Assembly: GCA_021737695.1 (NCBI GenBank)
Contig: JAIPDL010000020.1
Coordinates: forward strand, 1-52,448
Source: Desulfotignum sp.
GTDB lineage: Bacteria > Desulfobacterota > Desulfobacteria > Desulfobacterales > Desulfobacteraceae
DNA: 52,448 bases
Reading direction: 5' to 3'
The notes below the pieces were generated by a model that did no database searches, was not told the DNA's origin, and worked only from the letters and a program-made list of their open reading frames with translations. Shown piece after piece: positions 1 to 52,448 of this stretch; the stretch's first letter is position 1, and each line of letters opens with the position of its first letter. The translations under genes and the position numbers were made by a program.

Positions 1-116
1 AGCAATCAAACATTGAAATATAAAAAATGGAGGTTAAAAACGGCATTTGGAAATTGGATAAAATTTGATCGGATAATTCTTCCGATATTGACGCTTATTT
101 TGAGCAAAAAACTGTC

Positions 117-812
117 TTGACAATGGGGTCCACTATAAACATCGCCTGCGGTAGTCATGCAGGCGATCCTCACATAATGGCTCGCACCATTGAGCGTGCA
201 AAAGAACTCAATGTCGCTGTGGGAGCTCACCCTGGATATCCGGATTTATGGGGATTTGGGCGGCGGGAAATGACATTTACCCCCAGTGAAATCGAACAAT
301 TTGTTGCCTACCAGGTGGGTGCGGCCATGGGGGTTTCCGCTTATGCAGGTCATCCGATTTCTTATGTCAAGCCCCATGGTGCGTTAGCTAATTTAAGCCA
401 GGCAGATGAAACCGTTGCCAGAGCCGTTCTTAAAGGGATTGCAAGCGTTGACTCAAATCTTGTGATCCTGACCTTTTCGGTGGGACATGCCATTCGTGTG
501 GCACAAGAAATGGGTTTAAAGGTATGTGCTGAAATTTTTGCAGACCGAGCATACACCTCCGAAGGGCTGCTGGTTTCAAGGAAACTTCCAGGCGCTTTAC
601 TCCATGATCCTGAGGCCATTGCCCAAAGAGTTGTAAACATGGTCAAAAATAACGAAATTACAGCCGTTGACGGAACTATACTTCCCACAGATGTTGGTTC
701 CATTTGTGTCCATGGCGACACACCCGGGGCCATTGAAATGGCTATGGTCGTTCAAAAGGGCCTGGCCGAAGCAGGAATTGAAATTAAACCTTTTGCCGGA
801 GGTGCAAAATGA
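117..812 (+). CDS. 5-oxoprolinase subunit A-like protein (PxpA/LamB/YcsF), N-terminus missing
   Basis: The body matches the LamB/YcsF family, in which PxpA with PxpB and PxpC opens 5-oxoproline to glutamate using ATP. The segments INIACGSHAGDP, VGAHPGYPDLWGFGRR and VKPHGALAN line up with the complete paralogue at 40713-41483. That paralogue has about 24 more N-terminal residues carrying the invariant DLNCDMGES motif. Here the best start is a TTG with no ribosome binding site, and none of the three frames in bases 1-116 encodes DLNCD. The phenylalanine of the usual CGFHAGD is serine. The 3' end overlaps the next gene (ATGA). Probably a truncated, possibly inactive copy. Family assignment is secure; start and function are not. 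Confidence 0.7.
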   Translation: MTMGSTINIACGSHAGDPHIMARTIERAKELNVAVGAHPGYPDLWGFGRREMTFTPSEIEQFVAYQVGAAMGVSAYAGHPISYVKPHGALANLSQADETVARAVLKGIASVDSNLVILTFSVGHAIRVAQEMGLKVCAEIFADRAYTSEGLLVSRKLPGALLHDPEAIAQRVVNMVKNNEITAVDGTILPTDVGSICVHGDTPGAIEMAMVVQKGLAEAGIEIKPFAGGAK

Positions 813-1300
813 TTCCACAAATCGTTGATCAGCTTTTAGAAAGCATACAAGATACAAATATCACTGAGATCGAATATGAGGCCAACGGGGTTCGTATACG
901 GATTGCACGAGAGACCAGCCATGGTGGCTCAAAAACAGCTGCCCTAAAAACGAAAACCCCCAAAATAACCCCCTCTCAGACAAATTCAGTGCAGCCCGAA
1001 AAACAAGAAGACCCCATTGCCCCGTCCACAGATGACCACACCAAAACTCATCTTGTTTGTGCCAGTATGTTTGGCTGTTTTTACCGTGCCCCGGGAGAGG
1101 ATCAGCCGCCATTTGCCAAAGTGGGCAGTAAGGTTGTAGTCGGTCAGCAGCTGGGGTTACTGGAAGCCATGAAAACCTATATCCCTGTTGAAGCAGATGT
1201 AGCCGGTCGAATAGTAAAGATAATGGCCGAAAATGATACGGCTGTTAATGTTGGAGACCCGCTGTTTGAAATTGAAAGAGATGATCAAAATGAAGTTTAA
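809..1300 (+). CDS. biotin carboxyl carrier protein (AccB-like)
   Basis: A 163-residue carrier protein for a biotin-dependent carboxylase. The N-terminal 40 residues resemble AccB. A charged, proline-rich linker (about 45-80) follows, then a C-terminal biotinyl domain (82-160) with the biotin attachment motif EAMKT, Lys at 122. The start ATG sits in an ATGA overlap with the upstream pxpA-like gene. The 3' end overlaps the biotin carboxylase start, so the two are translationally coupled. An 89 percent identical copy of its first 60 bases lies at 5791-5855. By context it serves a PxpBC- or urea-carboxylase-like enzyme rather than housekeeping acetyl-CoA carboxylase, but that is inference. Confidence 0.85.
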   Translation: MIPQIVDQLLESIQDTNITEIEYEANGVRIRIARETSHGGSKTAALKTKTPKITPSQTNSVQPEKQEDPIAPSTDDHTKTHLVCASMFGCFYRAPGEDQPPFAKVGSKVVVGQQLGLLEAMKTYIPVEADVAGRIVKIMAENDTAVNVGDPLFEIERDDQNEV

Positions 1301-2648
1301 TTCGGTTTTAATTGCAAATCGTGGCGAAATTGCACTGCGTATTATGCGGGCCTGCCGTTTCTTGGGTTTAAAGACGATTGCTGTTTACTCTGAGGCTGAT
1401 AAACAGCTTGCTCACGTACAAATGGCTGATACCGCTTTATGCATTGGTCCGCCAAATCCTGGTGACAGTTATCTAAGCCGGGATTCGATACTGGTTGCAG
1501 CTAAGCTAACAGGGGCACAGGCCGTCCATCCCGGATACGGATTTCTTTCAGAAGACTCCCTTTTTTCACAAGCTGTTCAGGGTGCTGGGTTAACCTTTGT
1601 GGGGCCCAGTGCAGATGCCATAGATCGAATTGGTGATAAGATTCGGGCCAAGCAGGTGATGGCAAAGGCAGGCGTTCCCTGTGTGCCTGGCTCCGAAGAT
1701 ATGATTCCCGATGACATTGGTGAGTGTAAAAAAATTGCAGATCAAGTGGGCTTTCCCTTAATGATTAAAGCGGTTAGCGGCGGGGGCGGTCGAGGGATGC
1801 GTATTGTTCGGCAGCCAAAAGATCTGGTCAATGCAATCTTGGTTACCAGACAGGAAGCAGCCAATGCCTTTGGGCGCAGTGATGTATATATGGAGCGCTT
1901 TCTTGAACATCCTCGCCATATCGAAATTCAGGTGTTGGCAGATACCTTTGGTAATGCGATATGGCTTGGGGCAAGGGATTGTTCCATGCAGCGGCGCCAC
2001 CAAAAACTGATCGAGGAAACCCCTCCCCCCCACATCCCTCAGGACCTGATCGCCACGTTGGGGGAGCAGTGTGCCAATGCCTGTAAAAAAATCAATTATA
2101 TCGGAGCCGGTACCTTTGAGTTCCTGTATGAAGACGGCCAATTTTATTTTATTGAGATGAATACCAGACTGCAGGTTGAACACCCTGTTACAGAAATGGT
2201 CACAGGAATTGATATCGTTGTTGAACAGCTTACTATTGCCCAGGGAGATCCTCTCTCTGTTACACAAGAAGAAATCAGACCAACTGGACATGCCATTGAG
2301 TGCAGGATTAACGCCGAACATCCTTGGAAATTTTTGCCTTCTCCGGGAAGGATAAAAAAATGGTACTCTCCTGGCGGTCCCGGCGTGCGTGTAGATTCCC
2401 ACCTGTACGAAAATTACAATATTCCCCCAAATTATGATTCGCTGATTGCTAAACTTATCACCCTTGGCAGTGATCGAAATGATGCTCTGAATCGCATGAA
2501 GGCTGCACTCAATGAGATGCAGATTGAAGGCATTGACACAACAATAGCCTTGCAAAAAGCGCTGATTCAGGATCCTGATTTCCAAAAAGGTGGAATTGAC
2601 ATTCATTACCTTGATCACTGGCTTGAAAATAAAAGGAACAGACCATGA
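1290..2648 (+). CDS. accC: biotin carboxylase (AccC-type ATP-grasp)
   Basis: A 452-residue biotin carboxylase, which carboxylates biotin on its carrier using ATP and bicarbonate. The N-terminus VLIANRGEIALRIMRACR is family-typical, which favours the ATG at 1290 over an in-frame ATG at 1281 and longer options. The glycine-rich ATP-grasp loop (KAVSGGGGRGMRIV), the metal-binding EMNTRLQVEHPVTE stretch and the C-terminal GGPGVRVDSH segment are all present. It overlaps the carrier gene before it (10 bases) and the BCCP-like gene after it (4 bases). About 50-60 percent of residues appear shared with the second copy at 45586-46935. Nothing looks broken. Confidence 0.9.
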   Translation: MKFNSVLIANRGEIALRIMRACRFLGLKTIAVYSEADKQLAHVQMADTALCIGPPNPGDSYLSRDSILVAAKLTGAQAVHPGYGFLSEDSLFSQAVQGAGLTFVGPSADAIDRIGDKIRAKQVMAKAGVPCVPGSEDMIPDDIGECKKIADQVGFPLMIKAVSGGGGRGMRIVRQPKDLVNAILVTRQEAANAFGRSDVYMERFLEHPRHIEIQVLADTFGNAIWLGARDCSMQRRHQKLIEETPPPHIPQDLIATLGEQCANACKKINYIGAGTFEFLYEDGQFYFIEMNTRLQVEHPVTEMVTGIDIVVEQLTIAQGDPLSVTQEEIRPTGHAIECRINAEHPWKFLPSPGRIKKWYSPGGPGVRVDSHLYENYNIPPNYDSLIAKLITLGSDRNDALNRMKAALNEMQIEGIDTTIALQKALIQDPDFQKGGIDIHYLDHWLENKRNRP

Positions 2649-3040
2649 TAGACCAGAACCTTATTAAGTTATTGACAGGGCGGCTTCAAGCCAGCGATGT
2701 CACCCAATTTGAATGCCATTGGCCTCAAGGGTCACTGCGCCTTGATTTTTCGAGGGGGCATGAGGATGATCCGCAGCTGTCTGCCCCTGTTGATTCCAAC
2801 AAACACCTCGTAAAAGCCACTTGTATGGGCAGGCTGTGCTTTGAGCATCCATTGGTGCCGCTAAAACCAATATGCCCAGGCGACCACATTGAAAAAGGCC
2901 AGCTTTTGGCTTTTTTGGGATTCGATCAGGTATTTGTTCCCTTATATGCCAAGCACAAGGGGGGGGTAACCCGCTTGATGATGAAGCAAAATGATTTGGT
3001 AGGGTATGCAGACCCCATTTTAGAAATGGAAATAGACTAA
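2645..3040 (+). CDS. BCCP-like protein lacking the biotinyl lysine
   Basis: A 131-residue protein built like a small biotin carboxyl carrier protein: an AccB-like N-terminus (MIDQNLIKLLTGRLQ), then a biotinyl/lipoyl-like beta domain from about residue 54 (KATCMGRLCFEHPLVPL, GDHIEKGQLL). Where the carrier motif EAMKM should lie, at about 92-97, it reads GFDQVF, so there is no lysine to biotinylate. It overlaps the biotin carboxylase stop by four bases and is clearly co-translated. It may be a non-biotinylated structural or regulatory subunit of the carboxylase, or a decaying duplicate. The clean reading frame and coupling argue mildly for function. Confidence 0.7.
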   Translation: MIDQNLIKLLTGRLQASDVTQFECHWPQGSLRLDFSRGHEDDPQLSAPVDSNKHLVKATCMGRLCFEHPLVPLKPICPGDHIEKGQLLAFLGFDQVFVPLYAKHKGGVTRLMMKQNDLVGYADPILEMEID

Positions 3041-3097
3041 TACTAAAAGTAACCCCCATACACAAACTGAAGTTACTAACAAAGGAGGAAAGAGGAA

Positions 3098-4564
3098 TTG
3101 GCTCAAGAAAAAAAAGGAAGAAACAAAAGAGAACCGAATACCCTTGAAGTTTTTTTTCCAATTGTCAGCATGATAATTATTTTATTTGTCGGCCGCGTTA
3201 TAATGAACATAAGCATGACAGCTCTACTAGTGGTTGCTTCCTTAGTAGGCTCTGTAATAGCGTACCGTGTAGGAGCGACATGGGATGATATGTTTGCAGG
3301 AATTAGCAAGAAAATGCAAACCGGCCTGGGCGCATTGATACTTTTGGTTTTCGTCGGCGCAATGCTCGGTCTTATGGAAGCCAGTGGTACTATACCCATG
3401 CTGATTTATTACGGGGTACAGATTGTAAGCGGGCCCTGGCTAATGGCCACGGCTTTTATACTTTGCTGTCTCGTTTCCGTAGCGACTGGCACCTCCTGGG
3501 GTTCTATTGCGACAATCGGCGTTACCACGATGGGTATTGCTATGGGACTTGGTGTCAGTCCGTTAGGGGTAGCCGGCGCTGTGATCGGCGGCTCCTGGTT
3601 TGGCGATAAATTGTCTCCTCTTTCCGACACCACCAATCTGACGGCCGCCGCCAGTGGAACAGATTTGTTTGATCATATCCGTCAGATGTTGTGGACGACC
3701 ATTCCTGCCAGCCTAATTGCTCTGCTTGTTTATGTGATTGTCGGCTTCTCTTCCGATGTTTCCGGAACAGTATCCTCTGACACGCTAACCGGCATGCTTA
3801 CTCAGCTGGACAGCATGTTCAACTGGAATATTCTGCTGTTGCTTCCCTTGGTTGTGATTCTGGTCGGTGCTGCTCTGAAATACCCGGCCATTCCAATGAT
3901 GATAGCTGCTTCTATTGTGGCTGGTTTGGAGGCGATAATCTTTCAGGGAATCACGGTGACAAATGTGTTTAATGCTATGATGAAGGGCTTTAATACTTCC
4001 ATGGTTACAAACACGGTCATTGATGCAGCAGCCGTCATGCCGGAGGTCACCAGACTTCTGCACCGCGGAGGCATGAATAGTATGCTGGGCACTGTCCTTT
4101 TGATCATGGCTGCCTTTGCATTTGCCGGTATCCTGGAAAGTGCTGGCTGCCTGAAAGGTATGTTGGATCGTGTCGCCAAGCGGGTCAAGTCCGACAGCAG
4201 CCTGTTGGTGTCTACTGTTTTTTCCTGTCTTGGGGTTGCTACCATTACTAATAACTTTGTTTCTTCGGTAGTTCTCGGCGAAATGTACCAAGATCTGTAC
4301 CGTGAACGCGGTTTGGACACCGCGAACCTGTCTCGTACGCTGGAGGACTGTGGTACCTGCATTATACCTTTGGTTCCCTGGTCAGCATCCGGTGCATACG
4401 TGGTTGCTATGCTGGGTGTTGCTCCTGGGGCATTTATCCCTTGGGCTATATTCTGCTGGATCTCCCCGATTATTTCCCTTTTTTATGCCTATACCGGCAT
4501 CAGTATTAAACGCTTGAATCCAGATGAAACATCTATAGCAAACGTAAAAGTATCAACAACATAA
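3098..4564 (+). CDS. nhaC: NhaC-family Na+/H+ antiporter
   Basis: A 488-residue polytopic inner-membrane protein with about 11-12 hydrophobic segments and the NhaC signature region GDKLSPLSDTTNLTAAASGT in the middle. NhaC proteins exchange Na+ for H+; some relatives exchange organic acids such as malate and lactate. The TTG start is supported by a strong AAAGGAGG ribosome binding site at about 3080, and no ATG nearby fits. It is followed after 36 bases by a MalY/PatB lyase. With a C-S lyase partner in an uptake operon, import of an amino or organic acid is also possible; the substrate cannot be read from sequence. Confidence 0.85.
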   Translation: MAQEKKGRNKREPNTLEVFFPIVSMIIILFVGRVIMNISMTALLVVASLVGSVIAYRVGATWDDMFAGISKKMQTGLGALILLVFVGAMLGLMEASGTIPMLIYYGVQIVSGPWLMATAFILCCLVSVATGTSWGSIATIGVTTMGIAMGLGVSPLGVAGAVIGGSWFGDKLSPLSDTTNLTAAASGTDLFDHIRQMLWTTIPASLIALLVYVIVGFSSDVSGTVSSDTLTGMLTQLDSMFNWNILLLLPLVVILVGAALKYPAIPMMIAASIVAGLEAIIFQGITVTNVFNAMMKGFNTSMVTNTVIDAAAVMPEVTRLLHRGGMNSMLGTVLLIMAAFAFAGILESAGCLKGMLDRVAKRVKSDSSLLVSTVFSCLGVATITNNFVSSVVLGEMYQDLYRERGLDTANLSRTLEDCGTCIIPLVPWSASGAYVVAMLGVAPGAFIPWAIFCWISPIISLFYAYTGISIKRLNPDETSIANVKVSTT

Positions 4565-4600
4565 ACTTTAAATAAATTAATCAGGAAGAAGTGCAATACG

Positions 4601-5797
4601 ATGAAACAATATGATTTTGAGACTGTATATCCACGTTATGATACGAACACAACAAAGTGGATGGAAATAAGGAAATATTTTCCTGATGGCGCAGAGGGTA
4701 TTATTCCTTTTTCATTAGCTGATATGGAATTACCACTGGCTCCGGAGATACGTGACGGTTTCAAAGCCTATTTGGATCGATACGTACTTGGCTACAACAA
4801 TGCCACTGATGAGTATAAAACTGCCGTCTGCAACTGGATGAAGACCCGTCATAACTGGGACGTAAAACCGGAATGGATGCTTCCTTCCAATGGTATCATC
4901 CATGCCTTATACAGCAGTGTTAAGTCCTACACGAACAAAGGCGATGGTGTGATCATGTGTACCCCTGTCTATTATCCAATGTATTCCGCTATTACGGCCA
5001 ATGACCGTCATTTGGCAGAGTGCCCGCTGATTAACAGGGGAAGCCGTTACGAGATCGATTTTGAATGCATGGAAAGGCTTGCCAAAGCCCCTGAGAACAA
5101 GCTGTTAATTTTTTGCAGTCCTCATAATCCAGGTGGGCGGGTATGGACAAAGGAGGAACTGGAAAAAGTAGGTAGTATCTGCCTGGAAAACAACGTAATT
5201 ATCGCTTCGGATGAAATTCACTTCGACTTGATCAGACCGGGTATTCAACATACCGTATTTGCTGCTGTATCACAGGAAGTCGCAGCAAACTGCGTGGTCA
5301 TGACAGCCCCCAGCAAGACCTTTAATTTAGCCGGTCTAATGACGTCCAACATTATTATCTCTGATCAGACCCTGCGTGAACTATTTTGGGAAGAATTAAA
5401 AAGGGATACTTTGTACCCAAAGTGCAATGCCCTTGGCTTGGAAGCCTGTCGGATTGCCTATACTGAATGCGGCGAATGGCTGGATCAAGTCAACGCTTTA
5501 ATTGCCAGGAACTGTGATAAAGTAGTCGATTTCTTGAAGCGGGAATTCCCGGAGGTTGTCGTAATGGATATGGAAGGCACTTATCTTCTCTGGATGGATT
5601 TTTCCGCATTGGGAATTGAAAGCCACAAGCTGGCCGAGATGCTGCGCACAGAGGGCAAGTTGTTCTTTGACGATGGCTATATATTTGGCAAAGCGGGCGA
5701 CGGTTTTGAACGCTGGAATCTGGCCTGCCCAAAAAAATATGTGGAAGAAGGATTGATCCGTTTGAAAACGGTGTTGGATAAGCACAAGGTAAAATGA
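4601..5797 (+). CDS. MalY/PatB-type PLP-dependent aminotransferase / C-S lyase
   Basis: A 398-residue fold-type I PLP enzyme of the MalY/PatB group, whose members usually act as cystathionine or cysteine-S-conjugate beta-lyases. Visible features are PVYYPM (123-127), FCSPHNPGGRVW (171-182), the SDEIHFDL aspartate region (203-210) and the PLP lysine in SKTFNLAGL (Lys239). Length is normal. Its paralogue at 25952-27148 shares most of these motifs but sits in GC-richer DNA and a different operon. The TGA stop lies inside the ATGA of a fossil BCCP start (5794-5883), so this gene once abutted a BCCP gene. Substrate unknown. Confidence 0.85.
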   Translation: MKQYDFETVYPRYDTNTTKWMEIRKYFPDGAEGIIPFSLADMELPLAPEIRDGFKAYLDRYVLGYNNATDEYKTAVCNWMKTRHNWDVKPEWMLPSNGIIHALYSSVKSYTNKGDGVIMCTPVYYPMYSAITANDRHLAECPLINRGSRYEIDFECMERLAKAPENKLLIFCSPHNPGGRVWTKEELEKVGSICLENNVIIASDEIHFDLIRPGIQHTVFAAVSQEVAANCVVMTAPSKTFNLAGLMTSNIIISDQTLRELFWEELKRDTLYPKCNALGLEACRIAYTECGEWLDQVNALIARNCDKVVDFLKREFPEVVVMDMEGTYLLWMDFSALGIESHKLAEMLRTEGKLFFDDGYIFGKAGDGFERWNLACPKKYVEEGLIRLKTVLDKHKVK

Positions 5798-5883
5798 TTC
5801 CACAAATCGTTAATCAGCTTTTAGAAGGCATACAAAATACAAGTTTCACTAAAATAACACTCAAACACAAATTAAGGAGATAG
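5791..5883 (+). pseudogene. fossil 5' end of a BCCP gene
   Basis: Bases 5791-5855 match 806-870, the 5' end of the biotin carrier gene, at 58 of 65 positions. The copied start ATG (5794) overlaps the preceding lyase stop and opens a 29-codon frame, MIPQIVNQLLEGIQ onward, ending at TAG 5881-5883. Beyond about codon 21 the similarity to the intact carrier (MIPQIVDQLLESIQ) is lost. It is a partial gene duplication left by rearrangement. The 3' part of the fragment supplies the AAGGAG ribosome binding site of the OsmC gene at 5886. Confidence 0.75.
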
Positions 5884-5885
5884 GT

Positions 5886-6425
5886 ATGAACACATTAAAT
5901 GATTTTCTTGCTCAAAAAAGATTAGGGCTTCAAGCCCGGGATGAAAAATTTGCAAAAGGTGAATTGGAGCCTTGGCCTTTGCATGCCGAAGTAAATGCAG
6001 AAGGACGATCTGGTATTCGCCACATCCGTATCCGGCAGCATCATATTATAAATGACAGTCTTCATGATTTTGCAGGTTTTGATCTTGGCCCTAATACTCC
6101 TGAAACCATGATGGGAGTAATTGGTGCCTGTGTGGTTCATCTCTGCCAGATGCATGCAGCTCTAATGAAGGTTCCCATGGATTCAATTGATGTAGTAGTC
6201 GATAGCGTTTATGACCCCAGAGCTGGAAGACCTGGGTTTGAAGATGTGCCCGTCCACCCTACTGACATTGTTTGTCAGGTTAATATTGCTTCTCCTGCCT
6301 CCACTGAGACAATTCAAAAACTGTTCGAAGCCGCAGACAAATCCTGCCCCGTATTGGAGCTTGTACGTCGCCCGCAAAAAATTAAGTCCATTCTTAACCA
6401 TACTAAAACTAAACCAGAGGCCTAA
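5886..6425 (+). CDS. OsmC-family protein
   Basis: A 179-residue protein of the OsmC/Ohr fold. The central helix motif PETMMGVIGACVVHLCQMH carries Cys82 and Cys87. The second conserved region EAADKSCPVLELV has Cys154, giving the two cysteines expected of thiol peroxidase-type OsmC proteins. OsmC family members reduce organic hydroperoxides or bind small thiols; the role here is unknown. It has a strong ribosome binding site (AAGGAG, 5875-5880). It lies between the lyase and the TRAP operon on the same strand, suggesting co-transcription with a catabolic operon. Confidence 0.75.
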   Translation: MNTLNDFLAQKRLGLQARDEKFAKGELEPWPLHAEVNAEGRSGIRHIRIRQHHIINDSLHDFAGFDLGPNTPETMMGVIGACVVHLCQMHAALMKVPMDSIDVVVDSVYDPRAGRPGFEDVPVHPTDIVCQVNIASPASTETIQKLFEAADKSCPVLELVRRPQKIKSILNHTKTKPEA

Positions 6426-6470
6426 GGTTTTCCTCTAAATTAAAATAATAAAAAGAAAAGGAGAGTTTCC

Positions 6471-7517
6471 ATGATACACAAATTAGCAATTACAATTTCC
6501 ATTGTTTTGGCAGGATTTTTTCTTTTGAATACTACTTGTTATGCAGGCAGTAAAACAATTACCTGGAAAGTGTGTTTCCACACAATGGTTCAAAAAGGCA
6601 ATTGGGCTGGAAATATCATGGAAAATTGGGCCAAGGAAATAGAAGAACGCACTAATGGTGACTTAAAAATTCAATTTTACTGGCCAGGTGCCCTTCCTTA
6701 CAAAGGCGCGGAATCCCTTATGGTTATGAAAAAGGGGCTTGCAGATGTCATTGAAGGAACAACTTGGTCGTTCACTGGCCTGGAGCCAACTATGGATGTA
6801 AGTCTTCAAATTTTTATGTACAATGATAAAGAAGAAACCAAAAAGGCGATGGAAGAAGTATTAATGCCGCATTGGGAGCCTAAATTTAAAAAATACAATG
6901 CAAAAGTGCTTATGCACTGGACATCAGGCGCTTATCAAAACTATTGGTCTAAAGAACCTGTGACAAAACTTTCTCAGATGAAGGGTGTAAAAACCAGAGT
7001 ATACAGCCGTGGTTTGGCTGAAATGGTTAAAATGTGGGGCTCTGCACCACTGACCATTCCTGTGGTTGAATTGTACACTGCTCTGCAAAGAGGGATAGTG
7101 AGTGCTGTTATCACTAGTAACAATACCGCCTATGATATAAAATTCTGGGAAGTTCTTGATTATTCTACTGAGATTAAATTGATGCCAGGCGGTCCTGATA
7201 CGCTTTTGGTCAACCAAAAATCATGGGGCAAACTGTCCCCTGAGACTCAGGCAGTTGTTATGGAGGTTAGTAAGAAATACTCTGCTGTTCTTCAGGATGA
7301 AGTTTGGAATTCAGCTGAACAAATCAAAGAAAAACTCAAAGAAAACGGCATGGAAATCCTTCAAATCAGCAAAGAAGAACGTGAAAAAATTAAAGACTTG
7401 ACTGCTGGCTATGTCTGGAAGGACTATTTAGCAAAAGCTGGTGATGACGGCGTTGCAATTTTCAAAGATCTTGAAAAATGTCTAGGCCGTCCACTTCTTG
7501 AAAAGGCTGGGTACTAA
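6471..7517 (+). CDS. dctP: TRAP transporter solute-binding protein (DctP family)
   Basis: A 348-residue periplasmic binding protein. It has a signal peptide of about 25 residues (MIHKLAITISIVLAGFFLL, then CYAG), followed by a DctP-type domain with phrases such as WAKEIEERTNGDLKIQFYWPG and GLADVIEGT. It captures a carboxylate-type substrate for the DctQ-DctM permease encoded next (7649-9423). A hairpin at 7548-7586 separates it from the permease genes. The ribosome binding site is AAAGGAGAG. The paralogue at 43428-44417 is clearly divergent, so the two TRAP systems probably carry different ligands. Confidence 0.9.
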   Translation: MIHKLAITISIVLAGFFLLNTTCYAGSKTITWKVCFHTMVQKGNWAGNIMENWAKEIEERTNGDLKIQFYWPGALPYKGAESLMVMKKGLADVIEGTTWSFTGLEPTMDVSLQIFMYNDKEETKKAMEEVLMPHWEPKFKKYNAKVLMHWTSGAYQNYWSKEPVTKLSQMKGVKTRVYSRGLAEMVKMWGSAPLTIPVVELYTALQRGIVSAVITSNNTAYDIKFWEVLDYSTEIKLMPGGPDTLLVNQKSWGKLSPETQAVVMEVSKKYSAVLQDEVWNSAEQIKEKLKENGMEILQISKEEREKIKDLTAGYVWKDYLAKAGDDGVAIFKDLEKCLGRPLLEKAGY

Positions 7518-7547
7518 CGGTCACTCGCGGATAAATCATGTCTTTAT

Positions 7548-7586
7548 AACCTGCATGGCTGGGCCATTGTATCAGGCATGCAGGTT
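7548..7586 (+). promoter_or_regulatory. intercistronic hairpin between dctP and dctQ
   Basis: A perfect 10-base stem, AACCTGCATG (7548-7557) with CATGCAGGTT (7577-7586), encloses a 19-base loop. There is no U-run, so it looks less like a full terminator than an RNA-stabilising or attenuating hairpin that would keep binding-protein mRNA more abundant than permease mRNA. The other TRAP operon has a hairpin in the same place (43350-43401). Confidence 0.55.
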
Positions 7587-7648
7587 TAACTGTCCTGATT
7601 TGTTGGGCAGTCTTCCATTATTTTAATCTGCCCATAAGGACTATTAAT

Positions 7649-8134
7649 ATGATCCCAAAAACGATTGTCTTCTTTACCAATACTTTATCCCTGATAGGTA
7701 CAGCCGCAGCATTAATTATGATGCTTGCGCTGATGCTCACTGAAATCTTTGCAAGACTGCTATTTAGTAAATCAACGCTTATGGCACAAGAATTTAGTGC
7801 CTATTTGCTTGTTTTTTTTGTTTTTATCTCATTGGCCTATGTTTTTAAGGAGGAAAAGCATATCAGGATCACACTTGTTTCCTCACGCCTTTCTCCCAGA
7901 ATCCGTAAAATATTAGATATATTTATGCATGTTGTTGCACTGTTTGTAACAATTTATATGCTTTATTGGTCAGGCCTTGATGCCCATGATTGCTTCATCT
8001 TAAATGAAAAGTCTGAAACCATCTATCGAATACCAATGTTTATCCCTAAATCCTTTATTCCCATTGGCCTATTTGTCTTTATGCTTCAAATATTAGTATC
8101 TATGGTGACGAAAATAAAGGAGGTCATAAGATGA
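7649..8134 (+). CDS. dctQ: TRAP transporter small permease (DctQ family)
   Basis: A 161-residue membrane protein with four hydrophobic segments, typical of DctQ. Characteristic elements are LMAQEFSAYLLVFFVFISLAY and KEEKHIRITLV near the middle. It forms the membrane complex with DctM, driven by a cation gradient. Its stop overlaps the dctM start by four bases (ATGA). Confidence 0.88.
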   Translation: MIPKTIVFFTNTLSLIGTAAALIMMLALMLTEIFARLLFSKSTLMAQEFSAYLLVFFVFISLAYVFKEEKHIRITLVSSRLSPRIRKILDIFMHVVALFVTIYMLYWSGLDAHDCFILNEKSETIYRIPMFIPKSFIPIGLFVFMLQILVSMVTKIKEVIR

Positions 8135-9423
8135 TAGAAGGTTTGATAACATTATTACTGCTTTTCTTGTTTTTAGCTTTGGGTTTGTGGGTAGGGTTCG
8201 CCCTTGCCCTGGCAGGAATCATTGGAATGATCTGTTTTACAGATTTCCCAGCTGGAAGTGTTCTGGCTATCCAACTTTTTAACTGGAACAACCAATTCGT
8301 CTTAATTGCCCTGCCTCTGTTTATTTTTATGGGTGAACTGCTGTTCCATTCAAAATTAAATAAACAGCTATATTCAGGATTAAGCCCATGGGTATCAGCA
8401 ATTCCAGGTAAATTGCTTCATTCCAATGTATTGGGATGCACGCTTTTTGCAGCTGTTTCAGGTTCCAGTACAGCAACCCTTGCAACCGTTGGCACTATCG
8501 CTATTCCTGAACTTGGACGGTTGGGCTATGACCGCAGGCTGACCATGGGGTCTTTATGTGGTGCAGGGACCTTGGGCCTCTTAATCCCGCCCAGCGTTGC
8601 AATGATCATTTATGCTGTCTTGGTCAGAGAATCCATTGGTCAACTGTTTATGGCAGGAATTATGCCTGGTATGATGGTTTCCGGCCTTTTTTTAAGTTAT
8701 ATTGCAGTTGTCTCACTTTTACGCCCTGAGGTCGCCCCTTCCAGTGAAAAATACAGCCTGAAAGAAAAGTTTTTGAGTATAGTTCATTTGGGGCCCACCC
8801 TTCTTTTGATTTTCTTTGTTTTAGGAAGTATGTATTTAGGATGGACCACCCCCACAGAATCCGCTGCGGCTGGATGTCTTGGTGCCTTGCTAATTGGTCT
8901 TTTTAAAAGAACGCTGACTTTTCAGGGAATAAAAGACTCCATCATAGGAACCGGCTTAATTGCGGGAATGATGCTTTTTATCATGACCGGCGCCAGTTTT
9001 TACACAACCACTATTTCCTATCTGGGTCTTAGTCAGCATTTGATGAATCTTGTTGTTTCCCTGGAAGTTTCAAAATACGTCATTTTAGCAATTATTGCTT
9101 TAATCTATATTGGTCTTGGGTGCATTATTGACGGCGCATCAATTCTGGTATTAACTGTACCCATTTTCAGCCCTGCAATGCAAGCTTTGGGCTTTGATTT
9201 GATCTGGTTAGGCGTTGTATTAGTAATCCTTATAGAAATTTCAAATATCACCCCTCCAGTAGGCTTGAATTTATATGTTTTGAGCGGGATAACCGGGGAA
9301 TCCATTGGAGAAGTCGCTCGTGCTTCACTCCCTTTTTTTCTGCTCTTAGTCTGCGCCATTCTAATTTTGATCGTCTTTCCTGAAATTGCCTTGTGGTTGC
9401 CAGGAAAAATGATAGGTGGATAA
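8131..9423 (+). CDS. dctM: TRAP transporter large permease (DctM family)
   Basis: A 430-residue protein with about 12 membrane segments. DctM hallmarks are LPLFIFMGELLFHS, SGSSTATLATVGTIAIPEL, GAGTLGLLIPPSV and, near the C-terminus, ISNITPPVGLNLYVL. It is the translocating subunit of the TRAP importer encoded at 6471-9423 and is translationally coupled to dctQ. The frame is intact and full length. Confidence 0.92.
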   Translation: MIEGLITLLLLFLFLALGLWVGFALALAGIIGMICFTDFPAGSVLAIQLFNWNNQFVLIALPLFIFMGELLFHSKLNKQLYSGLSPWVSAIPGKLLHSNVLGCTLFAAVSGSSTATLATVGTIAIPELGRLGYDRRLTMGSLCGAGTLGLLIPPSVAMIIYAVLVRESIGQLFMAGIMPGMMVSGLFLSYIAVVSLLRPEVAPSSEKYSLKEKFLSIVHLGPTLLLIFFVLGSMYLGWTTPTESAAAGCLGALLIGLFKRTLTFQGIKDSIIGTGLIAGMMLFIMTGASFYTTTISYLGLSQHLMNLVVSLEVSKYVILAIIALIYIGLGCIIDGASILVLTVPIFSPAMQALGFDLIWLGVVLVILIEISNITPPVGLNLYVLSGITGESIGEVARASLPFFLLLVCAILILIVFPEIALWLPGKMIGG

Positions 9424-9499
9424 AGGCCGTAAAAAAATAAACTTTTAAACCAACACAATATCGCCCTTTGAATTTGAAAATATTAGGAGGCATAAAAAA

Positions 9500-10894
9500 A
9501 TGGAAAATCTGGATGGTGCTGTAAAATTAGCTCACCGGGCATCGCAGACACGGTTTGAAGATTTAGCGATTAAAGATATCACGGTTACAAAACAATTAAT
9601 CTTGGATACTTTAGCCGTCCTTGTTGCCGGCAGTACCTTAGGCCCCAAAGTTAAGGAAACCATAGAACTGGTTCAGGAATGGGGAGGCAAACCCGAGAGC
9701 ACAATTTTAGGCTTTGGTGGTAAATATCCATCTATAATGGCAGCTTATGCCAATGGGGCCATGGTCCATTCTTTAGATTTTGATGATACCCATGACCCAA
9801 GCACCCTGCACCCGACCGCTTCATGTTTGCCAGCAGTACTTGCTTTGAGTGAAAAATCTGGATCTTTAAGCGGCAAAGACATTATAACCGCAGTAGCTGT
9901 AGGCAATGATACAATATGCCGCATGGGCCTTGCCTACCCGCTTGGCATTTCTGTTGGCGGTCTTCTTGCCCCAATGACATTTGGTATTTTTGGTGCTGCC
10001 ATGGCTTCTGGCAGGATTATTGGTTTAAATAAAGAGCAAATGGTCAGTTGTCTGGGATTAGCCTATACACAGACCAGTGGCAGTGCCCAGCATTTTCACG
10101 ACGGTGGTTCAGATGTTCGGCTGCTTTACCAGTCTTTTGGTGGTAAAATAGGTGTATTATCTGCACTGATGGCCCAAAAAGGAATTGATGGGGGTGGGAC
10201 AAAATGCCTTGACGGGAAAAACGGTTTTTATGACCTTTTCTTGAATGGGGATTATGATCCAGGTTTCCTGCAAGTCGAGCTGGAAGACAAGTATGAGATT
10301 ACAAATATTTCAATTAAGCCATACCCATCCTGCCGTCAAACCCATGCTTACATTGATGCAACACGCATTTTGATGGAAAAGCACAATATCACCCCGGATT
10401 GTGTGAACAAGATTATTTTAAATATTGGAAAACTCGGTGAACATTTATGCACACCTGAACAATCCCGTAAGCGCCCCACATCCGTATCTGATGCAAAGTT
10501 CAGTATTCCCTTTACTGTTGCTGCATGCTTGGTGAATGGGACTGTAGATCTTCCAGCTATCACAGAAGAGAGCCTTAAAAATCCAAAAATTCTGGATATG
10601 ACCAGCAAGATCAGCTGGCTTTTTGATGATGATATTAATAGTGTGGACGGGATGGAACCAGGGATTGTCACCATTGAATGCAGAGATGGTAACGCATTTA
10701 CTGAAAAAGTTACCGATTCTTTGGGCTCTCCAAAAAACCAAATGTCTGATGATCAACTGGCAGCCAAATTCATGGACTGCGTTTCATATTCTGTGAAACC
10801 CCTGACAAATGGGTCTGCACAAAAAGTGGTTGACCTATGCCTTAATTTGGAAAAAGTGGATAACATCCTTGCGATTATAGATTTGCTTGCCTGA
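9500..10894 (+). CDS. MmgE/PrpD family protein
   Basis: A 464-residue member of the MmgE/PrpD family (2-methylcitrate dehydratase and relatives such as cis-aconitate decarboxylase or iminodisuccinate epimerase). Visible are the family motif HSLDFDDTHDPSTLHPTA (about 89-106) and GFYDLFLNGDYD and KPYPSCRQTH further on. Length is normal. It has a strong AGGAGG ribosome binding site at 9484-9489. It follows the TRAP permease by 76 bases and is probably the last gene of operon A. The actual substrate is not predictable; the context suggests a di- or tricarboxylate-like or amino-acid-derived compound imported by the TRAP system. Confidence 0.85.
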   Translation: MENLDGAVKLAHRASQTRFEDLAIKDITVTKQLILDTLAVLVAGSTLGPKVKETIELVQEWGGKPESTILGFGGKYPSIMAAYANGAMVHSLDFDDTHDPSTLHPTASCLPAVLALSEKSGSLSGKDIITAVAVGNDTICRMGLAYPLGISVGGLLAPMTFGIFGAAMASGRIIGLNKEQMVSCLGLAYTQTSGSAQHFHDGGSDVRLLYQSFGGKIGVLSALMAQKGIDGGGTKCLDGKNGFYDLFLNGDYDPGFLQVELEDKYEITNISIKPYPSCRQTHAYIDATRILMEKHNITPDCVNKIILNIGKLGEHLCTPEQSRKRPTSVSDAKFSIPFTVAACLVNGTVDLPAITEESLKNPKILDMTSKISWLFDDDINSVDGMEPGIVTIECRDGNAFTEKVTDSLGSPKNQMSDDQLAAKFMDCVSYSVKPLTNGSAQKVVDLCLNLEKVDNILAIIDLLA

Positions 10895-10959
10895 TTGATT
10901 TTACCTTATTTTCTAAACTGGTCTAAAAAGGCTGTGTAAGTTTAACCCTACAACGTTAC

Positions 10960-11285
10960 TTATATAAAACCGGTTTCCAAGAGTCTCTTTCTTCTATTTG
11001 AGTGATAAGCTTTGTGATTTCGATTTTGAATCCAGGCAACTTGATTGAGCAGGCTTTGTGTTTCGTTTTCCCGTATCGGTAGAAAGGCACTAAAACAGAA
11101 ACCTAAGCAAAGGCAGTGTAATAGATGGAGCTTTTTTCCCCAACCTGATTTTTAGGTGCCATAGAAAAAATGCCCAAGCATGCATGTGAAAATATGGTGA
11201 TGCCAGCCGGGAAATTTTCTAACCTTATATTGATCCATGCCCAGTTCTGATTTTGATTTTTTCAAACTGAAGCTTTTAGATCTTC
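10960..11285 (-). pseudogene. remnant of a DDE transposase C-terminal region
   Basis: The minus strand encodes fragments of an IS4/IS701-like DDE transposase. The region around KSELGMDQYKVRKFPGWHHH (about 11280-11200) holds the catalytic-Glu neighbourhood usually read as ELGLDxYEVR-W-GWHHH. The C-terminal tail LLNQVAWIQNRNHKAYHSN ends at TAA 10960-10962. Stops and frame changes separate the two, and nothing upstream encodes the rest. It is a dead insertion sequence end, not a mobile element today, and marks rearrangement between operon A and the genes to its right. Confidence 0.65.
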
Positions 11286-11338
11286 ACAACAAAAAGTACG
11301 CATTAATCGGATGAACCGTTAATTTTCTCAGCTCCCAT

Positions 11339-11629
11339 AAAAGTTCTCTCTTAATTTTCCGAATAGCGGTGATTGGCATGATTGTTTTCGGCTCAGTGGC
11401 AAAAATTGCAATTGTATGGAACATGGCAGACCTATTCATTGGACTGATGGCCGTGATAAATTTGATTGGTATAACAATGTTGGCGAAGTTTGCCTTTAGA
11501 GCACTAAATGATTACCTGGAACAGAAAAGGCAAGGAATCAATCCAACTTTTAGCGCATCAGACATTGAAGGTCTTGAAAATGTTGAATGCTGGGGAAATG
11601 ACGTTGAAAAAGATGTTATTTCCGGGTAA
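11339..11629 (+). pseudogene. C-terminal fragment of an AGCS-type sodium:alanine symporter
   Basis: About 95 codons read through SLLIFRIAVIGMIVFGSVA, WNMADLFIGLMAVINLIG and ALNDYLEQKRQGINPTF. This is the usual end of amino acid carrier proteins of the alanine/glycine:cation symporter (AGCS) family, normally about 450-500 residues. The upstream three quarters of the gene are absent; sequence on the 5' side is the transposase remnant. A GTG at 11369 could open a frame, but the product would be only the last two membrane segments. Probably a truncated pseudogene. Confidence 0.6.
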
Positions 11630-11656
11630 GGGAGATTGAAAATGGAATAAACTTTT

Positions 11657-11745
11657 AGGACACCGGGGCGCAGGAAAAATCATACCACAGGTCGCTATGT
11701 TCTGCTCTGAGGATCAGATTTTTCCTGCAGCAACGGTGTTGGACA
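11657..11745. repeat. long imperfect inverted repeat
   Basis: The perfect 12-base arms GCAGGAAAAATC (11670-11681) and GATTTTTCCTGC (11717-11728) are extended outward by imperfect pairing (GGACACCGGGGC against GCAACGGTGTTGGACA). This gives a stem of about 25 bases around a 35-base loop. It lies between the symporter fragment and the hydrolase gene. It could be a terminator-like structure, a miniature transposable element end or an RNA regulatory hairpin; the sequence does not decide. Confidence 0.5.
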
Positions 11746-11771
11746 TTTTTACCATCATCCGGATAAGAAAC

Positions 11772-12566
11772 ATGAAAGAATTTAATAAGGCAGTGCTGCC
11801 TCTAACTATTGAAGGCACAGAATTAAGACTGTCAGTCATATCACGCACAGGTAAAATGGATCCCATTCTTTTTTTGCATGGCTTTGGATCTACCAAAGAA
11901 GACTACGCAGATATAACCCGCCAGAATACATTTAAAGACTATCCATTTCTGGCTTATGATGCACCAGGATGCGGAGAATCCTACTGCTCAGATTTGAATC
12001 AAGTGTCAATCCCGTTTTTGGTCCAGACTGCTGTTAAATTTTTGGCGTACAATGACATCAGACGATTCCATCTCGTTGGACATTCAATGGGAGGGCTAAC
12101 CGCCCTTTTACTGGCCAATATGATGCCGGATAAGGTGCTCAGTTTCACTAATATCGAGGGGAATATTGCACCGGAGGACTGTTTCTTAAGCCGGCAAATC
12201 ATAGAACACCCCGCACCCAGTGCGAAGGCTTTTTTTGATGAATTTATTGAAAGAACGCTGAACACCCCAGCCTATTCAAGCCCTCTTTACTCCGCCAGTC
12301 TGAAGCAGAAAGTCCGGGCAGAGGCGGTTAATGGTATCTTTTCTTCCATGGTTGATCTGTCTGACAACGGCGACCTGATGAATAAATTTTTAGATTTGAG
12401 CTGCCCCAAAATGTTCATGTATGGTGAGCAAAACAGGCATCTTTCATACCTGGATTTCATAGAATCAAAGGGTGTCCGGCTATCTGAAATTCCTGAGTGC
12501 GGACATTTTCCCATGTACTCGAATCCACCTGAAATGTGGCGAGAGCTCTTTGACTTTATAAGTTAG
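11772..12566 (+). CDS. alpha/beta hydrolase
   Basis: A 264-residue soluble alpha/beta hydrolase. It has the oxyanion-hole HGFG at 36-39, the nucleophile elbow GHSMGG with Ser105 (103-108) and the C-terminal catalytic histidine in ECGHFPMY (His245). The acid is probably near MYGEQN (217-222). The ATG at 11772 is preferred: the longer frame from 11697 adds a segment running through the inverted repeat and lacks family similarity. It stands alone between remnants, so its substrate (ester, lactone or peptide-like) is unknown. Confidence 0.75.
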   Translation: MKEFNKAVLPLTIEGTELRLSVISRTGKMDPILFLHGFGSTKEDYADITRQNTFKDYPFLAYDAPGCGESYCSDLNQVSIPFLVQTAVKFLAYNDIRRFHLVGHSMGGLTALLLANMMPDKVLSFTNIEGNIAPEDCFLSRQIIEHPAPSAKAFFDEFIERTLNTPAYSSPLYSASLKQKVRAEAVNGIFSSMVDLSDNGDLMNKFLDLSCPKMFMYGEQNRHLSYLDFIESKGVRLSEIPECGHFPMYSNPPEMWRELFDFIS

Positions 12567-12904
12567 CCCAATGAACATTCAGCTTGATGCTTCAGGAAAG
12601 GATAATGGATCCGGACGACTATTTTTTTCCAGGCCATGGGTATAGCCTTAAGCAACCCCAAAGCGATTATTTTATTAACTGCGCTTCTACACCAATTCTA
12701 AACGAAAAGCTCGGGAATTTAAACTGCCAGGCAGTGAGGACTATTTATAGGGCTTGGTCCATTTTTCGGGTGGAAGACGACCCCGGACTTTCCCTGTTTG
12801 TGTGCTGCTTTGAAATAGGCCGGGGCGATCGACAATACCATATCCCAAAGTTGAAATATTTTGCTGAGTCCAAGCGGTTTTTTGGGGCAAACCAATTCAA
12901 GTTT
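12567..12904. other. 338-base stretch without a recognisable gene
   Basis: An open frame starts on the plus strand at 12584 but most of its 3' half is antisense to the methyltransferase gene and its product resembles nothing known. The minus strand contains short open stretches with stops. It contains no clear terminator for the convergent genes on either side. Probably decayed intergenic DNA. Confidence 0.4.
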
Positions 12905-13489
12905 TTAACACAAGGACCTGTAGGTCAACAGATAGGTGTAATCCCCTGCATCAACAGAGCTGCCTTTTTTAAATCCGTGCCCCAGCACCAGATCATCCAC
13001 CTCTTTTTCCGACAACCGGATATGTTTGGGTGGGCCGGGCGGGCCGTCGCATTTTTTGAATTCAAGCACAGCCAGGCATCCGTTGGGTTTTAGGATGGTT
13101 TTGACCTCTTTCAGAACGGCTTCTGCCTGGCCGGCCTCTGCAAAATCATGCAGCACCGTGGCCATCAGGCACGTGTCCACGCCGTAATCATCAATCTCGA
13201 TCTGGCGGGCCGCATCGGATATCAGGGTCATGATATTGGTGATATTTTGTTTTTCGATCCTTTTTTCCAGAAGCTTTATCCCTTCTTCCCACAGATCCAG
13301 TGCATAGACCAGGCCGTGCTCTCCGACGATCTCAGAAAAATAAACAGAATAATCCCCTCTCCCGCAGGCCAGATCCAGGACAACCGATCCAGGCTTTACA
13401 GGCAAAACATCGGAAATTTTTTTCAAATCAATCAAATCAAAACTGCTCTTGCCGGCCCCTTTTGGATTTTTTCCCTTTTCTTCAGCCAT
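12905..13489 (-). CDS. class I SAM-dependent methyltransferase
   Basis: A 194-residue small methyltransferase. Motif I, VVLDLACGRGDYSVYF, is followed by the acidic ALDLWEEGIKLLEKR and motif IV-like region CLMATVLHDF. The hydrophobic GCLAVLEF strand follows. The start ATG at 13489 has the ribosome binding site AGGAAGGA; a longer frame to 13552 would overlap the cupin gene upstream. It forms a two-gene unit with that cupin. Closest in style to UbiE/arsenite-type small methyltransferases, but the acceptor cannot be named. Confidence 0.8.
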   Translation of the reverse strand: MAEEKGKNPKGAGKSSFDLIDLKKISDVLPVKPGSVVLDLACGRGDYSVYFSEIVGEHGLVYALDLWEEGIKLLEKRIEKQNITNIMTLISDAARQIEIDDYGVDTCLMATVLHDFAEAGQAEAVLKEVKTILKPNGCLAVLEFKKCDGPPGPPKHIRLSEKEVDDLVLGHGFKKGSSVDAGDYTYLLTYRSLC

Positions 13490-13526
13490 GTTCCATCCTT
13501 CCTCATGTGTTACGTTAAAATACGTG

Positions 13527-13847
13527 CTATTCGCATGACGAAGCGACCACAAAAATTACCAACGTTTCAGTACCATTGTTCACAAGACTGTGGGCAGACC
13601 CCTCTGGTATCCAGATGGCATCTCCGGGATTGACCTGCTGTTTTTCATCATCCACCTGCATGACTCCTGTTCCGCTTGCGACAAAATAGATCTCTTCCAT
13701 GGGATCCACATGGGACTCAATCGTTTTACCGGGTTCGAGTCTGGCAATTGCGAGAAATCCAAGTTTTTCCAGGATCGTGCGATCAAGGATCATCTGGGCA
13801 ATTGCGCCCCCATGGGCACTATGTGGTTTCAAGAACCGCTTTATCAT
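13527..13847 (-). CDS. cupin-domain protein
   Basis: A single-domain cupin of about 106 residues. Cupin motif 1 appears as GKTIESHVDPMEEIYFVASG and motif 2 as GDAIWIPEGSAHSLVNNG, with one His and two Glu in motif 1 and a His in motif 2 as likely metal ligands. The ATG at 13847 gives the usual MIKRFLKPHSAHGG start; a TTG at 13862 is an alternative, and neither has a good ribosome binding site. It lies 38 bases upstream of the methyltransferase on the same strand. Role unknown: a small-molecule sensor or an isomerase. Confidence 0.75.
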   Translation of the reverse strand: MIKRFLKPHSAHGGAIAQMILDRTILEKLGFLAIARLEPGKTIESHVDPMEEIYFVASGTGVMQVDDEKQQVNPGDAIWIPEGSAHSLVNNGTETLVIFVVASSCE

Positions 13848-14223
13848 TGATATTTCTGACAATCATTTTTTTTCAGTATCTGGGAAATCCATCATCGCTA
13901 TCGCCTCTTTTCAAAAAAAAATGAGAGTTTCTTTATGATGTATTACACTATGGGAGAAATTTCAAGAAAAGCAAGCTTGTTACAGTTGAAACATGAAGCC
14001 AAGGGTTTGGATTTCAGGTCAAAATATCTCCTGTCGGCACCGGTTTTCAGAGCCACCAGGGGGCATAAAGGCAAAACAGCGGCTGAGGCTGGCCACTTCC
14101 GGTTGATTGGCAAAAACGATTGGCAACAAATAACATATGTAATATAACAAATGTTATTTTATAACAACACGACCTGAATTAACGTGAACTGGTTGATAAA
14201 TCAGGATATCCAGGAAACAGCAA
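13848..14223. other. intergenic region with a doubtful small frame
   Basis: It separates the divergent cupin and TetR genes. A 70-codon frame (13935-14147) has no good ribosome binding site and resembles no known protein; it is not called. The right part holds the palindrome listed at 14128-14159 and is AT-rich, as expected for the promoter of the TetR gene. Confidence 0.4.
14128..14159. promoter_or_regulatory. candidate TetR operator
   Basis: Inverted repeat AAATAACAT (14128-14136) and ATGTTATTT (14151-14159) with a 14-base spacer, about 65 bases upstream of the TetR-family gene. Its position fits autoregulation. A looser TAACA pattern repeats within the spacer. Confidence 0.5.
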
Positions 14224-14802
14224 ATGCCACCGAAACAGAGTATTACTCAGCAAATAATCATTGATGCGGCGTTCAGGATGATCCGCGAAGACGGTAAAAA
14301 GAAACTGACAGCACGGAATATTGCCAAGGTTCTTTCATGCTCCACCCAGCCGATATATTCCTGCTTCTCCAATATGGAAGACCTTGAAAATGCAGTAATA
14401 AAAATGGCGCTGGATTATATTTCAGAAACATATCTAACCGGAAGCAGATACGCAGACACTCCTTTTTTCAGCATGGGGCTCGGTTATATTCAAATGGCCA
14501 GAAAAGACCCAAACCTTTTTGATCTGATCTACCAGTCAGGTTACACGGTAGACCTGTTTGGGGAAGACCTGTATCCGAAATACAAAGACCGCTTGTTGGA
14601 TGCAATGAAGACCGATGCAATACTTAAACGTTTAGACCGGGATACGCTGGCTGATATCCTGAGTCACATGTGGATTTATACTCACGGCCTTGCCATGCTG
14701 GCCCGGAACAACCCAGAACTCAGCAGCACCCGGATTAGGGAAAAACTGCATGAAATGGGCCGGATACCGGGACAATCCAGCAGAAGGCCGGGTTTCCGTT
14801 AA
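14224..14802 (+). CDS. TetR/AcrR family transcriptional regulator
   Basis: A 192-residue repressor-type regulator. The N-terminal helix-turn-helix spans about residues 8-55 (IIIDAAFRMIREDG, LTARNIAKVLSCSTQPIYSCF), and a helical ligand domain follows. The conserved TetR pattern with an aromatic after the recognition helix (PIYSCFSNMEDL) is clear. A palindrome at 14128-14159 is its probable operator. The downstream flavodoxin-like gene begins about 60 bases after and is a likely target, although that gene looks damaged at its 5' end. Confidence 0.85.
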   Translation: MPPKQSITQQIIIDAAFRMIREDGKKKLTARNIAKVLSCSTQPIYSCFSNMEDLENAVIKMALDYISETYLTGSRYADTPFFSMGLGYIQMARKDPNLFDLIYQSGYTVDLFGEDLYPKYKDRLLDAMKTDAILKRLDRDTLADILSHMWIYTHGLAMLARNNPELSSTRIREKLHEMGRIPGQSSRRPGFR

Positions 14803-14863
14803 AATCAAAAAAAATTCTTCTTCTTACAGATGAACAGGAGAGCGATGTAAAAATATAAGGAAC

Positions 14864-15610
14864 ATGACACAGGTGTTCTGCCGGATGACCGGTGAATCGG
14901 TTCAAAAAGAAAATATTCATCAGATTGGTCTGAAAAACGGGTGCCTGGAATGCTGCACCTGCGGGTATGACAATGTCTGTGCACAGAAAGATGGATTTGT
15001 GCATTTCTATAATAGCCATGTCAAAACTGCAGATGTAATCATCATTGCCGGTTCGATAAAAGATCATTACCTGTCATCCCAATGGAAAAAATTCTTTGAC
15101 CGCAGTTTTTTTAACGGACATGCCCCTATCCTGAAAGCCAAACGGCTTGGTTTCATGATTTCAGGACCTCTGTCCCAGATCCAGAATTTAAGAGAAATCC
15201 TGGAGGCGTTGGCTCAGGTCTGGCACACAAAACCCTTTGGTATTGTGACTGACGAACAGGGGACCGCCCAGCAGATTTCAGAACAAATTGCTGCATTTGC
15301 AGACAACCTTCTGCTTGTAGAAAAGAACGACCTCGCATTCGGGGCAAAATTTTATCGGGTTGGTGGGAGTAAAATCTTCCGTGATTTTGTGTTTTCCACT
15401 TCAGCAGTGTTCAGGGCAGATGATATTTTTTATAAAAAAATGGGTTTGTATGATACCTTCCCCCAGAGGCAGTTAAAGAAAAGGGTCGGCAATGCTGTGT
15501 TTGCCTTTTTTCTTGCATTAAAGCCTATCCGGAAAAAAATTCATCAGAAATTTATCTCAGGAATGGTGACACCATATAAAAAGGTTTTGAAAAAAACCGT
15601 TCATTCGTGA
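14864..15610 (+). CDS. flavodoxin-fold NAD(P)H-dependent oxidoreductase, 5' end damaged
   Basis: A 248-residue product resembling the second flavodoxin-like domain of NAD(P)H-dependent FMN oxidoreductases: CLECCTCGYDNVCAQKDGF, ADVIIIAGSIKDHYLSSQWK, FFDRSFFNGH. The expected first beta strand and phosphate loop are missing from the ATG at 14864. They appear in another frame just upstream, as KILLLTDEQESDVK (14811-14852), and adding one A in the A-run at about 14849-14853 would fuse the two. No start codon is evident for the longer frame. It is probably a frameshifted and truncated gene, or the run holds a sequencing error. A domain preceding it in full-length relatives is absent. Confidence 0.6.
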   Translation: MTQVFCRMTGESVQKENIHQIGLKNGCLECCTCGYDNVCAQKDGFVHFYNSHVKTADVIIIAGSIKDHYLSSQWKKFFDRSFFNGHAPILKAKRLGFMISGPLSQIQNLREILEALAQVWHTKPFGIVTDEQGTAQQISEQIAAFADNLLLVEKNDLAFGAKFYRVGGSKIFRDFVFSTSAVFRADDIFYKKMGLYDTFPQRQLKKRVGNAVFAFFLALKPIRKKIHQKFISGMVTPYKKVLKKTVHS

Positions 15611-15730
15611 TTCTGCCCTAACCGGCGAAAAATATCCTTCTATAGAGTGACTACCTCAAAATCAATCTCCGTTTATTGAGATAGGCTCCATTTCCAATTT
15701 AAAAACTCTTAGGCGTTTCTCAAGGCCTGT

Positions 15731-16903
15731 TTAAATGTTATAATAGGACGAAATAGCCTGATAGAAAACTTTCACGCCAATATCGAGTACAGACTCATCA
15801 ATATCAAAATACGGAGAATGCAAAGGAGAATTTATGTTTTTTTCTTTATTTCTGCAACCTAATCGAATAATGGTAGCGGGTCTTTTTTTAGCGAAAAAAG
15901 CAAAATCCTCTGACCCCATTGTCGGCGGTAACCATTTTACATTTTTTTTGCCTACAATATCTGTTGACCGGTTAAACATAAATTCGCTGACTTTTCGATC
16001 ACAATTACAGGGGGGCGTTTCATCAATTATATCTAAGTCGCATTTGGCACCAAACTGTTGTTGTATCCCTTCAATGATTGATTCGAGACGTGTGAAAACG
16101 ACTTTTCGGACATCATCAGAGTGGGTTCTGATAGTCCCTTCAAGAATGGCTTTTTCAGGAATCACGTTTCCGACATCACCGGCGTGAAATTTCCCTACCG
16201 AAATGACCACAGGTTCAACTGGATCAACATTCCTGGAAATAATGGTTTGGATTCCTGTGATAAATTGAGACCCACATAATATGGGATCAATGGTTTCGTG
16301 CGGCCGTCCAGCATGACCGCCTTTCCCTGAAATTGTTAAGATAAAACGATCTGCAGAGGCATACCCGTATTTTTTGAAAATACCTATTTGACCGACATCT
16401 AAATCCGGCGCCATATGACCGGCAATGACCCAATCAACAGTGGGGTTTTCAAGAACTCCCTGCGCAATGATACTTTCAGCACCGTTTGTTTTTTCTTCAG
16501 CTGGCTGAAATATAAATTTAATGTTGCCTCTGATCTGGTTTTGCAAATTATTCTCAACAACAGCCCGGGCAACTCCCAACATTATCGCCGTATTGGCATC
16601 ATGACCGCACGCATGCATCATCTTTTTGTTTCGTGAACTGTAGGGAACCGTGTTTAATTCTTCTATCGGCAGTGCATCAACATCAGCTCTGAAAGCAAGG
16701 GTCGGTCCTGGTCTGTTTCCTTTAACCAGTGCCACCAACCCTGTTGTATCAGTGAACGTCTTGGCTTCAATTCCCCACTCATGGAGTATTGAAAAAATTT
16801 TTTTTGTTGTCCAATACTCTTGGGTCGACAATTCAGGGTGCATGTGGAAATCCCTTCTTACCTTGGAAATCCATTCAGAAAATTCAGGATCAATATGGAG
16901 CAT
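15731..16903 (-). CDS. M20-family amidohydrolase
   Basis: A 390-residue metal-dependent hydrolase of the M20D group (hippurate, N-acetyl-amino acid or IAA-amino acid hydrolases). Metal-site motifs are MHACGHDANTAIMLG, QPAEEKTNGAES and GHMAPDLDVG; the dimerisation domain has SGKGGHAGRPHETIDP, and PPTMGSEDFAFF lies near the C-terminus. It is the last gene of a minus-strand operon with an amino acid ABC transporter, 28 bases after the permease. The likely role is release of an amino acid from an imported N-acylated or peptide-like compound. Complete, no oddities. Confidence 0.88.
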   Translation of the reverse strand: MLHIDPEFSEWISKVRRDFHMHPELSTQEYWTTKKIFSILHEWGIEAKTFTDTTGLVALVKGNRPGPTLAFRADVDALPIEELNTVPYSSRNKKMMHACGHDANTAIMLGVARAVVENNLQNQIRGNIKFIFQPAEEKTNGAESIIAQGVLENPTVDWVIAGHMAPDLDVGQIGIFKKYGYASADRFILTISGKGGHAGRPHETIDPILCGSQFITGIQTIISRNVDPVEPVVISVGKFHAGDVGNVIPEKAILEGTIRTHSDDVRKVVFTRLESIIEGIQQQFGAKCDLDIIDETPPCNCDRKVSEFMFNRSTDIVGKKNVKWLPPTMGSEDFAFFAKKRPATIIRLGCRNKEKNINSPLHSPYFDIDESVLDIGVKVFYQAISSYYNI

Positions 16904-16931
16904 TTAATAGCAACCTTCTTTTTTTTATCAC

Positions 16932-17618
16932 TTATCGATAGAATTGAGGATTTAATTTGTGTTCCGTAAATTCAATGATGCGTGTTACAATAAAATTCAT
17001 TACCAAATAGAGACTTCCTGCAATGATAAAGACTTCAATTGGGGCATATGTCGCAGCAATGATTTTTTTTGCAATTCCAGTAATCTCTAAAATAGTGATG
17101 GTGCTGGCCAAAGAAGAGGATTTTACAATTAAAATGATTTCATTACCGTAGCCTGGCAAAGCCTGTCTGATTGCAACGGGAAAAATGATTCGCCGAAACA
17201 GTGTCAAAGGCTTCATTCCAATGGCTTTTCCAGCTTCAATTTCACCCCAGGAAACCGATTGAATTCCGCCCCGGATGATTTCAGCCGTATATGCCCCTGT
17301 ATTTAAAGACAACGCCATAATCGCGCAAAACCAGGCTTCGCGGAAGAAAGTCCAAAGGCCCAACTCCTGTAAAAATATTCGAAATTGGCCGGAACCATAA
17401 TAAATCAGATAAATCTGAACCAGCAGCGGCGTGCTTCGGAAAATATAAATATATGAGCCCGCAAACCAGGACCAGAATCTGTTTTTTGATAATCGAAGCT
17501 GAGCGAATATGACAGCCAGTATGAAACCAATGCACAGAGAAAAGATTACAAGGAGCAATGTTTCCGGCACGCCGCCGATGAGTTGAGGAAAGCTTTCTTT
17601 CATCACATCAAATTTCAT
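16932..17618 (-). CDS. amino acid ABC transporter permease (HisM/OccM type)
   Basis: A 228-residue inner-membrane permease with about five hydrophobic segments and the polar amino acid permease motif EIEAGKAIGMKPLTLFRRII, which contacts the ATPase. GVPETLLLVIFSLC at the start and SLASTITILEITG later are family-typical. It starts one base after the stop of the first permease (17620), so the two are co-translated and pair as a heterodimer. The relation to octopine/nopaline and lysine-arginine-ornithine transporters is suggested by the binding protein. Confidence 0.88.
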   Translation of the reverse strand: MKFDVMKESFPQLIGGVPETLLLVIFSLCIGFILAVIFAQLRLSKNRFWSWFAGSYIYIFRSTPLLVQIYLIYYGSGQFRIFLQELGLWTFFREAWFCAIMALSLNTGAYTAEIIRGGIQSVSWGEIEAGKAIGMKPLTLFRRIIFPVAIRQALPGYGNEIILIVKSSSLASTITILEITGIAKKIIAATYAPIEVFIIAGSLYLVMNFIVTRIIEFTEHKLNPQFYR

Positions 17619-17619
17619 C

Positions 17620-18330
17620 TTATTCGCTCCTTACGCCTTTAGCCGCCCATTTTTCGGCACGGCTAAAGCCTCGATTTGAAATGGATGTAATCCCCAGATA
17701 AAGCAATCCCCCAATCGCATAAAATGTAAAAGGTTCTCTGGTTGAACCGGAAGCCACTGCTGATTGCCGCATAATTTCGACAAGGCCGATAACCGATATC
17801 AGTGAGGTGTGTTTCAGGGTGAGCTGCCAGACGTTTCCCATGCCAGGTAGCGCTAACCGCGCTGTCTGAGGACCCAGCACCCGCTTGAAAATGGTAAAAG
17901 GGGTCATACCAATGGCTTTTGCTGCTTCAATCTGGCCTTTTGGCACAGCAAGAACAGCTCCCCGAATAACTTCGGCACTGTAAGCGCCAGAGCTGAAACC
18001 GATACATGTCATTCCTGTGACAAACACCGGCAGATTTATAAATCCACTTCCCCCAAATACCAATGCATTGATTCTGGCCAGCATAATGCCGCCGCCAAAA
18101 AAAACAAGATAGATAATGAGAAGTTCAGGAATGCCACGAACAATTGTTGTATAGATATCTGCCAGGAGCCTGCAGATAAAAAACCGGGAGAGTTTAAGAA
18201 ATGTGCCAAGAATACCGAGAAGAATCCCTAACCCATAGGCTGCCATTGACACCAGCAGGGTCATGACGGCACCCCTGAGCATCTCATCTCCCCAGCCTTC
18301 AATACCAAAACCCAACAAGCCAAAATTCAT
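17620..18330 (-). CDS. amino acid ABC transporter permease (HisQ/OccQ type)
   Basis: A 236-residue permease, partner of the one at 16932-17618. It shows the MTLLVSMAAYGLGILLGI first segment and the ATPase-contact loop QIEAAKAIGMTPFTIFKRV. PQTARLALPGMGNVWQLTLK is also typical. It follows the binding-protein gene by 63 bases in the minus-strand operon. Confidence 0.88.
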   Translation of the reverse strand: MNFGLLGFGIEGWGDEMLRGAVMTLLVSMAAYGLGILLGILGTFLKLSRFFICRLLADIYTTIVRGIPELLIIYLVFFGGGIMLARINALVFGGSGFINLPVFVTGMTCIGFSSGAYSAEVIRGAVLAVPKGQIEAAKAIGMTPFTIFKRVLGPQTARLALPGMGNVWQLTLKHTSLISVIGLVEIMRQSAVASGSTREPFTFYAIGGLLYLGITSISNRGFSRAEKWAAKGVRSE

Positions 18331-18393
18331 TGGTTTATCCTATTGCTAATTCATAAGCTTTATCAGATGGGGTTACATCCATTTCAGGTAGTT

Positions 18394-19242
18394 CTATTCT
18401 TTAGCTGACGCGTCAAAGGTGAACCATTTTATGGCCAGTTTGCTCAAGGTGCCATCTGCAATTGCCTCGTTGATGGCTTTAGAAAACATTGCTGCCAGTT
18501 CTGTATCTGACTGGCGGACGGCAACGCCGACGCCCTCTCCAAACGGGCCTTTGGTCATGCCGGGTCCCACCATGTTAAAATCTTTGCCTTTTTCATCATT
18601 CAGCCGGGGAACCCAATAACTCATAGCTCCCAGGGCAGCGTCGATTCTGCCGGATTGAAGATCAAGCTCAAGGTTTTCCTGAGTGTCATAAGATTTGATT
18701 TCAACTGACTTCCCTAAATACTGCTGCAAAAATCTTTCCTGGATGGTTGCAGCCTGGACACCAATTGTTTTTCCCCCAAACGTGTCAGATAACACCGACA
18801 TTGCCGCTTCTTCTTCGGGACTTACCTGATCTAATGTGATGGCATCCACATCAGTCTTCAAATCATCAAATCCATTGTTTTTCAAGACAATGAAGATGGA
18901 GGGTGTCGCCGCATAGTATCTGGAAAATAACACAGCGTTTTTTCTTTTTTCAGTGATGCTCATCGCCGCCATGATGGCATCGTATTTGCCAGCCTGAAGT
19001 GACGGTATAATGCCATCCCAGGCCTGGGGAACCATTTTGTATTCCACCCCCATTCTTTTACACAAGTCCTTGGCAAGTTCAATTTCAAACCCGTCTAACT
19101 GCCCACTTGAATCCGTAAAATTCCAAGGTGCGAATGCCCCTTCAGTCGCAATGGTAATTTTGTCGTACTGGCCTGCTGACGCGGTGAAGGCAATTGAAAT
19201 CACAAAAAGTGCGGCAATTACTGAAATTAACAATTTTTTCAT
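18394..19242 (-). CDS. amino acid/opine ABC transporter substrate-binding protein
   Basis: A 282-residue periplasmic protein with a signal peptide (MKKLLISVIAALFVISIAF, cleavage near SAG) and an SBP_bac_3 domain. The phrase FAPWNFTDSSGQLDGFEIEL and LAKDLCKRMGVEYK are close to octopine/nopaline and lysine-arginine-ornithine binding proteins. GKYDAIMAAMSITEKRK is the usual ligand-site segment. A basic amino acid or opine-like conjugate is the best guess for ligand, which fits the M20 hydrolase in the operon. Confidence 0.88.
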   Translation of the reverse strand: MKKLLISVIAALFVISIAFTASAGQYDKITIATEGAFAPWNFTDSSGQLDGFEIELAKDLCKRMGVEYKMVPQAWDGIIPSLQAGKYDAIMAAMSITEKRKNAVLFSRYYAATPSIFIVLKNNGFDDLKTDVDAITLDQVSPEEEAAMSVLSDTFGGKTIGVQAATIQERFLQQYLGKSVEIKSYDTQENLELDLQSGRIDAALGAMSYWVPRLNDEKGKDFNMVGPGMTKGPFGEGVGVAVRQSDTELAAMFSKAINEAIADGTLSKLAIKWFTFDASAKE

Positions 19243-19294
19243 GGTGGTCTCCTTTTTTCATTGTTATATTTTTGGGGTTATCCCAAACAGCGCT

Positions 19295-20068
19295 TTAAAG
19301 TATCATTTTTAAAAATCCCCGGCATCTTTCTGATTTAGGGTTATCAAACAATTCTGCCGGCGTATTTTGTTCTTCAACCCTGCCATCGTGTAAAAACAGT
19401 ACCTGGTTTGACACTTCCCGGGCAAAGCCCATTTCATGAGTGACCACTATCATTGTGCAGCCCTCTTTTGCTAATTTCCTCATGACTTTCAATACTTCCC
19501 CTACCAGCTCAGGATCCAATGCCGATGTGGGCTCATCAAAAAGCAATACTTTGGGTTCCATGCAAAGCGCTCTGGCAATGGCAACCCTTTGCTGCTGCCC
19601 CCCGGACAGCTCGGAGGGATAGGCCGAGAACTTATCGGCGATGCCGACTTTATCCAAGAGAGCTTTTGCACGGTCACATACTTCTGTTTTGTTTTGTTTG
19701 AGGACATGCAGGGGGCCTTCCATGACGTTTTCAAGCACCGTCATATGGCTCCATAAATTGAATCCCTGAAAAACCATTCCAATTTGAGAACGAATTTTTT
19801 CTATTTGCCGCATATCGCCAATGACAGGCTTGCCATGACGATCCTGACGAACGGTAACTTCCTCCCCACCTATGATGACACAACCGGAATCCGGCACTTC
19901 CAGAAAATTTAAGCATCTCAAAAATGTACTTTTACCTGAACCGGAGCTGCCGATGATGGAGATGACATCTTCTTGTTTTGCCGCCAGAGAAATTCCTTTC
20001 AAGACTTCATTATCCCCAAAACGCTTATGGATATCCTCCGCAATCAGTGCCGTATTTTTTTCGCCCAT
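19295..20068 (-). CDS. amino acid ABC transporter ATP-binding protein
   Basis: A 257-residue ATPase. Walker A is GSSGSGKST, the signature is LSGGQQQRVAIARAL, Walker B is VLLFDEPTSALDPE and the H-loop is VVTHEMGFA. It has the length and extra insert (RQDRHGKPVIGDMRQIEKIR) of the HisP/OccP subgroup. It is the first gene of the minus-strand operon 20068 to 15731 and faces the RpiR regulator across a 266-base AT-rich gap. Confidence 0.9.
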   Translation of the reverse strand: MGEKNTALIAEDIHKRFGDNEVLKGISLAAKQEDVISIIGSSGSGKSTFLRCLNFLEVPDSGCVIIGGEEVTVRQDRHGKPVIGDMRQIEKIRSQIGMVFQGFNLWSHMTVLENVMEGPLHVLKQNKTEVCDRAKALLDKVGIADKFSAYPSELSGGQQQRVAIARALCMEPKVLLFDEPTSALDPELVGEVLKVMRKLAKEGCTMIVVTHEMGFAREVSNQVLFLHDGRVEEQNTPAELFDNPKSERCRGFLKMIL

Positions 20069-20334
20069 GCCGCCGTCTCCCGATTATGTGGTGTTACATA
20101 AATTACAATATATTCTTTTTGTAATATTTATTACATGTTCTATATTCACATTTTCCTCTTCAAGTCAAACACTTTTTTTGATATAACATAAAATCACTGA
20201 AATAAAGGAATGGTGGCTTATTTTTCCTTCAAAATTACAATATTTTCGGAAAATATATTGACACTGATTAAAGTTTCATATTAATAAAAAATGAAATGTT
20301 TGTAACATAACCGATATTAAAGATTTCAGTATAT
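20069..20334. promoter_or_regulatory. divergent promoter region with several palindromes
   Basis: Very AT-rich gap between the ABC operon and the RpiR gene. It holds a perfect 16-base palindrome TGTAATATTTATTACA (20120-20135). It also holds a 17-base palindrome ATATTTTCGGAAAATAT (20240-20256) directly before a TTGACA (20258-20263), the likely -35 box of the regulator promoter. Further TGTAA-type half sites occur at about 20092-20112 and 20300-20309. The arrangement fits operators for the RpiR-type regulator controlling both directions. Confidence 0.6.
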
Positions 20335-21198
20335 ATGAGCGATAAAGAATTTATCCGACGAATAAAAAGGCTTGAAAAGCTGACGCCAAGCGAGAAAAAG
20401 ATCGCTGATTTTTTTTCCCGCTGTTATAATGATCTTGTGTTTGAGAATCTCACCACCATTAGTGAAAAAACATCATTGAGCAAACCAACAGTTCTGCGAT
20501 TCATTTCAAAGCTTGGTTTCCACCGTTTCGCTGACTTTAAAGATGCATTGAGAAAAGAATTGGCGATAACCCATGATACGCTGCATATTAGATATTCTAT
20601 CAAGAAAAAACTACTCGAAGATTCTGAAGAAGATGTCATCGCACAGAATTTCACAAATTCAATTAAAAATTTGGAAAGTACCTATGACCAAATTGATAAA
20701 CAACAATTCATGATAATGGCAAAAACCATAGCCCAGGCAGTTGGGAAAGTTTATATTTGTGGACAGAGAAGTTCATATGCTTTGGCCTATATGTTTGAAA
20801 ATATGATTCGTCGAGTTTTGACAAATACAACACTGATAAAGAACAGCTGTGTGACAGAACCAGATATTCTAATGAATGTGTGCGAAAAAGACCTTTTATT
20901 CAGTGTTTTCCGTCATCCTTACGGTGCTCAGACTAAAAAAATCATCCATTTTTTTAAGGAACGAGGCGCAAAGGTATTAGTGTTAACAGACAGTGAAATA
21001 AATCCTGCTGCGAACCTGATTGACCATCAATTGGTAGTAAATACAGAAGGTGTGTCTGTATTTACTTCATCAACAAGCATATTGGCGATTCTTGAAGCCT
21101 TAAACATTGCTGTACTTGGGTTTTGTGAATCTGATATTTCTAAAAGATTGGAAAGTGCAGAACAAATTTATGATTTTTTTGATACATTCTGTTCTTAA
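20335..21198 (+). CDS. MurR/RpiR family transcriptional regulator
   Basis: A 287-residue regulator. The N-terminal HTH_6 domain (about 1-77) shows LTPSEKKIADFFSRCYNDL and SLSKPTVLRFISKLGFHRF. The C-terminal SIS domain (about 125-260) shows VYICGQRSSYALAYMFENM and a second ligand loop VFRHPYGAQTKKI. SIS domains sense phosphosugars or related small molecules. Divergently transcribed from the ABC/M20 operon, which it probably controls. A RpiR regulator over an opine-like or amino-acid conjugate transporter suggests the ligand may contain a sugar part, which is inference. Confidence 0.88.
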   Translation: MSDKEFIRRIKRLEKLTPSEKKIADFFSRCYNDLVFENLTTISEKTSLSKPTVLRFISKLGFHRFADFKDALRKELAITHDTLHIRYSIKKKLLEDSEEDVIAQNFTNSIKNLESTYDQIDKQQFMIMAKTIAQAVGKVYICGQRSSYALAYMFENMIRRVLTNTTLIKNSCVTEPDILMNVCEKDLLFSVFRHPYGAQTKKIIHFFKERGAKVLVLTDSEINPAANLIDHQLVVNTEGVSVFTSSTSILAILEALNIAVLGFCESDISKRLESAEQIYDFFDTFCS

Positions 21199-21434
21199 TT
21201 TCCTGCAGTGAGAACTGTGAGCTTCCGCGCTATTGTCGGTCATCATTATTGACTCGGATAGATTTCTAATCAGCGAAGGACAATGTCATTTTAGCCCATC
21301 ACTTTTCCGATGAACCCCTGGCAGAATCCCACGGGGCACCATTGAGGGGATTGATCCCGGACCCGGGAAACGCTACAATGACCGGGTGCGGCAAACGTGT
21401 ACAAAGGGTTAATTCAATATGACAAGGAGTGAAT
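21199..21434. other. intergenic region at the base-composition boundary
   Basis: No gene was recognised in these 236 bases. The GC-rich right part (about 21300-21400) contains short inverted repeats such as CCCGG elements, but it does not match a TPP riboswitch core that might be expected ahead of a thiamine-binding gene. The AT-rich DNA to the left changes to GC-richer DNA to the right within this gap. Confidence 0.35.
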
Positions 21435-21734
21435 ATGAACGTGATCATTGATCTGTGTGTGGTGCCCCTGGGTGTGGGGTTGTCCGTATCCAAATATGTG
21501 GCGGCCTGTCACGAGATCATCAAAGCGGCCGGGCTGTCCTGTGAGCTGCATGCTTACGGCACCAACATCGAAGGCGAGTGGGATGACGTGTTTGCAGCGG
21601 TGAAACAATGTCATGAAAGAATTCATGTCATGGGCGCCCCGCGCATCACCACCACCATCAAGGCAGGTACCCGGACGGATCGGGACCAGACCATGGCGGA
21701 CAAGGTCAACAGCGTGAAAGAAAAACTGGCATAG
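21435..21734 (+). CDS. MTH1187/YqgV-type thiamine-binding protein
   Basis: A 99-residue protein of the DUF77 (MTH1187/YkoF-like) family. It has VVPLGVGLSVSKYVAACHEI, a central HAYGTNIEGEWDDVF and RITTTIKAGTR near the end. Family members form small oligomers that bind thiamine or related compounds in the cytoplasm. The ATG at 21435 follows AAGGAG (21424-21429); an upstream GTG at 21429 is within that site. Convergent with the DHH gene, with a one-base gap. Confidence 0.82.
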   Translation: MNVIIDLCVVPLGVGLSVSKYVAACHEIIKAAGLSCELHAYGTNIEGEWDDVFAAVKQCHERIHVMGAPRITTTIKAGTRTDRDQTMADKVNSVKEKLA

Positions 21735-21735
21735 G

Positions 21736-22632
21736 CTATATCGGTTCATCGGCTTTAAGGACGGTGATCATTTCATCGATTTTTTCCTGGGCCCCGGCAG
21801 ATTCCAGGGTGCAGCCGCCGGCACCTTTATGGCCCCCGCCGCCGTACCGGGACAGCAGATGGCCTGAATTGACCTGACAGCCGCGGTTGAAAATATTGTG
21901 CCCGATGCTCACCAGCACATGGGTTTTTTGGGCATCCCTGTAACGGATCTTGACGCTGGCCAGGGTATCGGGAAACAGGCAGTACACCAGGAACCGGTTG
22001 CCCGACGGGACCGGGTCCAGGTTCCTGAAATCAGTGACACTAACCGGACCGGCCACCCGGGTATATGTTGTCAGATATCCTTCATAATCCCGGTTCTGGC
22101 GAATGACTTCTTCACACCGGGCTTTGACGTCAGGATCTGCCATGACTGCATCCATGGACCGGTTCCGGAGCAGCTCCACCAGCCGGTCCCAGTAGAAATC
22201 GTCCTTGCCCTCCCGGTTCTGGATGGTCATGGATACCAGAATATGGGGATCATTTTCCGGGTGCAGGACCTGGTCTTTTGTAAGATCCGCGGAGTCGATG
22301 ATATCCGTGTGATACACCAGATCATCGAACCGGTCATCCAGGAGTCCGGATGCCTTGTAGTGCTGGTGGATCACACCGGCGGCGGACGGGGCCACGGCAA
22401 AGGCCCCCTGAAAGCCATGATCCGGCCGGTTGGATATATGATGGTCAAACCACATGGCGCACCGGGAATCATAAGGCAGGTTGGCAAGAATGTCGCCTTG
22501 CTGTATATGGGCGGTTTTTTTCTGCACGTCATTGGGTTCCACCCAGTAGATGGGGGTGTCGATATCCAGTGCTTGGCGCAGCAGAACAGCACACACAATA
22601 CCGTCAAAATCGGGCCGGGTCACAATTCTCAT
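21736..22632 (-). CDS. DHH-family phosphoesterase
   Basis: A 298-residue DHH/DHHA1 protein. The N-terminal motif RPDFDGIVCAVLL, the DHH motif in WFDHHISNRPDHG and TDIIDSADL give the metal site. The C-terminal DHHA1-type GHLLSRYGGGGHKGAGGCTL binds substrate. Relatives are exopolyphosphatases, nanoRNases or cyclic-dinucleotide phosphodiesterases; the sequence does not choose among them. It is a single gene, divergent from yigZ. Confidence 0.8.
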   Translation of the reverse strand: MRIVTRPDFDGIVCAVLLRQALDIDTPIYWVEPNDVQKKTAHIQQGDILANLPYDSRCAMWFDHHISNRPDHGFQGAFAVAPSAAGVIHQHYKASGLLDDRFDDLVYHTDIIDSADLTKDQVLHPENDPHILVSMTIQNREGKDDFYWDRLVELLRNRSMDAVMADPDVKARCEEVIRQNRDYEGYLTTYTRVAGPVSVTDFRNLDPVPSGNRFLVYCLFPDTLASVKIRYRDAQKTHVLVSIGHNIFNRGCQVNSGHLLSRYGGGGHKGAGGCTLESAGAQEKIDEMITVLKADEPI

Positions 22633-22737
22633 GGAAAAATCCTGTTCATATAAGGATGATTTTTATTTTTTGTCACACAATGTCATACCCGTCATGGTAT
22701 AAAGCATACAGATAATATTTTCAAGGCAGATAACCCA

Positions 22738-23370
22738 ATGACCCAAACCGATCCATTTTATTCCATTGCCCGATCAAGCCGTGATCAGATAGTCACAGCC
22801 CAGCTCAAAATCAAACGGTCCACATTCACCTGCCGCCTGGCCCATGCCGGAACCATTGATGCGGCCAAAGCGTTCATTACCGCGGTTTCCAGGGACAACA
22901 AAACCGCGACCCACAATTGCTGGGCCTATATTGTGGGGGATGCGGGACAGACCTGTCACTGTTCCGATGCCGGCGAACCCTCCGGCACGGCCGGCAAACC
23001 CATGCTCAATGTGCTGACCTCCCACCGCATGACCCAGGTGGCAGCCGTGGTGACCCGGCAATACGGCGGGGTGAAGCTGGGTATCCGGGGATTGATCCAG
23101 GCCTATTCCGAAGCCGTGGAGGCAGCCCTGGCAGCCGCCAGAAAAGTCCGGCTGATCCAGGCAAAACAGGTGCGGGTTCAGGTGCCCTATGACTGCAATG
23201 ACCCGCTGTTGAACCAGGTCCGGCAGTTCAATGCCAGTATTGTGGATACGGATTACAAGGAATGGATCGTTCATGATATTCTGGTGGAAAAACACCGGGT
23301 CCCGGATTTTATCCAGATGCTGACTCAGTTTGAGCCCCATGGACTGAAAGTGTTGGAGAAATCGGATTGA
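22738..23370 (+). CDS. yigZ: YigZ/IMPACT family protein
   Basis: A 210-residue member of the UPF0029 (YigZ/IMPACT) family. Visible are KIKRSTFTCRLAHAGT, ATHNCWAYIVGD, the conserved SDAGEPSGTAGKPML and VVTRQYGGVKLGIRGLIQAY, then a C-terminal DUF1949-type domain. Bacterial YigZ proteins have no firmly set function; a link to translation or ribosome quality is suspected from the eukaryotic relative. Complete and single-copy here. Confidence 0.9.
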   Translation: MTQTDPFYSIARSSRDQIVTAQLKIKRSTFTCRLAHAGTIDAAKAFITAVSRDNKTATHNCWAYIVGDAGQTCHCSDAGEPSGTAGKPMLNVLTSHRMTQVAAVVTRQYGGVKLGIRGLIQAYSEAVEAALAAARKVRLIQAKQVRVQVPYDCNDPLLNQVRQFNASIVDTDYKEWIVHDILVEKHRVPDFIQMLTQFEPHGLKVLEKSD

Positions 23371-23385
23371 CACCGTCTTTTTTTT

Positions 23386-23414
23386 AGTATAATTTAATTA
23401 ATCTTAAGTATACT
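23386..23414. promoter_or_regulatory. candidate operator upstream of XRE-cupin regulator
   Basis: AGTATA (23386-23391) and TATACT (23409-23414) flank an AT-rich centre with further partial symmetry (TTAA). It lies about 40 bases before the regulator start, as expected for autoregulation, and may overlap its promoter. Confidence 0.45.
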
Positions 23415-23452
23415 GAATATTGAACCCTCATATTTACCTGACACATAACATT

Positions 23453-24037
23453 ATGAAAACAAAACTGGGCGCGTTGTTACGGGCCATTCGAAACACCCGG
23501 AATTTTACCATCAAGGATGTGGCAGCCAAGGCCGGCATCAGCTCCAGTCTGCTGTCCCAGATCGAACGGAATCGAATATCTCCTTCTCTGGACACCTTAC
23601 TGCAGCTGCTGGAGGTCTACGGCGTATCACCGGATAAATTCTTCAAAGACTATGAAACCCAGTCCCAGGTGGAGATCATCCGGAAAAACGAGCGGAAAAT
23701 CTATAAGCGCAAGGGATTTTCCTATGAAAAGCTGTGCGGGGAAAGCCAGACCCGAGGCAACCATTCCTTTAATGCATTTTTTCTGGAACTGGCACCGGGC
23801 CAGGAGCGGGGAGATGCGGAAGACGGTCATCTGGGCAGAGAACTGGGTATCATCATTTCCGGTAAAGCCCGGCTGATCTACGGGGATGAAGAACACCGGA
23901 TCGAGGCCGGGGATTCGGTCTCTTTCTTTTCCCAGATCCCCCACCTGATCCGCAACACCTCGGACACGCTTTTTCAGGCCTACTGGGTGGTGACACCGGC
24001 AGATGGTGAAAATTATTTCGGAGAAAAAACAACCTGA
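23453..24037 (+). CDS. XRE-family regulator with cupin sensor domain
   Basis: A 194-residue regulator. The HTH_3 domain is at about 1-60 (LRAIRNTRNFTIKDVAAKAGIS, split here as seen: SLLSQIERNRISPSLDTLLQ). The C-terminal cupin is at about 110-185 (LGRELGIIISGKARLIYGDE, EAGDSVSFFSQIPHLIRNT). This SutR/PuuR-like architecture senses small metabolites. The ATG at 23453 is chosen because MKTKLGALLRAIR aligns with the family start. It is followed after 14 bases by the aconitase-family genes, which it probably controls. Confidence 0.85.
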   Translation: MKTKLGALLRAIRNTRNFTIKDVAAKAGISSSLLSQIERNRISPSLDTLLQLLEVYGVSPDKFFKDYETQSQVEIIRKNERKIYKRKGFSYEKLCGESQTRGNHSFNAFFLELAPGQERGDAEDGHLGRELGIIISGKARLIYGDEEHRIEAGDSVSFFSQIPHLIRNTSDTLFQAYWVVTPADGENYFGEKTT

Positions 24038-24051
24038 ATCAGGAGAAGGCC

Positions 24052-25344
24052 ATGGGCAAGACGATTGCAGAAAAAATTTTTGATGACCATCGGGTGGACC
24101 AGCCGTTTGACGGTGTGACCGTGCTGCGCCTGGACCGGGTGTTCTGCCATGAGATCACCACCCCCACGGCGATTCAGGATCTGGTGGCCCGGGGCAAGGA
24201 CCGGGTGTTTGATCCGGGCAAAATCAAGGCGGTCATCGATCACGTGACCCCGGCCAAAGACGCCAAGACGGCCCTGCAGGGCAAGGTGCTGCGGGACTGG
24301 GCAAGGCGCCATAAAATTACCGATTTTTTTGATATCGGCCGCAACGGGGTCTGCCATGCCCTGTTTCCGGAAAAAGGATTTGTCCGTCCGGGGTTTGTCA
24401 TTATCATGGGAGATTCCCACACCTGCACCCATGGGGCGTTCGGCGCGTTTGCCGCCGGCGTGGGCACCACGGACCTGGAAGTGGGGATTCTCAAAGGGGT
24501 GTGTGCATTCAAAAAGCCGAAAACCCTGAAAATTGAAATTGTCGGACACCTTCAGCCCGGGGTGTTTGCCAAGGATGTGATTCTGGAGGTGATCCGCCGG
24601 ATTACCGTGAACGGTGCCACCAACCAGGTGATCGAGTTTTGCGGTCCCGTGGTGGATGCCATGTCCATGGAATCCCGCATGACATTGTCCAACATGGCCG
24701 TGGAGGCGGGGGCCACGTCAGGCATCTGCCGGCCGGATGCCGTGACCGTGGCATATCTGTGGCCCTTTATCAAGGGTGAGTACCCGGATCGCGACGCAGC
24801 CCTAGCCGATTTTTCCCGGTATCTCCCGGATAACGATGCCGTGTATGCCGGTCAGGAAATCATTGATGTCACGGATCTGGTTCCGTTGACCACCTTCGGG
24901 TACAAGCCCGATCATGTCAAACCCGTGTCCGATATGGCGGGCACGCGGGTGGATCAGGTGTATATCGGTTCCTGTACCAACGGCCGCATTGAAGACCTGC
25001 GGGTGGCGGCCCAGGTGGTGAAGGGGAAAAAAATCGCTGAAACGGTCCGGGCTGTTGTGTCACCGGCCACGCCGAATGTGTTTTCCAAAGCCATGGACGA
25101 GGGATTGATCAAGATTTTCATGGATGCCGGATTCTGTGTCACCAACCCCACCTGCGGGGCCTGTCTGGGCATGAGCAACGGGGTGCTGGCATCCGGCGAG
25201 GTCGCCGCCGCCACCACCAATCGCAATTTCAACGGCCGCATGGGTAAAGGCGGTATGGTCCACCTCATGAGCCCGGCCACGGCATCGGCCACGGCCCTGA
25301 CCGGCACCATTGCCAATTCACCTTTGTTTGCCCAACCGGCTTAG
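24052..25344 (+). CDS. aconitase-family dehydratase large subunit (LeuC-like)
   Basis: A 430-residue large subunit of the LeuC/homoaconitase group. It has GDSHTCTHGAFG (120-131) and the 4Fe-4S ligands Cys308 (GSCTNGR) and Cys368 and Cys371 (PTCGACLG). NRNFNGRMG near the C-terminus is also typical. It isomerises or dehydrates a hydroxy di- or tricarboxylate together with the small subunit at 25367. It could be 3-isopropylmalate dehydratase. The regulator and C-S lyase neighbours, without other leu genes, leave open 2,3-dimethylmalate- or methylthioalkylmalate-like substrates. Confidence 0.85.
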   Translation: MGKTIAEKIFDDHRVDQPFDGVTVLRLDRVFCHEITTPTAIQDLVARGKDRVFDPGKIKAVIDHVTPAKDAKTALQGKVLRDWARRHKITDFFDIGRNGVCHALFPEKGFVRPGFVIIMGDSHTCTHGAFGAFAAGVGTTDLEVGILKGVCAFKKPKTLKIEIVGHLQPGVFAKDVILEVIRRITVNGATNQVIEFCGPVVDAMSMESRMTLSNMAVEAGATSGICRPDAVTVAYLWPFIKGEYPDRDAALADFSRYLPDNDAVYAGQEIIDVTDLVPLTTFGYKPDHVKPVSDMAGTRVDQVYIGSCTNGRIEDLRVAAQVVKGKKIAETVRAVVSPATPNVFSKAMDEGLIKIFMDAGFCVTNPTCGACLGMSNGVLASGEVAAATTNRNFNGRMGKGGMVHLMSPATASATALTGTIANSPLFAQPA

Positions 25345-25366
25345 ACGAATCTATCAGGAGCATATT

Positions 25367-25891
25367 ATGACCACATTCAGCGGAACCGCCCTGTGCCTGG
25401 ACCGGGCAGACATCAACACGGATGAAATCATTCCGGCCCGGTATTTGACGGAAATCGACAAGAACGTCCTGGGACCTCATCTTATGGAAGACCTGGAACT
25501 GGCAGGATTTGACCCGGAAAAAGATCTGGCCGGCATCGGGGTGCTCGTGACAAGAGAAAATTTTGGATGCGGCTCTTCCCGGGAACATGCCCCCTGGGCC
25601 CTGGAGGCCAACGGCATCCGCGTGGTCATTGCCGAAAGCTTTGCCCGAATTTTTTATCAGAACATGTTCAACTGCGGCATGCTGGCCGTGACCCTGGCCC
25701 CGGCCGATATCGACCGCATTTTCCAGGCGGCCGGCACGGCCTCCCTGCATATCCTGGCCGATGTGGATCAGGGAAAAATTACTGTGACCGCCGGCCCGGA
25801 GACCTGGACCATTTCCTTCTTCCTCACCGGATTTGAAAAAGCCCTGGTCCAGGCTGGCGGATGGGTGGAATACGCTGACCGCAACTATTGA
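25367..25891 (+). CDS. aconitase-family dehydratase small subunit (LeuD-like)
   Basis: A 174-residue swivel-domain subunit. It shows the family start motif DINTDEIIPARYL, then VTRENFGCGSSREHAPWAL and FARIFYQNMFNCGML. The ATG at 25367 follows CAGGAG; longer starts overlap the large subunit. It pairs with the product of 24052-25344. The short form is typical of archaeal-type LeuD/DmdB. Confidence 0.88.
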   Translation: MTTFSGTALCLDRADINTDEIIPARYLTEIDKNVLGPHLMEDLELAGFDPEKDLAGIGVLVTRENFGCGSSREHAPWALEANGIRVVIAESFARIFYQNMFNCGMLAVTLAPADIDRIFQAAGTASLHILADVDQGKITVTAGPETWTISFFLTGFEKALVQAGGWVEYADRNY

Positions 25892-25951
25892 TACCCACCG
25901 GCCCGATATGATATAACTTTGGCCCATGAAAAACTTTATAAGGATGTGCGC

Positions 25952-27148
25952 ATGACCAGAGACTGGAATTTTGATGAAGAGGTGGACCGGAGCCAGACCG
26001 CTTCCATGAAGTGGGAACCGGAAGTGCTGTCACGGGTTTTCGGCGATGGCAGGGACACGCTTTTGCCCCTGTGGGTGGCGGACATGGATTTCAACTGCCA
26101 CCCGGCCATTCGCAAGGCCATGGAAAAACGGCTGGCCCACCAGATCTACGGGTACAGCCTGAAAGACCCGGCGTATCTGCCATCCCTGATCTCCTGGTAC
26201 CGGCGCAGGCACCAGTGGGAGATCCAGGTACCCTGGGTGCTCACCACCCCGGGCGTGGTGCCGGCCGTCAATTACATCATCCAGCGGTTTTCCCAGCCCG
26301 GGGACAAGGTGCTGATCCAGACGCCGGTCTATTATCCCTTTGCCAGATCCATCCTCAACAACGGGCGGCAGGTGGCGGACAATCCCCTGAAGATCGAGGA
26401 CGTTCACTTCCGGATGGATTTCAATGATCTGGCGGAAAAAGTGAAAGATCCCCGGGTCAAGCTGGCCATCCTGTGCAGTCCCCACAATCCCGTGGGCCGC
26501 GTCTGGACCCGGGAGGAACTGGACACCTTCGGCCGCATCTGTATCGACAACCAGGTCCTGGTGATCGCGGACGAGATTCACTGCGATCTGGTTATGCCCG
26601 GATTCAAACACCTGTGTTTCGCCGCCATTTCAGAAGCCTTTGCACATCATTCCATCACCTGTCTGGCGGCCAGCAAGACCTTTAACCTGGCAGGCCTTCA
26701 CCAGTCCAGCATCATTGTTCCCGATCCGGTGCTTCGCCGGGAACTGCATGCCCAGCTTGAAAACCTGGGCTTCGGTAATGCCGATGGCGGCACCCTGTTC
26801 GGGGCTGTGGCCGCGGCCGCCGCCTACAACGAGGCCGAACCCTGGCTGGAAGACCTGATCCTTTATCTGCATGCCAATTTCACCTACCTGAAGACATTTC
26901 TGGAGACCGAACTGCCCGGCGTCTTTGTATACGAGCTTCAGGGAACATATCTGGCGTGGGTGGATTTCAACGGCCTGGGACTGGCGGAACAGGACCGAAT
27001 CCGGCTTCTGGAGGAACAGGCCGGTGTGGGCCTGGACCACGGGGCCTGGTTCGGCGACAACGGCAAAGGGTTCGAGCGGTTCAACATCGCCTGCCCCCGA
27101 TCCATCCTGGCCCGGGCCGCCGAAGCTATTGTCACGGCGTTTAAATAA
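25952..27148 (+). CDS. MalY/PatB-type PLP-dependent aminotransferase / C-S lyase
   Basis: A 398-residue paralogue of the enzyme at 4601-5797. It has LWVADMDF at 40-47, TPVYYPFARS (124-133), LCSPHNPVGRVW (174-185), ADEIHCDL (206-213) and the PLP lysine in SKTFNLAGL (Lys242). The ATG at 25952 is preferred because it has AAGGA at a good distance; a TTG at 25919 would lengthen it. Third gene after the XRE-cupin regulator. Probably a beta-lyase of cystathionine or cysteine conjugates. Confidence 0.88.
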   Translation: MTRDWNFDEEVDRSQTASMKWEPEVLSRVFGDGRDTLLPLWVADMDFNCHPAIRKAMEKRLAHQIYGYSLKDPAYLPSLISWYRRRHQWEIQVPWVLTTPGVVPAVNYIIQRFSQPGDKVLIQTPVYYPFARSILNNGRQVADNPLKIEDVHFRMDFNDLAEKVKDPRVKLAILCSPHNPVGRVWTREELDTFGRICIDNQVLVIADEIHCDLVMPGFKHLCFAAISEAFAHHSITCLAASKTFNLAGLHQSSIIVPDPVLRRELHAQLENLGFGNADGGTLFGAVAAAAAYNEAEPWLEDLILYLHANFTYLKTFLETELPGVFVYELQGTYLAWVDFNGLGLAEQDRIRLLEEQAGVGLDHGAWFGDNGKGFERFNIACPRSILARAAEAIVTAFK

Positions 27149-27171
27149 CCCGTTCTGCCTATCTCTTTATC

Positions 27172-27215
27172 AGCCGCCTGGTAACTCTGTTGAAATCCGC
27201 TGCGGCTTTTTTTTC
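27172..27215 (+). terminator. probable rho-independent terminator
   Basis: AGCCGC (27172-27177) pairs with GCGGCT (27202-27207), followed by a run of eight T. The loop is long and the stem short, but it ends the operon 23453-27148 in the right place. Confidence 0.45.
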
Positions 27216-27353
27216 AGAAAGAGATTCCGTTCCAGAAAGATCCCGATCCGGTCTGGGTGTGTTATCACCAAATCGGCCAGGCAGACGGGTTCTTTTCTGA
27301 TAACATTTTCATGATAGATCAAATGCCGGGGGGGGTATTACAAATGACGATGA

Positions 27354-30300
27354 TCAGCCCTCCATATACTTATTGAAAATCTGCTCGTGGGAGATGTATT
27401 TTTCCCGATGGTCATCCTGCAGGTATCGGAGGATGGCGTTGACCCGGAGCAGTATTTCCCGCTCGGCCCGCTGGCGCATCCATTTTTTGGTTTGGATGAT
27501 ATCCTCTTTGAGATCAGGGGTTTGATTTTCCGCGTAGTATTTTTCCTTTTTGTAGGTGATCCGTTTTCCGATGAGGGCTTCGCGCATGTCGTTGTGGCCG
27601 TCGTCCAGGACAAGGACTTCGGGCATGAGGTCTGCAAAATGGGTGACGGCGATGATGTCTTTGTCCCGCTGCCAGTAGCCGATGAGGAATTCGGGTTCCA
27701 GGTCCTTGTAATTTTGCAGGGGCATGTACATCCGCCGCAGGTAGAGCAGGACCTTTTCGGTTTTTTTACGGTGGCCGCCGATGATCACCGAGCCGCCGAC
27801 CTCGTCTTTTCGAACCCCCTTGGTCCAGGGGGCGCCCGTGATGCCGAAATCAATGCACAGGGGGATGCGCAGCAGGGCCGACAGGGTGTTCAGCGCCAGG
27901 GCGTAACCCGCCGAGGGGCCGCCCACGTTGTAGGAGGCGGAGAGCAGCTGGTGGTGGAGGGAATAGCGCTGGAGGAAGTCCCCGAAAAGCCAGGGAATAC
28001 TGATGTCCGGGGCCAGCTCCTGGATGTAGTTTTTCACCATGGTCAGGGCTTCCTGGGCCGACTGTTTGGTCATCTGTACGGCCATGTCCAGCTGGGCCGC
28101 GTTGGGGGAGGAGGAGGAGACCGCGCCGGTGACGATGATGGGCTGGCCTTCCACCCGGCCGGTGAGGCTGGTGGCGATGGGCAAAAGCATGCCCGTCATG
28201 TCGTTGGCCCCGACGCCGATGATGAAGCCCACCTGAGGCTCCTGGCTCAGTTCGGTTTCCAGAAACTCGTTGAGCTGGATGCTGCCCTTTCTTACCGGGC
28301 TCTGGGAGATCTCCCGACGGGCCGATTCTAGGTGGGTTTCCACCAGGGGATAATCGGCTTCGTTTTTCACGTGGGCCACGGACTCAAGGACCTGGTCGTA
28401 ATGGGTGACAAAATTCTGCAAATCGTTTTTGATATTGGATTTGAGCAGGGGCGGCGCTTTGACCGCATCCAGGATGCCCAGGATGGTCTTGAAGTTGAGT
28501 TTGACGAAATCACATTTTTCCGGTTCCGTACAGGTGTCCAGGTCCCGCAGCTTCTGGACCACCTTGTACTCGGTGGAGCACAGGGAAATGGCCTTTTCCG
28601 TGAATGAGGTGTAATCGGCCGGCGTGTTGCAGATGCCCTGGGCTGTTTCAATGATTTTTTCCAGCTCGAACTGCCGGGGATGGGGCACATTTCCAAATTG
28701 TTTTTTGATGATGTCGAAAATGTCCTTCTGGCGCATGTGGCCGGTTATTTCCAGGGTCTTGAGCCGCTTGGACCGGATCAGGGCCGGATCCAGGATATCC
28801 AGGCGGTTGGTGGTGAGTACGGTGAACACCTTGTTGAGGGGGATCTCGCCGTCGATGATATTTAAGAATTTATTGGTCAGGACGTCCGAAGGCTGGCCGC
28901 CGGTGCCCGAGCGCTTTGGGGCCAGAGCGTCTCCTTCATCAAAAAAAATGACGGTGGGGGCGATCATTTTGGCGATGTCGTATACTTTTTCCAGGTTGGA
29001 TACGGCGCCATGGACCGGGCTGGTGGGGTCCTGGAGGGCCGACGGAGAGGTGGCGATGTCATGGACCTTGCGGTTGGACGAGAGCCAGGTGCGCACCAGA
29101 AAGGTCTTGCCCGAGCCGGGGGGGCCGGTGAGCACCACGCCCTTGTCTTCGCTGACCCCATAGGTAAAGCAGTTGTTTGCCATTTCCGAGAACTTGTCCT
29201 TGATGCCTCCCACATATTCGTCCCAGGAGACATTGCGGTCCATGCGGTCCACCACCTTGGAGTAGAGTTCGCCGTATACGTTTTTGGCCACCAGCTGGAA
29301 GGCGGACCGGATGAGGATGGCGTTGTCCAGAAATTCCAGGATAAAATCCCCGCGGATATTGATGATGGATTCCACCAGTTTTCTCACGTAGGCCGGACTG
29401 ATCTTCAGGCTTCTTTCGTTGAAGATACTGTAGATTTTTTCAGCGGCCCGGTCAAGTTCGTCGGATTCCGGGGTGTATTTGGTGGGAATCTGGTGGCGGT
29501 TGATTTCCAGGAAAATGATCCGTTTGAGGTTCTCCTTGTTCATCCAGTATTTGGAGATGTCCACGATGCAGCCCTTTTCGACAAACCGGCGGTAAATGGC
29601 CGAATCGAATCGGTGGGCCTGGTCCGAGGTGGCAATGAGAAAACAGTCCCGCCGCCCGTCGATGATCTCGTCCAGAACGATATTGGTGGTGTCGATGAGG
29701 GTCCGCTGCTGTTTTTCCGATCCCCCGCCGCCGGGGCTGCTCTCGGATTTGCCGAAGGCGGAATGGGCCTCTTCGATGTGGCGGATGGAGGTGAACTTTG
29801 GATTGCCCATGGCCCGCTTGAAATAGTTGCCCGGTTCGCCGGACAGGGCGGTCTGGTAATCATTGGGGGTGATGATGGAGGCATCCACCATGATGCCCTG
29901 TTCTTCAAAATGGGTGAGATTGTTAATGATCCGTTTTCGGAAGATCCGGCGCAGGATGGGGATGGCTGTCAGGCGGCGGTAGAAATCCAGTTTCCTTTTC
30001 CGGGCGATTTTCATGGCAAATTCCGGGTCCACATCCTCCAGGGAAGCAAAGAGGCTGTGATCTGCCAGGATCTCTTCTTTTTTACGTCTCCAGTCCACAA
30101 TGGGAATCACTTCGTTTCTGAATACCACCGTTTCCAAAGCCTCCCGCACAGTGGCGCTCTTGCCGCTGCCCGATGAGCCTTCCACGAGCATGATGGGTGC
30201 CTTGGGCACGTCCGGGTCCTCAATATGCTCTTTGCGGATATGGGTCCGGTAGATTTTATCGAACATCTCAGCCAGCTCCACCGGTACATAGAGGTCGGTA

Positions 30301-30668
30301 AGTTCACAGTCCAGCACCGCTATGAGGTAGTGGTATTCGGCTTTGGTCAGCTCCTTTTCGATGATCCGGTTCCATGAGGCGCCGGGGTTGGTTTCACCCG
30401 AGTAGAGGAACCGTTTTTTCCAGTCCCTGAGGATGGCCGGGTTGCTGAGCACTTTCATCTGCTTTTTCTGCCGGCGCATGAAAAAAACCAGATGGCCCAG
30501 GGTCTTTATCCCCGAAATAACCGGATGGGAGGGGCGGTACTGATTCAGGCGGGACCGGACAAAGGCCTTGGTGTCGTAACTCCAGGAAGAGACCATGGCT
30601 TCTATTTTCTTGATGGTCTCCTCGGGCAGGGTAATATAGGTTTTCTGCTTAGTTATTCGTTTGGCCAT
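27354..30668 (-). CDS. double-AAA ATPase fused to a Lon-type protease domain
   Basis: An 1104-residue fusion. AAA module 1 has Walker A GSSGSGKS (164-171), a Walker-B-like IRHIEEAH (295-302), sensor 1 at ATSD (346-349) and RRF (360-362). AAA module 2 has Walker A GPPGSGKT (515-522), Walker B VIFFDEGDAL (573-582) and sensor LTTN (618-621). A helical linker (about 640-800) is followed by a Lon-type S16 domain (about 810-1025) with the catalytic serine in GGPSAG (Ser919). The lysine in IGGHRKK (Lys969) occupies the catalytic position of LonA GGLKEK and LonB GGVTAK. No transmembrane segment is apparent. It is 23 bases downstream of an SPFH protein. Not FtsH, LonA or LonB by architecture. Predicted ATP-dependent protease at the membrane via its partner. 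Confidence 0.8.
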   Translation of the reverse strand: MAKRITKQKTYITLPEETIKKIEAMVSSWSYDTKAFVRSRLNQYRPSHPVISGIKTLGHLVFFMRRQKKQMKVLSNPAILRDWKKRFLYSGETNPGASWNRIIEKELTKAEYHYLIAVLDCELTDLYVPVELAEMFDKIYRTHIRKEHIEDPDVPKAPIMLVEGSSGSGKSATVREALETVVFRNEVIPIVDWRRKKEEILADHSLFASLEDVDPEFAMKIARKRKLDFYRRLTAIPILRRIFRKRIINNLTHFEEQGIMVDASIITPNDYQTALSGEPGNYFKRAMGNPKFTSIRHIEEAHSAFGKSESSPGGGGSEKQQRTLIDTTNIVLDEIIDGRRDCFLIATSDQAHRFDSAIYRRFVEKGCIVDISKYWMNKENLKRIIFLEINRHQIPTKYTPESDELDRAAEKIYSIFNERSLKISPAYVRKLVESIINIRGDFILEFLDNAILIRSAFQLVAKNVYGELYSKVVDRMDRNVSWDEYVGGIKDKFSEMANNCFTYGVSEDKGVVLTGPPGSGKTFLVRTWLSSNRKVHDIATSPSALQDPTSPVHGAVSNLEKVYDIAKMIAPTVIFFDEGDALAPKRSGTGGQPSDVLTNKFLNIIDGEIPLNKVFTVLTTNRLDILDPALIRSKRLKTLEITGHMRQKDIFDIIKKQFGNVPHPRQFELEKIIETAQGICNTPADYTSFTEKAISLCSTEYKVVQKLRDLDTCTEPEKCDFVKLNFKTILGILDAVKAPPLLKSNIKNDLQNFVTHYDQVLESVAHVKNEADYPLVETHLESARREISQSPVRKGSIQLNEFLETELSQEPQVGFIIGVGANDMTGMLLPIATSLTGRVEGQPIIVTGAVSSSSPNAAQLDMAVQMTKQSAQEALTMVKNYIQELAPDISIPWLFGDFLQRYSLHHQLLSASYNVGGPSAGYALALNTLSALLRIPLCIDFGITGAPWTKGVRKDEVGGSVIIGGHRKKTEKVLLYLRRMYMPLQNYKDLEPEFLIGYWQRDKDIIAVTHFADLMPEVLVLDDGHNDMREALIGKRITYKKEKYYAENQTPDLKEDIIQTKKWMRQRAEREILLRVNAILRYLQDDHREKYISHEQIFNKYMEG

Positions 30669-30691
30669 GGACGCCTCCCGGTGGACAATAC

Positions 30692-31663
30692 TTAGGGTGT
30701 TTTTTTCTGGACGTCGGGCTCAGAGGTGCTTTCTGCCGCCTGTTTGTTCTGGAAATGCGGCAGGGTAAGGGCCGGAGGCCCGGTGCTGCCGTGAAGGACG
30801 AATGTTTTCTGATCGCCCTGATTCTTTTCATAGGCCGTGGCCCATTTCTGCTGGGATAGGAATTCAAGCAGGGCCGGGTTCACCCCGCCTTTTTCCGTAC
30901 CGCCAAGGGCCAGGTGAAGGGATCTGATACCGTCAAGGTAGGCCTTGTAGAGCTTGCGGATCCGGTCCGACTCCTGGTCTGCGGCATAGTTTTCCGCTTC
31001 GGCAATGAGCTGGCGCCGTTTTTTCTCCTCCGTGGCTTCCACCAGTTTGTCGCCGAACCGGGTTTCGTTGAGGACGAACGAGATCACCTCTATGCCGTAC
31101 TTGCCTTCCAGGGTGGGGCCGTCCTGGTTGATGGGCCTGTTTTTGAGGGCCTGGAAAATTTTTTCTTTGATGGTTTCACGCTGGGAGATGAGTTTGTTGA
31201 CCTCCTGGCCCTGGAGGATATCCTTGGAAATACCGTCGAAATCGCCCTGGAGCAGAATTTCCGGTGACAGGTTTTCAATGCCCCATTTTTTCAAATCCTT
31301 TATCTTGAATGTCATCAGGGCCGATGTCCACAGGGCCACATTTTCTTCTGAAATAATTTTGATCGGCGCCGATGAGCCGCCCAGGTATATGTTCTGGTTC
31401 ATCAGGGGCACCTCTTTTTCAAGCCTGGTGAAAAAAGGAAGGCGGTAATGCCAGCCCACATCCGTGACGGCCTGGCGCTTGCCCCCGAACTGCTCAAGGA
31501 TGACCGCATAGTTGAGTTTGACCTTGTAGATCACCTGGGTGGAGTAGACCACCGCGGCCAGTGAATAACACACGGCGATAATAACAAGGATAAATGCGGT
31601 GCGCCGGGTCATGGTGATAACCCGCGCCCGCTGGAGAAAAACCTGAGACGTTTGTTCACTCAT
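30692..31663 (-). CDS. SPFH/band 7 membrane protein
   Basis: A 323-residue stomatin/prohibitin/HflK-HflC-like protein. There is a short N-terminus, one transmembrane segment (about 22-42) and an SPFH domain (about 44-230: NYAVILEQFGGKRQAVTDVG, GWHYRLPFFTRLEKEVPL). A helical, charged segment with EATEEKKRRQLIAEAENYA resembles the HflC coiled coil, and the tail is proline-rich. HflK and HflC form cages around the FtsH protease. This protein precedes a double-AAA/Lon protease in one operon, so an analogous scaffold role is inferred. Confidence 0.85.
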   Translation of the reverse strand: MSEQTSQVFLQRARVITMTRRTAFILVIIAVCYSLAAVVYSTQVIYKVKLNYAVILEQFGGKRQAVTDVGWHYRLPFFTRLEKEVPLMNQNIYLGGSSAPIKIISEENVALWTSALMTFKIKDLKKWGIENLSPEILLQGDFDGISKDILQGQEVNKLISQRETIKEKIFQALKNRPINQDGPTLEGKYGIEVISFVLNETRFGDKLVEATEEKKRRQLIAEAENYAADQESDRIRKLYKAYLDGIRSLHLALGGTEKGGVNPALLEFLSQQKWATAYEKNQGDQKTFVLHGSTGPPALTLPHFQNKQAAESTSEPDVQKKTP

Positions 31664-31808
31664 ACCTGCTCCTTTCCCGGAATAAAGGACCCAAATATTA
31701 CAAAAGGATGTCGTGAAACTGCACGTACCGGCTCAACAGGAAATTCAAAAATTTGTATGCGTTATCTGAGACTGATAAAAAAGCATACATGAATCTGGCC
31801 GGATCGTC

Positions 31809-31834
31809 AAAAAAAATATGGGCCACAACGGCCC
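31809..31834 (-). terminator. rho-independent terminator (minus strand)
   Basis: On the minus strand GGGCC and GGCCC (31834-31820) form a stem with a five-base loop, followed by an AT pair and a run of T (about 31817-31809). It lies just after the histidine-kinase-like remnant and before the SPFH gene, so it probably ended the lost gene and now insulates the SPFH operon. Confidence 0.6.
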
Positions 31835-31861
31835 GCAAACCGCAACGTCCAGAACCGCCGG

Positions 31862-31960
31862 TCAGGAAGGGGGTGCTTCCGGCAGGGGATGTTTCATGGT
31901 GAAGACGGTGCCCCGGTCCGGCGCGGGGTCCTCCGGGATGCCCTGGGTCCTCCGGGTTCC
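31862..31960 (-). pseudogene. possible C-terminal remnant of a histidine kinase
   Basis: The minus strand reads GIPEDPAPDRGTVFTMKHPL and ends EAPPS then TGA (31862-31864). This resembles the last residues of histidine kinase ATPase domains (PGRGTTFTIxLP). Nothing upstream encodes the rest of a kinase. A terminator follows at 31809-31834, as expected after a real gene end. Short, so tentative. Confidence 0.35.
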
Positions 31961-32199
31961 GTAAAACGGTCTTTTGAGTTATTGCAATTCAATCGAATTC
32001 CAACAAAAGAATAACCCGGTTCCAACAAACGCCCAACCCTATTTTAACATGGCTCTGGCAGTCTATCCCCTGTTTGACATTCTAAACCCATTGGGCCGTA
32101 TCTGATGGGAGGAATCATTGGCCTGAATGCACGAATTTTTATGGCGAATTCGGGATTTCAGGTGTAACGATAATTATTTTTCAGCAAAAGGGAAAAAAA
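31961..32199. other. upstream region of the porin gene
   Basis: No gene was found. AT-richer patches such as the TTATTGCAATTCAATC region (about 31978-31993) could hold the porin promoter, but no convincing -35/-10 or sigma-54 site was identified. The AGCAAAAGGGAAA just before 32200 serves as the ribosome binding site. Confidence 0.35.
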
Positions 32200-33222
32200 A
32201 TGAAACAGTTTATTTTAGGGATTGCAGCCCTGGCAATGGTCCTGACGGCTGCCATGAACGCAGCGGCGTCAGAATGGAATTTTTACGGGAACGCCAGAAT
32301 CGGAACCTTCTACGAAGATACTGAAATTCCAGGTGGCACCGATACCACCAGTTTCAGCGAATACCTGCATGGCAATTCAAGGGTCGGCGCCAAGGTCAAA
32401 GTCAGCGATCAGCTGCGGGCCCGCTTTGAATACGGCACCGGTGTCAACGTCAGACAGCTCTGGGGGGAATGGAATTTCGGCGGCGGATCACTTCTGGTCG
32501 GCCAGACCTACACCCCGCTTTACATGGGGTACTCCAGCCAGGTGTGGGATGGAGACAACGGGCTTGAAAACTATGGGGCCTGCTCAGTTTCCCGCCGTCC
32601 CATGCTCCAGCTCAGGTTCGGCGGCTTGAAAATCGCCGCTGTTCAGCCGGCTTCCGATGATCTGGGCACAGGCGGTACCGAAGAAATCAGCATGCCGAAA
32701 ATGGAAATCAGCTTCAGCAGTAAGCTCAACAACCTTTCCTATGAAATTGCCGGTGGTTATAACTCTTATGAACTCGGCGCAGGCGGCCTGAGCTATGACG
32801 TTGATTCCTGGGTCATCGGCCTGGGTGCTGAAGTGAAATTCGGTGCCGCTTATCTGGCGGGCAATGTTTACACGGGTGAAAACCTGGGGGCCTATGGCGT
32901 GAAAACCACTTCAGATGCAGATCCGGTTGTTTCCGGCACCACGCTTCTGGATAACAGCGGCTTTGGTTTTATCCTTGTGGGCGGATACAAGTTCAACGAT
33001 ATGGTCACCGTTGAAGGCGGTTACGGCTACGAAGAGTCTGAACTGGACAATGCCGTCCAGGAAGATGATTCCACGTCTTACTACATTCAGGCCAAACTCA
33101 CCCTGGCGCCGGGGGTCTATATCACCCCTGAAATCGGTATTGCAGATCACGGTCAGGACAGTAACGGCGTGGAAGAAGAAGAAACCGTCTATTACGGGTG
33201 CAAGTGGCAGATCAGCTTCTAA
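32200..33222 (+). CDS. outer-membrane porin-like beta-barrel protein
   Basis: A 340-residue protein with a signal peptide (MKQFILGIAALAMVLTAAM, cleavage near AAAS-EW). After that come alternating beta strands rich in Gly, Tyr and Asn (FYGNARIGTFYED, RARFEYGTG, YKFNDMVTVEGGYGYEES) and the terminal aromatic strand CKWQISF, as expected of a barrel recognised by the BAM machinery. It resembles deltaproteobacterial porins. A terminator follows at 33256-33290. Confidence 0.82.
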   Translation: MKQFILGIAALAMVLTAAMNAAASEWNFYGNARIGTFYEDTEIPGGTDTTSFSEYLHGNSRVGAKVKVSDQLRARFEYGTGVNVRQLWGEWNFGGGSLLVGQTYTPLYMGYSSQVWDGDNGLENYGACSVSRRPMLQLRFGGLKIAAVQPASDDLGTGGTEEISMPKMEISFSSKLNNLSYEIAGGYNSYELGAGGLSYDVDSWVIGLGAEVKFGAAYLAGNVYTGENLGAYGVKTTSDADPVVSGTTLLDNSGFGFILVGGYKFNDMVTVEGGYGYEESELDNAVQEDDSTSYYIQAKLTLAPGVYITPEIGIADHGQDSNGVEEEETVYYGCKWQISF

Positions 33223-33255
33223 ACTGAGAATCGGATCTTTCCGCAGCAGTATCTC

Positions 33256-33290
33256 CAGGGCAGTCCCGGACGGGGCTGCCCTGTTCTATT
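33256..33290 (+). terminator. terminator hairpin after the porin gene
   Basis: CAGGGCAG (33256-33263) pairs perfectly with CTGCCCTG (33276-33283), followed by a short T-rich tail. The fossil of the transporter 3' end begins directly after it. Confidence 0.65.
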
Positions 33291-33466
33291 TCACTCCGGA
33301 TCCGGGCATGTTCTTTTTCTGAGATCGGGTAAAAACGGATGAAGGCGATGGACAGGACATTGCACAGGCACGGCACCAGGGCATACAACACCTTGAGCGT
33401 CAGGACCGTGGATGCCGTCTGTGCCGCGTTGGGGCGGTAGCCGGTGCGGCCCAGCAGCGGCCCGAT
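33290..33466 (-). pseudogene. duplicated 3' end of the GPH-family transporter gene
   Basis: About 175 bases repeat 34278-34459 with only a few differences (for example a missing AGC near 33462). On the minus strand it would encode the transporter tail around LTLKVLYALVPCLCN and FYPISEKEHARIR. The copy lacks the rest of the gene. The two copies are direct repeats flanking the HigBA module (33482-34199). Confidence 0.85.
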
Positions 33467-33481
33467 CCTGTCATCGGCAGA

Positions 33482-33883
33482 CTAAATAAACACCGCAGGA
33501 GAAACCCCAAACCGCCGGCTTAAGGCCTTCACCTGCCGTGTGTTCAGACAGCGTTTTCCACTTAAAATTTCAGAGACAACCCCCTGGCTGCCGATTTCCG
33601 TCAGATCCCCCTGCCTGACACCGTGTTCTTCCATTAAATACTTCAGGACATCCGCCGGCGATCCTTCGGGCTCCGGCAGATTGGACGCTTCATAGGTTTC
33701 CACCAGACTGCCGACAGTTTCGATCAGGGAGGCCAGCGGGTGCCCTTCGTCCTCTCCGACTTCCTCCAGAAGACTGTCAAGAAAAGAGACCTGCCGGTCA
33801 TATTCCGCCTCTGAATGGGCCACGGCAAAGATGTTTTTTATATCAGGCCATATCCGGATAATGTCGGTCGCCTCCTGAATCAT
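33482..33883 (-). CDS. higA: HigA-type antitoxin
   Basis: A 133-residue antitoxin: an N-terminal neutralising region, then a C-terminal XRE helix-turn-helix (LKYLMEEHGVRQGDLTEIGS, VVSEILSGKRCLNTRQVKAL). The start ATG overlaps the toxin stop (TGATG), the usual HigBA coupling with toxin first. The HTH probably binds the palindrome at 34183-34199. The product would bind and block the HigB ribonuclease. Confidence 0.85.
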   Translation of the reverse strand: MIQEATDIIRIWPDIKNIFAVAHSEAEYDRQVSFLDSLLEEVGEDEGHPLASLIETVGSLVETYEASNLPEPEGSPADVLKYLMEEHGVRQGDLTEIGSQGVVSEILSGKRCLNTRQVKALSRRFGVSPAVFI

Positions 33884-34173
33884 CAGCCTTCCCTCCATTT
33901 GTTTTGGTCATACGCTTTGTGCGTCAGTACATGCCGGATATACAGCCGCTGTGTGTTGTAATGAACCGCCGCAATCAGCCGGACCTTGTTTCCACCAATA
34001 TTAAACACGGTAAAACCGCCCACCTGATCAGCACTTGGAAAAACGCTTCTCAGTTCTGCAAAATTGCCGAATCCTGTATGCTTCACAATCCGGTACCAGG
34101 CATCCAGGGCAGTAGCACATTCCGGGTGCCTTTCGGCAAAATCCAATAGTTTTTTCCGGGTTATGATGTGCAT
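33883..34173 (-). CDS. higB: HigB-type mRNA interferase toxin
   Basis: A 96-residue RelE-like toxin of the HigB group: AWYRIVKHTGFGNFAELRSV, FTVFNIGGNKVRLIAAVHYN and RLYIRHVLTHKAYD near the end. These toxins cut mRNA on the ribosome. It lies upstream of its antitoxin and just downstream of a perfect operator palindrome. The module sits between two copies of a transporter 3' end, so it entered by insertion or recombination. Confidence 0.87.
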   Translation of the reverse strand: MHIITRKKLLDFAERHPECATALDAWYRIVKHTGFGNFAELRSVFPSADQVGGFTVFNIGGNKVRLIAAVHYNTQRLYIRHVLTHKAYDQNKWREG

Positions 34174-34182
34174 ATTGTTTAA

Positions 34183-34199
34183 TATCTCAATTTGAGATA
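34183..34199. promoter_or_regulatory. HigA operator palindrome
   Basis: A perfect 17-base palindrome, TATCTCAA-T-TTGAGATA, ten bases before the higB start. Position and symmetry fit autoregulation by the HigA helix-turn-helix. Confidence 0.75.
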
Positions 34200-34251
34200 C
34201 ATGTCAAGCATTTTATGTCACAATTCCCATTTTCCGCTACCACGGGTATGG

Positions 34252-35619
34252 TCAGGGCGATTGCTGTCTGCGCTCAATTTTACTCCGGATCCGGGCATGC
34301 TCTTTTTCTGATATCGGGTAAAAACGGATGATGGCGATGGACAGGATATTGCACAGGCACGGCACCAGGGCATACAACACCTTGAGCGTCAGGACCGTGG
34401 ATGCCGTCTGTGCCGCGTTGGGACGGTAGCCGGTGCGGCCCAGCAGCAGCAGCCCGATACCGATCCCAAGCGCCGCGGCCAGTTTCTTGGCGATGGACCA
34501 CAGCCCGATGTACCGCCCTTCCCGTCTCTGGCCGGTCAACAGCTCGTCATAGTCGATCACATCGGCCTGGATGGCGGACGGCAGGGCAAGCCCGGCCCCG
34601 AACCCGATGCCGGACAGAAAGACCAGCACTCCGTAGATGGCGGCATCACCCGGGCCCAGAAAAAAAACCCCGCTGAAAGCCCCGGTATTGATGACCATGG
34701 ACAGGATCCAGGCGCTTTTTTTTCCGGTTTTCCGGGAAACGGCGATCCACAGCGGCAGAAACGCAACCCCCGTGACAAAATAAATCAGCAGGAAAATTTC
34801 CGCATTCCGGGCCTGGAGCACATATTCTACATAATAGAGAATCAGGGTCGCCGGCAGGTTGCTGCCCAGGGCACTGATGGTGTACCCGGCAATCAGGATC
34901 ATGAAGGACCGGTTTTTGACCACATCGGAAAACCCTTTGATGAGATGGTCGGTCATGGGACGGTTGAATTTTTCTTTGATCCGGCAGATGCAGATCAAAG
35001 AAAAGACAACGATCGTGGGGGCAAACAGATATGCCATGATGGAAAACCGCTCCTTTTCCGTGGGCGGTCTGCCGAACGAAGTCATTACCGCATCGATCAG
35101 GACCGGGGTGGCAGCGGCCAGAAGCGTTCCCAGTATCAGAAATCCGTCCCTGATCGAGAACAGCATCGTTCTTTCATGGTAATCCGTGGTCATTTCTGGC
35201 CCCAGAGACTCATACGGAATGGTGATCAGGGTCCAGAAAAAAAACAGGGCAAACAGCCAGAAACCGAAATACAGGGTCATGGCACCGGCTGCCAGCACCG
35301 GGGGCTTGAACAGAAACAAAATGGCTGCGGCAAGTCCCAGGGCCCCGAATGCGATATAGGGCTTGCGCCTGCCGAACCGGCCGGTTGTCCGGTCTGACAC
35401 ATATCCAATTACGGGATCGGTCACGGCGTCAAACAGCCGCACGACCATCAGCAGCGCGCCGACCGTGGCGATGTTCACCCCGATGGTGTCCGTATAGAAT
35501 TTGGGCAGGTACACATACACGGGAATCCCGATCACGGCCAGGGACAGGGCCGGCAGGGCATAGGCAAAAGTATCGGTCCATGACACCTGCCGGTGGCTGC
35601 CGGAGATGGAGTTTTTCAT
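34252..35619 (-). CDS. GPH-family MFS transporter
   Basis: A 455-residue glycoside-pentoside-hexuronide:cation symporter-type MFS protein with about 12 membrane segments. It shows LFDAVTDPVIGYVSDRT and FGRRKPYIAFGALG in the first loop, typical of this family, and IQADVIDYDELLTGQRREG in the second half. Its start overlaps the stop of the chalcone-isomerase-like gene (ATGA). The last 60 codons are duplicated at 33290-33466. Substrate not predictable; in related proteobacterial clusters such transporters accompany lipid-modifying genes. Confidence 0.87.
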   Translation of the reverse strand: MKNSISGSHRQVSWTDTFAYALPALSLAVIGIPVYVYLPKFYTDTIGVNIATVGALLMVVRLFDAVTDPVIGYVSDRTTGRFGRRKPYIAFGALGLAAAILFLFKPPVLAAGAMTLYFGFWLFALFFFWTLITIPYESLGPEMTTDYHERTMLFSIRDGFLILGTLLAAATPVLIDAVMTSFGRPPTEKERFSIMAYLFAPTIVVFSLICICRIKEKFNRPMTDHLIKGFSDVVKNRSFMILIAGYTISALGSNLPATLILYYVEYVLQARNAEIFLLIYFVTGVAFLPLWIAVSRKTGKKSAWILSMVINTGAFSGVFFLGPGDAAIYGVLVFLSGIGFGAGLALPSAIQADVIDYDELLTGQRREGRYIGLWSIAKKLAAALGIGIGLLLLGRTGYRPNAAQTASTVLTLKVLYALVPCLCNILSIAIIRFYPISEKEHARIRSKIERRQQSP

Positions 35620-36206
35620 CGCTGTTTTCCGAGAAGCTTGTCCCGGAACCCCTTGTCTATGGGATTGGCACCGATCCAGATGGAAAACACGGCCCGGGCG
35701 AATTCTGCGCCTTCAATGGTACCGAGGGGGGTGGTATTGTAAGTCAGCAGGGTCCCTGACCCCGGCAGATAGGTCAAGGCATACCGGTCTTTGGGCACCA
35801 CATCCCTGTATAACCGGTTGAGGGCCGTAATTTTGGGCAAGAGTTGCTGAAATTCGGCATCACTGACCGATTCTCTGATCTTTTTTTCCGTGGCTTTGGC
35901 AAAATTCTCCGCTGATATGGCAACGCGGTATTCCAGCACCAGATGTTTGGGAATGTCCTCCAGAGCCCGGGATCCGTCTGCGGTGTCCGGCAGGTAAAGG
36001 GCTCCGGTATAGGCCTCGATGAAAAACATGTATCTGAGCAGGGCCGCCCCCTTAAGATCCAGGCGGGTCTGGTTCACGGTCACGATGTTTGAAAAGGCGG
36101 TTCCGTCCACCATGGTGACGGCGGCATGAACAGTTCCAGGGACGAAAGAAAACACCCACGACCATGCCGCGATAAGTACCATCAATGTCTTTTGCTGAAT
36201 GTCCAT
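35616..36206 (-). CDS. chalcone isomerase-like family protein
   Basis: A 196-residue secreted or periplasmic protein. A signal peptide (MDIQQKTLMVLIAAWSWVF, cleavage near VHA) precedes a bacterial chalcone-isomerase-like domain: GAALLRYMFFIEAYTGALYL, AEFQQLLPKITALNRLYRDV, FSIWIGANPIDKGFRDKLLG. The ATG at 36206 is chosen for its signal peptide; upstream ATGs at 36242 and 36251 are possible. Bacterial members lack a proven flavonoid role and are found with fatty-acid-modifying genes. Middle gene of the SDR, CHI-like, GPH operon. Confidence 0.78.
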   Translation of the reverse strand: MDIQQKTLMVLIAAWSWVFSFVPGTVHAAVTMVDGTAFSNIVTVNQTRLDLKGAALLRYMFFIEAYTGALYLPDTADGSRALEDIPKHLVLEYRVAISAENFAKATEKKIRESVSDAEFQQLLPKITALNRLYRDVVPKDRYALTYLPGSGTLLTYNTTPLGTIEGAEFARAVFSIWIGANPIDKGFRDKLLGKQR

Positions 36207-36247
36207 TGCATCCCCGCTTAAATTATTTTCTTTCAGTTTCATCGGTT

Positions 36248-37318
36248 TCATGGCAGCTCGAAGACCAGGCCGTGCAGTTTCTGCCACAGGGCCTGCCGTT
36301 CCTTTTCGGTCTCCCTCGTGCCGGGAAACACCACTGTCTCATGGGGACGTCTGTCCAGCCAGAACCGTCCCGTGGACCGGGCCGCAGTTTCTGACAAGGC
36401 CAGCCAGATCATAGTATCCGCCCCCTGCTCAGGGGTCCTCAACTGGTTGCCGACCAAAGAATGAAATCCGGGCAGCGACCGTTGAATCCCCGGTGTATCC
36501 ACCCAGCCCGGGTGCATGGCATGAACGGCGATCCCCTTCTTTTTCAGCTCCTTTGCCCAGATCCGGGTCAGGATGACCACCCCCCGTTTGGCCCGGGCAT
36601 ATGCTTTTGCCCCGTTATAGGGCGGTTGTCTGTTTTCCAGGTCATCCACCGCGATTTTCTGGGTATACATGCCGCCGGAGGACACATTGATGATCCTGCC
36701 GGAAGAACGGGCAAGGGATTTTTTCAACAGTTCCGTCAGGTAAAACACCCCCAGCAGGTCCGTGGCAAACGTCTGCTCAAACCCTTCCGAAGTTTCCTGG
36801 CGCTCATTGAATAGGGCCCCGGCATTGTTGATCAGGATATCGATGGATTTTTTGGTGTCCCGCAGCTGTCGGGCCACCTGTTTGATGTCCTGCATCCGGC
36901 CCAGATCGGCCAGCATGACATCGACATGGGGGTTGCCGGTCCTGGTGATGATGTCCTGCTGCACCTGTTCCGCCTTTTCCCGGTTCCTGGCAATGATCGT
37001 CAAAAACGCCTTTTTTTCCGCCAGCATGACGGCGGCCGCTTTTCCGATGCCGGACGTTCCTCCGGTCAACACCACCTTTCTGCCGTAAAGGGTTCCGCCC
37101 GGTTCTGTCCAGAACCGCCGGCTCAATTCATACCCGAACCGGCTGAACATCAGCATGCCTGGCACAATGGCATGGTCAGCCAGAAAATCCAGCCAGCCGG
37201 TGCCGGATTGGAAGCAGTGATTTCCTGCGCCTTGTTTTTTAAGGTTTCCGGTATCAAGAGCAGGGCCGGAATCCGGTTTGTCCGCCTGGTTTTGTCTGGG
37301 GTGTTCGCGTCGTGTCAT
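36248..37318 (-). CDS. short-chain dehydrogenase/reductase
   Basis: A 356-residue SDR. An extended N-terminus of about 80 residues precedes the Rossmann motif VVLTGGTSGIGKAAA. NNAG is in ILINNAGALF. NVSSGG holds the catalytic serine and AYARAK the catalytic Tyr and Lys. It resembles DHRS12-type reductases acting on lipids or aldehydes. The ATG at 37318 has GAAAGG as ribosome binding site; a GTG at 37333 would add five residues. First gene of the operon ending with the GPH transporter. Confidence 0.82.
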   Translation of the reverse strand: MTRREHPRQNQADKPDSGPALDTGNLKKQGAGNHCFQSGTGWLDFLADHAIVPGMLMFSRFGYELSRRFWTEPGGTLYGRKVVLTGGTSGIGKAAAVMLAEKKAFLTIIARNREKAEQVQQDIITRTGNPHVDVMLADLGRMQDIKQVARQLRDTKKSIDILINNAGALFNERQETSEGFEQTFATDLLGVFYLTELLKKSLARSSGRIINVSSGGMYTQKIAVDDLENRQPPYNGAKAYARAKRGVVILTRIWAKELKKKGIAVHAMHPGWVDTPGIQRSLPGFHSLVGNQLRTPEQGADTMIWLALSETAARSTGRFWLDRRPHETVVFPGTRETEKERQALWQKLHGLVFELP

Positions 37319-37452
37319 CGGGCCGCCTTTCACTGTGTCTGAAAGTGTTATATAAACCTTATTATGGACATGTTTTATCAGACTTCAATACCGCAAAAAA
37401 ATGTGTATACTGTTTGTGTGTTTTAAACTGATAATCAATTTGGAGGACGTCA

Positions 37453-38352
37453 ATGATCCGATTCGGCCTTTGCTGCATCTTCAGGGAACATCCGGTTGCC
37501 TTTCGCAGAACCACTGCAAAATACCTTGCCCGGTTTTCCGAACAGGAACGGTTGAAACGTATTGCAGAACTGTGTGCCCATAACGCAGAAAGCCTGCAAA
37601 AAGCCCTTGTCTTCTGCCGGGAAAACGGGATCGGTGATTTCCGGATAAACAGCCAGATCCTTCCTTTGAAAACCCACCCGGAGATGGGATACGATATATT
37701 TGATCTTCCCGGTGCCGAAGAGATCATCGCAGGGTTCAGGGCCTGTGGTGAGTTTTGCCTGACGCATGATATCAGAACCACTTTTCACCCGGACCAGTTT
37801 ATTATTCTGTCATCGCCGAAACCCGACGTGGTCCAGAGGTCCGTGGCAGATCTGGTTTACCAGGCCCAGGTGGCTGAATGGGTCAATGCGGATGTGATCA
37901 ACATTCATGCCGGCGGGGTGTATGGGGACAAACCATCGGCGCTATCCCGCATGGCAGGCGCCGTCGAAGCCCTGCCGGATCCGGTCAGGAAACGGTTGAC
38001 CCTTGAAAATGACGACAGAAGCTATACCCCGCAGGACCTGCTCCCCGTGTGCCGAGATCTCACCATTCCTCTGGTGTATGACGTACACCACCACCGTTGC
38101 CTTCCGGACGGCCTGTCCGTGGAAGCAGCCACAGACCAGAGCATGAAAACCTGGAACCGGGAACCCCTGTTTCACATCTCTTCTCCCAGAGACGGCTGGT
38201 CCGGGCCCGATCCCAGAAAACACCATGATTACATCGACATCCGTGACCTGCCCAGAGACTGGCTGTCCATGAATATTACCGTGGAGATAGAGGCAAAGGC
38301 CAAAGAGCTGGCCATAAAAAAAATGATGGCAGAACTAAAGAGGGTCCCGTGA
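37453..38352 (+). CDS. uvsE: UV damage endonuclease UvsE
   Basis: A 299-residue UVDE/UvsE TIM-barrel nuclease that nicks DNA 5' to UV photoproducts and other lesions. It has the N-terminal RFGLCCIF, FRINSQILPLKTHPEMGYD, the metal-ligand segments TFHPDQFIILSS and NIHAGGVYGDK, LTLENDDRSYTPQDLLPVC and PLVYDVHHHRC. The ribosome binding site GGAGG is at 37442-37446. A weak -10-like TATACT lies at 37406-37411. Length normal. Confidence 0.9.
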   Translation: MIRFGLCCIFREHPVAFRRTTAKYLARFSEQERLKRIAELCAHNAESLQKALVFCRENGIGDFRINSQILPLKTHPEMGYDIFDLPGAEEIIAGFRACGEFCLTHDIRTTFHPDQFIILSSPKPDVVQRSVADLVYQAQVAEWVNADVINIHAGGVYGDKPSALSRMAGAVEALPDPVRKRLTLENDDRSYTPQDLLPVCRDLTIPLVYDVHHHRCLPDGLSVEAATDQSMKTWNREPLFHISSPRDGWSGPDPRKHHDYIDIRDLPRDWLSMNITVEIEAKAKELAIKKMMAELKRVP

Positions 38353-38444
38353 AACCCGGTCTTATGGGGAATGTTTCATTTGATGTCAGTCTCAAAATGA
38401 TTGCAGGACATGTTCCTGGCTTTCCGGCCCGGGTGAATGTCCGG

Positions 38445-38963
38445 TTAACAATCAGATTCCGGCGCAATGGGTTTGAATTTTTCCTGCGGCATACCGCATA
38501 CCGGGCATTTTTTGGGTGCTTTTTTATCCGTTACATAGCCGCATACCTGGCAGACCTGATAGGCGGCCACATCTTTTTTCATAGACTGAAAAATGGCGCG
38601 TTCATATAACTTGGCGTGGTATTCTTCCGCATCCCGGGCCTGGGAAAAAACGATGGCCGCCGATTTTTCACCTTCATCTTCCGCGTCTTTCAGAAAATCC
38701 GGATATTCATTTGTGCTGATGGATTTTTCCCGTTCAAAAGAGGCTTCCAGATTGGTGTCCGTATCTTTGACAACAACATCTTTCATTAAATTAAGATTAC
38801 GCGTGGCATGCACCCGTTCCCCCTCGGCAATGGCCCGAAACAAAAGTGCTATCTGCTGGTTTCCCTCTTCCTCTGCCTTGTCAGCATAGGCCAGCAGCCG
38901 GAAATACGCTTTGGCTTCCCCTACAAATGCGGTTCGAACATTTTTTTGTGTTTTTTCTTTCAT
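38445..38963 (-). CDS. rubrerythrin-family protein
   Basis: A 172-residue rubrerythrin: a ferritin-like diiron domain (FVGEAKAYFRLLAYADKAEE, AEGERVHA, EEYHAKLYERA), then a rubredoxin-like iron site CQVCGYVTDKKAPKKCPVCG with the CxxC-x-CxxC pattern. Such proteins reduce peroxide in anaerobes. The ATG at 38963 is used; an in-frame start at 38999 adds a poorly conserved stretch. Convergent with uvsE. Confidence 0.88.
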   Translation of the reverse strand: MKEKTQKNVRTAFVGEAKAYFRLLAYADKAEEEGNQQIALLFRAIAEGERVHATRNLNLMKDVVVKDTDTNLEASFEREKSISTNEYPDFLKDAEDEGEKSAAIVFSQARDAEEYHAKLYERAIFQSMKKDVAAYQVCQVCGYVTDKKAPKKCPVCGMPQEKFKPIAPESDC

Positions 38964-39066
38964 TTTTCCCCCGTTATTTTTTATCCGACCCGGACCCACT
39001 TACTGGTGACATTTTTTTACAGAAAACTGTCAGTTAAATCAAGCGGAAATGATTGTTACTGTGCTG

Positions 39067-40005
39067 TTAATCGAGCCGTATATCTGCCTGTTTCCTCCGG
39101 GCCTCATGATAAATCCGGTGGGCCGCTGCCAGGTCGATCCCTTCGAATGAAAGGGTGTCACCCGGGGTGGTCTGGGCCAGTTTTGGAATGTCGGTGGATA
39201 TGACCGTGGCAATTTTGGCATACCCGCCCACGGTCTGTTCCACCAGCAGGATGATGGGCTGTTCGTCCGCCGGGATCTGGATACCCCCGGGCATGGAAGG
39301 TTCAGACACAATACTTTTGGGCATGCCGGGCCGGATGGGGATTTTTTCTCCCATCAACCGGTATCCCATGCGGTCCGCCTTGGGGGTGACCATATATTGG
39401 CTGGTGAATAAAGCCGTCATTTTCGGATCAAAATAGTCATTCTGGGGGCCGGGGACAACTCTTAGCACCACATGGGAAGGATATTCCGGGATCATGTTTT
39501 CGGGCATTGCCAGATCACGGGTCAGCAGTGGGACTTCACGGGCATCCAGGATATCCCCGATCTTCAGGGGCCGGCCCTGGTATCCGCCAAGACCGCCTCC
39601 CACATAGGTGGAAAAAGATCCCATGACCCGAGGGACATCGATGCCGCCGGACACCGCCAGATAGGCCCGGCATCCCGACCGGACCTGGGAGAGGGTCAGT
39701 ACATCATCCGGTCCCACCCGCATGGACCGCCATTGCGCCATGGGCCGGCCGTTCAGGGTCATGTCCATTTCCGCCCCGGTGACGGCGATTTCCAGAGGAG
39801 CGAAAAATCGTAAGGACGGGCCGGTGACCGTGATTTCCAGCACGGCAAGGGAGTCGTCGTTGCCCACCAGACGGTTGGCCATGTCTGCGGCAAAGGTGTC
39901 CAGGACCCCGCAGATCGGGACTCCCATCTGCTGAAACCCGAACCGTCCCTTGTCCTGGACCGTGGTGAACCCTCCCGGAGAAACCACTTCAAACGCCTGC
40001 ATCAC
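39067..40005 (-). CDS. pxpC: 5-oxoprolinase subunit C / AHS2-type carboxyltransferase
   Basis: A 312-residue KipA/AHS2-family protein: FEVVSPGGFTTVQDKGRFGF, MGVPICGVLDTFAADMANRL and YLAVSGGIDVPRVMGSFSTY, then GGIQIPADEQPIILLVEQTV near the end. With AHS1 (PxpB) it forms either 5-oxoprolinase (with PxpA) or the carboxyltransferase half of urea-carboxylase-like enzymes. The start overlaps the pxpB stop by four bases. Last gene of the minus-strand operon. Confidence 0.88.
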   Translation of the reverse strand: MMQAFEVVSPGGFTTVQDKGRFGFQQMGVPICGVLDTFAADMANRLVGNDDSLAVLEITVTGPSLRFFAPLEIAVTGAEMDMTLNGRPMAQWRSMRVGPDDVLTLSQVRSGCRAYLAVSGGIDVPRVMGSFSTYVGGGLGGYQGRPLKIGDILDAREVPLLTRDLAMPENMIPEYPSHVVLRVVPGPQNDYFDPKMTALFTSQYMVTPKADRMGYRLMGEKIPIRPGMPKSIVSEPSMPGGIQIPADEQPIILLVEQTVGGYAKIATVISTDIPKLAQTTPGDTLSFEGIDLAAAHRIYHEARRKQADIRLD

Positions 40006-40709
40006 CCACCTTCCTTTCCAGCCAGCCGGTCATATTCCGCCAAAGAGATAGGCACGAACCGGATCTTGTCTCCGGCCCGGTACAGAAACGGATTTTCTCT
40101 GTCCGGCGCAAACAGGTTCAGCGGGGTCCGGCCGATAACCTGCCACCCCCCCGGGCTGGTAATGGGGTACATGCCGGTCTGGTTGTTGGCGATGCCCACC
40201 GATCCTCTGGGGACACGGGTGCGGGGGGTTTTGAGCCGGGGGGTGACCAGCCGGTCGTCCAGTCCCCCGAGAAATGCGAACCCCGGGGTGAACCCCACCA
40301 TGTAGATCAGGTATTCCGGGGCACTGTGGATTTGGATCACTTCCTGCCGGGACAGGCTTGCATGTTGCCCGACCGTATCGATGTCCGGGCCGAACTCCCC
40401 GCCATAGCACACCGGAATTTCCACCACCCGGACCGCTTGGTCATCCATGGCGGCCCGGTCAATATCCAGGGTCTCCATCACCTCAAACAGCCGGTCGGGA
40501 TGGGTGACAGCCGGGTCATAGATGAACAGCAGGGACCGGTAGGTGGGAATCACTTCCCGAATGCCGGGTACCGGATCTGCCTCCAAAGCCCTTGCCACGG
40601 CCCGGACCCGGGCATTGACCTGCGGGTCGATGCCTTCCCCGAACTCTGCCAGAAATCCGGTATCCCCGGCCAGGCGGCAGACGGGTCTGTCAAAAATCTG
40701 CGTGGTCAC
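40002..40709 (-). CDS. pxpB: 5-oxoprolinase subunit B / AHS1-type protein
   Basis: A 235-residue KipI/AHS1 protein: DTGFLAEFGEGIDPQVNARV at the start, EIPVCYGGEFGPDIDTVG, YMVGFTPGFAFLGGLDDRL and VPRGSVGIANNQTGMYPITS. It pairs with PxpC (ATGA overlap) and starts three bases after pxpA. In a carboxylase-linked setting it would be half of the carboxyltransferase. Confidence 0.9.
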   Translation of the reverse strand: MTTQIFDRPVCRLAGDTGFLAEFGEGIDPQVNARVRAVARALEADPVPGIREVIPTYRSLLFIYDPAVTHPDRLFEVMETLDIDRAAMDDQAVRVVEIPVCYGGEFGPDIDTVGQHASLSRQEVIQIHSAPEYLIYMVGFTPGFAFLGGLDDRLVTPRLKTPRTRVPRGSVGIANNQTGMYPITSPGGWQVIGRTPLNLFAPDRENPFLYRAGDKIRFVPISLAEYDRLAGKEGG

Positions 40710-40712
40710 GGA

Positions 40713-41483
40713 TCATGTCCTCCCCATGGGCATCACTTGAATACCGCCGGCTTCCAGGTGATGCCGGATGGTTTTTACCAGGGCCACAGCTGCCGGGTTG
40801 TCGCCGTGTACGCACAGGGAGTGGGCTTCCAGTTCGATGCGGGTGCCGTCCATGGCAACCACGTATCCTTCGGCCATGGCCATGGCCCTTTGTGCCACTT
40901 CATTCGGGTCTGATATCACGGCGCCGGGCAGTTTTCTGGACACCAGGGTACCTTCCGGGGTGTAGGCCCGGTCCGGAAATGATTCATACACTACTTTCAG
41001 GCCCAGCTCCGCCCCCACCTGCCGCATGGTTTCCCCTTTTTTTCCTGCCAGGGCCACATATAACAGGTCCGGGTTCAGCGCCAGGATCCCTTTGGCAACG
41101 CCCCGGGCAACGGTTTTGTTTTCCACGGCATCCAGGTACAGAGCCCCATGGGGCTTGACATGCTGCATTTCTGCCCCGTGGGCCCGGCAGAATCCCTGGA
41201 GTGCCCCTACCTGATAAATGACATACCGGGTGATCTCTGCTTCGGAACAGGTCAGGGGCCGTCGTCCGAAACCCAACAAGTCCGGGTATCCCGGATGGGC
41301 ACCGATGCCCACCCCTTTTTCCTTTGCCAGTTTCACAGTCTTGTCCATGACCAGGGGATCGCCGGCATGAAATCCGCAGGCGATGTTGGCCGAGGTGATA
41401 TGGGCCATGACCTCTGGGTCCATGCCGATGGTATAGGCACCAAAGCTTTCTCCCATATCACAGTTCAAATCAATCTGTTTCAT
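40713..41483 (-). CDS. pxpA: 5-oxoprolinase subunit A (PxpA/LamB/YcsF)
   Basis: A complete 256-residue member with the N-terminal DLNCDMGESFGAYTIG that the copy at 117-812 lacks. INIACG-equivalent ANIACGFHAGDP, GAHPGYPDLLGFGRRPL, HVKPHGALY and LCVHGDNPAAV follow. It hydrolyses 5-oxoproline with PxpBC, or an analogous cyclic amide. It sits between the TRAP dctM gene and pxpB, all closely spaced. Confidence 0.92.
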   Translation of the reverse strand: MKQIDLNCDMGESFGAYTIGMDPEVMAHITSANIACGFHAGDPLVMDKTVKLAKEKGVGIGAHPGYPDLLGFGRRPLTCSEAEITRYVIYQVGALQGFCRAHGAEMQHVKPHGALYLDAVENKTVARGVAKGILALNPDLLYVALAGKKGETMRQVGAELGLKVVYESFPDRAYTPEGTLVSRKLPGAVISDPNEVAQRAMAMAEGYVVAMDGTRIELEAHSLCVHGDNPAAVALVKTIRHHLEAGGIQVMPMGRT

Positions 41484-41503
41484 GTTTTTTTACCTTGCTT
41501 AAA

Positions 41504-42814
41504 TTAATTGGCTTTCATCAGGTTGGGCAGGTACAGGGCGATCTCCGGGAAGACCGTAAGAATTGAAGTGGTCAGCAGCATCAAAAAGAAAAACGGCAGC
41601 GCATACCGGGCGATTTTCATGATGGGTTCTCCCGTGAGCCCCTGGATCACAAACAGGTTGAACCCCACAGGGGGCGTGATCTGGCTCACCTCCACCATGA
41701 GGATCAGATAGATGCCGAACCAGATGGGATCAAACCCGGCAGCTGTCACCATGGGCAGGGCAATGGGCAGGGTCATCACTACGATGGAAAATCCGTCCAG
41801 AAGGCATCCTAAAAGAATGTACACGCCACCCAGCAGGATCATGAGCATGTAGGGGGACAGATCCATCTGGGTGATGGCCTGGGTAATGGCGGCTGGAATC
41901 CCCAGAAAGCCCATCACCCGGGACAAAAATCCGGCCCCCACCACAATGAGCATGATCATGGCATTGGTTTTGACCGCGCCTTTGAGGCATGCAAACAACA
42001 CCGTTACATTCATCTGACGGTTGATGGCGGCAAAGATAAATGCCCCGAAAACCCCCAGTGCCGCAGCTTCCGTGGGCGTGGCATACCCGCCGTAAATACT
42101 TCCCAGCACCATGAGGATCAAAATAAAGGTGGGTGCCAGGTCCTTGAGTCCCACAAACCGGTCTCTCCATGAATAGGAATCCTGGGACTGGGGCGCGATT
42201 TCCGGATTGCGGATGCCCCGGTAAATGATATAGGCGGAATAGACCCCGGACAGCAGCAGTCCCGGCAGGATGCCGGCCATGAACATTTTGCCGATGGACA
42301 CCTCTGCCAGAATGGCATAGATGATCATGATCAGGGACGGCGGGATAAGAAACCCCAGGGTGCCGGCCCCTGCCAGAGATCCCATGGACAGGCTTCGGTC
42401 ATACCCGAGCTTGTCAAATTCCGCCAGGGTGATGCGCCCCACCGTGGCCGTGGTGGCGGCGCTGGAGCCGGACACGGCTGCAAACAGGGTACAGGATACG
42501 ATGTTCATGAGCAGCAGTCCGCCGGGCAGCCGGTAGAGCCAGGGAACCAGGGCCCGGAACAGCCGCTCTGATATCCCGGACCGGTAAAGGATCTCCCCCA
42601 TGAGAATAAACAGGGGCAGGGCTACATATTCCCATTTTTCAATGGTGGCCCACACCGAGGAAGCCATGTTGTTGCCCGCCGGCAGGGAGGAAAAAAAGGT
42701 CATGCCGATGAACCCCACAATAAACAGGGCAAACCCTACCCAGACGCCGGCGGCCAGCAGCAGAAACAGGGTACCGAACACCACCACGGACATGAACAAA
42801 AGATCGGCTTCCAT
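41504..42814 (-). CDS. dctM: TRAP transporter large permease (DctM family)
   Basis: A 436-residue polytopic protein: LPLFILMGEILYRSGISERL, SGSSAATTATVGRITLAEF, GAGTLGFLIPPSLIM and VSQITPPVGFNLFVIQGLTG. The ATG at 42814 overlaps the dctQ stop by one base (TAATG); the frame extends upstream to 42925 but that part is antisense-like within dctQ. It forms the importer with 42814-43317 and 43428-44417. Confidence 0.92.
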   Translation of the reverse strand: MEADLLFMSVVVFGTLFLLLAAGVWVGFALFIVGFIGMTFFSSLPAGNNMASSVWATIEKWEYVALPLFILMGEILYRSGISERLFRALVPWLYRLPGGLLLMNIVSCTLFAAVSGSSAATTATVGRITLAEFDKLGYDRSLSMGSLAGAGTLGFLIPPSLIMIIYAILAEVSIGKMFMAGILPGLLLSGVYSAYIIYRGIRNPEIAPQSQDSYSWRDRFVGLKDLAPTFILILMVLGSIYGGYATPTEAAALGVFGAFIFAAINRQMNVTVLFACLKGAVKTNAMIMLIVVGAGFLSRVMGFLGIPAAITQAITQMDLSPYMLMILLGGVYILLGCLLDGFSIVVMTLPIALPMVTAAGFDPIWFGIYLILMVEVSQITPPVGFNLFVIQGLTGEPIMKIARYALPFFFLMLLTTSILTVFPEIALYLPNLMKAN

Positions 42815-43317
42815 TACACCACCTCCTCTTTGGTGCGGATGGCCTGCCAGGTTTTGACGGTGGTGGCGGCCAGCTGGATGAAAAACATGGCCGCCCCTGC
42901 CAGCATGACCGTCTGGGGAACCCACAGGGGGGTGTTGGTGAGGGTGCCGGAGGTGGAGTTATACCGGATGGCGGAGCCGACCATTTTAAACAGGTACCAC
43001 CACAGATATCCCATGAACACCGTGGTTACACAGGTGGCGGCACAGGTGATGACCCGGGCGGCCGTTTCCGGTAAAAATCCCAGGATCAGGGTGATCCGGA
43101 TGTGCCCTTTTTCCTTGAGGCAGTAACCCGCTCCCAGAAAAATAATAGCTGCCAGGCCGTAGGCGCTGTATTCGTCCGCTATCAATGTGGTTTTTTCAAA
43201 CAGGTTCCAGAGGGTTATTTCCACCAGGATGAGCACGGTCATCAATCCCAGCAGCACGGCTGACACCCCAGCTGTAATATCGCTCAGCCGGTCCGACCAT
43301 TTTACAAGGGTATGCAT
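42814..43317 (-). CDS. dctQ: TRAP transporter small permease (DctQ family)
   Basis: A 167-residue membrane protein with four segments and the DctQ elements DEYSAYGLAAIIFLGAGYCL and KEKGHIRITLILGFL. It is coupled to dctM. It follows dctP by 110 bases, a gap that contains the hairpin at 43350-43401. Confidence 0.88.
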   Translation of the reverse strand: MHTLVKWSDRLSDITAGVSAVLLGLMTVLILVEITLWNLFEKTTLIADEYSAYGLAAIIFLGAGYCLKEKGHIRITLILGFLPETAARVITCAATCVTTVFMGYLWWYLFKMVGSAIRYNSTSGTLTNTPLWVPQTVMLAGAAMFFIQLAATTVKTWQAIRTKEEVV

Positions 43318-43349
43318 TGTATCTCCAGAAAATTATGGGAAGTGCCGGT

Positions 43350-43401
43350 CCAGGCATGGATTATGCCGCTGTTTTGCCAATTGTCTGCGGACCATGCCCG
43401 G
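43350..43401 (-). promoter_or_regulatory. intercistronic hairpin between dctP and dctQ
   Basis: CCAGGCATGG (43350-43359) pairs with CCATGCCCGG (43392-43401) at nine of ten positions. It lies in the same dctP-dctQ gap as the hairpin of the first TRAP operon and has no U-run. It probably sets the level of binding protein over permease. Confidence 0.5.
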
Positions 43402-43427
43402 AACCCGGCGATGTAACATGCTGTTTT

Positions 43428-44417
43428 CTATCTACCGGTAATTTTGTAATACTGGGCCAGAATAGCCTGGGCATCTTTGCCGGCTTTCTCAGCCCATTCC
43501 CCTCTCAATGTTTCCCCAATGGCATTGAGCTCGGCCCGGAATTTAGAGCCCACGGGATTGATGATCATGCCGTTTTCCACCAGGGTTGCCCGGCTTTTAC
43601 GGTCCATATCACCGGCCAGGTTCCACATCTCATCTTCCATTTCAGCGGCGATTTCCAGAATAATATCCTGTGTTGCCTTGTCCAGCTTGTTCCAGGCATC
43701 CAGATTCACATTGATCATGTTCACGGGCCCCACAATGTTGATGGGGGTAAAATATTTGAGCACTTCCCAGGCATTGGCATCCACACCGGACGGAGAGGAC
43801 GTGTACATGGAGTCCAGGAGTCCGGCTTTCATGGCAGGGTATACTTCAGAAAAAGGCATTTTTCTGGCAGCAATGCCCGTGGCGTTACCAAAGGCCAGAC
43901 CCGTGCCGTCATACACCCGCATTTTCAACCCCTTGAGGTCTGCTTCAGAGGTGATGGGACGCTGGGTGTAGATGCCGGAAAACGGCCACACAGAAGTATA
44001 CAGGGTGATCTGGTTGAACCGTTTGAGGTGCTTGGCATAGACCGGTTTGGACAGCTGGTATAAAAGGCGCTGTTCAAAGGCGTTGGTGGAGATGAACGGC
44101 TGGGCCGTCAATGCCAGTACGGGGGCATCGCCTTCCACCATGCCGGTGGGGATCTCTGCAATGGCCAGCTGACCTTCGGCCACGGCCCGCAGGAGTTCGG
44201 GTCCCTTGAATCCCAGTGAGGCACCGGCGTGAAGCACGATGTTGACTTCACCGCTGGTGGCCTCAGCCACGGCATCGGCAAAACGCTGGGCACCCTGGGA
44301 ATGGAAATTGCCTGCCGGGTAGTTCAGGTGCAGGTCCCACTTGGTCTGGGTCAGGCCCGTGCCTGCCAGGATCAGAGAAAACATCAGACCGGTTACAATG
44401 ACTGCTAATTTTTTCAT
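43428..44417 (-). CDS. dctP: TRAP transporter solute-binding protein (DctP family)
   Basis: A 329-residue periplasmic binding protein with a signal peptide (MKKLAVIVTGLMFSLILAG, cleavage near TGLTQ) and DctP features: NFHSQGAQRFADAVAEATSG, LRAVAEGQLAIAEIPTGMV, LKGLKMRVYDGTGLAFGNAT and PSGVDANAWEVLKYF. The RVYDG... arginine region normally contacts a ligand carboxylate. With PxpABC, the ligand may be 5-oxoproline or a related cyclic amide carrying a carboxylate. Confidence 0.9.
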   Translation of the reverse strand: MKKLAVIVTGLMFSLILAGTGLTQTKWDLHLNYPAGNFHSQGAQRFADAVAEATSGEVNIVLHAGASLGFKGPELLRAVAEGQLAIAEIPTGMVEGDAPVLALTAQPFISTNAFEQRLLYQLSKPVYAKHLKRFNQITLYTSVWPFSGIYTQRPITSEADLKGLKMRVYDGTGLAFGNATGIAARKMPFSEVYPAMKAGLLDSMYTSSPSGVDANAWEVLKYFTPINIVGPVNMINVNLDAWNKLDKATQDIILEIAAEMEDEMWNLAGDMDRKSRATLVENGMIINPVGSKFRAELNAIGETLRGEWAEKAGKDAQAILAQYYKITGR

Positions 44418-44481
44418 CTTTCTCTCCTTGTTTGGGGGTAGTAAACCAATATGTCAGCGTTTTCACGCATGAAACATCCTG

Positions 44482-45174
44482 TCAGGAGATCATAAACACA
44501 ATAATTCTTTCCCGGAACGTCAGTATATGTTCCGAAATAAGTTGTTTTGCCCGTCCGGCATCTTTATTTGCCAGGCTTGTGATGATCTGGTCATGTTCAT
44601 GAAACACGGACTGGTAATGGGTTTCCAAGGGCCTTTTGGGGTCGATGATATTGTCATAGGACAGATAGGACAGACGTCTGGCCTCGCTTCTGATGTCCTT
44701 GACCGCCCGGATAAGGAACTCATTCTGGGAACACCTGGCAAAATCCATGTGAAAGGCATGGTTTGCCTCCACCAGGTCAAACACATCATTGGCCATGATG
44801 GCTTTTTGTGCCCAGCGGTTGGCGGTTTCCATTTTATCCAGAAAAACAGAGCAGTCCTTATCCACGGCAATATCCACGATCCCCAGTTCGATCAGTTTCA
44901 TGCTTTCAAACATGGCCTTGGTGTTCTGCAGGGTGATGGGCCGGACAATGACCCCTTTTTTGGGATGGGATTCCACCATTTTTTCGCCGTGCAGACGGAC
45001 CAGGGCCTCCCGGATAGGGGTCCGCCCGATGCCTAAATCTTCCACCAGCTGGTTTTCCTCCAGGCGCTGGCCAGGCTGGTATTCCAGGCAGATGATCTTT
45101 TTCACCAGGGTTTCATAGGCTTTTGCAGCCAAGGGCTGTTTGGGAATTTTCTGCACTTTTAATGGTTTCCCCAT
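44482..45174 (-). CDS. GntR-family transcriptional regulator (FadR/VanR type)
   Basis: A 230-residue regulator: the N-terminal winged helix (LAAKAYETLVKKIICLEYQP, LVEDLGIGRTPIREALVRLH) and a C-terminal FCD ligand domain (about 90-220) with ANHAFHMDFARCSQN and SVFHEHDQIITSLANKDAGR, whose Asp and His residues usually bind a metal. The ATG at 45174 has AAAAGGG upstream; 45195 is an alternative, and longer starts run through the operator. It lies 64 bases upstream of dctP and faces the BCCP gene across the palindrome at 45224-45258. Confidence 0.86.
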   Translation of the reverse strand: MGKPLKVQKIPKQPLAAKAYETLVKKIICLEYQPGQRLEENQLVEDLGIGRTPIREALVRLHGEKMVESHPKKGVIVRPITLQNTKAMFESMKLIELGIVDIAVDKDCSVFLDKMETANRWAQKAIMANDVFDLVEANHAFHMDFARCSQNEFLIRAVKDIRSEARRLSYLSYDNIIDPKRPLETHYQSVFHEHDQIITSLANKDAGRAKQLISEHILTFRERIIVFMIS

Positions 45175-45223
45175 AGATGATGCCCTTTTTATCATTACAA
45201 TAAATGTTGTGGTCAGTAAAAAT

Positions 45224-45258
45224 ATACTTGACATAGATTCAAAATATATGTCAAGTAT
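45224..45258. promoter_or_regulatory. GntR operator in the divergent promoter region
   Basis: Perfect 12-base arms ATACTTGACATA (45224-45235) and TATGTCAAGTAT (45247-45258) with an 11-base spacer. It lies between the GntR gene (minus) and the BCCP gene (plus), centred about 67 bases from each start. Each arm also contains TTGACA, usable as a -35 box for one direction, so binding would block both promoters. Confidence 0.7.
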
Positions 45259-45315
45259 TTTTATAAATTTTATGCGGTATGGAACATTGACGTAATACAA
45301 AAAAGGGAGAGAGTC

Positions 45316-45567
45316 ATGGACAACACCATTCACACCGTCACCTCACCGGTCATGGGCACCTTCTACCGGTCATCTGCACCGGATGCGCCCCCGCTGGTGG
45401 AGCCGGGGCAACCGGTCAAGCCTGAAGACATTGTCTGCATGATAGAATCCATGAAAATTTTTACGGAAATCCAGTGCGGCAGGGCCGGGGTGGTGAAAAA
45501 AATTCTGGTGGAAAACGAGGAACCCGTGATGAAAAATCAGGCATTGATTGAAATTGAAACAGAATAG
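45316..45567 (+). CDS. biotin carboxyl carrier protein (short form)
   Basis: An 83-residue stand-alone biotinyl domain: VTSPVMGTFYRSSAPDAPPL, then the attachment motif ESMKIFTEI with Lys47, and QALIEIETE at the end. It lacks the N-terminal region of AccB, as in carriers serving urea-carboxylase-like or split carboxylases. It is the first gene of the plus-strand unit with biotin carboxylase, 18 bases upstream. The ribosome binding site GGGAGAG is clear. Confidence 0.88.
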   Translation: MDNTIHTVTSPVMGTFYRSSAPDAPPLVEPGQPVKPEDIVCMIESMKIFTEIQCGRAGVVKKILVENEEPVMKNQALIEIETE

Positions 45568-45585
45568 CATTCAAAAGGTAAAAAA

Positions 45586-46935
45586 ATGATGCGATTCAAA
45601 AAAATTCTCATTGCCAACAGAGGGGAGATCGCCCTGCGGATCATCCGGACCTGCAGGGAAATGGGGATCCACACGGTTGCCGTGTATTCTGATGCAGACA
45701 TGGACAGCCTCCCTGTCAAACAGGCGGATGAAGCGATCCACATCGGTCCGGCCCTGAGCCGGAAAAGCTACCTGAACCCGGATGCCGTCATTGCAGCCGC
45801 CCGGGAAACCGGGGCGGATGCCGTTCACCCGGGATACGGGTTCCTGTCTGAAAGTGCCTCTTTTGCCCAGGCCTGTCATGACAATGGGCTCATCTTTATC
45901 GGCCCGTCCAGCCGGACAATCGCCCGGGCCGGTGATAAATCAGCCGCCCGGCAGACCCTGATCAAACTGGGCATTCCGGTCATTCCTGGCAGTGACGGTG
46001 TGATCGCAACCCCGGAGACTGCCTGTGATGCAGCGGATCAGATGGGGTACCCCGTGATCCTCAAGGCGGCCGGCGGCGGGGGCGGCCGGGGCATGCGCAT
46101 CGCCAGGAACCAACAGGACCTGCTGGCCGCCTTTTCCGTGGCATCTGCCGAAGCCGGGGCCGCATTCGGTAACCCGGCCCTGTACCTGGAAAAATATATT
46201 GAAAAGCCCCGGCATATCGAGATCCAGATCCTGGGGGATCATTTCGGCAACTATGTCCATCTCGGGGAACGGGAATGCAGCATCCAGATGCGGTACCAGA
46301 AACTCATAGAAGAGGCACCGTCCTCCTTTGTGGATGACACCTTGAGAGAACAGCTGGGCAGCGCAGCCATCCGAATTGCCAACGCCTTTGAATACACCAA
46401 TGCCGGCACCATTGAATTTCTGCTGGACAAGGACAAACACTTTTATTTCATGGAGGTGAATGCAAGGGTCCAGGTGGAACATCCCGTGACCGAGCTGGTT
46501 ACCGGCATGGATATTGTCCGAAAACAGATCAATATCGCCGCCGGAAAAAAACTCGGCCTGGACCAGGCCGATATCCCTCTGAACGGCTGGGCCATGGAGT
46601 GCCGCATCAATGCATCGGATCCCACCGACAATTTCATGCCTTCCCCGGGTGAGATCACATCCGTGGTGTTCCCCGGCGGTCCCGGCATTCGCCTGGACAC
46701 CCACATCCACGACAGGTACATGGTCACCCCGTTTTATGATTCCCTCATCGGCAAGCTGTGTGTGTGGGCCCCGGACCGTGCCCAGGCGGTCCGCCGCATG
46801 CAACGGGCCCTGGATGAATTTGAGATCACGGGGATCGCCACCACCATAGATTTTTACAAACGGGTATTTGAAAATAAACAATTTCAGGATGGGAATATTG
46901 ACACCCATTTTCTGGAACAGATGGACACGTTGTGA
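45586..46935 (+). CDS. accC: biotin carboxylase (AccC-type ATP-grasp)
   Basis: A 449-residue biotin carboxylase: ILIANRGEIALRIIRTCREM, HPGYGFLSESASFAQ, the ATP-grasp loop KAAGGGGGRGMRIA, EVNARVQVEHPVTELVTGMD and GGPGIRLDTHIHD. It supplies carboxybiotin on the carrier at 45316. The carboxyltransferase partner is most simply the AHS1/AHS2 pair at 39067-40709 across the divergent promoter. Paralogue of 1290-2648. Confidence 0.92.
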   Translation: MMRFKKILIANRGEIALRIIRTCREMGIHTVAVYSDADMDSLPVKQADEAIHIGPALSRKSYLNPDAVIAAARETGADAVHPGYGFLSESASFAQACHDNGLIFIGPSSRTIARAGDKSAARQTLIKLGIPVIPGSDGVIATPETACDAADQMGYPVILKAAGGGGGRGMRIARNQQDLLAAFSVASAEAGAAFGNPALYLEKYIEKPRHIEIQILGDHFGNYVHLGERECSIQMRYQKLIEEAPSSFVDDTLREQLGSAAIRIANAFEYTNAGTIEFLLDKDKHFYFMEVNARVQVEHPVTELVTGMDIVRKQINIAAGKKLGLDQADIPLNGWAMECRINASDPTDNFMPSPGEITSVVFPGGPGIRLDTHIHDRYMVTPFYDSLIGKLCVWAPDRAQAVRRMQRALDEFEITGIATTIDFYKRVFENKQFQDGNIDTHFLEQMDTL

Positions 46936-46975
46936 TTGGCAAAAACAGATCATACCGCTTACCAGCGAGGCAGAT

Positions 46976-47755
46976 ATGACAGACAGCGTATGGCTCCAGG
47001 ACCTGACCTGGGAAGAGATAAAAGATCAGATTGAAGCCGGCGGCCGCACCATTCTGCTGCCATTCGGCAGCACGGAACAGCACGGCCCCCACCTGCCCGT
47101 GGGCACCGACACCATGGTGGCCATGACCCTGGCCGAAGATGCCGCCGCCAGTGCCGGAATCCTGACGGCACCACCCCTGTGGTTCGGTTGGAGCCCCCAC
47201 CACATGGTGCTGCCGGGCACCATCACCATCCGGCCCGAACTGCTGGCAGAGATCGCATTTGACATGGTCTCATCCTTGCATCACCATGGGTTTGAAAATT
47301 TTGTTTTCATCAACGGCCACCGGATCGTCAACATCACCTGGATGCAGATCGCCGGGGAAAAAGCCAAACGGGAGCTGGGGGTGAAACTGGTGATCTTTGA
47401 CCCGGCCTATATGTCCAAAACCATCACAAATAAAATGGGCTGGGGAAGCGTGGGACATGCCGAAGAGATCGAAGGCTCCCACATGATGTACCGGTATCCG
47501 GATCGGGTGAAAATGGACCGGGCCGTGGACAATCCCCACAGCCAAAACAGCCTGTACAGCGTGGACCCGTCCTTTGCTGGAGACACCTTGTGCTATGTGC
47601 CGTCCAGCCCTGCTGAGATGCGGCAGCTCACTGAAAAATCCGGCGGCACCACGGGCGAGCCGTCCAAAGCCACGGCCGAGGGGGGAAAAGTGTACCATGA
47701 CCACCTGGTGTCCCGCCTGGTAGAAGTTATCCGGATGCTCCAGGCAGCCGGATGA
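46976..47755 (+). CDS. creatininase-family amidohydrolase
   Basis: A 259-residue member of the creatininase/creatinine amidohydrolase family, which hydrolyses cyclic or linear amides with two metal ions. The first metal motif is LPFGSTEQHGPHLPVGTDT with Glu34, His36 and Asp45. LVFINGH becomes FVFINGHRIVNITW, so the usual NGHGGN is changed. GHAEEIEGSHM (about 160-170) carries the later ligands. The ATG at 46976 is chosen; the frame opens earlier inside accC. Third gene after BCCP and AccC, so it probably acts on the same cyclic amide or its product. Confidence 0.85.
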   Translation: MTDSVWLQDLTWEEIKDQIEAGGRTILLPFGSTEQHGPHLPVGTDTMVAMTLAEDAAASAGILTAPPLWFGWSPHHMVLPGTITIRPELLAEIAFDMVSSLHHHGFENFVFINGHRIVNITWMQIAGEKAKRELGVKLVIFDPAYMSKTITNKMGWGSVGHAEEIEGSHMMYRYPDRVKMDRAVDNPHSQNSLYSVDPSFAGDTLCYVPSSPAEMRQLTEKSGGTTGEPSKATAEGGKVYHDHLVSRLVEVIRMLQAAG

Positions 47756-47931
47756 CTGCTGCGTATCCAGCTGCACCACCATTTTTTTATGAATGAAATC
47801 GCACCATGCGCTGCCACGGGTCGCAGTCCTGCGATTCCGGGTCCCGTCAAAAAAACAATCTGATTCAGAAATCCGGGTTTAACTGTCTTTAATCATGGAT
47901 ATTCAAACACATCCTCATTTTCATTCCAAAC

Positions 47932-47947
47932 TGGCATATGGTTTGCA
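47932..47947 (+). promoter_or_regulatory. candidate sigma-54 promoter
   Basis: TGGCATATGGTTTGCA matches the -24/-12 consensus TGGCACG-N4-TTGCW, with the invariant GG and GC ten bases apart and only two mismatches. It lies 73 bases before the CGGC-protein start. The rest of the 47756-48019 gap shows no gene. An enhancer-binding activator would be needed; no site for one was identified. Confidence 0.55.
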
Positions 47948-48019
47948 ATCCAATAACAGAGATATCGCGTTGGTATCGACAAATGGCAGATTCATGATGA
48001 AAGGGAGAAAGGGAAAAAC

Positions 48020-48385
48020 ATGGAGAAAATATTGATTGTGGGGTGTAAAAAAGCCATGGATGATGTTTGCATCGGATGCAGCAGATGTCTGGTGGGATTC
48101 AACAGAAAAGCAGGTGAATTCGACCGATACAAAGACACGGATGCGGAGATCACAGGTCTGCTGAACTGCGGGGACTGCCCCGGCGCAACCATTGTGACGC
48201 GCCTGGCCCAGGTGAATCTCTGGAACTCCCCCATGGGAGAAAAAGTCACCAAAATCCATATCGGCCCATGCATCACGGATCACTGCCCCCATAAAGAGGT
48301 GATCATTAAAAAAATAAAAGCCAAAGCCGGTGTCGAGGTGATTGAAGGGGCCCATCCCTATAAACCGGATAATATTTTTGCCTGA
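48020..48385 (+). CDS. CGGC-domain protein
   Basis: A 121-residue protein with a putative metal-binding CGGC domain: VGCKKAMDDVCIGCSRCLVG, LLNCGDCPGATIVTRL and IHIGPCITDHCPHKEVIIKK. Nine or so cysteines point to an iron, zinc or iron-sulfur site. Function unknown; common in anaerobes. It starts a three-gene run with an FmdB zinc ribbon and a NifU-like scaffold, suggesting a metal or iron-sulfur task. Confidence 0.82.
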   Translation: MEKILIVGCKKAMDDVCIGCSRCLVGFNRKAGEFDRYKDTDAEITGLLNCGDCPGATIVTRLAQVNLWNSPMGEKVTKIHIGPCITDHCPHKEVIIKKIKAKAGVEVIEGAHPYKPDNIFA

Positions 48386-48404
48386 TTGTTAAAGGAGTGA
48401 TCTC

Positions 48405-48659
48405 ATGCCTTTATTTGATTTTGTCTGCAATGACTGCGGCCGGGCCAGCGAACTGCTTATCACCCATACTGGGGACAAACCGAAATGCATTTCCTGCGGA
48501 AGCACCAACCTGAGCAAACAGATATCCGCCCATTCCGCCATGTCCGGCCCAGCGAAATTTCGAAAACCCGGACCCGGGGATACGGCCTGCTGCGGTGCGG
48601 CACCCGGCCAGGCATCGGGTTGCGCCGGTCCCGGAACCTGCTGTGGCAAGGCGTTCTGA
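48405..48659 (+). CDS. FmdB-family zinc ribbon protein
   Basis: An 84-residue protein starting with the FmdB zinc ribbon MPLFDFVCNDCGRASELL and CISCGSTNLSKQIS (two CxxC pairs). The tail is rich in Cys, Gly and Pro (CCGAAPGQASGC, GTCCGKAF) and may bind a further metal. FmdB proteins are small regulators or accessory factors of uncertain role. It lies 19 bases after the CGGC gene and two bases before the NifU-like gene. Confidence 0.82.
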   Translation: MPLFDFVCNDCGRASELLITHTGDKPKCISCGSTNLSKQISAHSAMSGPAKFRKPGPGDTACCGAAPGQASGCAGPGTCCGKAF

Positions 48660-48661
48660 CC

Positions 48662-49099
48662 ATGGATAAACTGGATGCATTTCTGGACAATCTCCAGAAT
48701 GAAATTTTTGAAGAAGCCAGGCAGGCCTTAGGTGAAAAAGGATTCCATCGGTGGCGGAACCCCAAGTTCGGCGGCCGGATGGAAAATCCGGACGGCCATG
48801 GCCGTGTGACCGGGGAATGCGGCGATACCATGGAAATTTTTTTAAAGTTTAAAGACAACCGGGTATCCCACGCCTCCTATGTCACGAACGGGTGCGCGTC
48901 CAGTGCCATTAGCGGGTCTTTTGCCGCCGAACTGACCTTAGGGAAAAATCCGGATGAACTCACCGATATTACAGATGAAACGGTCCTGGAAACCATCGGC
49001 CGATTACCGGAAAAAGACCAGCACTGTGCCGGCCTTGCCGCAAGGACTGTCCAGGAAGCACTCAACGATTACATGATCCGCCAGCGGGACAGCAAATAA
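48662..49099 (+). CDS. NifU-like iron-sulfur cluster scaffold
   Basis: A 145-residue NifU_N/IscU-like protein. The three scaffold cysteines are in GECGDTMEIFL, VTNGCASSAISGSFAAEL and EKDQHCAGLAARTVQEAL. GFHRWRNPKFGG at the start is typical of stand-alone anaerobe versions. The ATG at 48662 immediately follows the FmdB gene. It probably assembles or carries a cluster for the products of its operon. Confidence 0.84.
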   Translation: MDKLDAFLDNLQNEIFEEARQALGEKGFHRWRNPKFGGRMENPDGHGRVTGECGDTMEIFLKFKDNRVSHASYVTNGCASSAISGSFAAELTLGKNPDELTDITDETVLETIGRLPEKDQHCAGLAARTVQEALNDYMIRQRDSK

Positions 49100-49141
49100 C
49101 AACGCGATCAATAATTGTTTCATGTGATCAAGGAAAAAAAG

Positions 49142-49193
49142 AAGCGCGTGGCGGGATCCTGATCCGGTAGGACCCGAATCCCGCCACGCGCTT
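49142..49193. terminator. bidirectional rho-independent terminator
   Basis: AAGCGCGTGGCGGGAT (49142-49157) pairs perfectly with ATCCCGCCACGCGCTT (49178-49193), with A-rich sequence before and TTTT after. It separates the convergent NifU-like and M23 genes and would stop transcription from both sides. Confidence 0.85.
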
Positions 49194-49211
49194 TTGCTGT
49201 CAGGTTGTCTG

Positions 49212-49874
49212 TTAAATGCGGAAAAGGGACAACGGAGACGGGCAGATGCTGTCCATGATTGCCAGATCCTCCTTGGCGCAATACCCTTTGGATACCCATC
49301 CCGTGTCATACCCTTTTTGAGTGATGACCTGCAGATGGGTGTGGTAAAACCAGTTGCCGTTTTCGTGGAAATCACCGATATAGGCAAACACGTCACCGGC
49401 GGCAAACCGGTCACCGGGTGCGGGCAGTTTCTCTTTGTTCAGGTGCCCGTACAGGCTGTAAAAAGTGTCAAATTTCGGGCTGTCATGCCGCAGCAGCACA
49501 TTGCCGCCGTAGTTGCCCGGGCCTTGTTCATATCCGCTTTCCTGGACCACACTGTCCAATGGCGCGCAAACAGGGGTTCCCAGGGGGACGATAATGTCCA
49601 GTCCCAGGTGAAAATACCGCTGTTCTTCCCTCATCTGAGGGTATCGGGACAGGATGGTTTCCCGGTCCTCCAGGTAGGAGGCCAGCCCCCAGGTGTGCTG
49701 ATTTTGCATGGCCTGGTCCAGCCAGCGTTGAAACGCCGGCTGGTCCGTTATGTCCACGGCATTGAATACCGGGGATCCCGCAGACAGATCCACGATCAGC
49801 GGGTCACCGGTCAGTCCCTTGAACACGGGTTTGATGTCAATCTCATTGCCATACGCGATATACGGGTATCTCAT
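49212..49874 (-). CDS. M23-family metallopeptidase-like protein
   Basis: A 220-residue LytM/M23 domain protein. The zinc site is HLGLD (His89, Asp93) and HTH (His178, His180); His144 in LYGHL is the likely catalytic helper. No signal peptide or membrane segment is evident at the N-terminus (MRYPYIAYGNEIDIKP), odd for a peptidoglycan hydrolase. It follows the tandem KamA protein on the minus strand after 16 bases. It may act on a cytoplasmic peptide or precursor, or be exported by a non-classical route. Confidence 0.8.
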   Translation of the reverse strand: MRYPYIAYGNEIDIKPVFKGLTGDPLIVDLSAGSPVFNAVDITDQPAFQRWLDQAMQNQHTWGLASYLEDRETILSRYPQMREEQRYFHLGLDIIVPLGTPVCAPLDSVVQESGYEQGPGNYGGNVLLRHDSPKFDTFYSLYGHLNKEKLPAPGDRFAAGDVFAYIGDFHENGNWFYHTHLQVITQKGYDTGWVSKGYCAKEDLAIMDSICPSPLSLFRI

Positions 49875-49890
49875 GCTGTTTTATCCTTTT

Positions 49891-52359
49891 TCAGGAAACC
49901 ACAAAGTCATTGGTTTTGATCAGTCCGGGCATGGGTACTATGGGGTGGCCGGTTTCCGATATGGCGGTCCCTTCCGGAAACCGGAATCCCGGGGCCATGG
50001 ACGTATAATACGCCTGATCATAACACCGCAGTTCCACATCCACGGCATCTCCTTTTCGGATCAGGGTGGATGTCAGTCCATAGTCCACTTCTCCTAAAGG
50101 CGTGGCAATAATATACCGGGGTATCTCCCGGCCGGACCCTTCTCTTCGGACCATGGTGGCGATATCCACCACATCGTAGGAATCTATGGGATGGGCCGCG
50201 TTCCAGGAGATCTGGACCGGCAGCCCTGCCACATACAGGTGATGGAATTCAATACCGGTACTGCGCAGGGTATAGGCCAGGTCATGAATCAACGTATCAT
50301 TGTCGTTGACCCCGCCCAGCAGCGGGACATTGGCATATACAGTGATGCCTTTGCTGTTCAGGCGCCGGGTGATAACGGTGTGGTCCGGGGTCAGGTCTGA
50401 TGCCAGCACAAACCAGGTTTCAATTTCCAACCGCAGGGGGGTTACCACGGACAGTGCGTTTACGTCTTCCAGAAAATTGACCCGGGACCGCGTGAAAGCC
50501 TGAGGACCCGTGGCCAGTTTCAAGGAGCAGATACGCAGGGCATTGACATGGGGGATCGCCGCCAGCCTGTTTGCAATCCTGCGGATCTCAAACAGGTGGT
50601 CCAGGGCCTCGCCCGTGACCCGTACATCCGTGATCCGGGAATCGCTGGCAATATAGGCAAATTCCGCCTCACCCGCCCGGGGATGGATGTTTACCCGGGT
50701 TTCATGCAGGCGTGATACACCGTCCAAACCCGTATCCACCATGGAACCCGCCGTCTGGTCCGTCTCAGCCAGTGCGGTTCTGAGCCGCGCCACTTCTTCG
50801 GGCAGTGCGTCTGGGTTGACCGGGGCTGTTTTTTCGGGCCGGTTGCCCACCAGGTAGTCTTCATTACCGATTTTTGCCATGTACTGAATGTCAATGGTGC
50901 CTTCTGCGTTGACCCGCACATTGGTCAATGAATTGGCCAATGGGGCAAACGCCTTGAAATATTCCGGGGTGTAAGGGGTGCGGATCCAGACGAAATAATC
51001 CTGGTTTTCCACTTTTTCCACGGCCCATCCGCTGGAGAACCAGTCCATTTTACCGATGGGGGTGGCCGTGCAGATCCGGGGGATCACCCGGTCGGACAAA
51101 TGGGCCCGCAGGTGCAGGGCAATATCGATGCCGTCAGACAGCGGTTTCCAGTAAATGGAGTTGCCGTGAATGGGGCTGCACGGGATATAGATATAGTGCA
51201 GCTCAGCCCCGGCCCCCCGCAGCAGACCGAACAGTTTCACCAGTTCCGGACCCGTGTCATTGCAGTCGCTTAAAAACGGGGTCTGGACATACACGGCCAC
51301 CCCGTGGTTCACCAGGTCGGTGATGATGTCCAGGCTTTCCGGGGACACCTCGTCCGGATGGATGAAATGGGTGGCCACTTCAATACGTTTGCCGACCCGG
51401 TTCAGTTCCAGGCTTTTCTGTTTGATGTATTTGAGATATTCCCCTTCTTTTTCCAGAAACAGGTCCGGATAATAGGCAATGGACCGGGTGGCCAGGCGCA
51501 GGGTCTGAACATGGTCCACCTCCTTGAGCCCGTCAATGGCTGCTTCCATGTTTTTCCGGTTCAAGAAAGGATCGCCGCCCGTGATCACGATCTCCTTGAT
51601 GGAGGGGGATGACCGGACATGGTCCACGGCATTCATCACCGCTTGGGGCGTGGGATTTTTTTCGTTCCGGGAATCCTTGTGTTTCCGGAAGCAGAATCGG
51701 CAGTAGACCGGGCAGCTCATGTTGAGCAGAAAGATGACCCGGTTCTGATACATCTGCTCCAGGAGCCCCTCATGGAACTGGCCGATCCAGGTGTTGGTGT
51801 GACCGACATTGTCCAGTTCCTCCACAAACGGCAGATACTGGTAGGCCACATCTCTGGACACCATCATCTGCCGGATGGTGTGCCGGGACAGCCGCACCGG
51901 ATATTTTTCAATGACTTTCTGGATATCGTCCCGATCGGATTCCGGAATGTTGTGGTTGGTCAGGGAGATGAGCTGGTCCGTGTTTCTGACCGACACATAT
52001 CCATGGCCGGGAATCACCTGTTCCAGAAACGCCACCAGCAGTATATGGGGCAGGGTCACACCGTTCAGTTCCAGCGTCTGACCCTCGCCGGCACCGATGG
52101 CGGATAGAACGGTTTTAAAAAAATCTTCAGGATACCCTTCAAACCCGGTGGCCGCCAGCAGATTCTCCCATTTGGCCTGGCCGTTGCCCTGTTTGATGAT
52201 ATCGGCGAATTCGCTGCCGCAGAACTGGGCATTGCCGTAAATTTCCAGAAATGTCCGGGCCCCTTCCTCCAGTTGGGAGAGCAGCACTGTTTTTTGTTCC
52301 CCGGAATAATCGAACCGGATGTCCAGGGTGGTGTCTGATATGTTTCTGTCTGTTTTCAT
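49891..52359 (-). CDS. tandem KamA-family radical SAM protein
   Basis: An 822-residue protein holding two KamA-like halves. The first (about 110-500) has the radical SAM motif CPVYCRFC (Cys216, Cys220, Cys223), VITGGDPF (258-265), VATHFIHPDE and YIYIPCSPIHGN, like lysine 2,3-aminomutase. The second (about 555-790) repeats the order: DVRVTGEAL, ETWFVLASDLTPDH, GITVYANVPLLGGVND, HHLYVAGLP and EIPRYIIATPLGEVDYG. It has no CxxxCxxC, so it is a degenerate copy. The ATG at 52359 has GAGG upstream. Its stop lies 16 bases before the M23 gene. Function unknown; an amino acid mutase with a structural second half is plausible. Confidence 0.85.
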   Translation of the reverse strand: MKTDRNISDTTLDIRFDYSGEQKTVLLSQLEEGARTFLEIYGNAQFCGSEFADIIKQGNGQAKWENLLAATGFEGYPEDFFKTVLSAIGAGEGQTLELNGVTLPHILLVAFLEQVIPGHGYVSVRNTDQLISLTNHNIPESDRDDIQKVIEKYPVRLSRHTIRQMMVSRDVAYQYLPFVEELDNVGHTNTWIGQFHEGLLEQMYQNRVIFLLNMSCPVYCRFCFRKHKDSRNEKNPTPQAVMNAVDHVRSSPSIKEIVITGGDPFLNRKNMEAAIDGLKEVDHVQTLRLATRSIAYYPDLFLEKEGEYLKYIKQKSLELNRVGKRIEVATHFIHPDEVSPESLDIITDLVNHGVAVYVQTPFLSDCNDTGPELVKLFGLLRGAGAELHYIYIPCSPIHGNSIYWKPLSDGIDIALHLRAHLSDRVIPRICTATPIGKMDWFSSGWAVEKVENQDYFVWIRTPYTPEYFKAFAPLANSLTNVRVNAEGTIDIQYMAKIGNEDYLVGNRPEKTAPVNPDALPEEVARLRTALAETDQTAGSMVDTGLDGVSRLHETRVNIHPRAGEAEFAYIASDSRITDVRVTGEALDHLFEIRRIANRLAAIPHVNALRICSLKLATGPQAFTRSRVNFLEDVNALSVVTPLRLEIETWFVLASDLTPDHTVITRRLNSKGITVYANVPLLGGVNDNDTLIHDLAYTLRSTGIEFHHLYVAGLPVQISWNAAHPIDSYDVVDIATMVRREGSGREIPRYIIATPLGEVDYGLTSTLIRKGDAVDVELRCYDQAYYTSMAPGFRFPEGTAISETGHPIVPMPGLIKTNDFVVS

Positions 52360-52360
52360 G

Positions 52361-52448
52361 TCACGCCTCTTTTGCCTTGTATAAATAATAGACCGTTTCT
52401 CTGGGAAAACCGTATCCCATGACCTGGCCCAGCACTTCATCTTCTTTG
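52361..52448 (-). CDS. 3' end of an unidentified gene (partial)
   Basis: Reading in from the window edge, the minus strand encodes EDEVLGQVMGYGFPRETVYY and then LYKAKEA before TGA at 52361-52363, one base before the KamA start. Close spacing shows it is a real gene upstream in the same operon. Too short to assign. Confidence 0.45.
   Translation of the reverse strand, partial: KEDEVLGQVMGYGFPRETVYYLYKAKEA

Follow-up and report, generated by a model that had tools for sequence, protein, structure and literature searches.

The gene pair

The window, by which we mean the whole 52,448-nucleotide stretch of Desulfotignum sp. DNA that was analysed, contains two adjacent genes on the minus strand, separated by 23 bases. 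The first of the pair (30692–31663), identified from its open reading frame and from Band_7 and Foldseek matches, encodes a 323-residue SPFH (Band 7) protein. The second (27354–30668), identified from its reading frame and domains, encodes a 1104-residue protein in which two AAA modules precede a Lon-type S16 protease domain (AAA-AAA-Lon). All features of the pair described below lie on the minus strand. Scans of the window with Rfam and for tRNA genes each gave no matches. One sigma-70-like promoter site (31810–31782) was rejected, as five such sites were found in the region against 3.2 expected by chance.

The SPFH protein

The 323-residue protein is a member of the SPFH superfamily. Its SPFH domain (residues 48–231, 30971–31522) matched Pfam Band_7 (PF01145) at 6.3e-15, with 56.1 bits against a cut-off of 23.6, while NCBIfam gave no match to the protein. 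It has one hydrophobic segment, starting at residue 22 with a mean Kyte-Doolittle value of 2.44 over 19 residues. This single predicted membrane segment (residues 22–40, 31544–31600) is helical in the AlphaFold model (pLDDT 82, helix at residues 4–42). A Foldseek search with the model returned 7vhq_G first (6.4e-13), followed by stomatin, prohibitin and HflK/C–FtsH entries; 7vhq_G is an SPFH-family microdomain entry that we take to be HflK/C. By sequence profile, the nearest PDB chains were weak matches to stomatin (0.0042) and QmcA (0.027). The matches listed included no chain of HflK/C, which counts against the membrane-protease reading given below.

The N-terminal tail ahead of the membrane segment (residues 1–21, 31601–31663) is basic and predicted to be cytosolic. 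Its Arg12 is invariant in 69 of 69 SPFH proteins, and Lys and Arg residues are more numerous before the segment than after it in 62 of these proteins, equal in six and fewer in one. This excess favours an arrangement with the N-terminus inside and the SPFH domain outside. The same count did not discriminate for either of the genome's other Band_7 proteins (1 versus 1 and 3 versus 3). We infer from the charge pattern of the family that the bulk of the protein is most likely periplasmic and that its short basic tail lies in the cytosol. A periplasmic SPFH domain would leave only about 20 residues to contact a cytosolic protease, which counts against joint action of the two proteins.

A double AAA motor resembling p97/Cdc48

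The larger protein begins with a helical region (residues 1–144, 30237–30668) that has no Pfam match but is seen in the AlphaFold model, and ends with a C-terminal extension (about residues 1023–1104, 27357–27602) that is also helical in the model. The divergent AAA module 1 (about residues 145–440, 29349–30236) was delimited by column counts in 59 proteins, by the model and by alignment to double-ring structures. Module 2 (residues 498–716, 28521–29177) is Cdc48-like.

In an alignment of 59 AAA-AAA-Lon proteins, including that of the window, the Walker A lysine of each module and the paired arginines were invariant (59/59), as were Ser919 and Lys969 of the protease domain. Module 1 was invariant in all 59 at G164, G167, G169 and K170 of its Walker A motif, at E299/E300 and at R360/R361. 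It also holds a pore-loop-like stretch, [YF]QTA[LWYF][AS]GE, in which position 275 is [LWYF] and is followed by [AS]GE. The motifs of module 2 comprise Walker A K521, Walker B D577 and E578, N621 and R632/R635, and its position 552 is hydrophobic and is followed by [DEH]G. Positions 275 and 552 resemble those of pore loops.

Pfam AAA matched the 1104-residue protein at 8.6e-25, with residues 511–637 as the best stretch, and module 2 resembled the AAA domains of p97/Cdc48 (best listed phmmer match 3.6e-39). No NCBIfam model was satisfied: scores were far below the cut-offs for CDC48 (TIGR01243, 2e-23, 82.6 versus 802.65), FtsH (TIGR01241, 53.4 versus 600), LonA (TIGR00763, 36.4 versus 608) and LonB (TIGR00764, 33.9 versus 516.6). 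A profile of module 1 found nothing convincing in the PDB, the best matches being P-loop proteins, with Cdc48 at 0.16, and it did not match the profile of module 2 (Prob 0.07).

The AlphaFold model of the AAA-AAA-Lon monomer had a mean pLDDT of 76 and a pTM of 0.56. All 50 Foldseek matches listed for it were to the double rings of p97, Cdc48, Rix7 and NVL, aligned over 553–731 columns, a length from which we infer that both modules are covered. The TM-scores of these matches to the query were low (0.18–0.28), as expected if the orientations of the modules in the model are off. On this modelling, the double motor most resembles that of p97/Cdc48, with two modules stacked in cis. A clear membrane segment was absent from the protein (the best 19-residue window had a mean Kyte-Doolittle value of 1.47), and the HExxH zinc site, which together with a membrane anchor characterises FtsH, was found in none of the 59 proteins.

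A Lon-type protease domain with a longer Ser–Lys spacing

The S16 domain spans about residues 800–1019 (27612–28271). It matched Pfam Lon_C over residues 801–991 at 9.9e-5, with 22.4 bits, just above the cut-off of 21.1. Profile–profile comparison (hhalign) with 21 LonA S16 domains gave a far stronger result (Prob 98.6, E 1e-14, 221 columns), compared to Prob 0.04 and 0.40 for two control pairings, and an HMM of the region found archaeal Lon S16 structures in the PDB (1xhk, 5.8e-6). By homology and by its Ser and Lys residues, the region is assigned to the Lon (S16) protease domain family.

Ser919 (codon 27912–27914), the predicted nucleophile, lies in a GGPSAG motif, and Lys969 (codon 27762–27764), the predicted catalytic lysine, lies four residues past the second Gly of an IGG motif, as does the lysine of the genome's own LonA proteins. 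Both motifs are invariant or nearly so across the 59 proteins, which extend down to about 48% identity. The residues between Ser919 and Lys969 number 49 in 59/59 proteins. A passage in PMC9569914 gives exactly 42 for LonA and LonB, and the genome's own LonA sequence (L196) also has 42. The seven extra residues are located between the TG and IGG motifs.

These results bear out the first-pass annotation of the locus, which had been made from the sequence. It had described a Band 7 protein with one membrane segment, followed by one of 1104 residues that bears two AAA modules and a Lon S16 domain. Both descriptions stand, the former on the Band_7 match and the single hydrophobic segment, the latter on the reading frame, the Pfam matches, the motifs and the double-ring alignment. 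Conservation in 109 distinct proteins rules out chance. Ser919 and Lys969, which had looked intact to it, proved invariant. It had called the architecture neither FtsH nor LonA/LonB, in keeping with the lack of HExxH sites and of a clear membrane segment, and with the two AAA modules. It had also staked its reading on a profile match of the S16 region to Lon, which was obtained with Pfam, the PDB search and hhalign.

The S16 part of the AlphaFold model is poor, with pLDDT under 50 at residues 813–866, 903–919, 950–954 and 959–963. Because of this, and because the Ser–Lys spacing is seven residues longer, the site is a predicted one and catalysis is not assured. The protein might instead be mainly an unfoldase, extractor or disaggregase, with an S16 domain that is inactive, self-processing or only structural. 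The marked divergence of the domain, reflected in its low Lon_C score, its altered spacing and its poor model would all be consistent with this. We consider it quite unlikely, however, as Ser919, Lys969, GGPSAG and IGG vary little or not at all across the 59 proteins, a constancy that an idle site need not show.

Near-obligate linkage of the two genes

We compared 130 loci (the window plus sets of 40, 9 and 80). As the two collections have some genomes in common, these loci represent 109 distinct proteins. An SPFH gene was directly upstream of the protease gene, on the same strand, in 129 of these loci, with gaps or overlaps of -71 to +202 bases between the paired genes. At the single exception (L169), the contig ends 2 bases upstream of the protease gene.

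Co-occurrence was scored in 291 genomes: 65 had both genes, none had the SPFH gene alone, seven had only incomplete protease genes and 219 had neither (Fisher's test, 2e-57, with relatedness ignored). The 65 genomes with SPFH matches were all among the 72 with protease matches. The limit of the SPFH search was 1e-40 and its weakest match 3.9e-157, with none in between. The seven protease-only genomes comprise three that hold remnants (G064, G062 and G179, where both genes have decayed together), two with parts of the protease gene (G183 and G285), G199, where the gene starts at base 3 of a contig, and G287, where the match covers residues 69–1100 and appears to be on the contig of L169.

Trees of 107 SPFH and protease pairs agreed well, with a distance correlation (r) of 0.93, 66 of 104 splits in common and four strongly supported conflicts. 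The linkage is near-obligate; loss is joint, and transfer apparently so. The survey for a preceding SPFH gene that had been proposed in the first-pass annotation thus came out in favour of the partnership.

One could also read AAA-AAA-Lon as a soluble housekeeping protease, with the SPFH protein as its regulator, anchor or looser client and no protease-bearing cage. The lack of a clear membrane segment in the protease fits this, and human PHB1/2 were not stably co-purified with AAA proteases according to PMC12624060, so that the prohibitin tie may be transient. On the other hand, just these two genes are strictly linked and are lost and transferred together, and soluble work is served by the genome's four LonA-type proteins. 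We therefore think this reading unlikely.

Neighbouring genes and distribution

No third gene occurred at more than 17 of the 108 loci compared, and the neighbours vary, which weighs against the membrane-protease reading given below. They include FloA, with an NfeD1b protein, at 10 of the 108 loci, a rhomboid protein at eight and a Band_7_1 protein at five, each identified by Pfam from one representative. At some loci, neighbours are other membrane-scaffold or membrane-protease genes, which we count in favour of a membrane-protease function. The neighbours tested in the window were a porin gene, an aminotransferase gene, 3-isopropylmalate-dehydratase-like genes, a HigB-type pair, transporters and further genes of metabolism. 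Two adjacent Band_7 genes lie elsewhere in the genome, which also has nine Lon_C matches, including four LonA-type proteins. The pair is thus an addition to these separate Band_7 and LonA-type proteins and not a replacement for them.

Protease matches were found in 72 of 291 genomes of the class, and in 42 of 277 genomes of the class of G413. Across the phylum, 12 of 395 genomes matched at E < 1e-130, nine of the 12 belonging to four families that are not part of the class. After these, the strongest match was at 3.3e-9, and 42 of the 54 matches listed were similarly weak and lay mostly in open frames of ordinary Lon size. A search of 84,980 species genomes with two eight-residue patterns found 168 stretches that encode a relative. 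Among the best 80 of these, 78 have titles naming deltaproteobacterial groups or genera, some of the genera being ones that we presume to be deltaproteobacterial, and the titles of the other two say no more than 'Proteobacteria bacterium' and 'bacterium'. Within Desulfobacterota, the pair has a patchy distribution and decays as a unit.

Patchiness of this kind (72/291 and 42/277), together with an apparent transfer into the window's genome (see below), is what a phage-defence or other mobile accessory system might show, and there were weak PADLOC matches, the best to IetA (5.7e-11). These matches fell on generic AAA or P-loop stretches, however, and the SPFH protein had none. The tested neighbours are mostly metabolic. 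Matches were found in 368 plasmid and 32 phage records, but none covered 80% of the query, and none of 77 candidates from viral contigs was a full-length relative. Such a system is very improbable. A defence assignment was rejected, as PADLOC and PHROGs together matched only AAA or P-loop stretches, plus phrog_15585, a single marginal match over the S16 region (0.00099).

Apparent loss and regain of the pair

The two closest genomes of the same genus, G131 and G193, are without the pair. The window is collinear with both over 21386–25894 (22318–25894 for the G193 piece) and over 47818–52448. Between these flanks, G131 and G193 have 3.94 kb of different DNA in place of the 21.9-kb stretch that holds the pair (25895–47817). 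The leuC-like gene and an 849-residue gene of the window are 93–96% identical to those of G131 and G193, compared to 80% and 68% identity to those of G213, a member of another genus. A block comprising both genes and 258 bases upstream (27358–31921) is shared with G213 at 87.8% identity over 4582 columns (blastn), and is the window's only match in 57 kb around the G213 copy. In the tree, the window groups with G213 and G215 (support 99), apart from the same-genus G039, G121 and G231 (100). The remaining nine members of G213's genus fall in a further clade, so that no particular donor is indicated.

G121 carries the pair at a FloA locus. At the FloA locus of the window's genome, G131 and G193, no remnant of the pair was found, with about 0.3–0.4 kb in its place. 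The simplest account is that the pair was lost at an old site and regained at a new one. The apparent transfer may instead reflect a chimeric contig or a binning error in draft assemblies, but both flanks of the 21.9-kb stretch agree with G131 and G193. A foreign base composition was looked for and not seen (0.552 for the pair, 0.549 for the surrounding 21.9 kb, 0.539 for the right flank and 0.558 for the G131 replacement). The apparently acquired copy, like the p97/Cdc48-like motor, the Ser–Lys spacing, the extra Band_7 pair and the four LonA-type proteins, goes beyond the first-pass annotation.

A candidate membrane-associated protease system

We propose that the two genes encode a membrane-associated, ATP-dependent protease system, a reading to which we give a probability of roughly 0.6. 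The SPFH protein would sit in the inner membrane via its one N-terminal segment and assemble into a ring or cage that marks a patch of membrane. AAA-AAA-Lon would form a hexamer in the cytosol, stacking two AAA rings in the manner of p97/Cdc48 and ending in a Lon-type Ser-Lys protease ring. This hexamer would be recruited to the SPFH ring, probably via the conserved SPFH tail. Its substrates are probably membrane proteins that are misfolded or in excess, or aggregates attached to the membrane; both motor rings would extract and unfold them, and they would be cut in the fused protease chamber. The two proteins would thus act together at the membrane, possibly in a stress role.

How does this compare with known systems? 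FtsH–HflK/C in bacteria and m-AAA–prohibitin in mitochondria likewise combine an SPFH assembly with an ATP-dependent protease, in what we would expect to be a shared inner-membrane role. In contrast to these, AAA-AAA-Lon carries two AAA modules and a Ser-Lys S16 domain but lacks HExxH and any clear membrane segment, and the pair has one SPFH gene, not two. HflK/C is characterised by a periplasmic SPFH domain and a ring that encloses FtsH. HflK/C guides FtsH to membrane-embedded substrates (PMC12048511), and Erlin1/2 are linked to p97-driven ERAD (PMC12624060). With p97/Cdc48 plus the proteasome and Erlin1/2 in ERAD, the pair shares two stacked Cdc48-type AAA modules and an SPFH link at the membrane. 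Here, however, a protease of the Lon type is fused in cis, and no ubiquitin or proteasome part was found at the locus. By analogy, the pair may work like HflK/C–FtsH and Erlin–p97, although in the tests carried out it belongs to neither.

LonA, LonB, LonBA and LonC likewise have an S16 domain with a Ser-Lys pair, and the Pro before the Ser in AAA-AAA-Lon is reported for LonA too (PMC9569914). AAA-AAA-Lon differs from LonA and LonB in having two AAA modules, not one, and in its Ser–Lys spacing, as well as in failing to reach their equivalog cut-offs; unlike LonB, it has no membrane insert within an AAA+ module. SPFH proteins with NfeD (QmcA–YbbJ and FloA–NfeD) also form two-gene SPFH units, but the partner here is an AAA protease and FloA belongs to a different protein family. 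In searches of one open-access library we found no description of the pair. An SPFH survey with 12 subfamilies names no Lon partner in the portion drawn on (PMC2636767), nor does the corresponding portion of a serine-protease survey give a double-AAA Lon architecture (PMC2605481).

More tentatively, and at somewhat less than even odds, SPFH rings and AAA-AAA-Lon may form a self-contained bacterial counterpart of SPFH-scaffolded, p97-driven extraction. Motor and chamber would be one polypeptide with a new Lon site geometry, in a third SPFH–protease assembly beside FtsH–HflK/C and SPFH–NfeD, maintained and transmitted as a unit of two genes. If true, the pairing of SPFH scaffolds with ATP-dependent proteases originated, or originated anew, with an enzyme of a very different kind (serine-lysine versus zinc, double versus single ring), and the long-open question of what SPFH rings contribute to proteolysis becomes testable. 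A two-gene system would be far easier to reconstitute than Erlin–p97–proteasome, to which it would be a compact parallel, and its fusion of a p97-like motor to a Lon chamber would make it a useful model of substrate transfer from double rings to a protease. The pair is a candidate for a compact machine that clears defective membrane proteins.

Broken remnants of the SPFH/AAA-AAA-Lon pair occur in genomes G111 (locus L204, 5000-6350), G064 (L205, 4700-5415), G179 (L206, 4870-6261) and G062 (L207, 4422-4721). The SPFH and AAA-AAA-Lon genes have decayed jointly in G179, and in both G064 and G179 the remnants adjoin an operon of the FloA type (FloA is an SPFH-type protein). Loci such as L034 (3874-6322) carry, a short way upstream of the pair, a gene for a Band_7_1 SPFH protein that contains zinc ribbons and, after it, one for a zinc-ribbon-like protein. 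Across the 108 loci of the neighbour-gene survey, the Band_7_1 gene is present in this upstream position in 5 and the gene of the zinc-ribbon-like protein in 8.

The 21.9-kb stretch that holds the pair, and that the closest same-genus genomes (G131 and G193) lack, also contains a HigB-type toxin gene with an adjoining helix-turn-helix (antitoxin-like) gene (33482-34173, minus strand). Genes for CT_A_B, CT_C_D, LamB/YcsF, a TRAP transporter (DctM, DctP), a GntR regulator, biotin carboxylase and creatininase-like proteins cluster at 39067-47755, where the gene kinds of 1233-10894 partly recur. The left part of the window (1-21385), which appears to be an island of its own, carries TRAP transporter, biotin carboxylase, MmgE/PrpD and antiporter genes. 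Its GC content is 0.40-0.47 in most 2-kb steps, compared to 0.51-0.60 past 21 kb, and blastn gave no match between it and the G131 piece adjoining the collinear block.

Lon_C, the Pfam Lon protease domain, had nine matches genome-wide in the window's genome, of which four were LonA-type; a single one carried a GDSAS site, as in the LonB type. This Lon set is unusually rich for a single genome.
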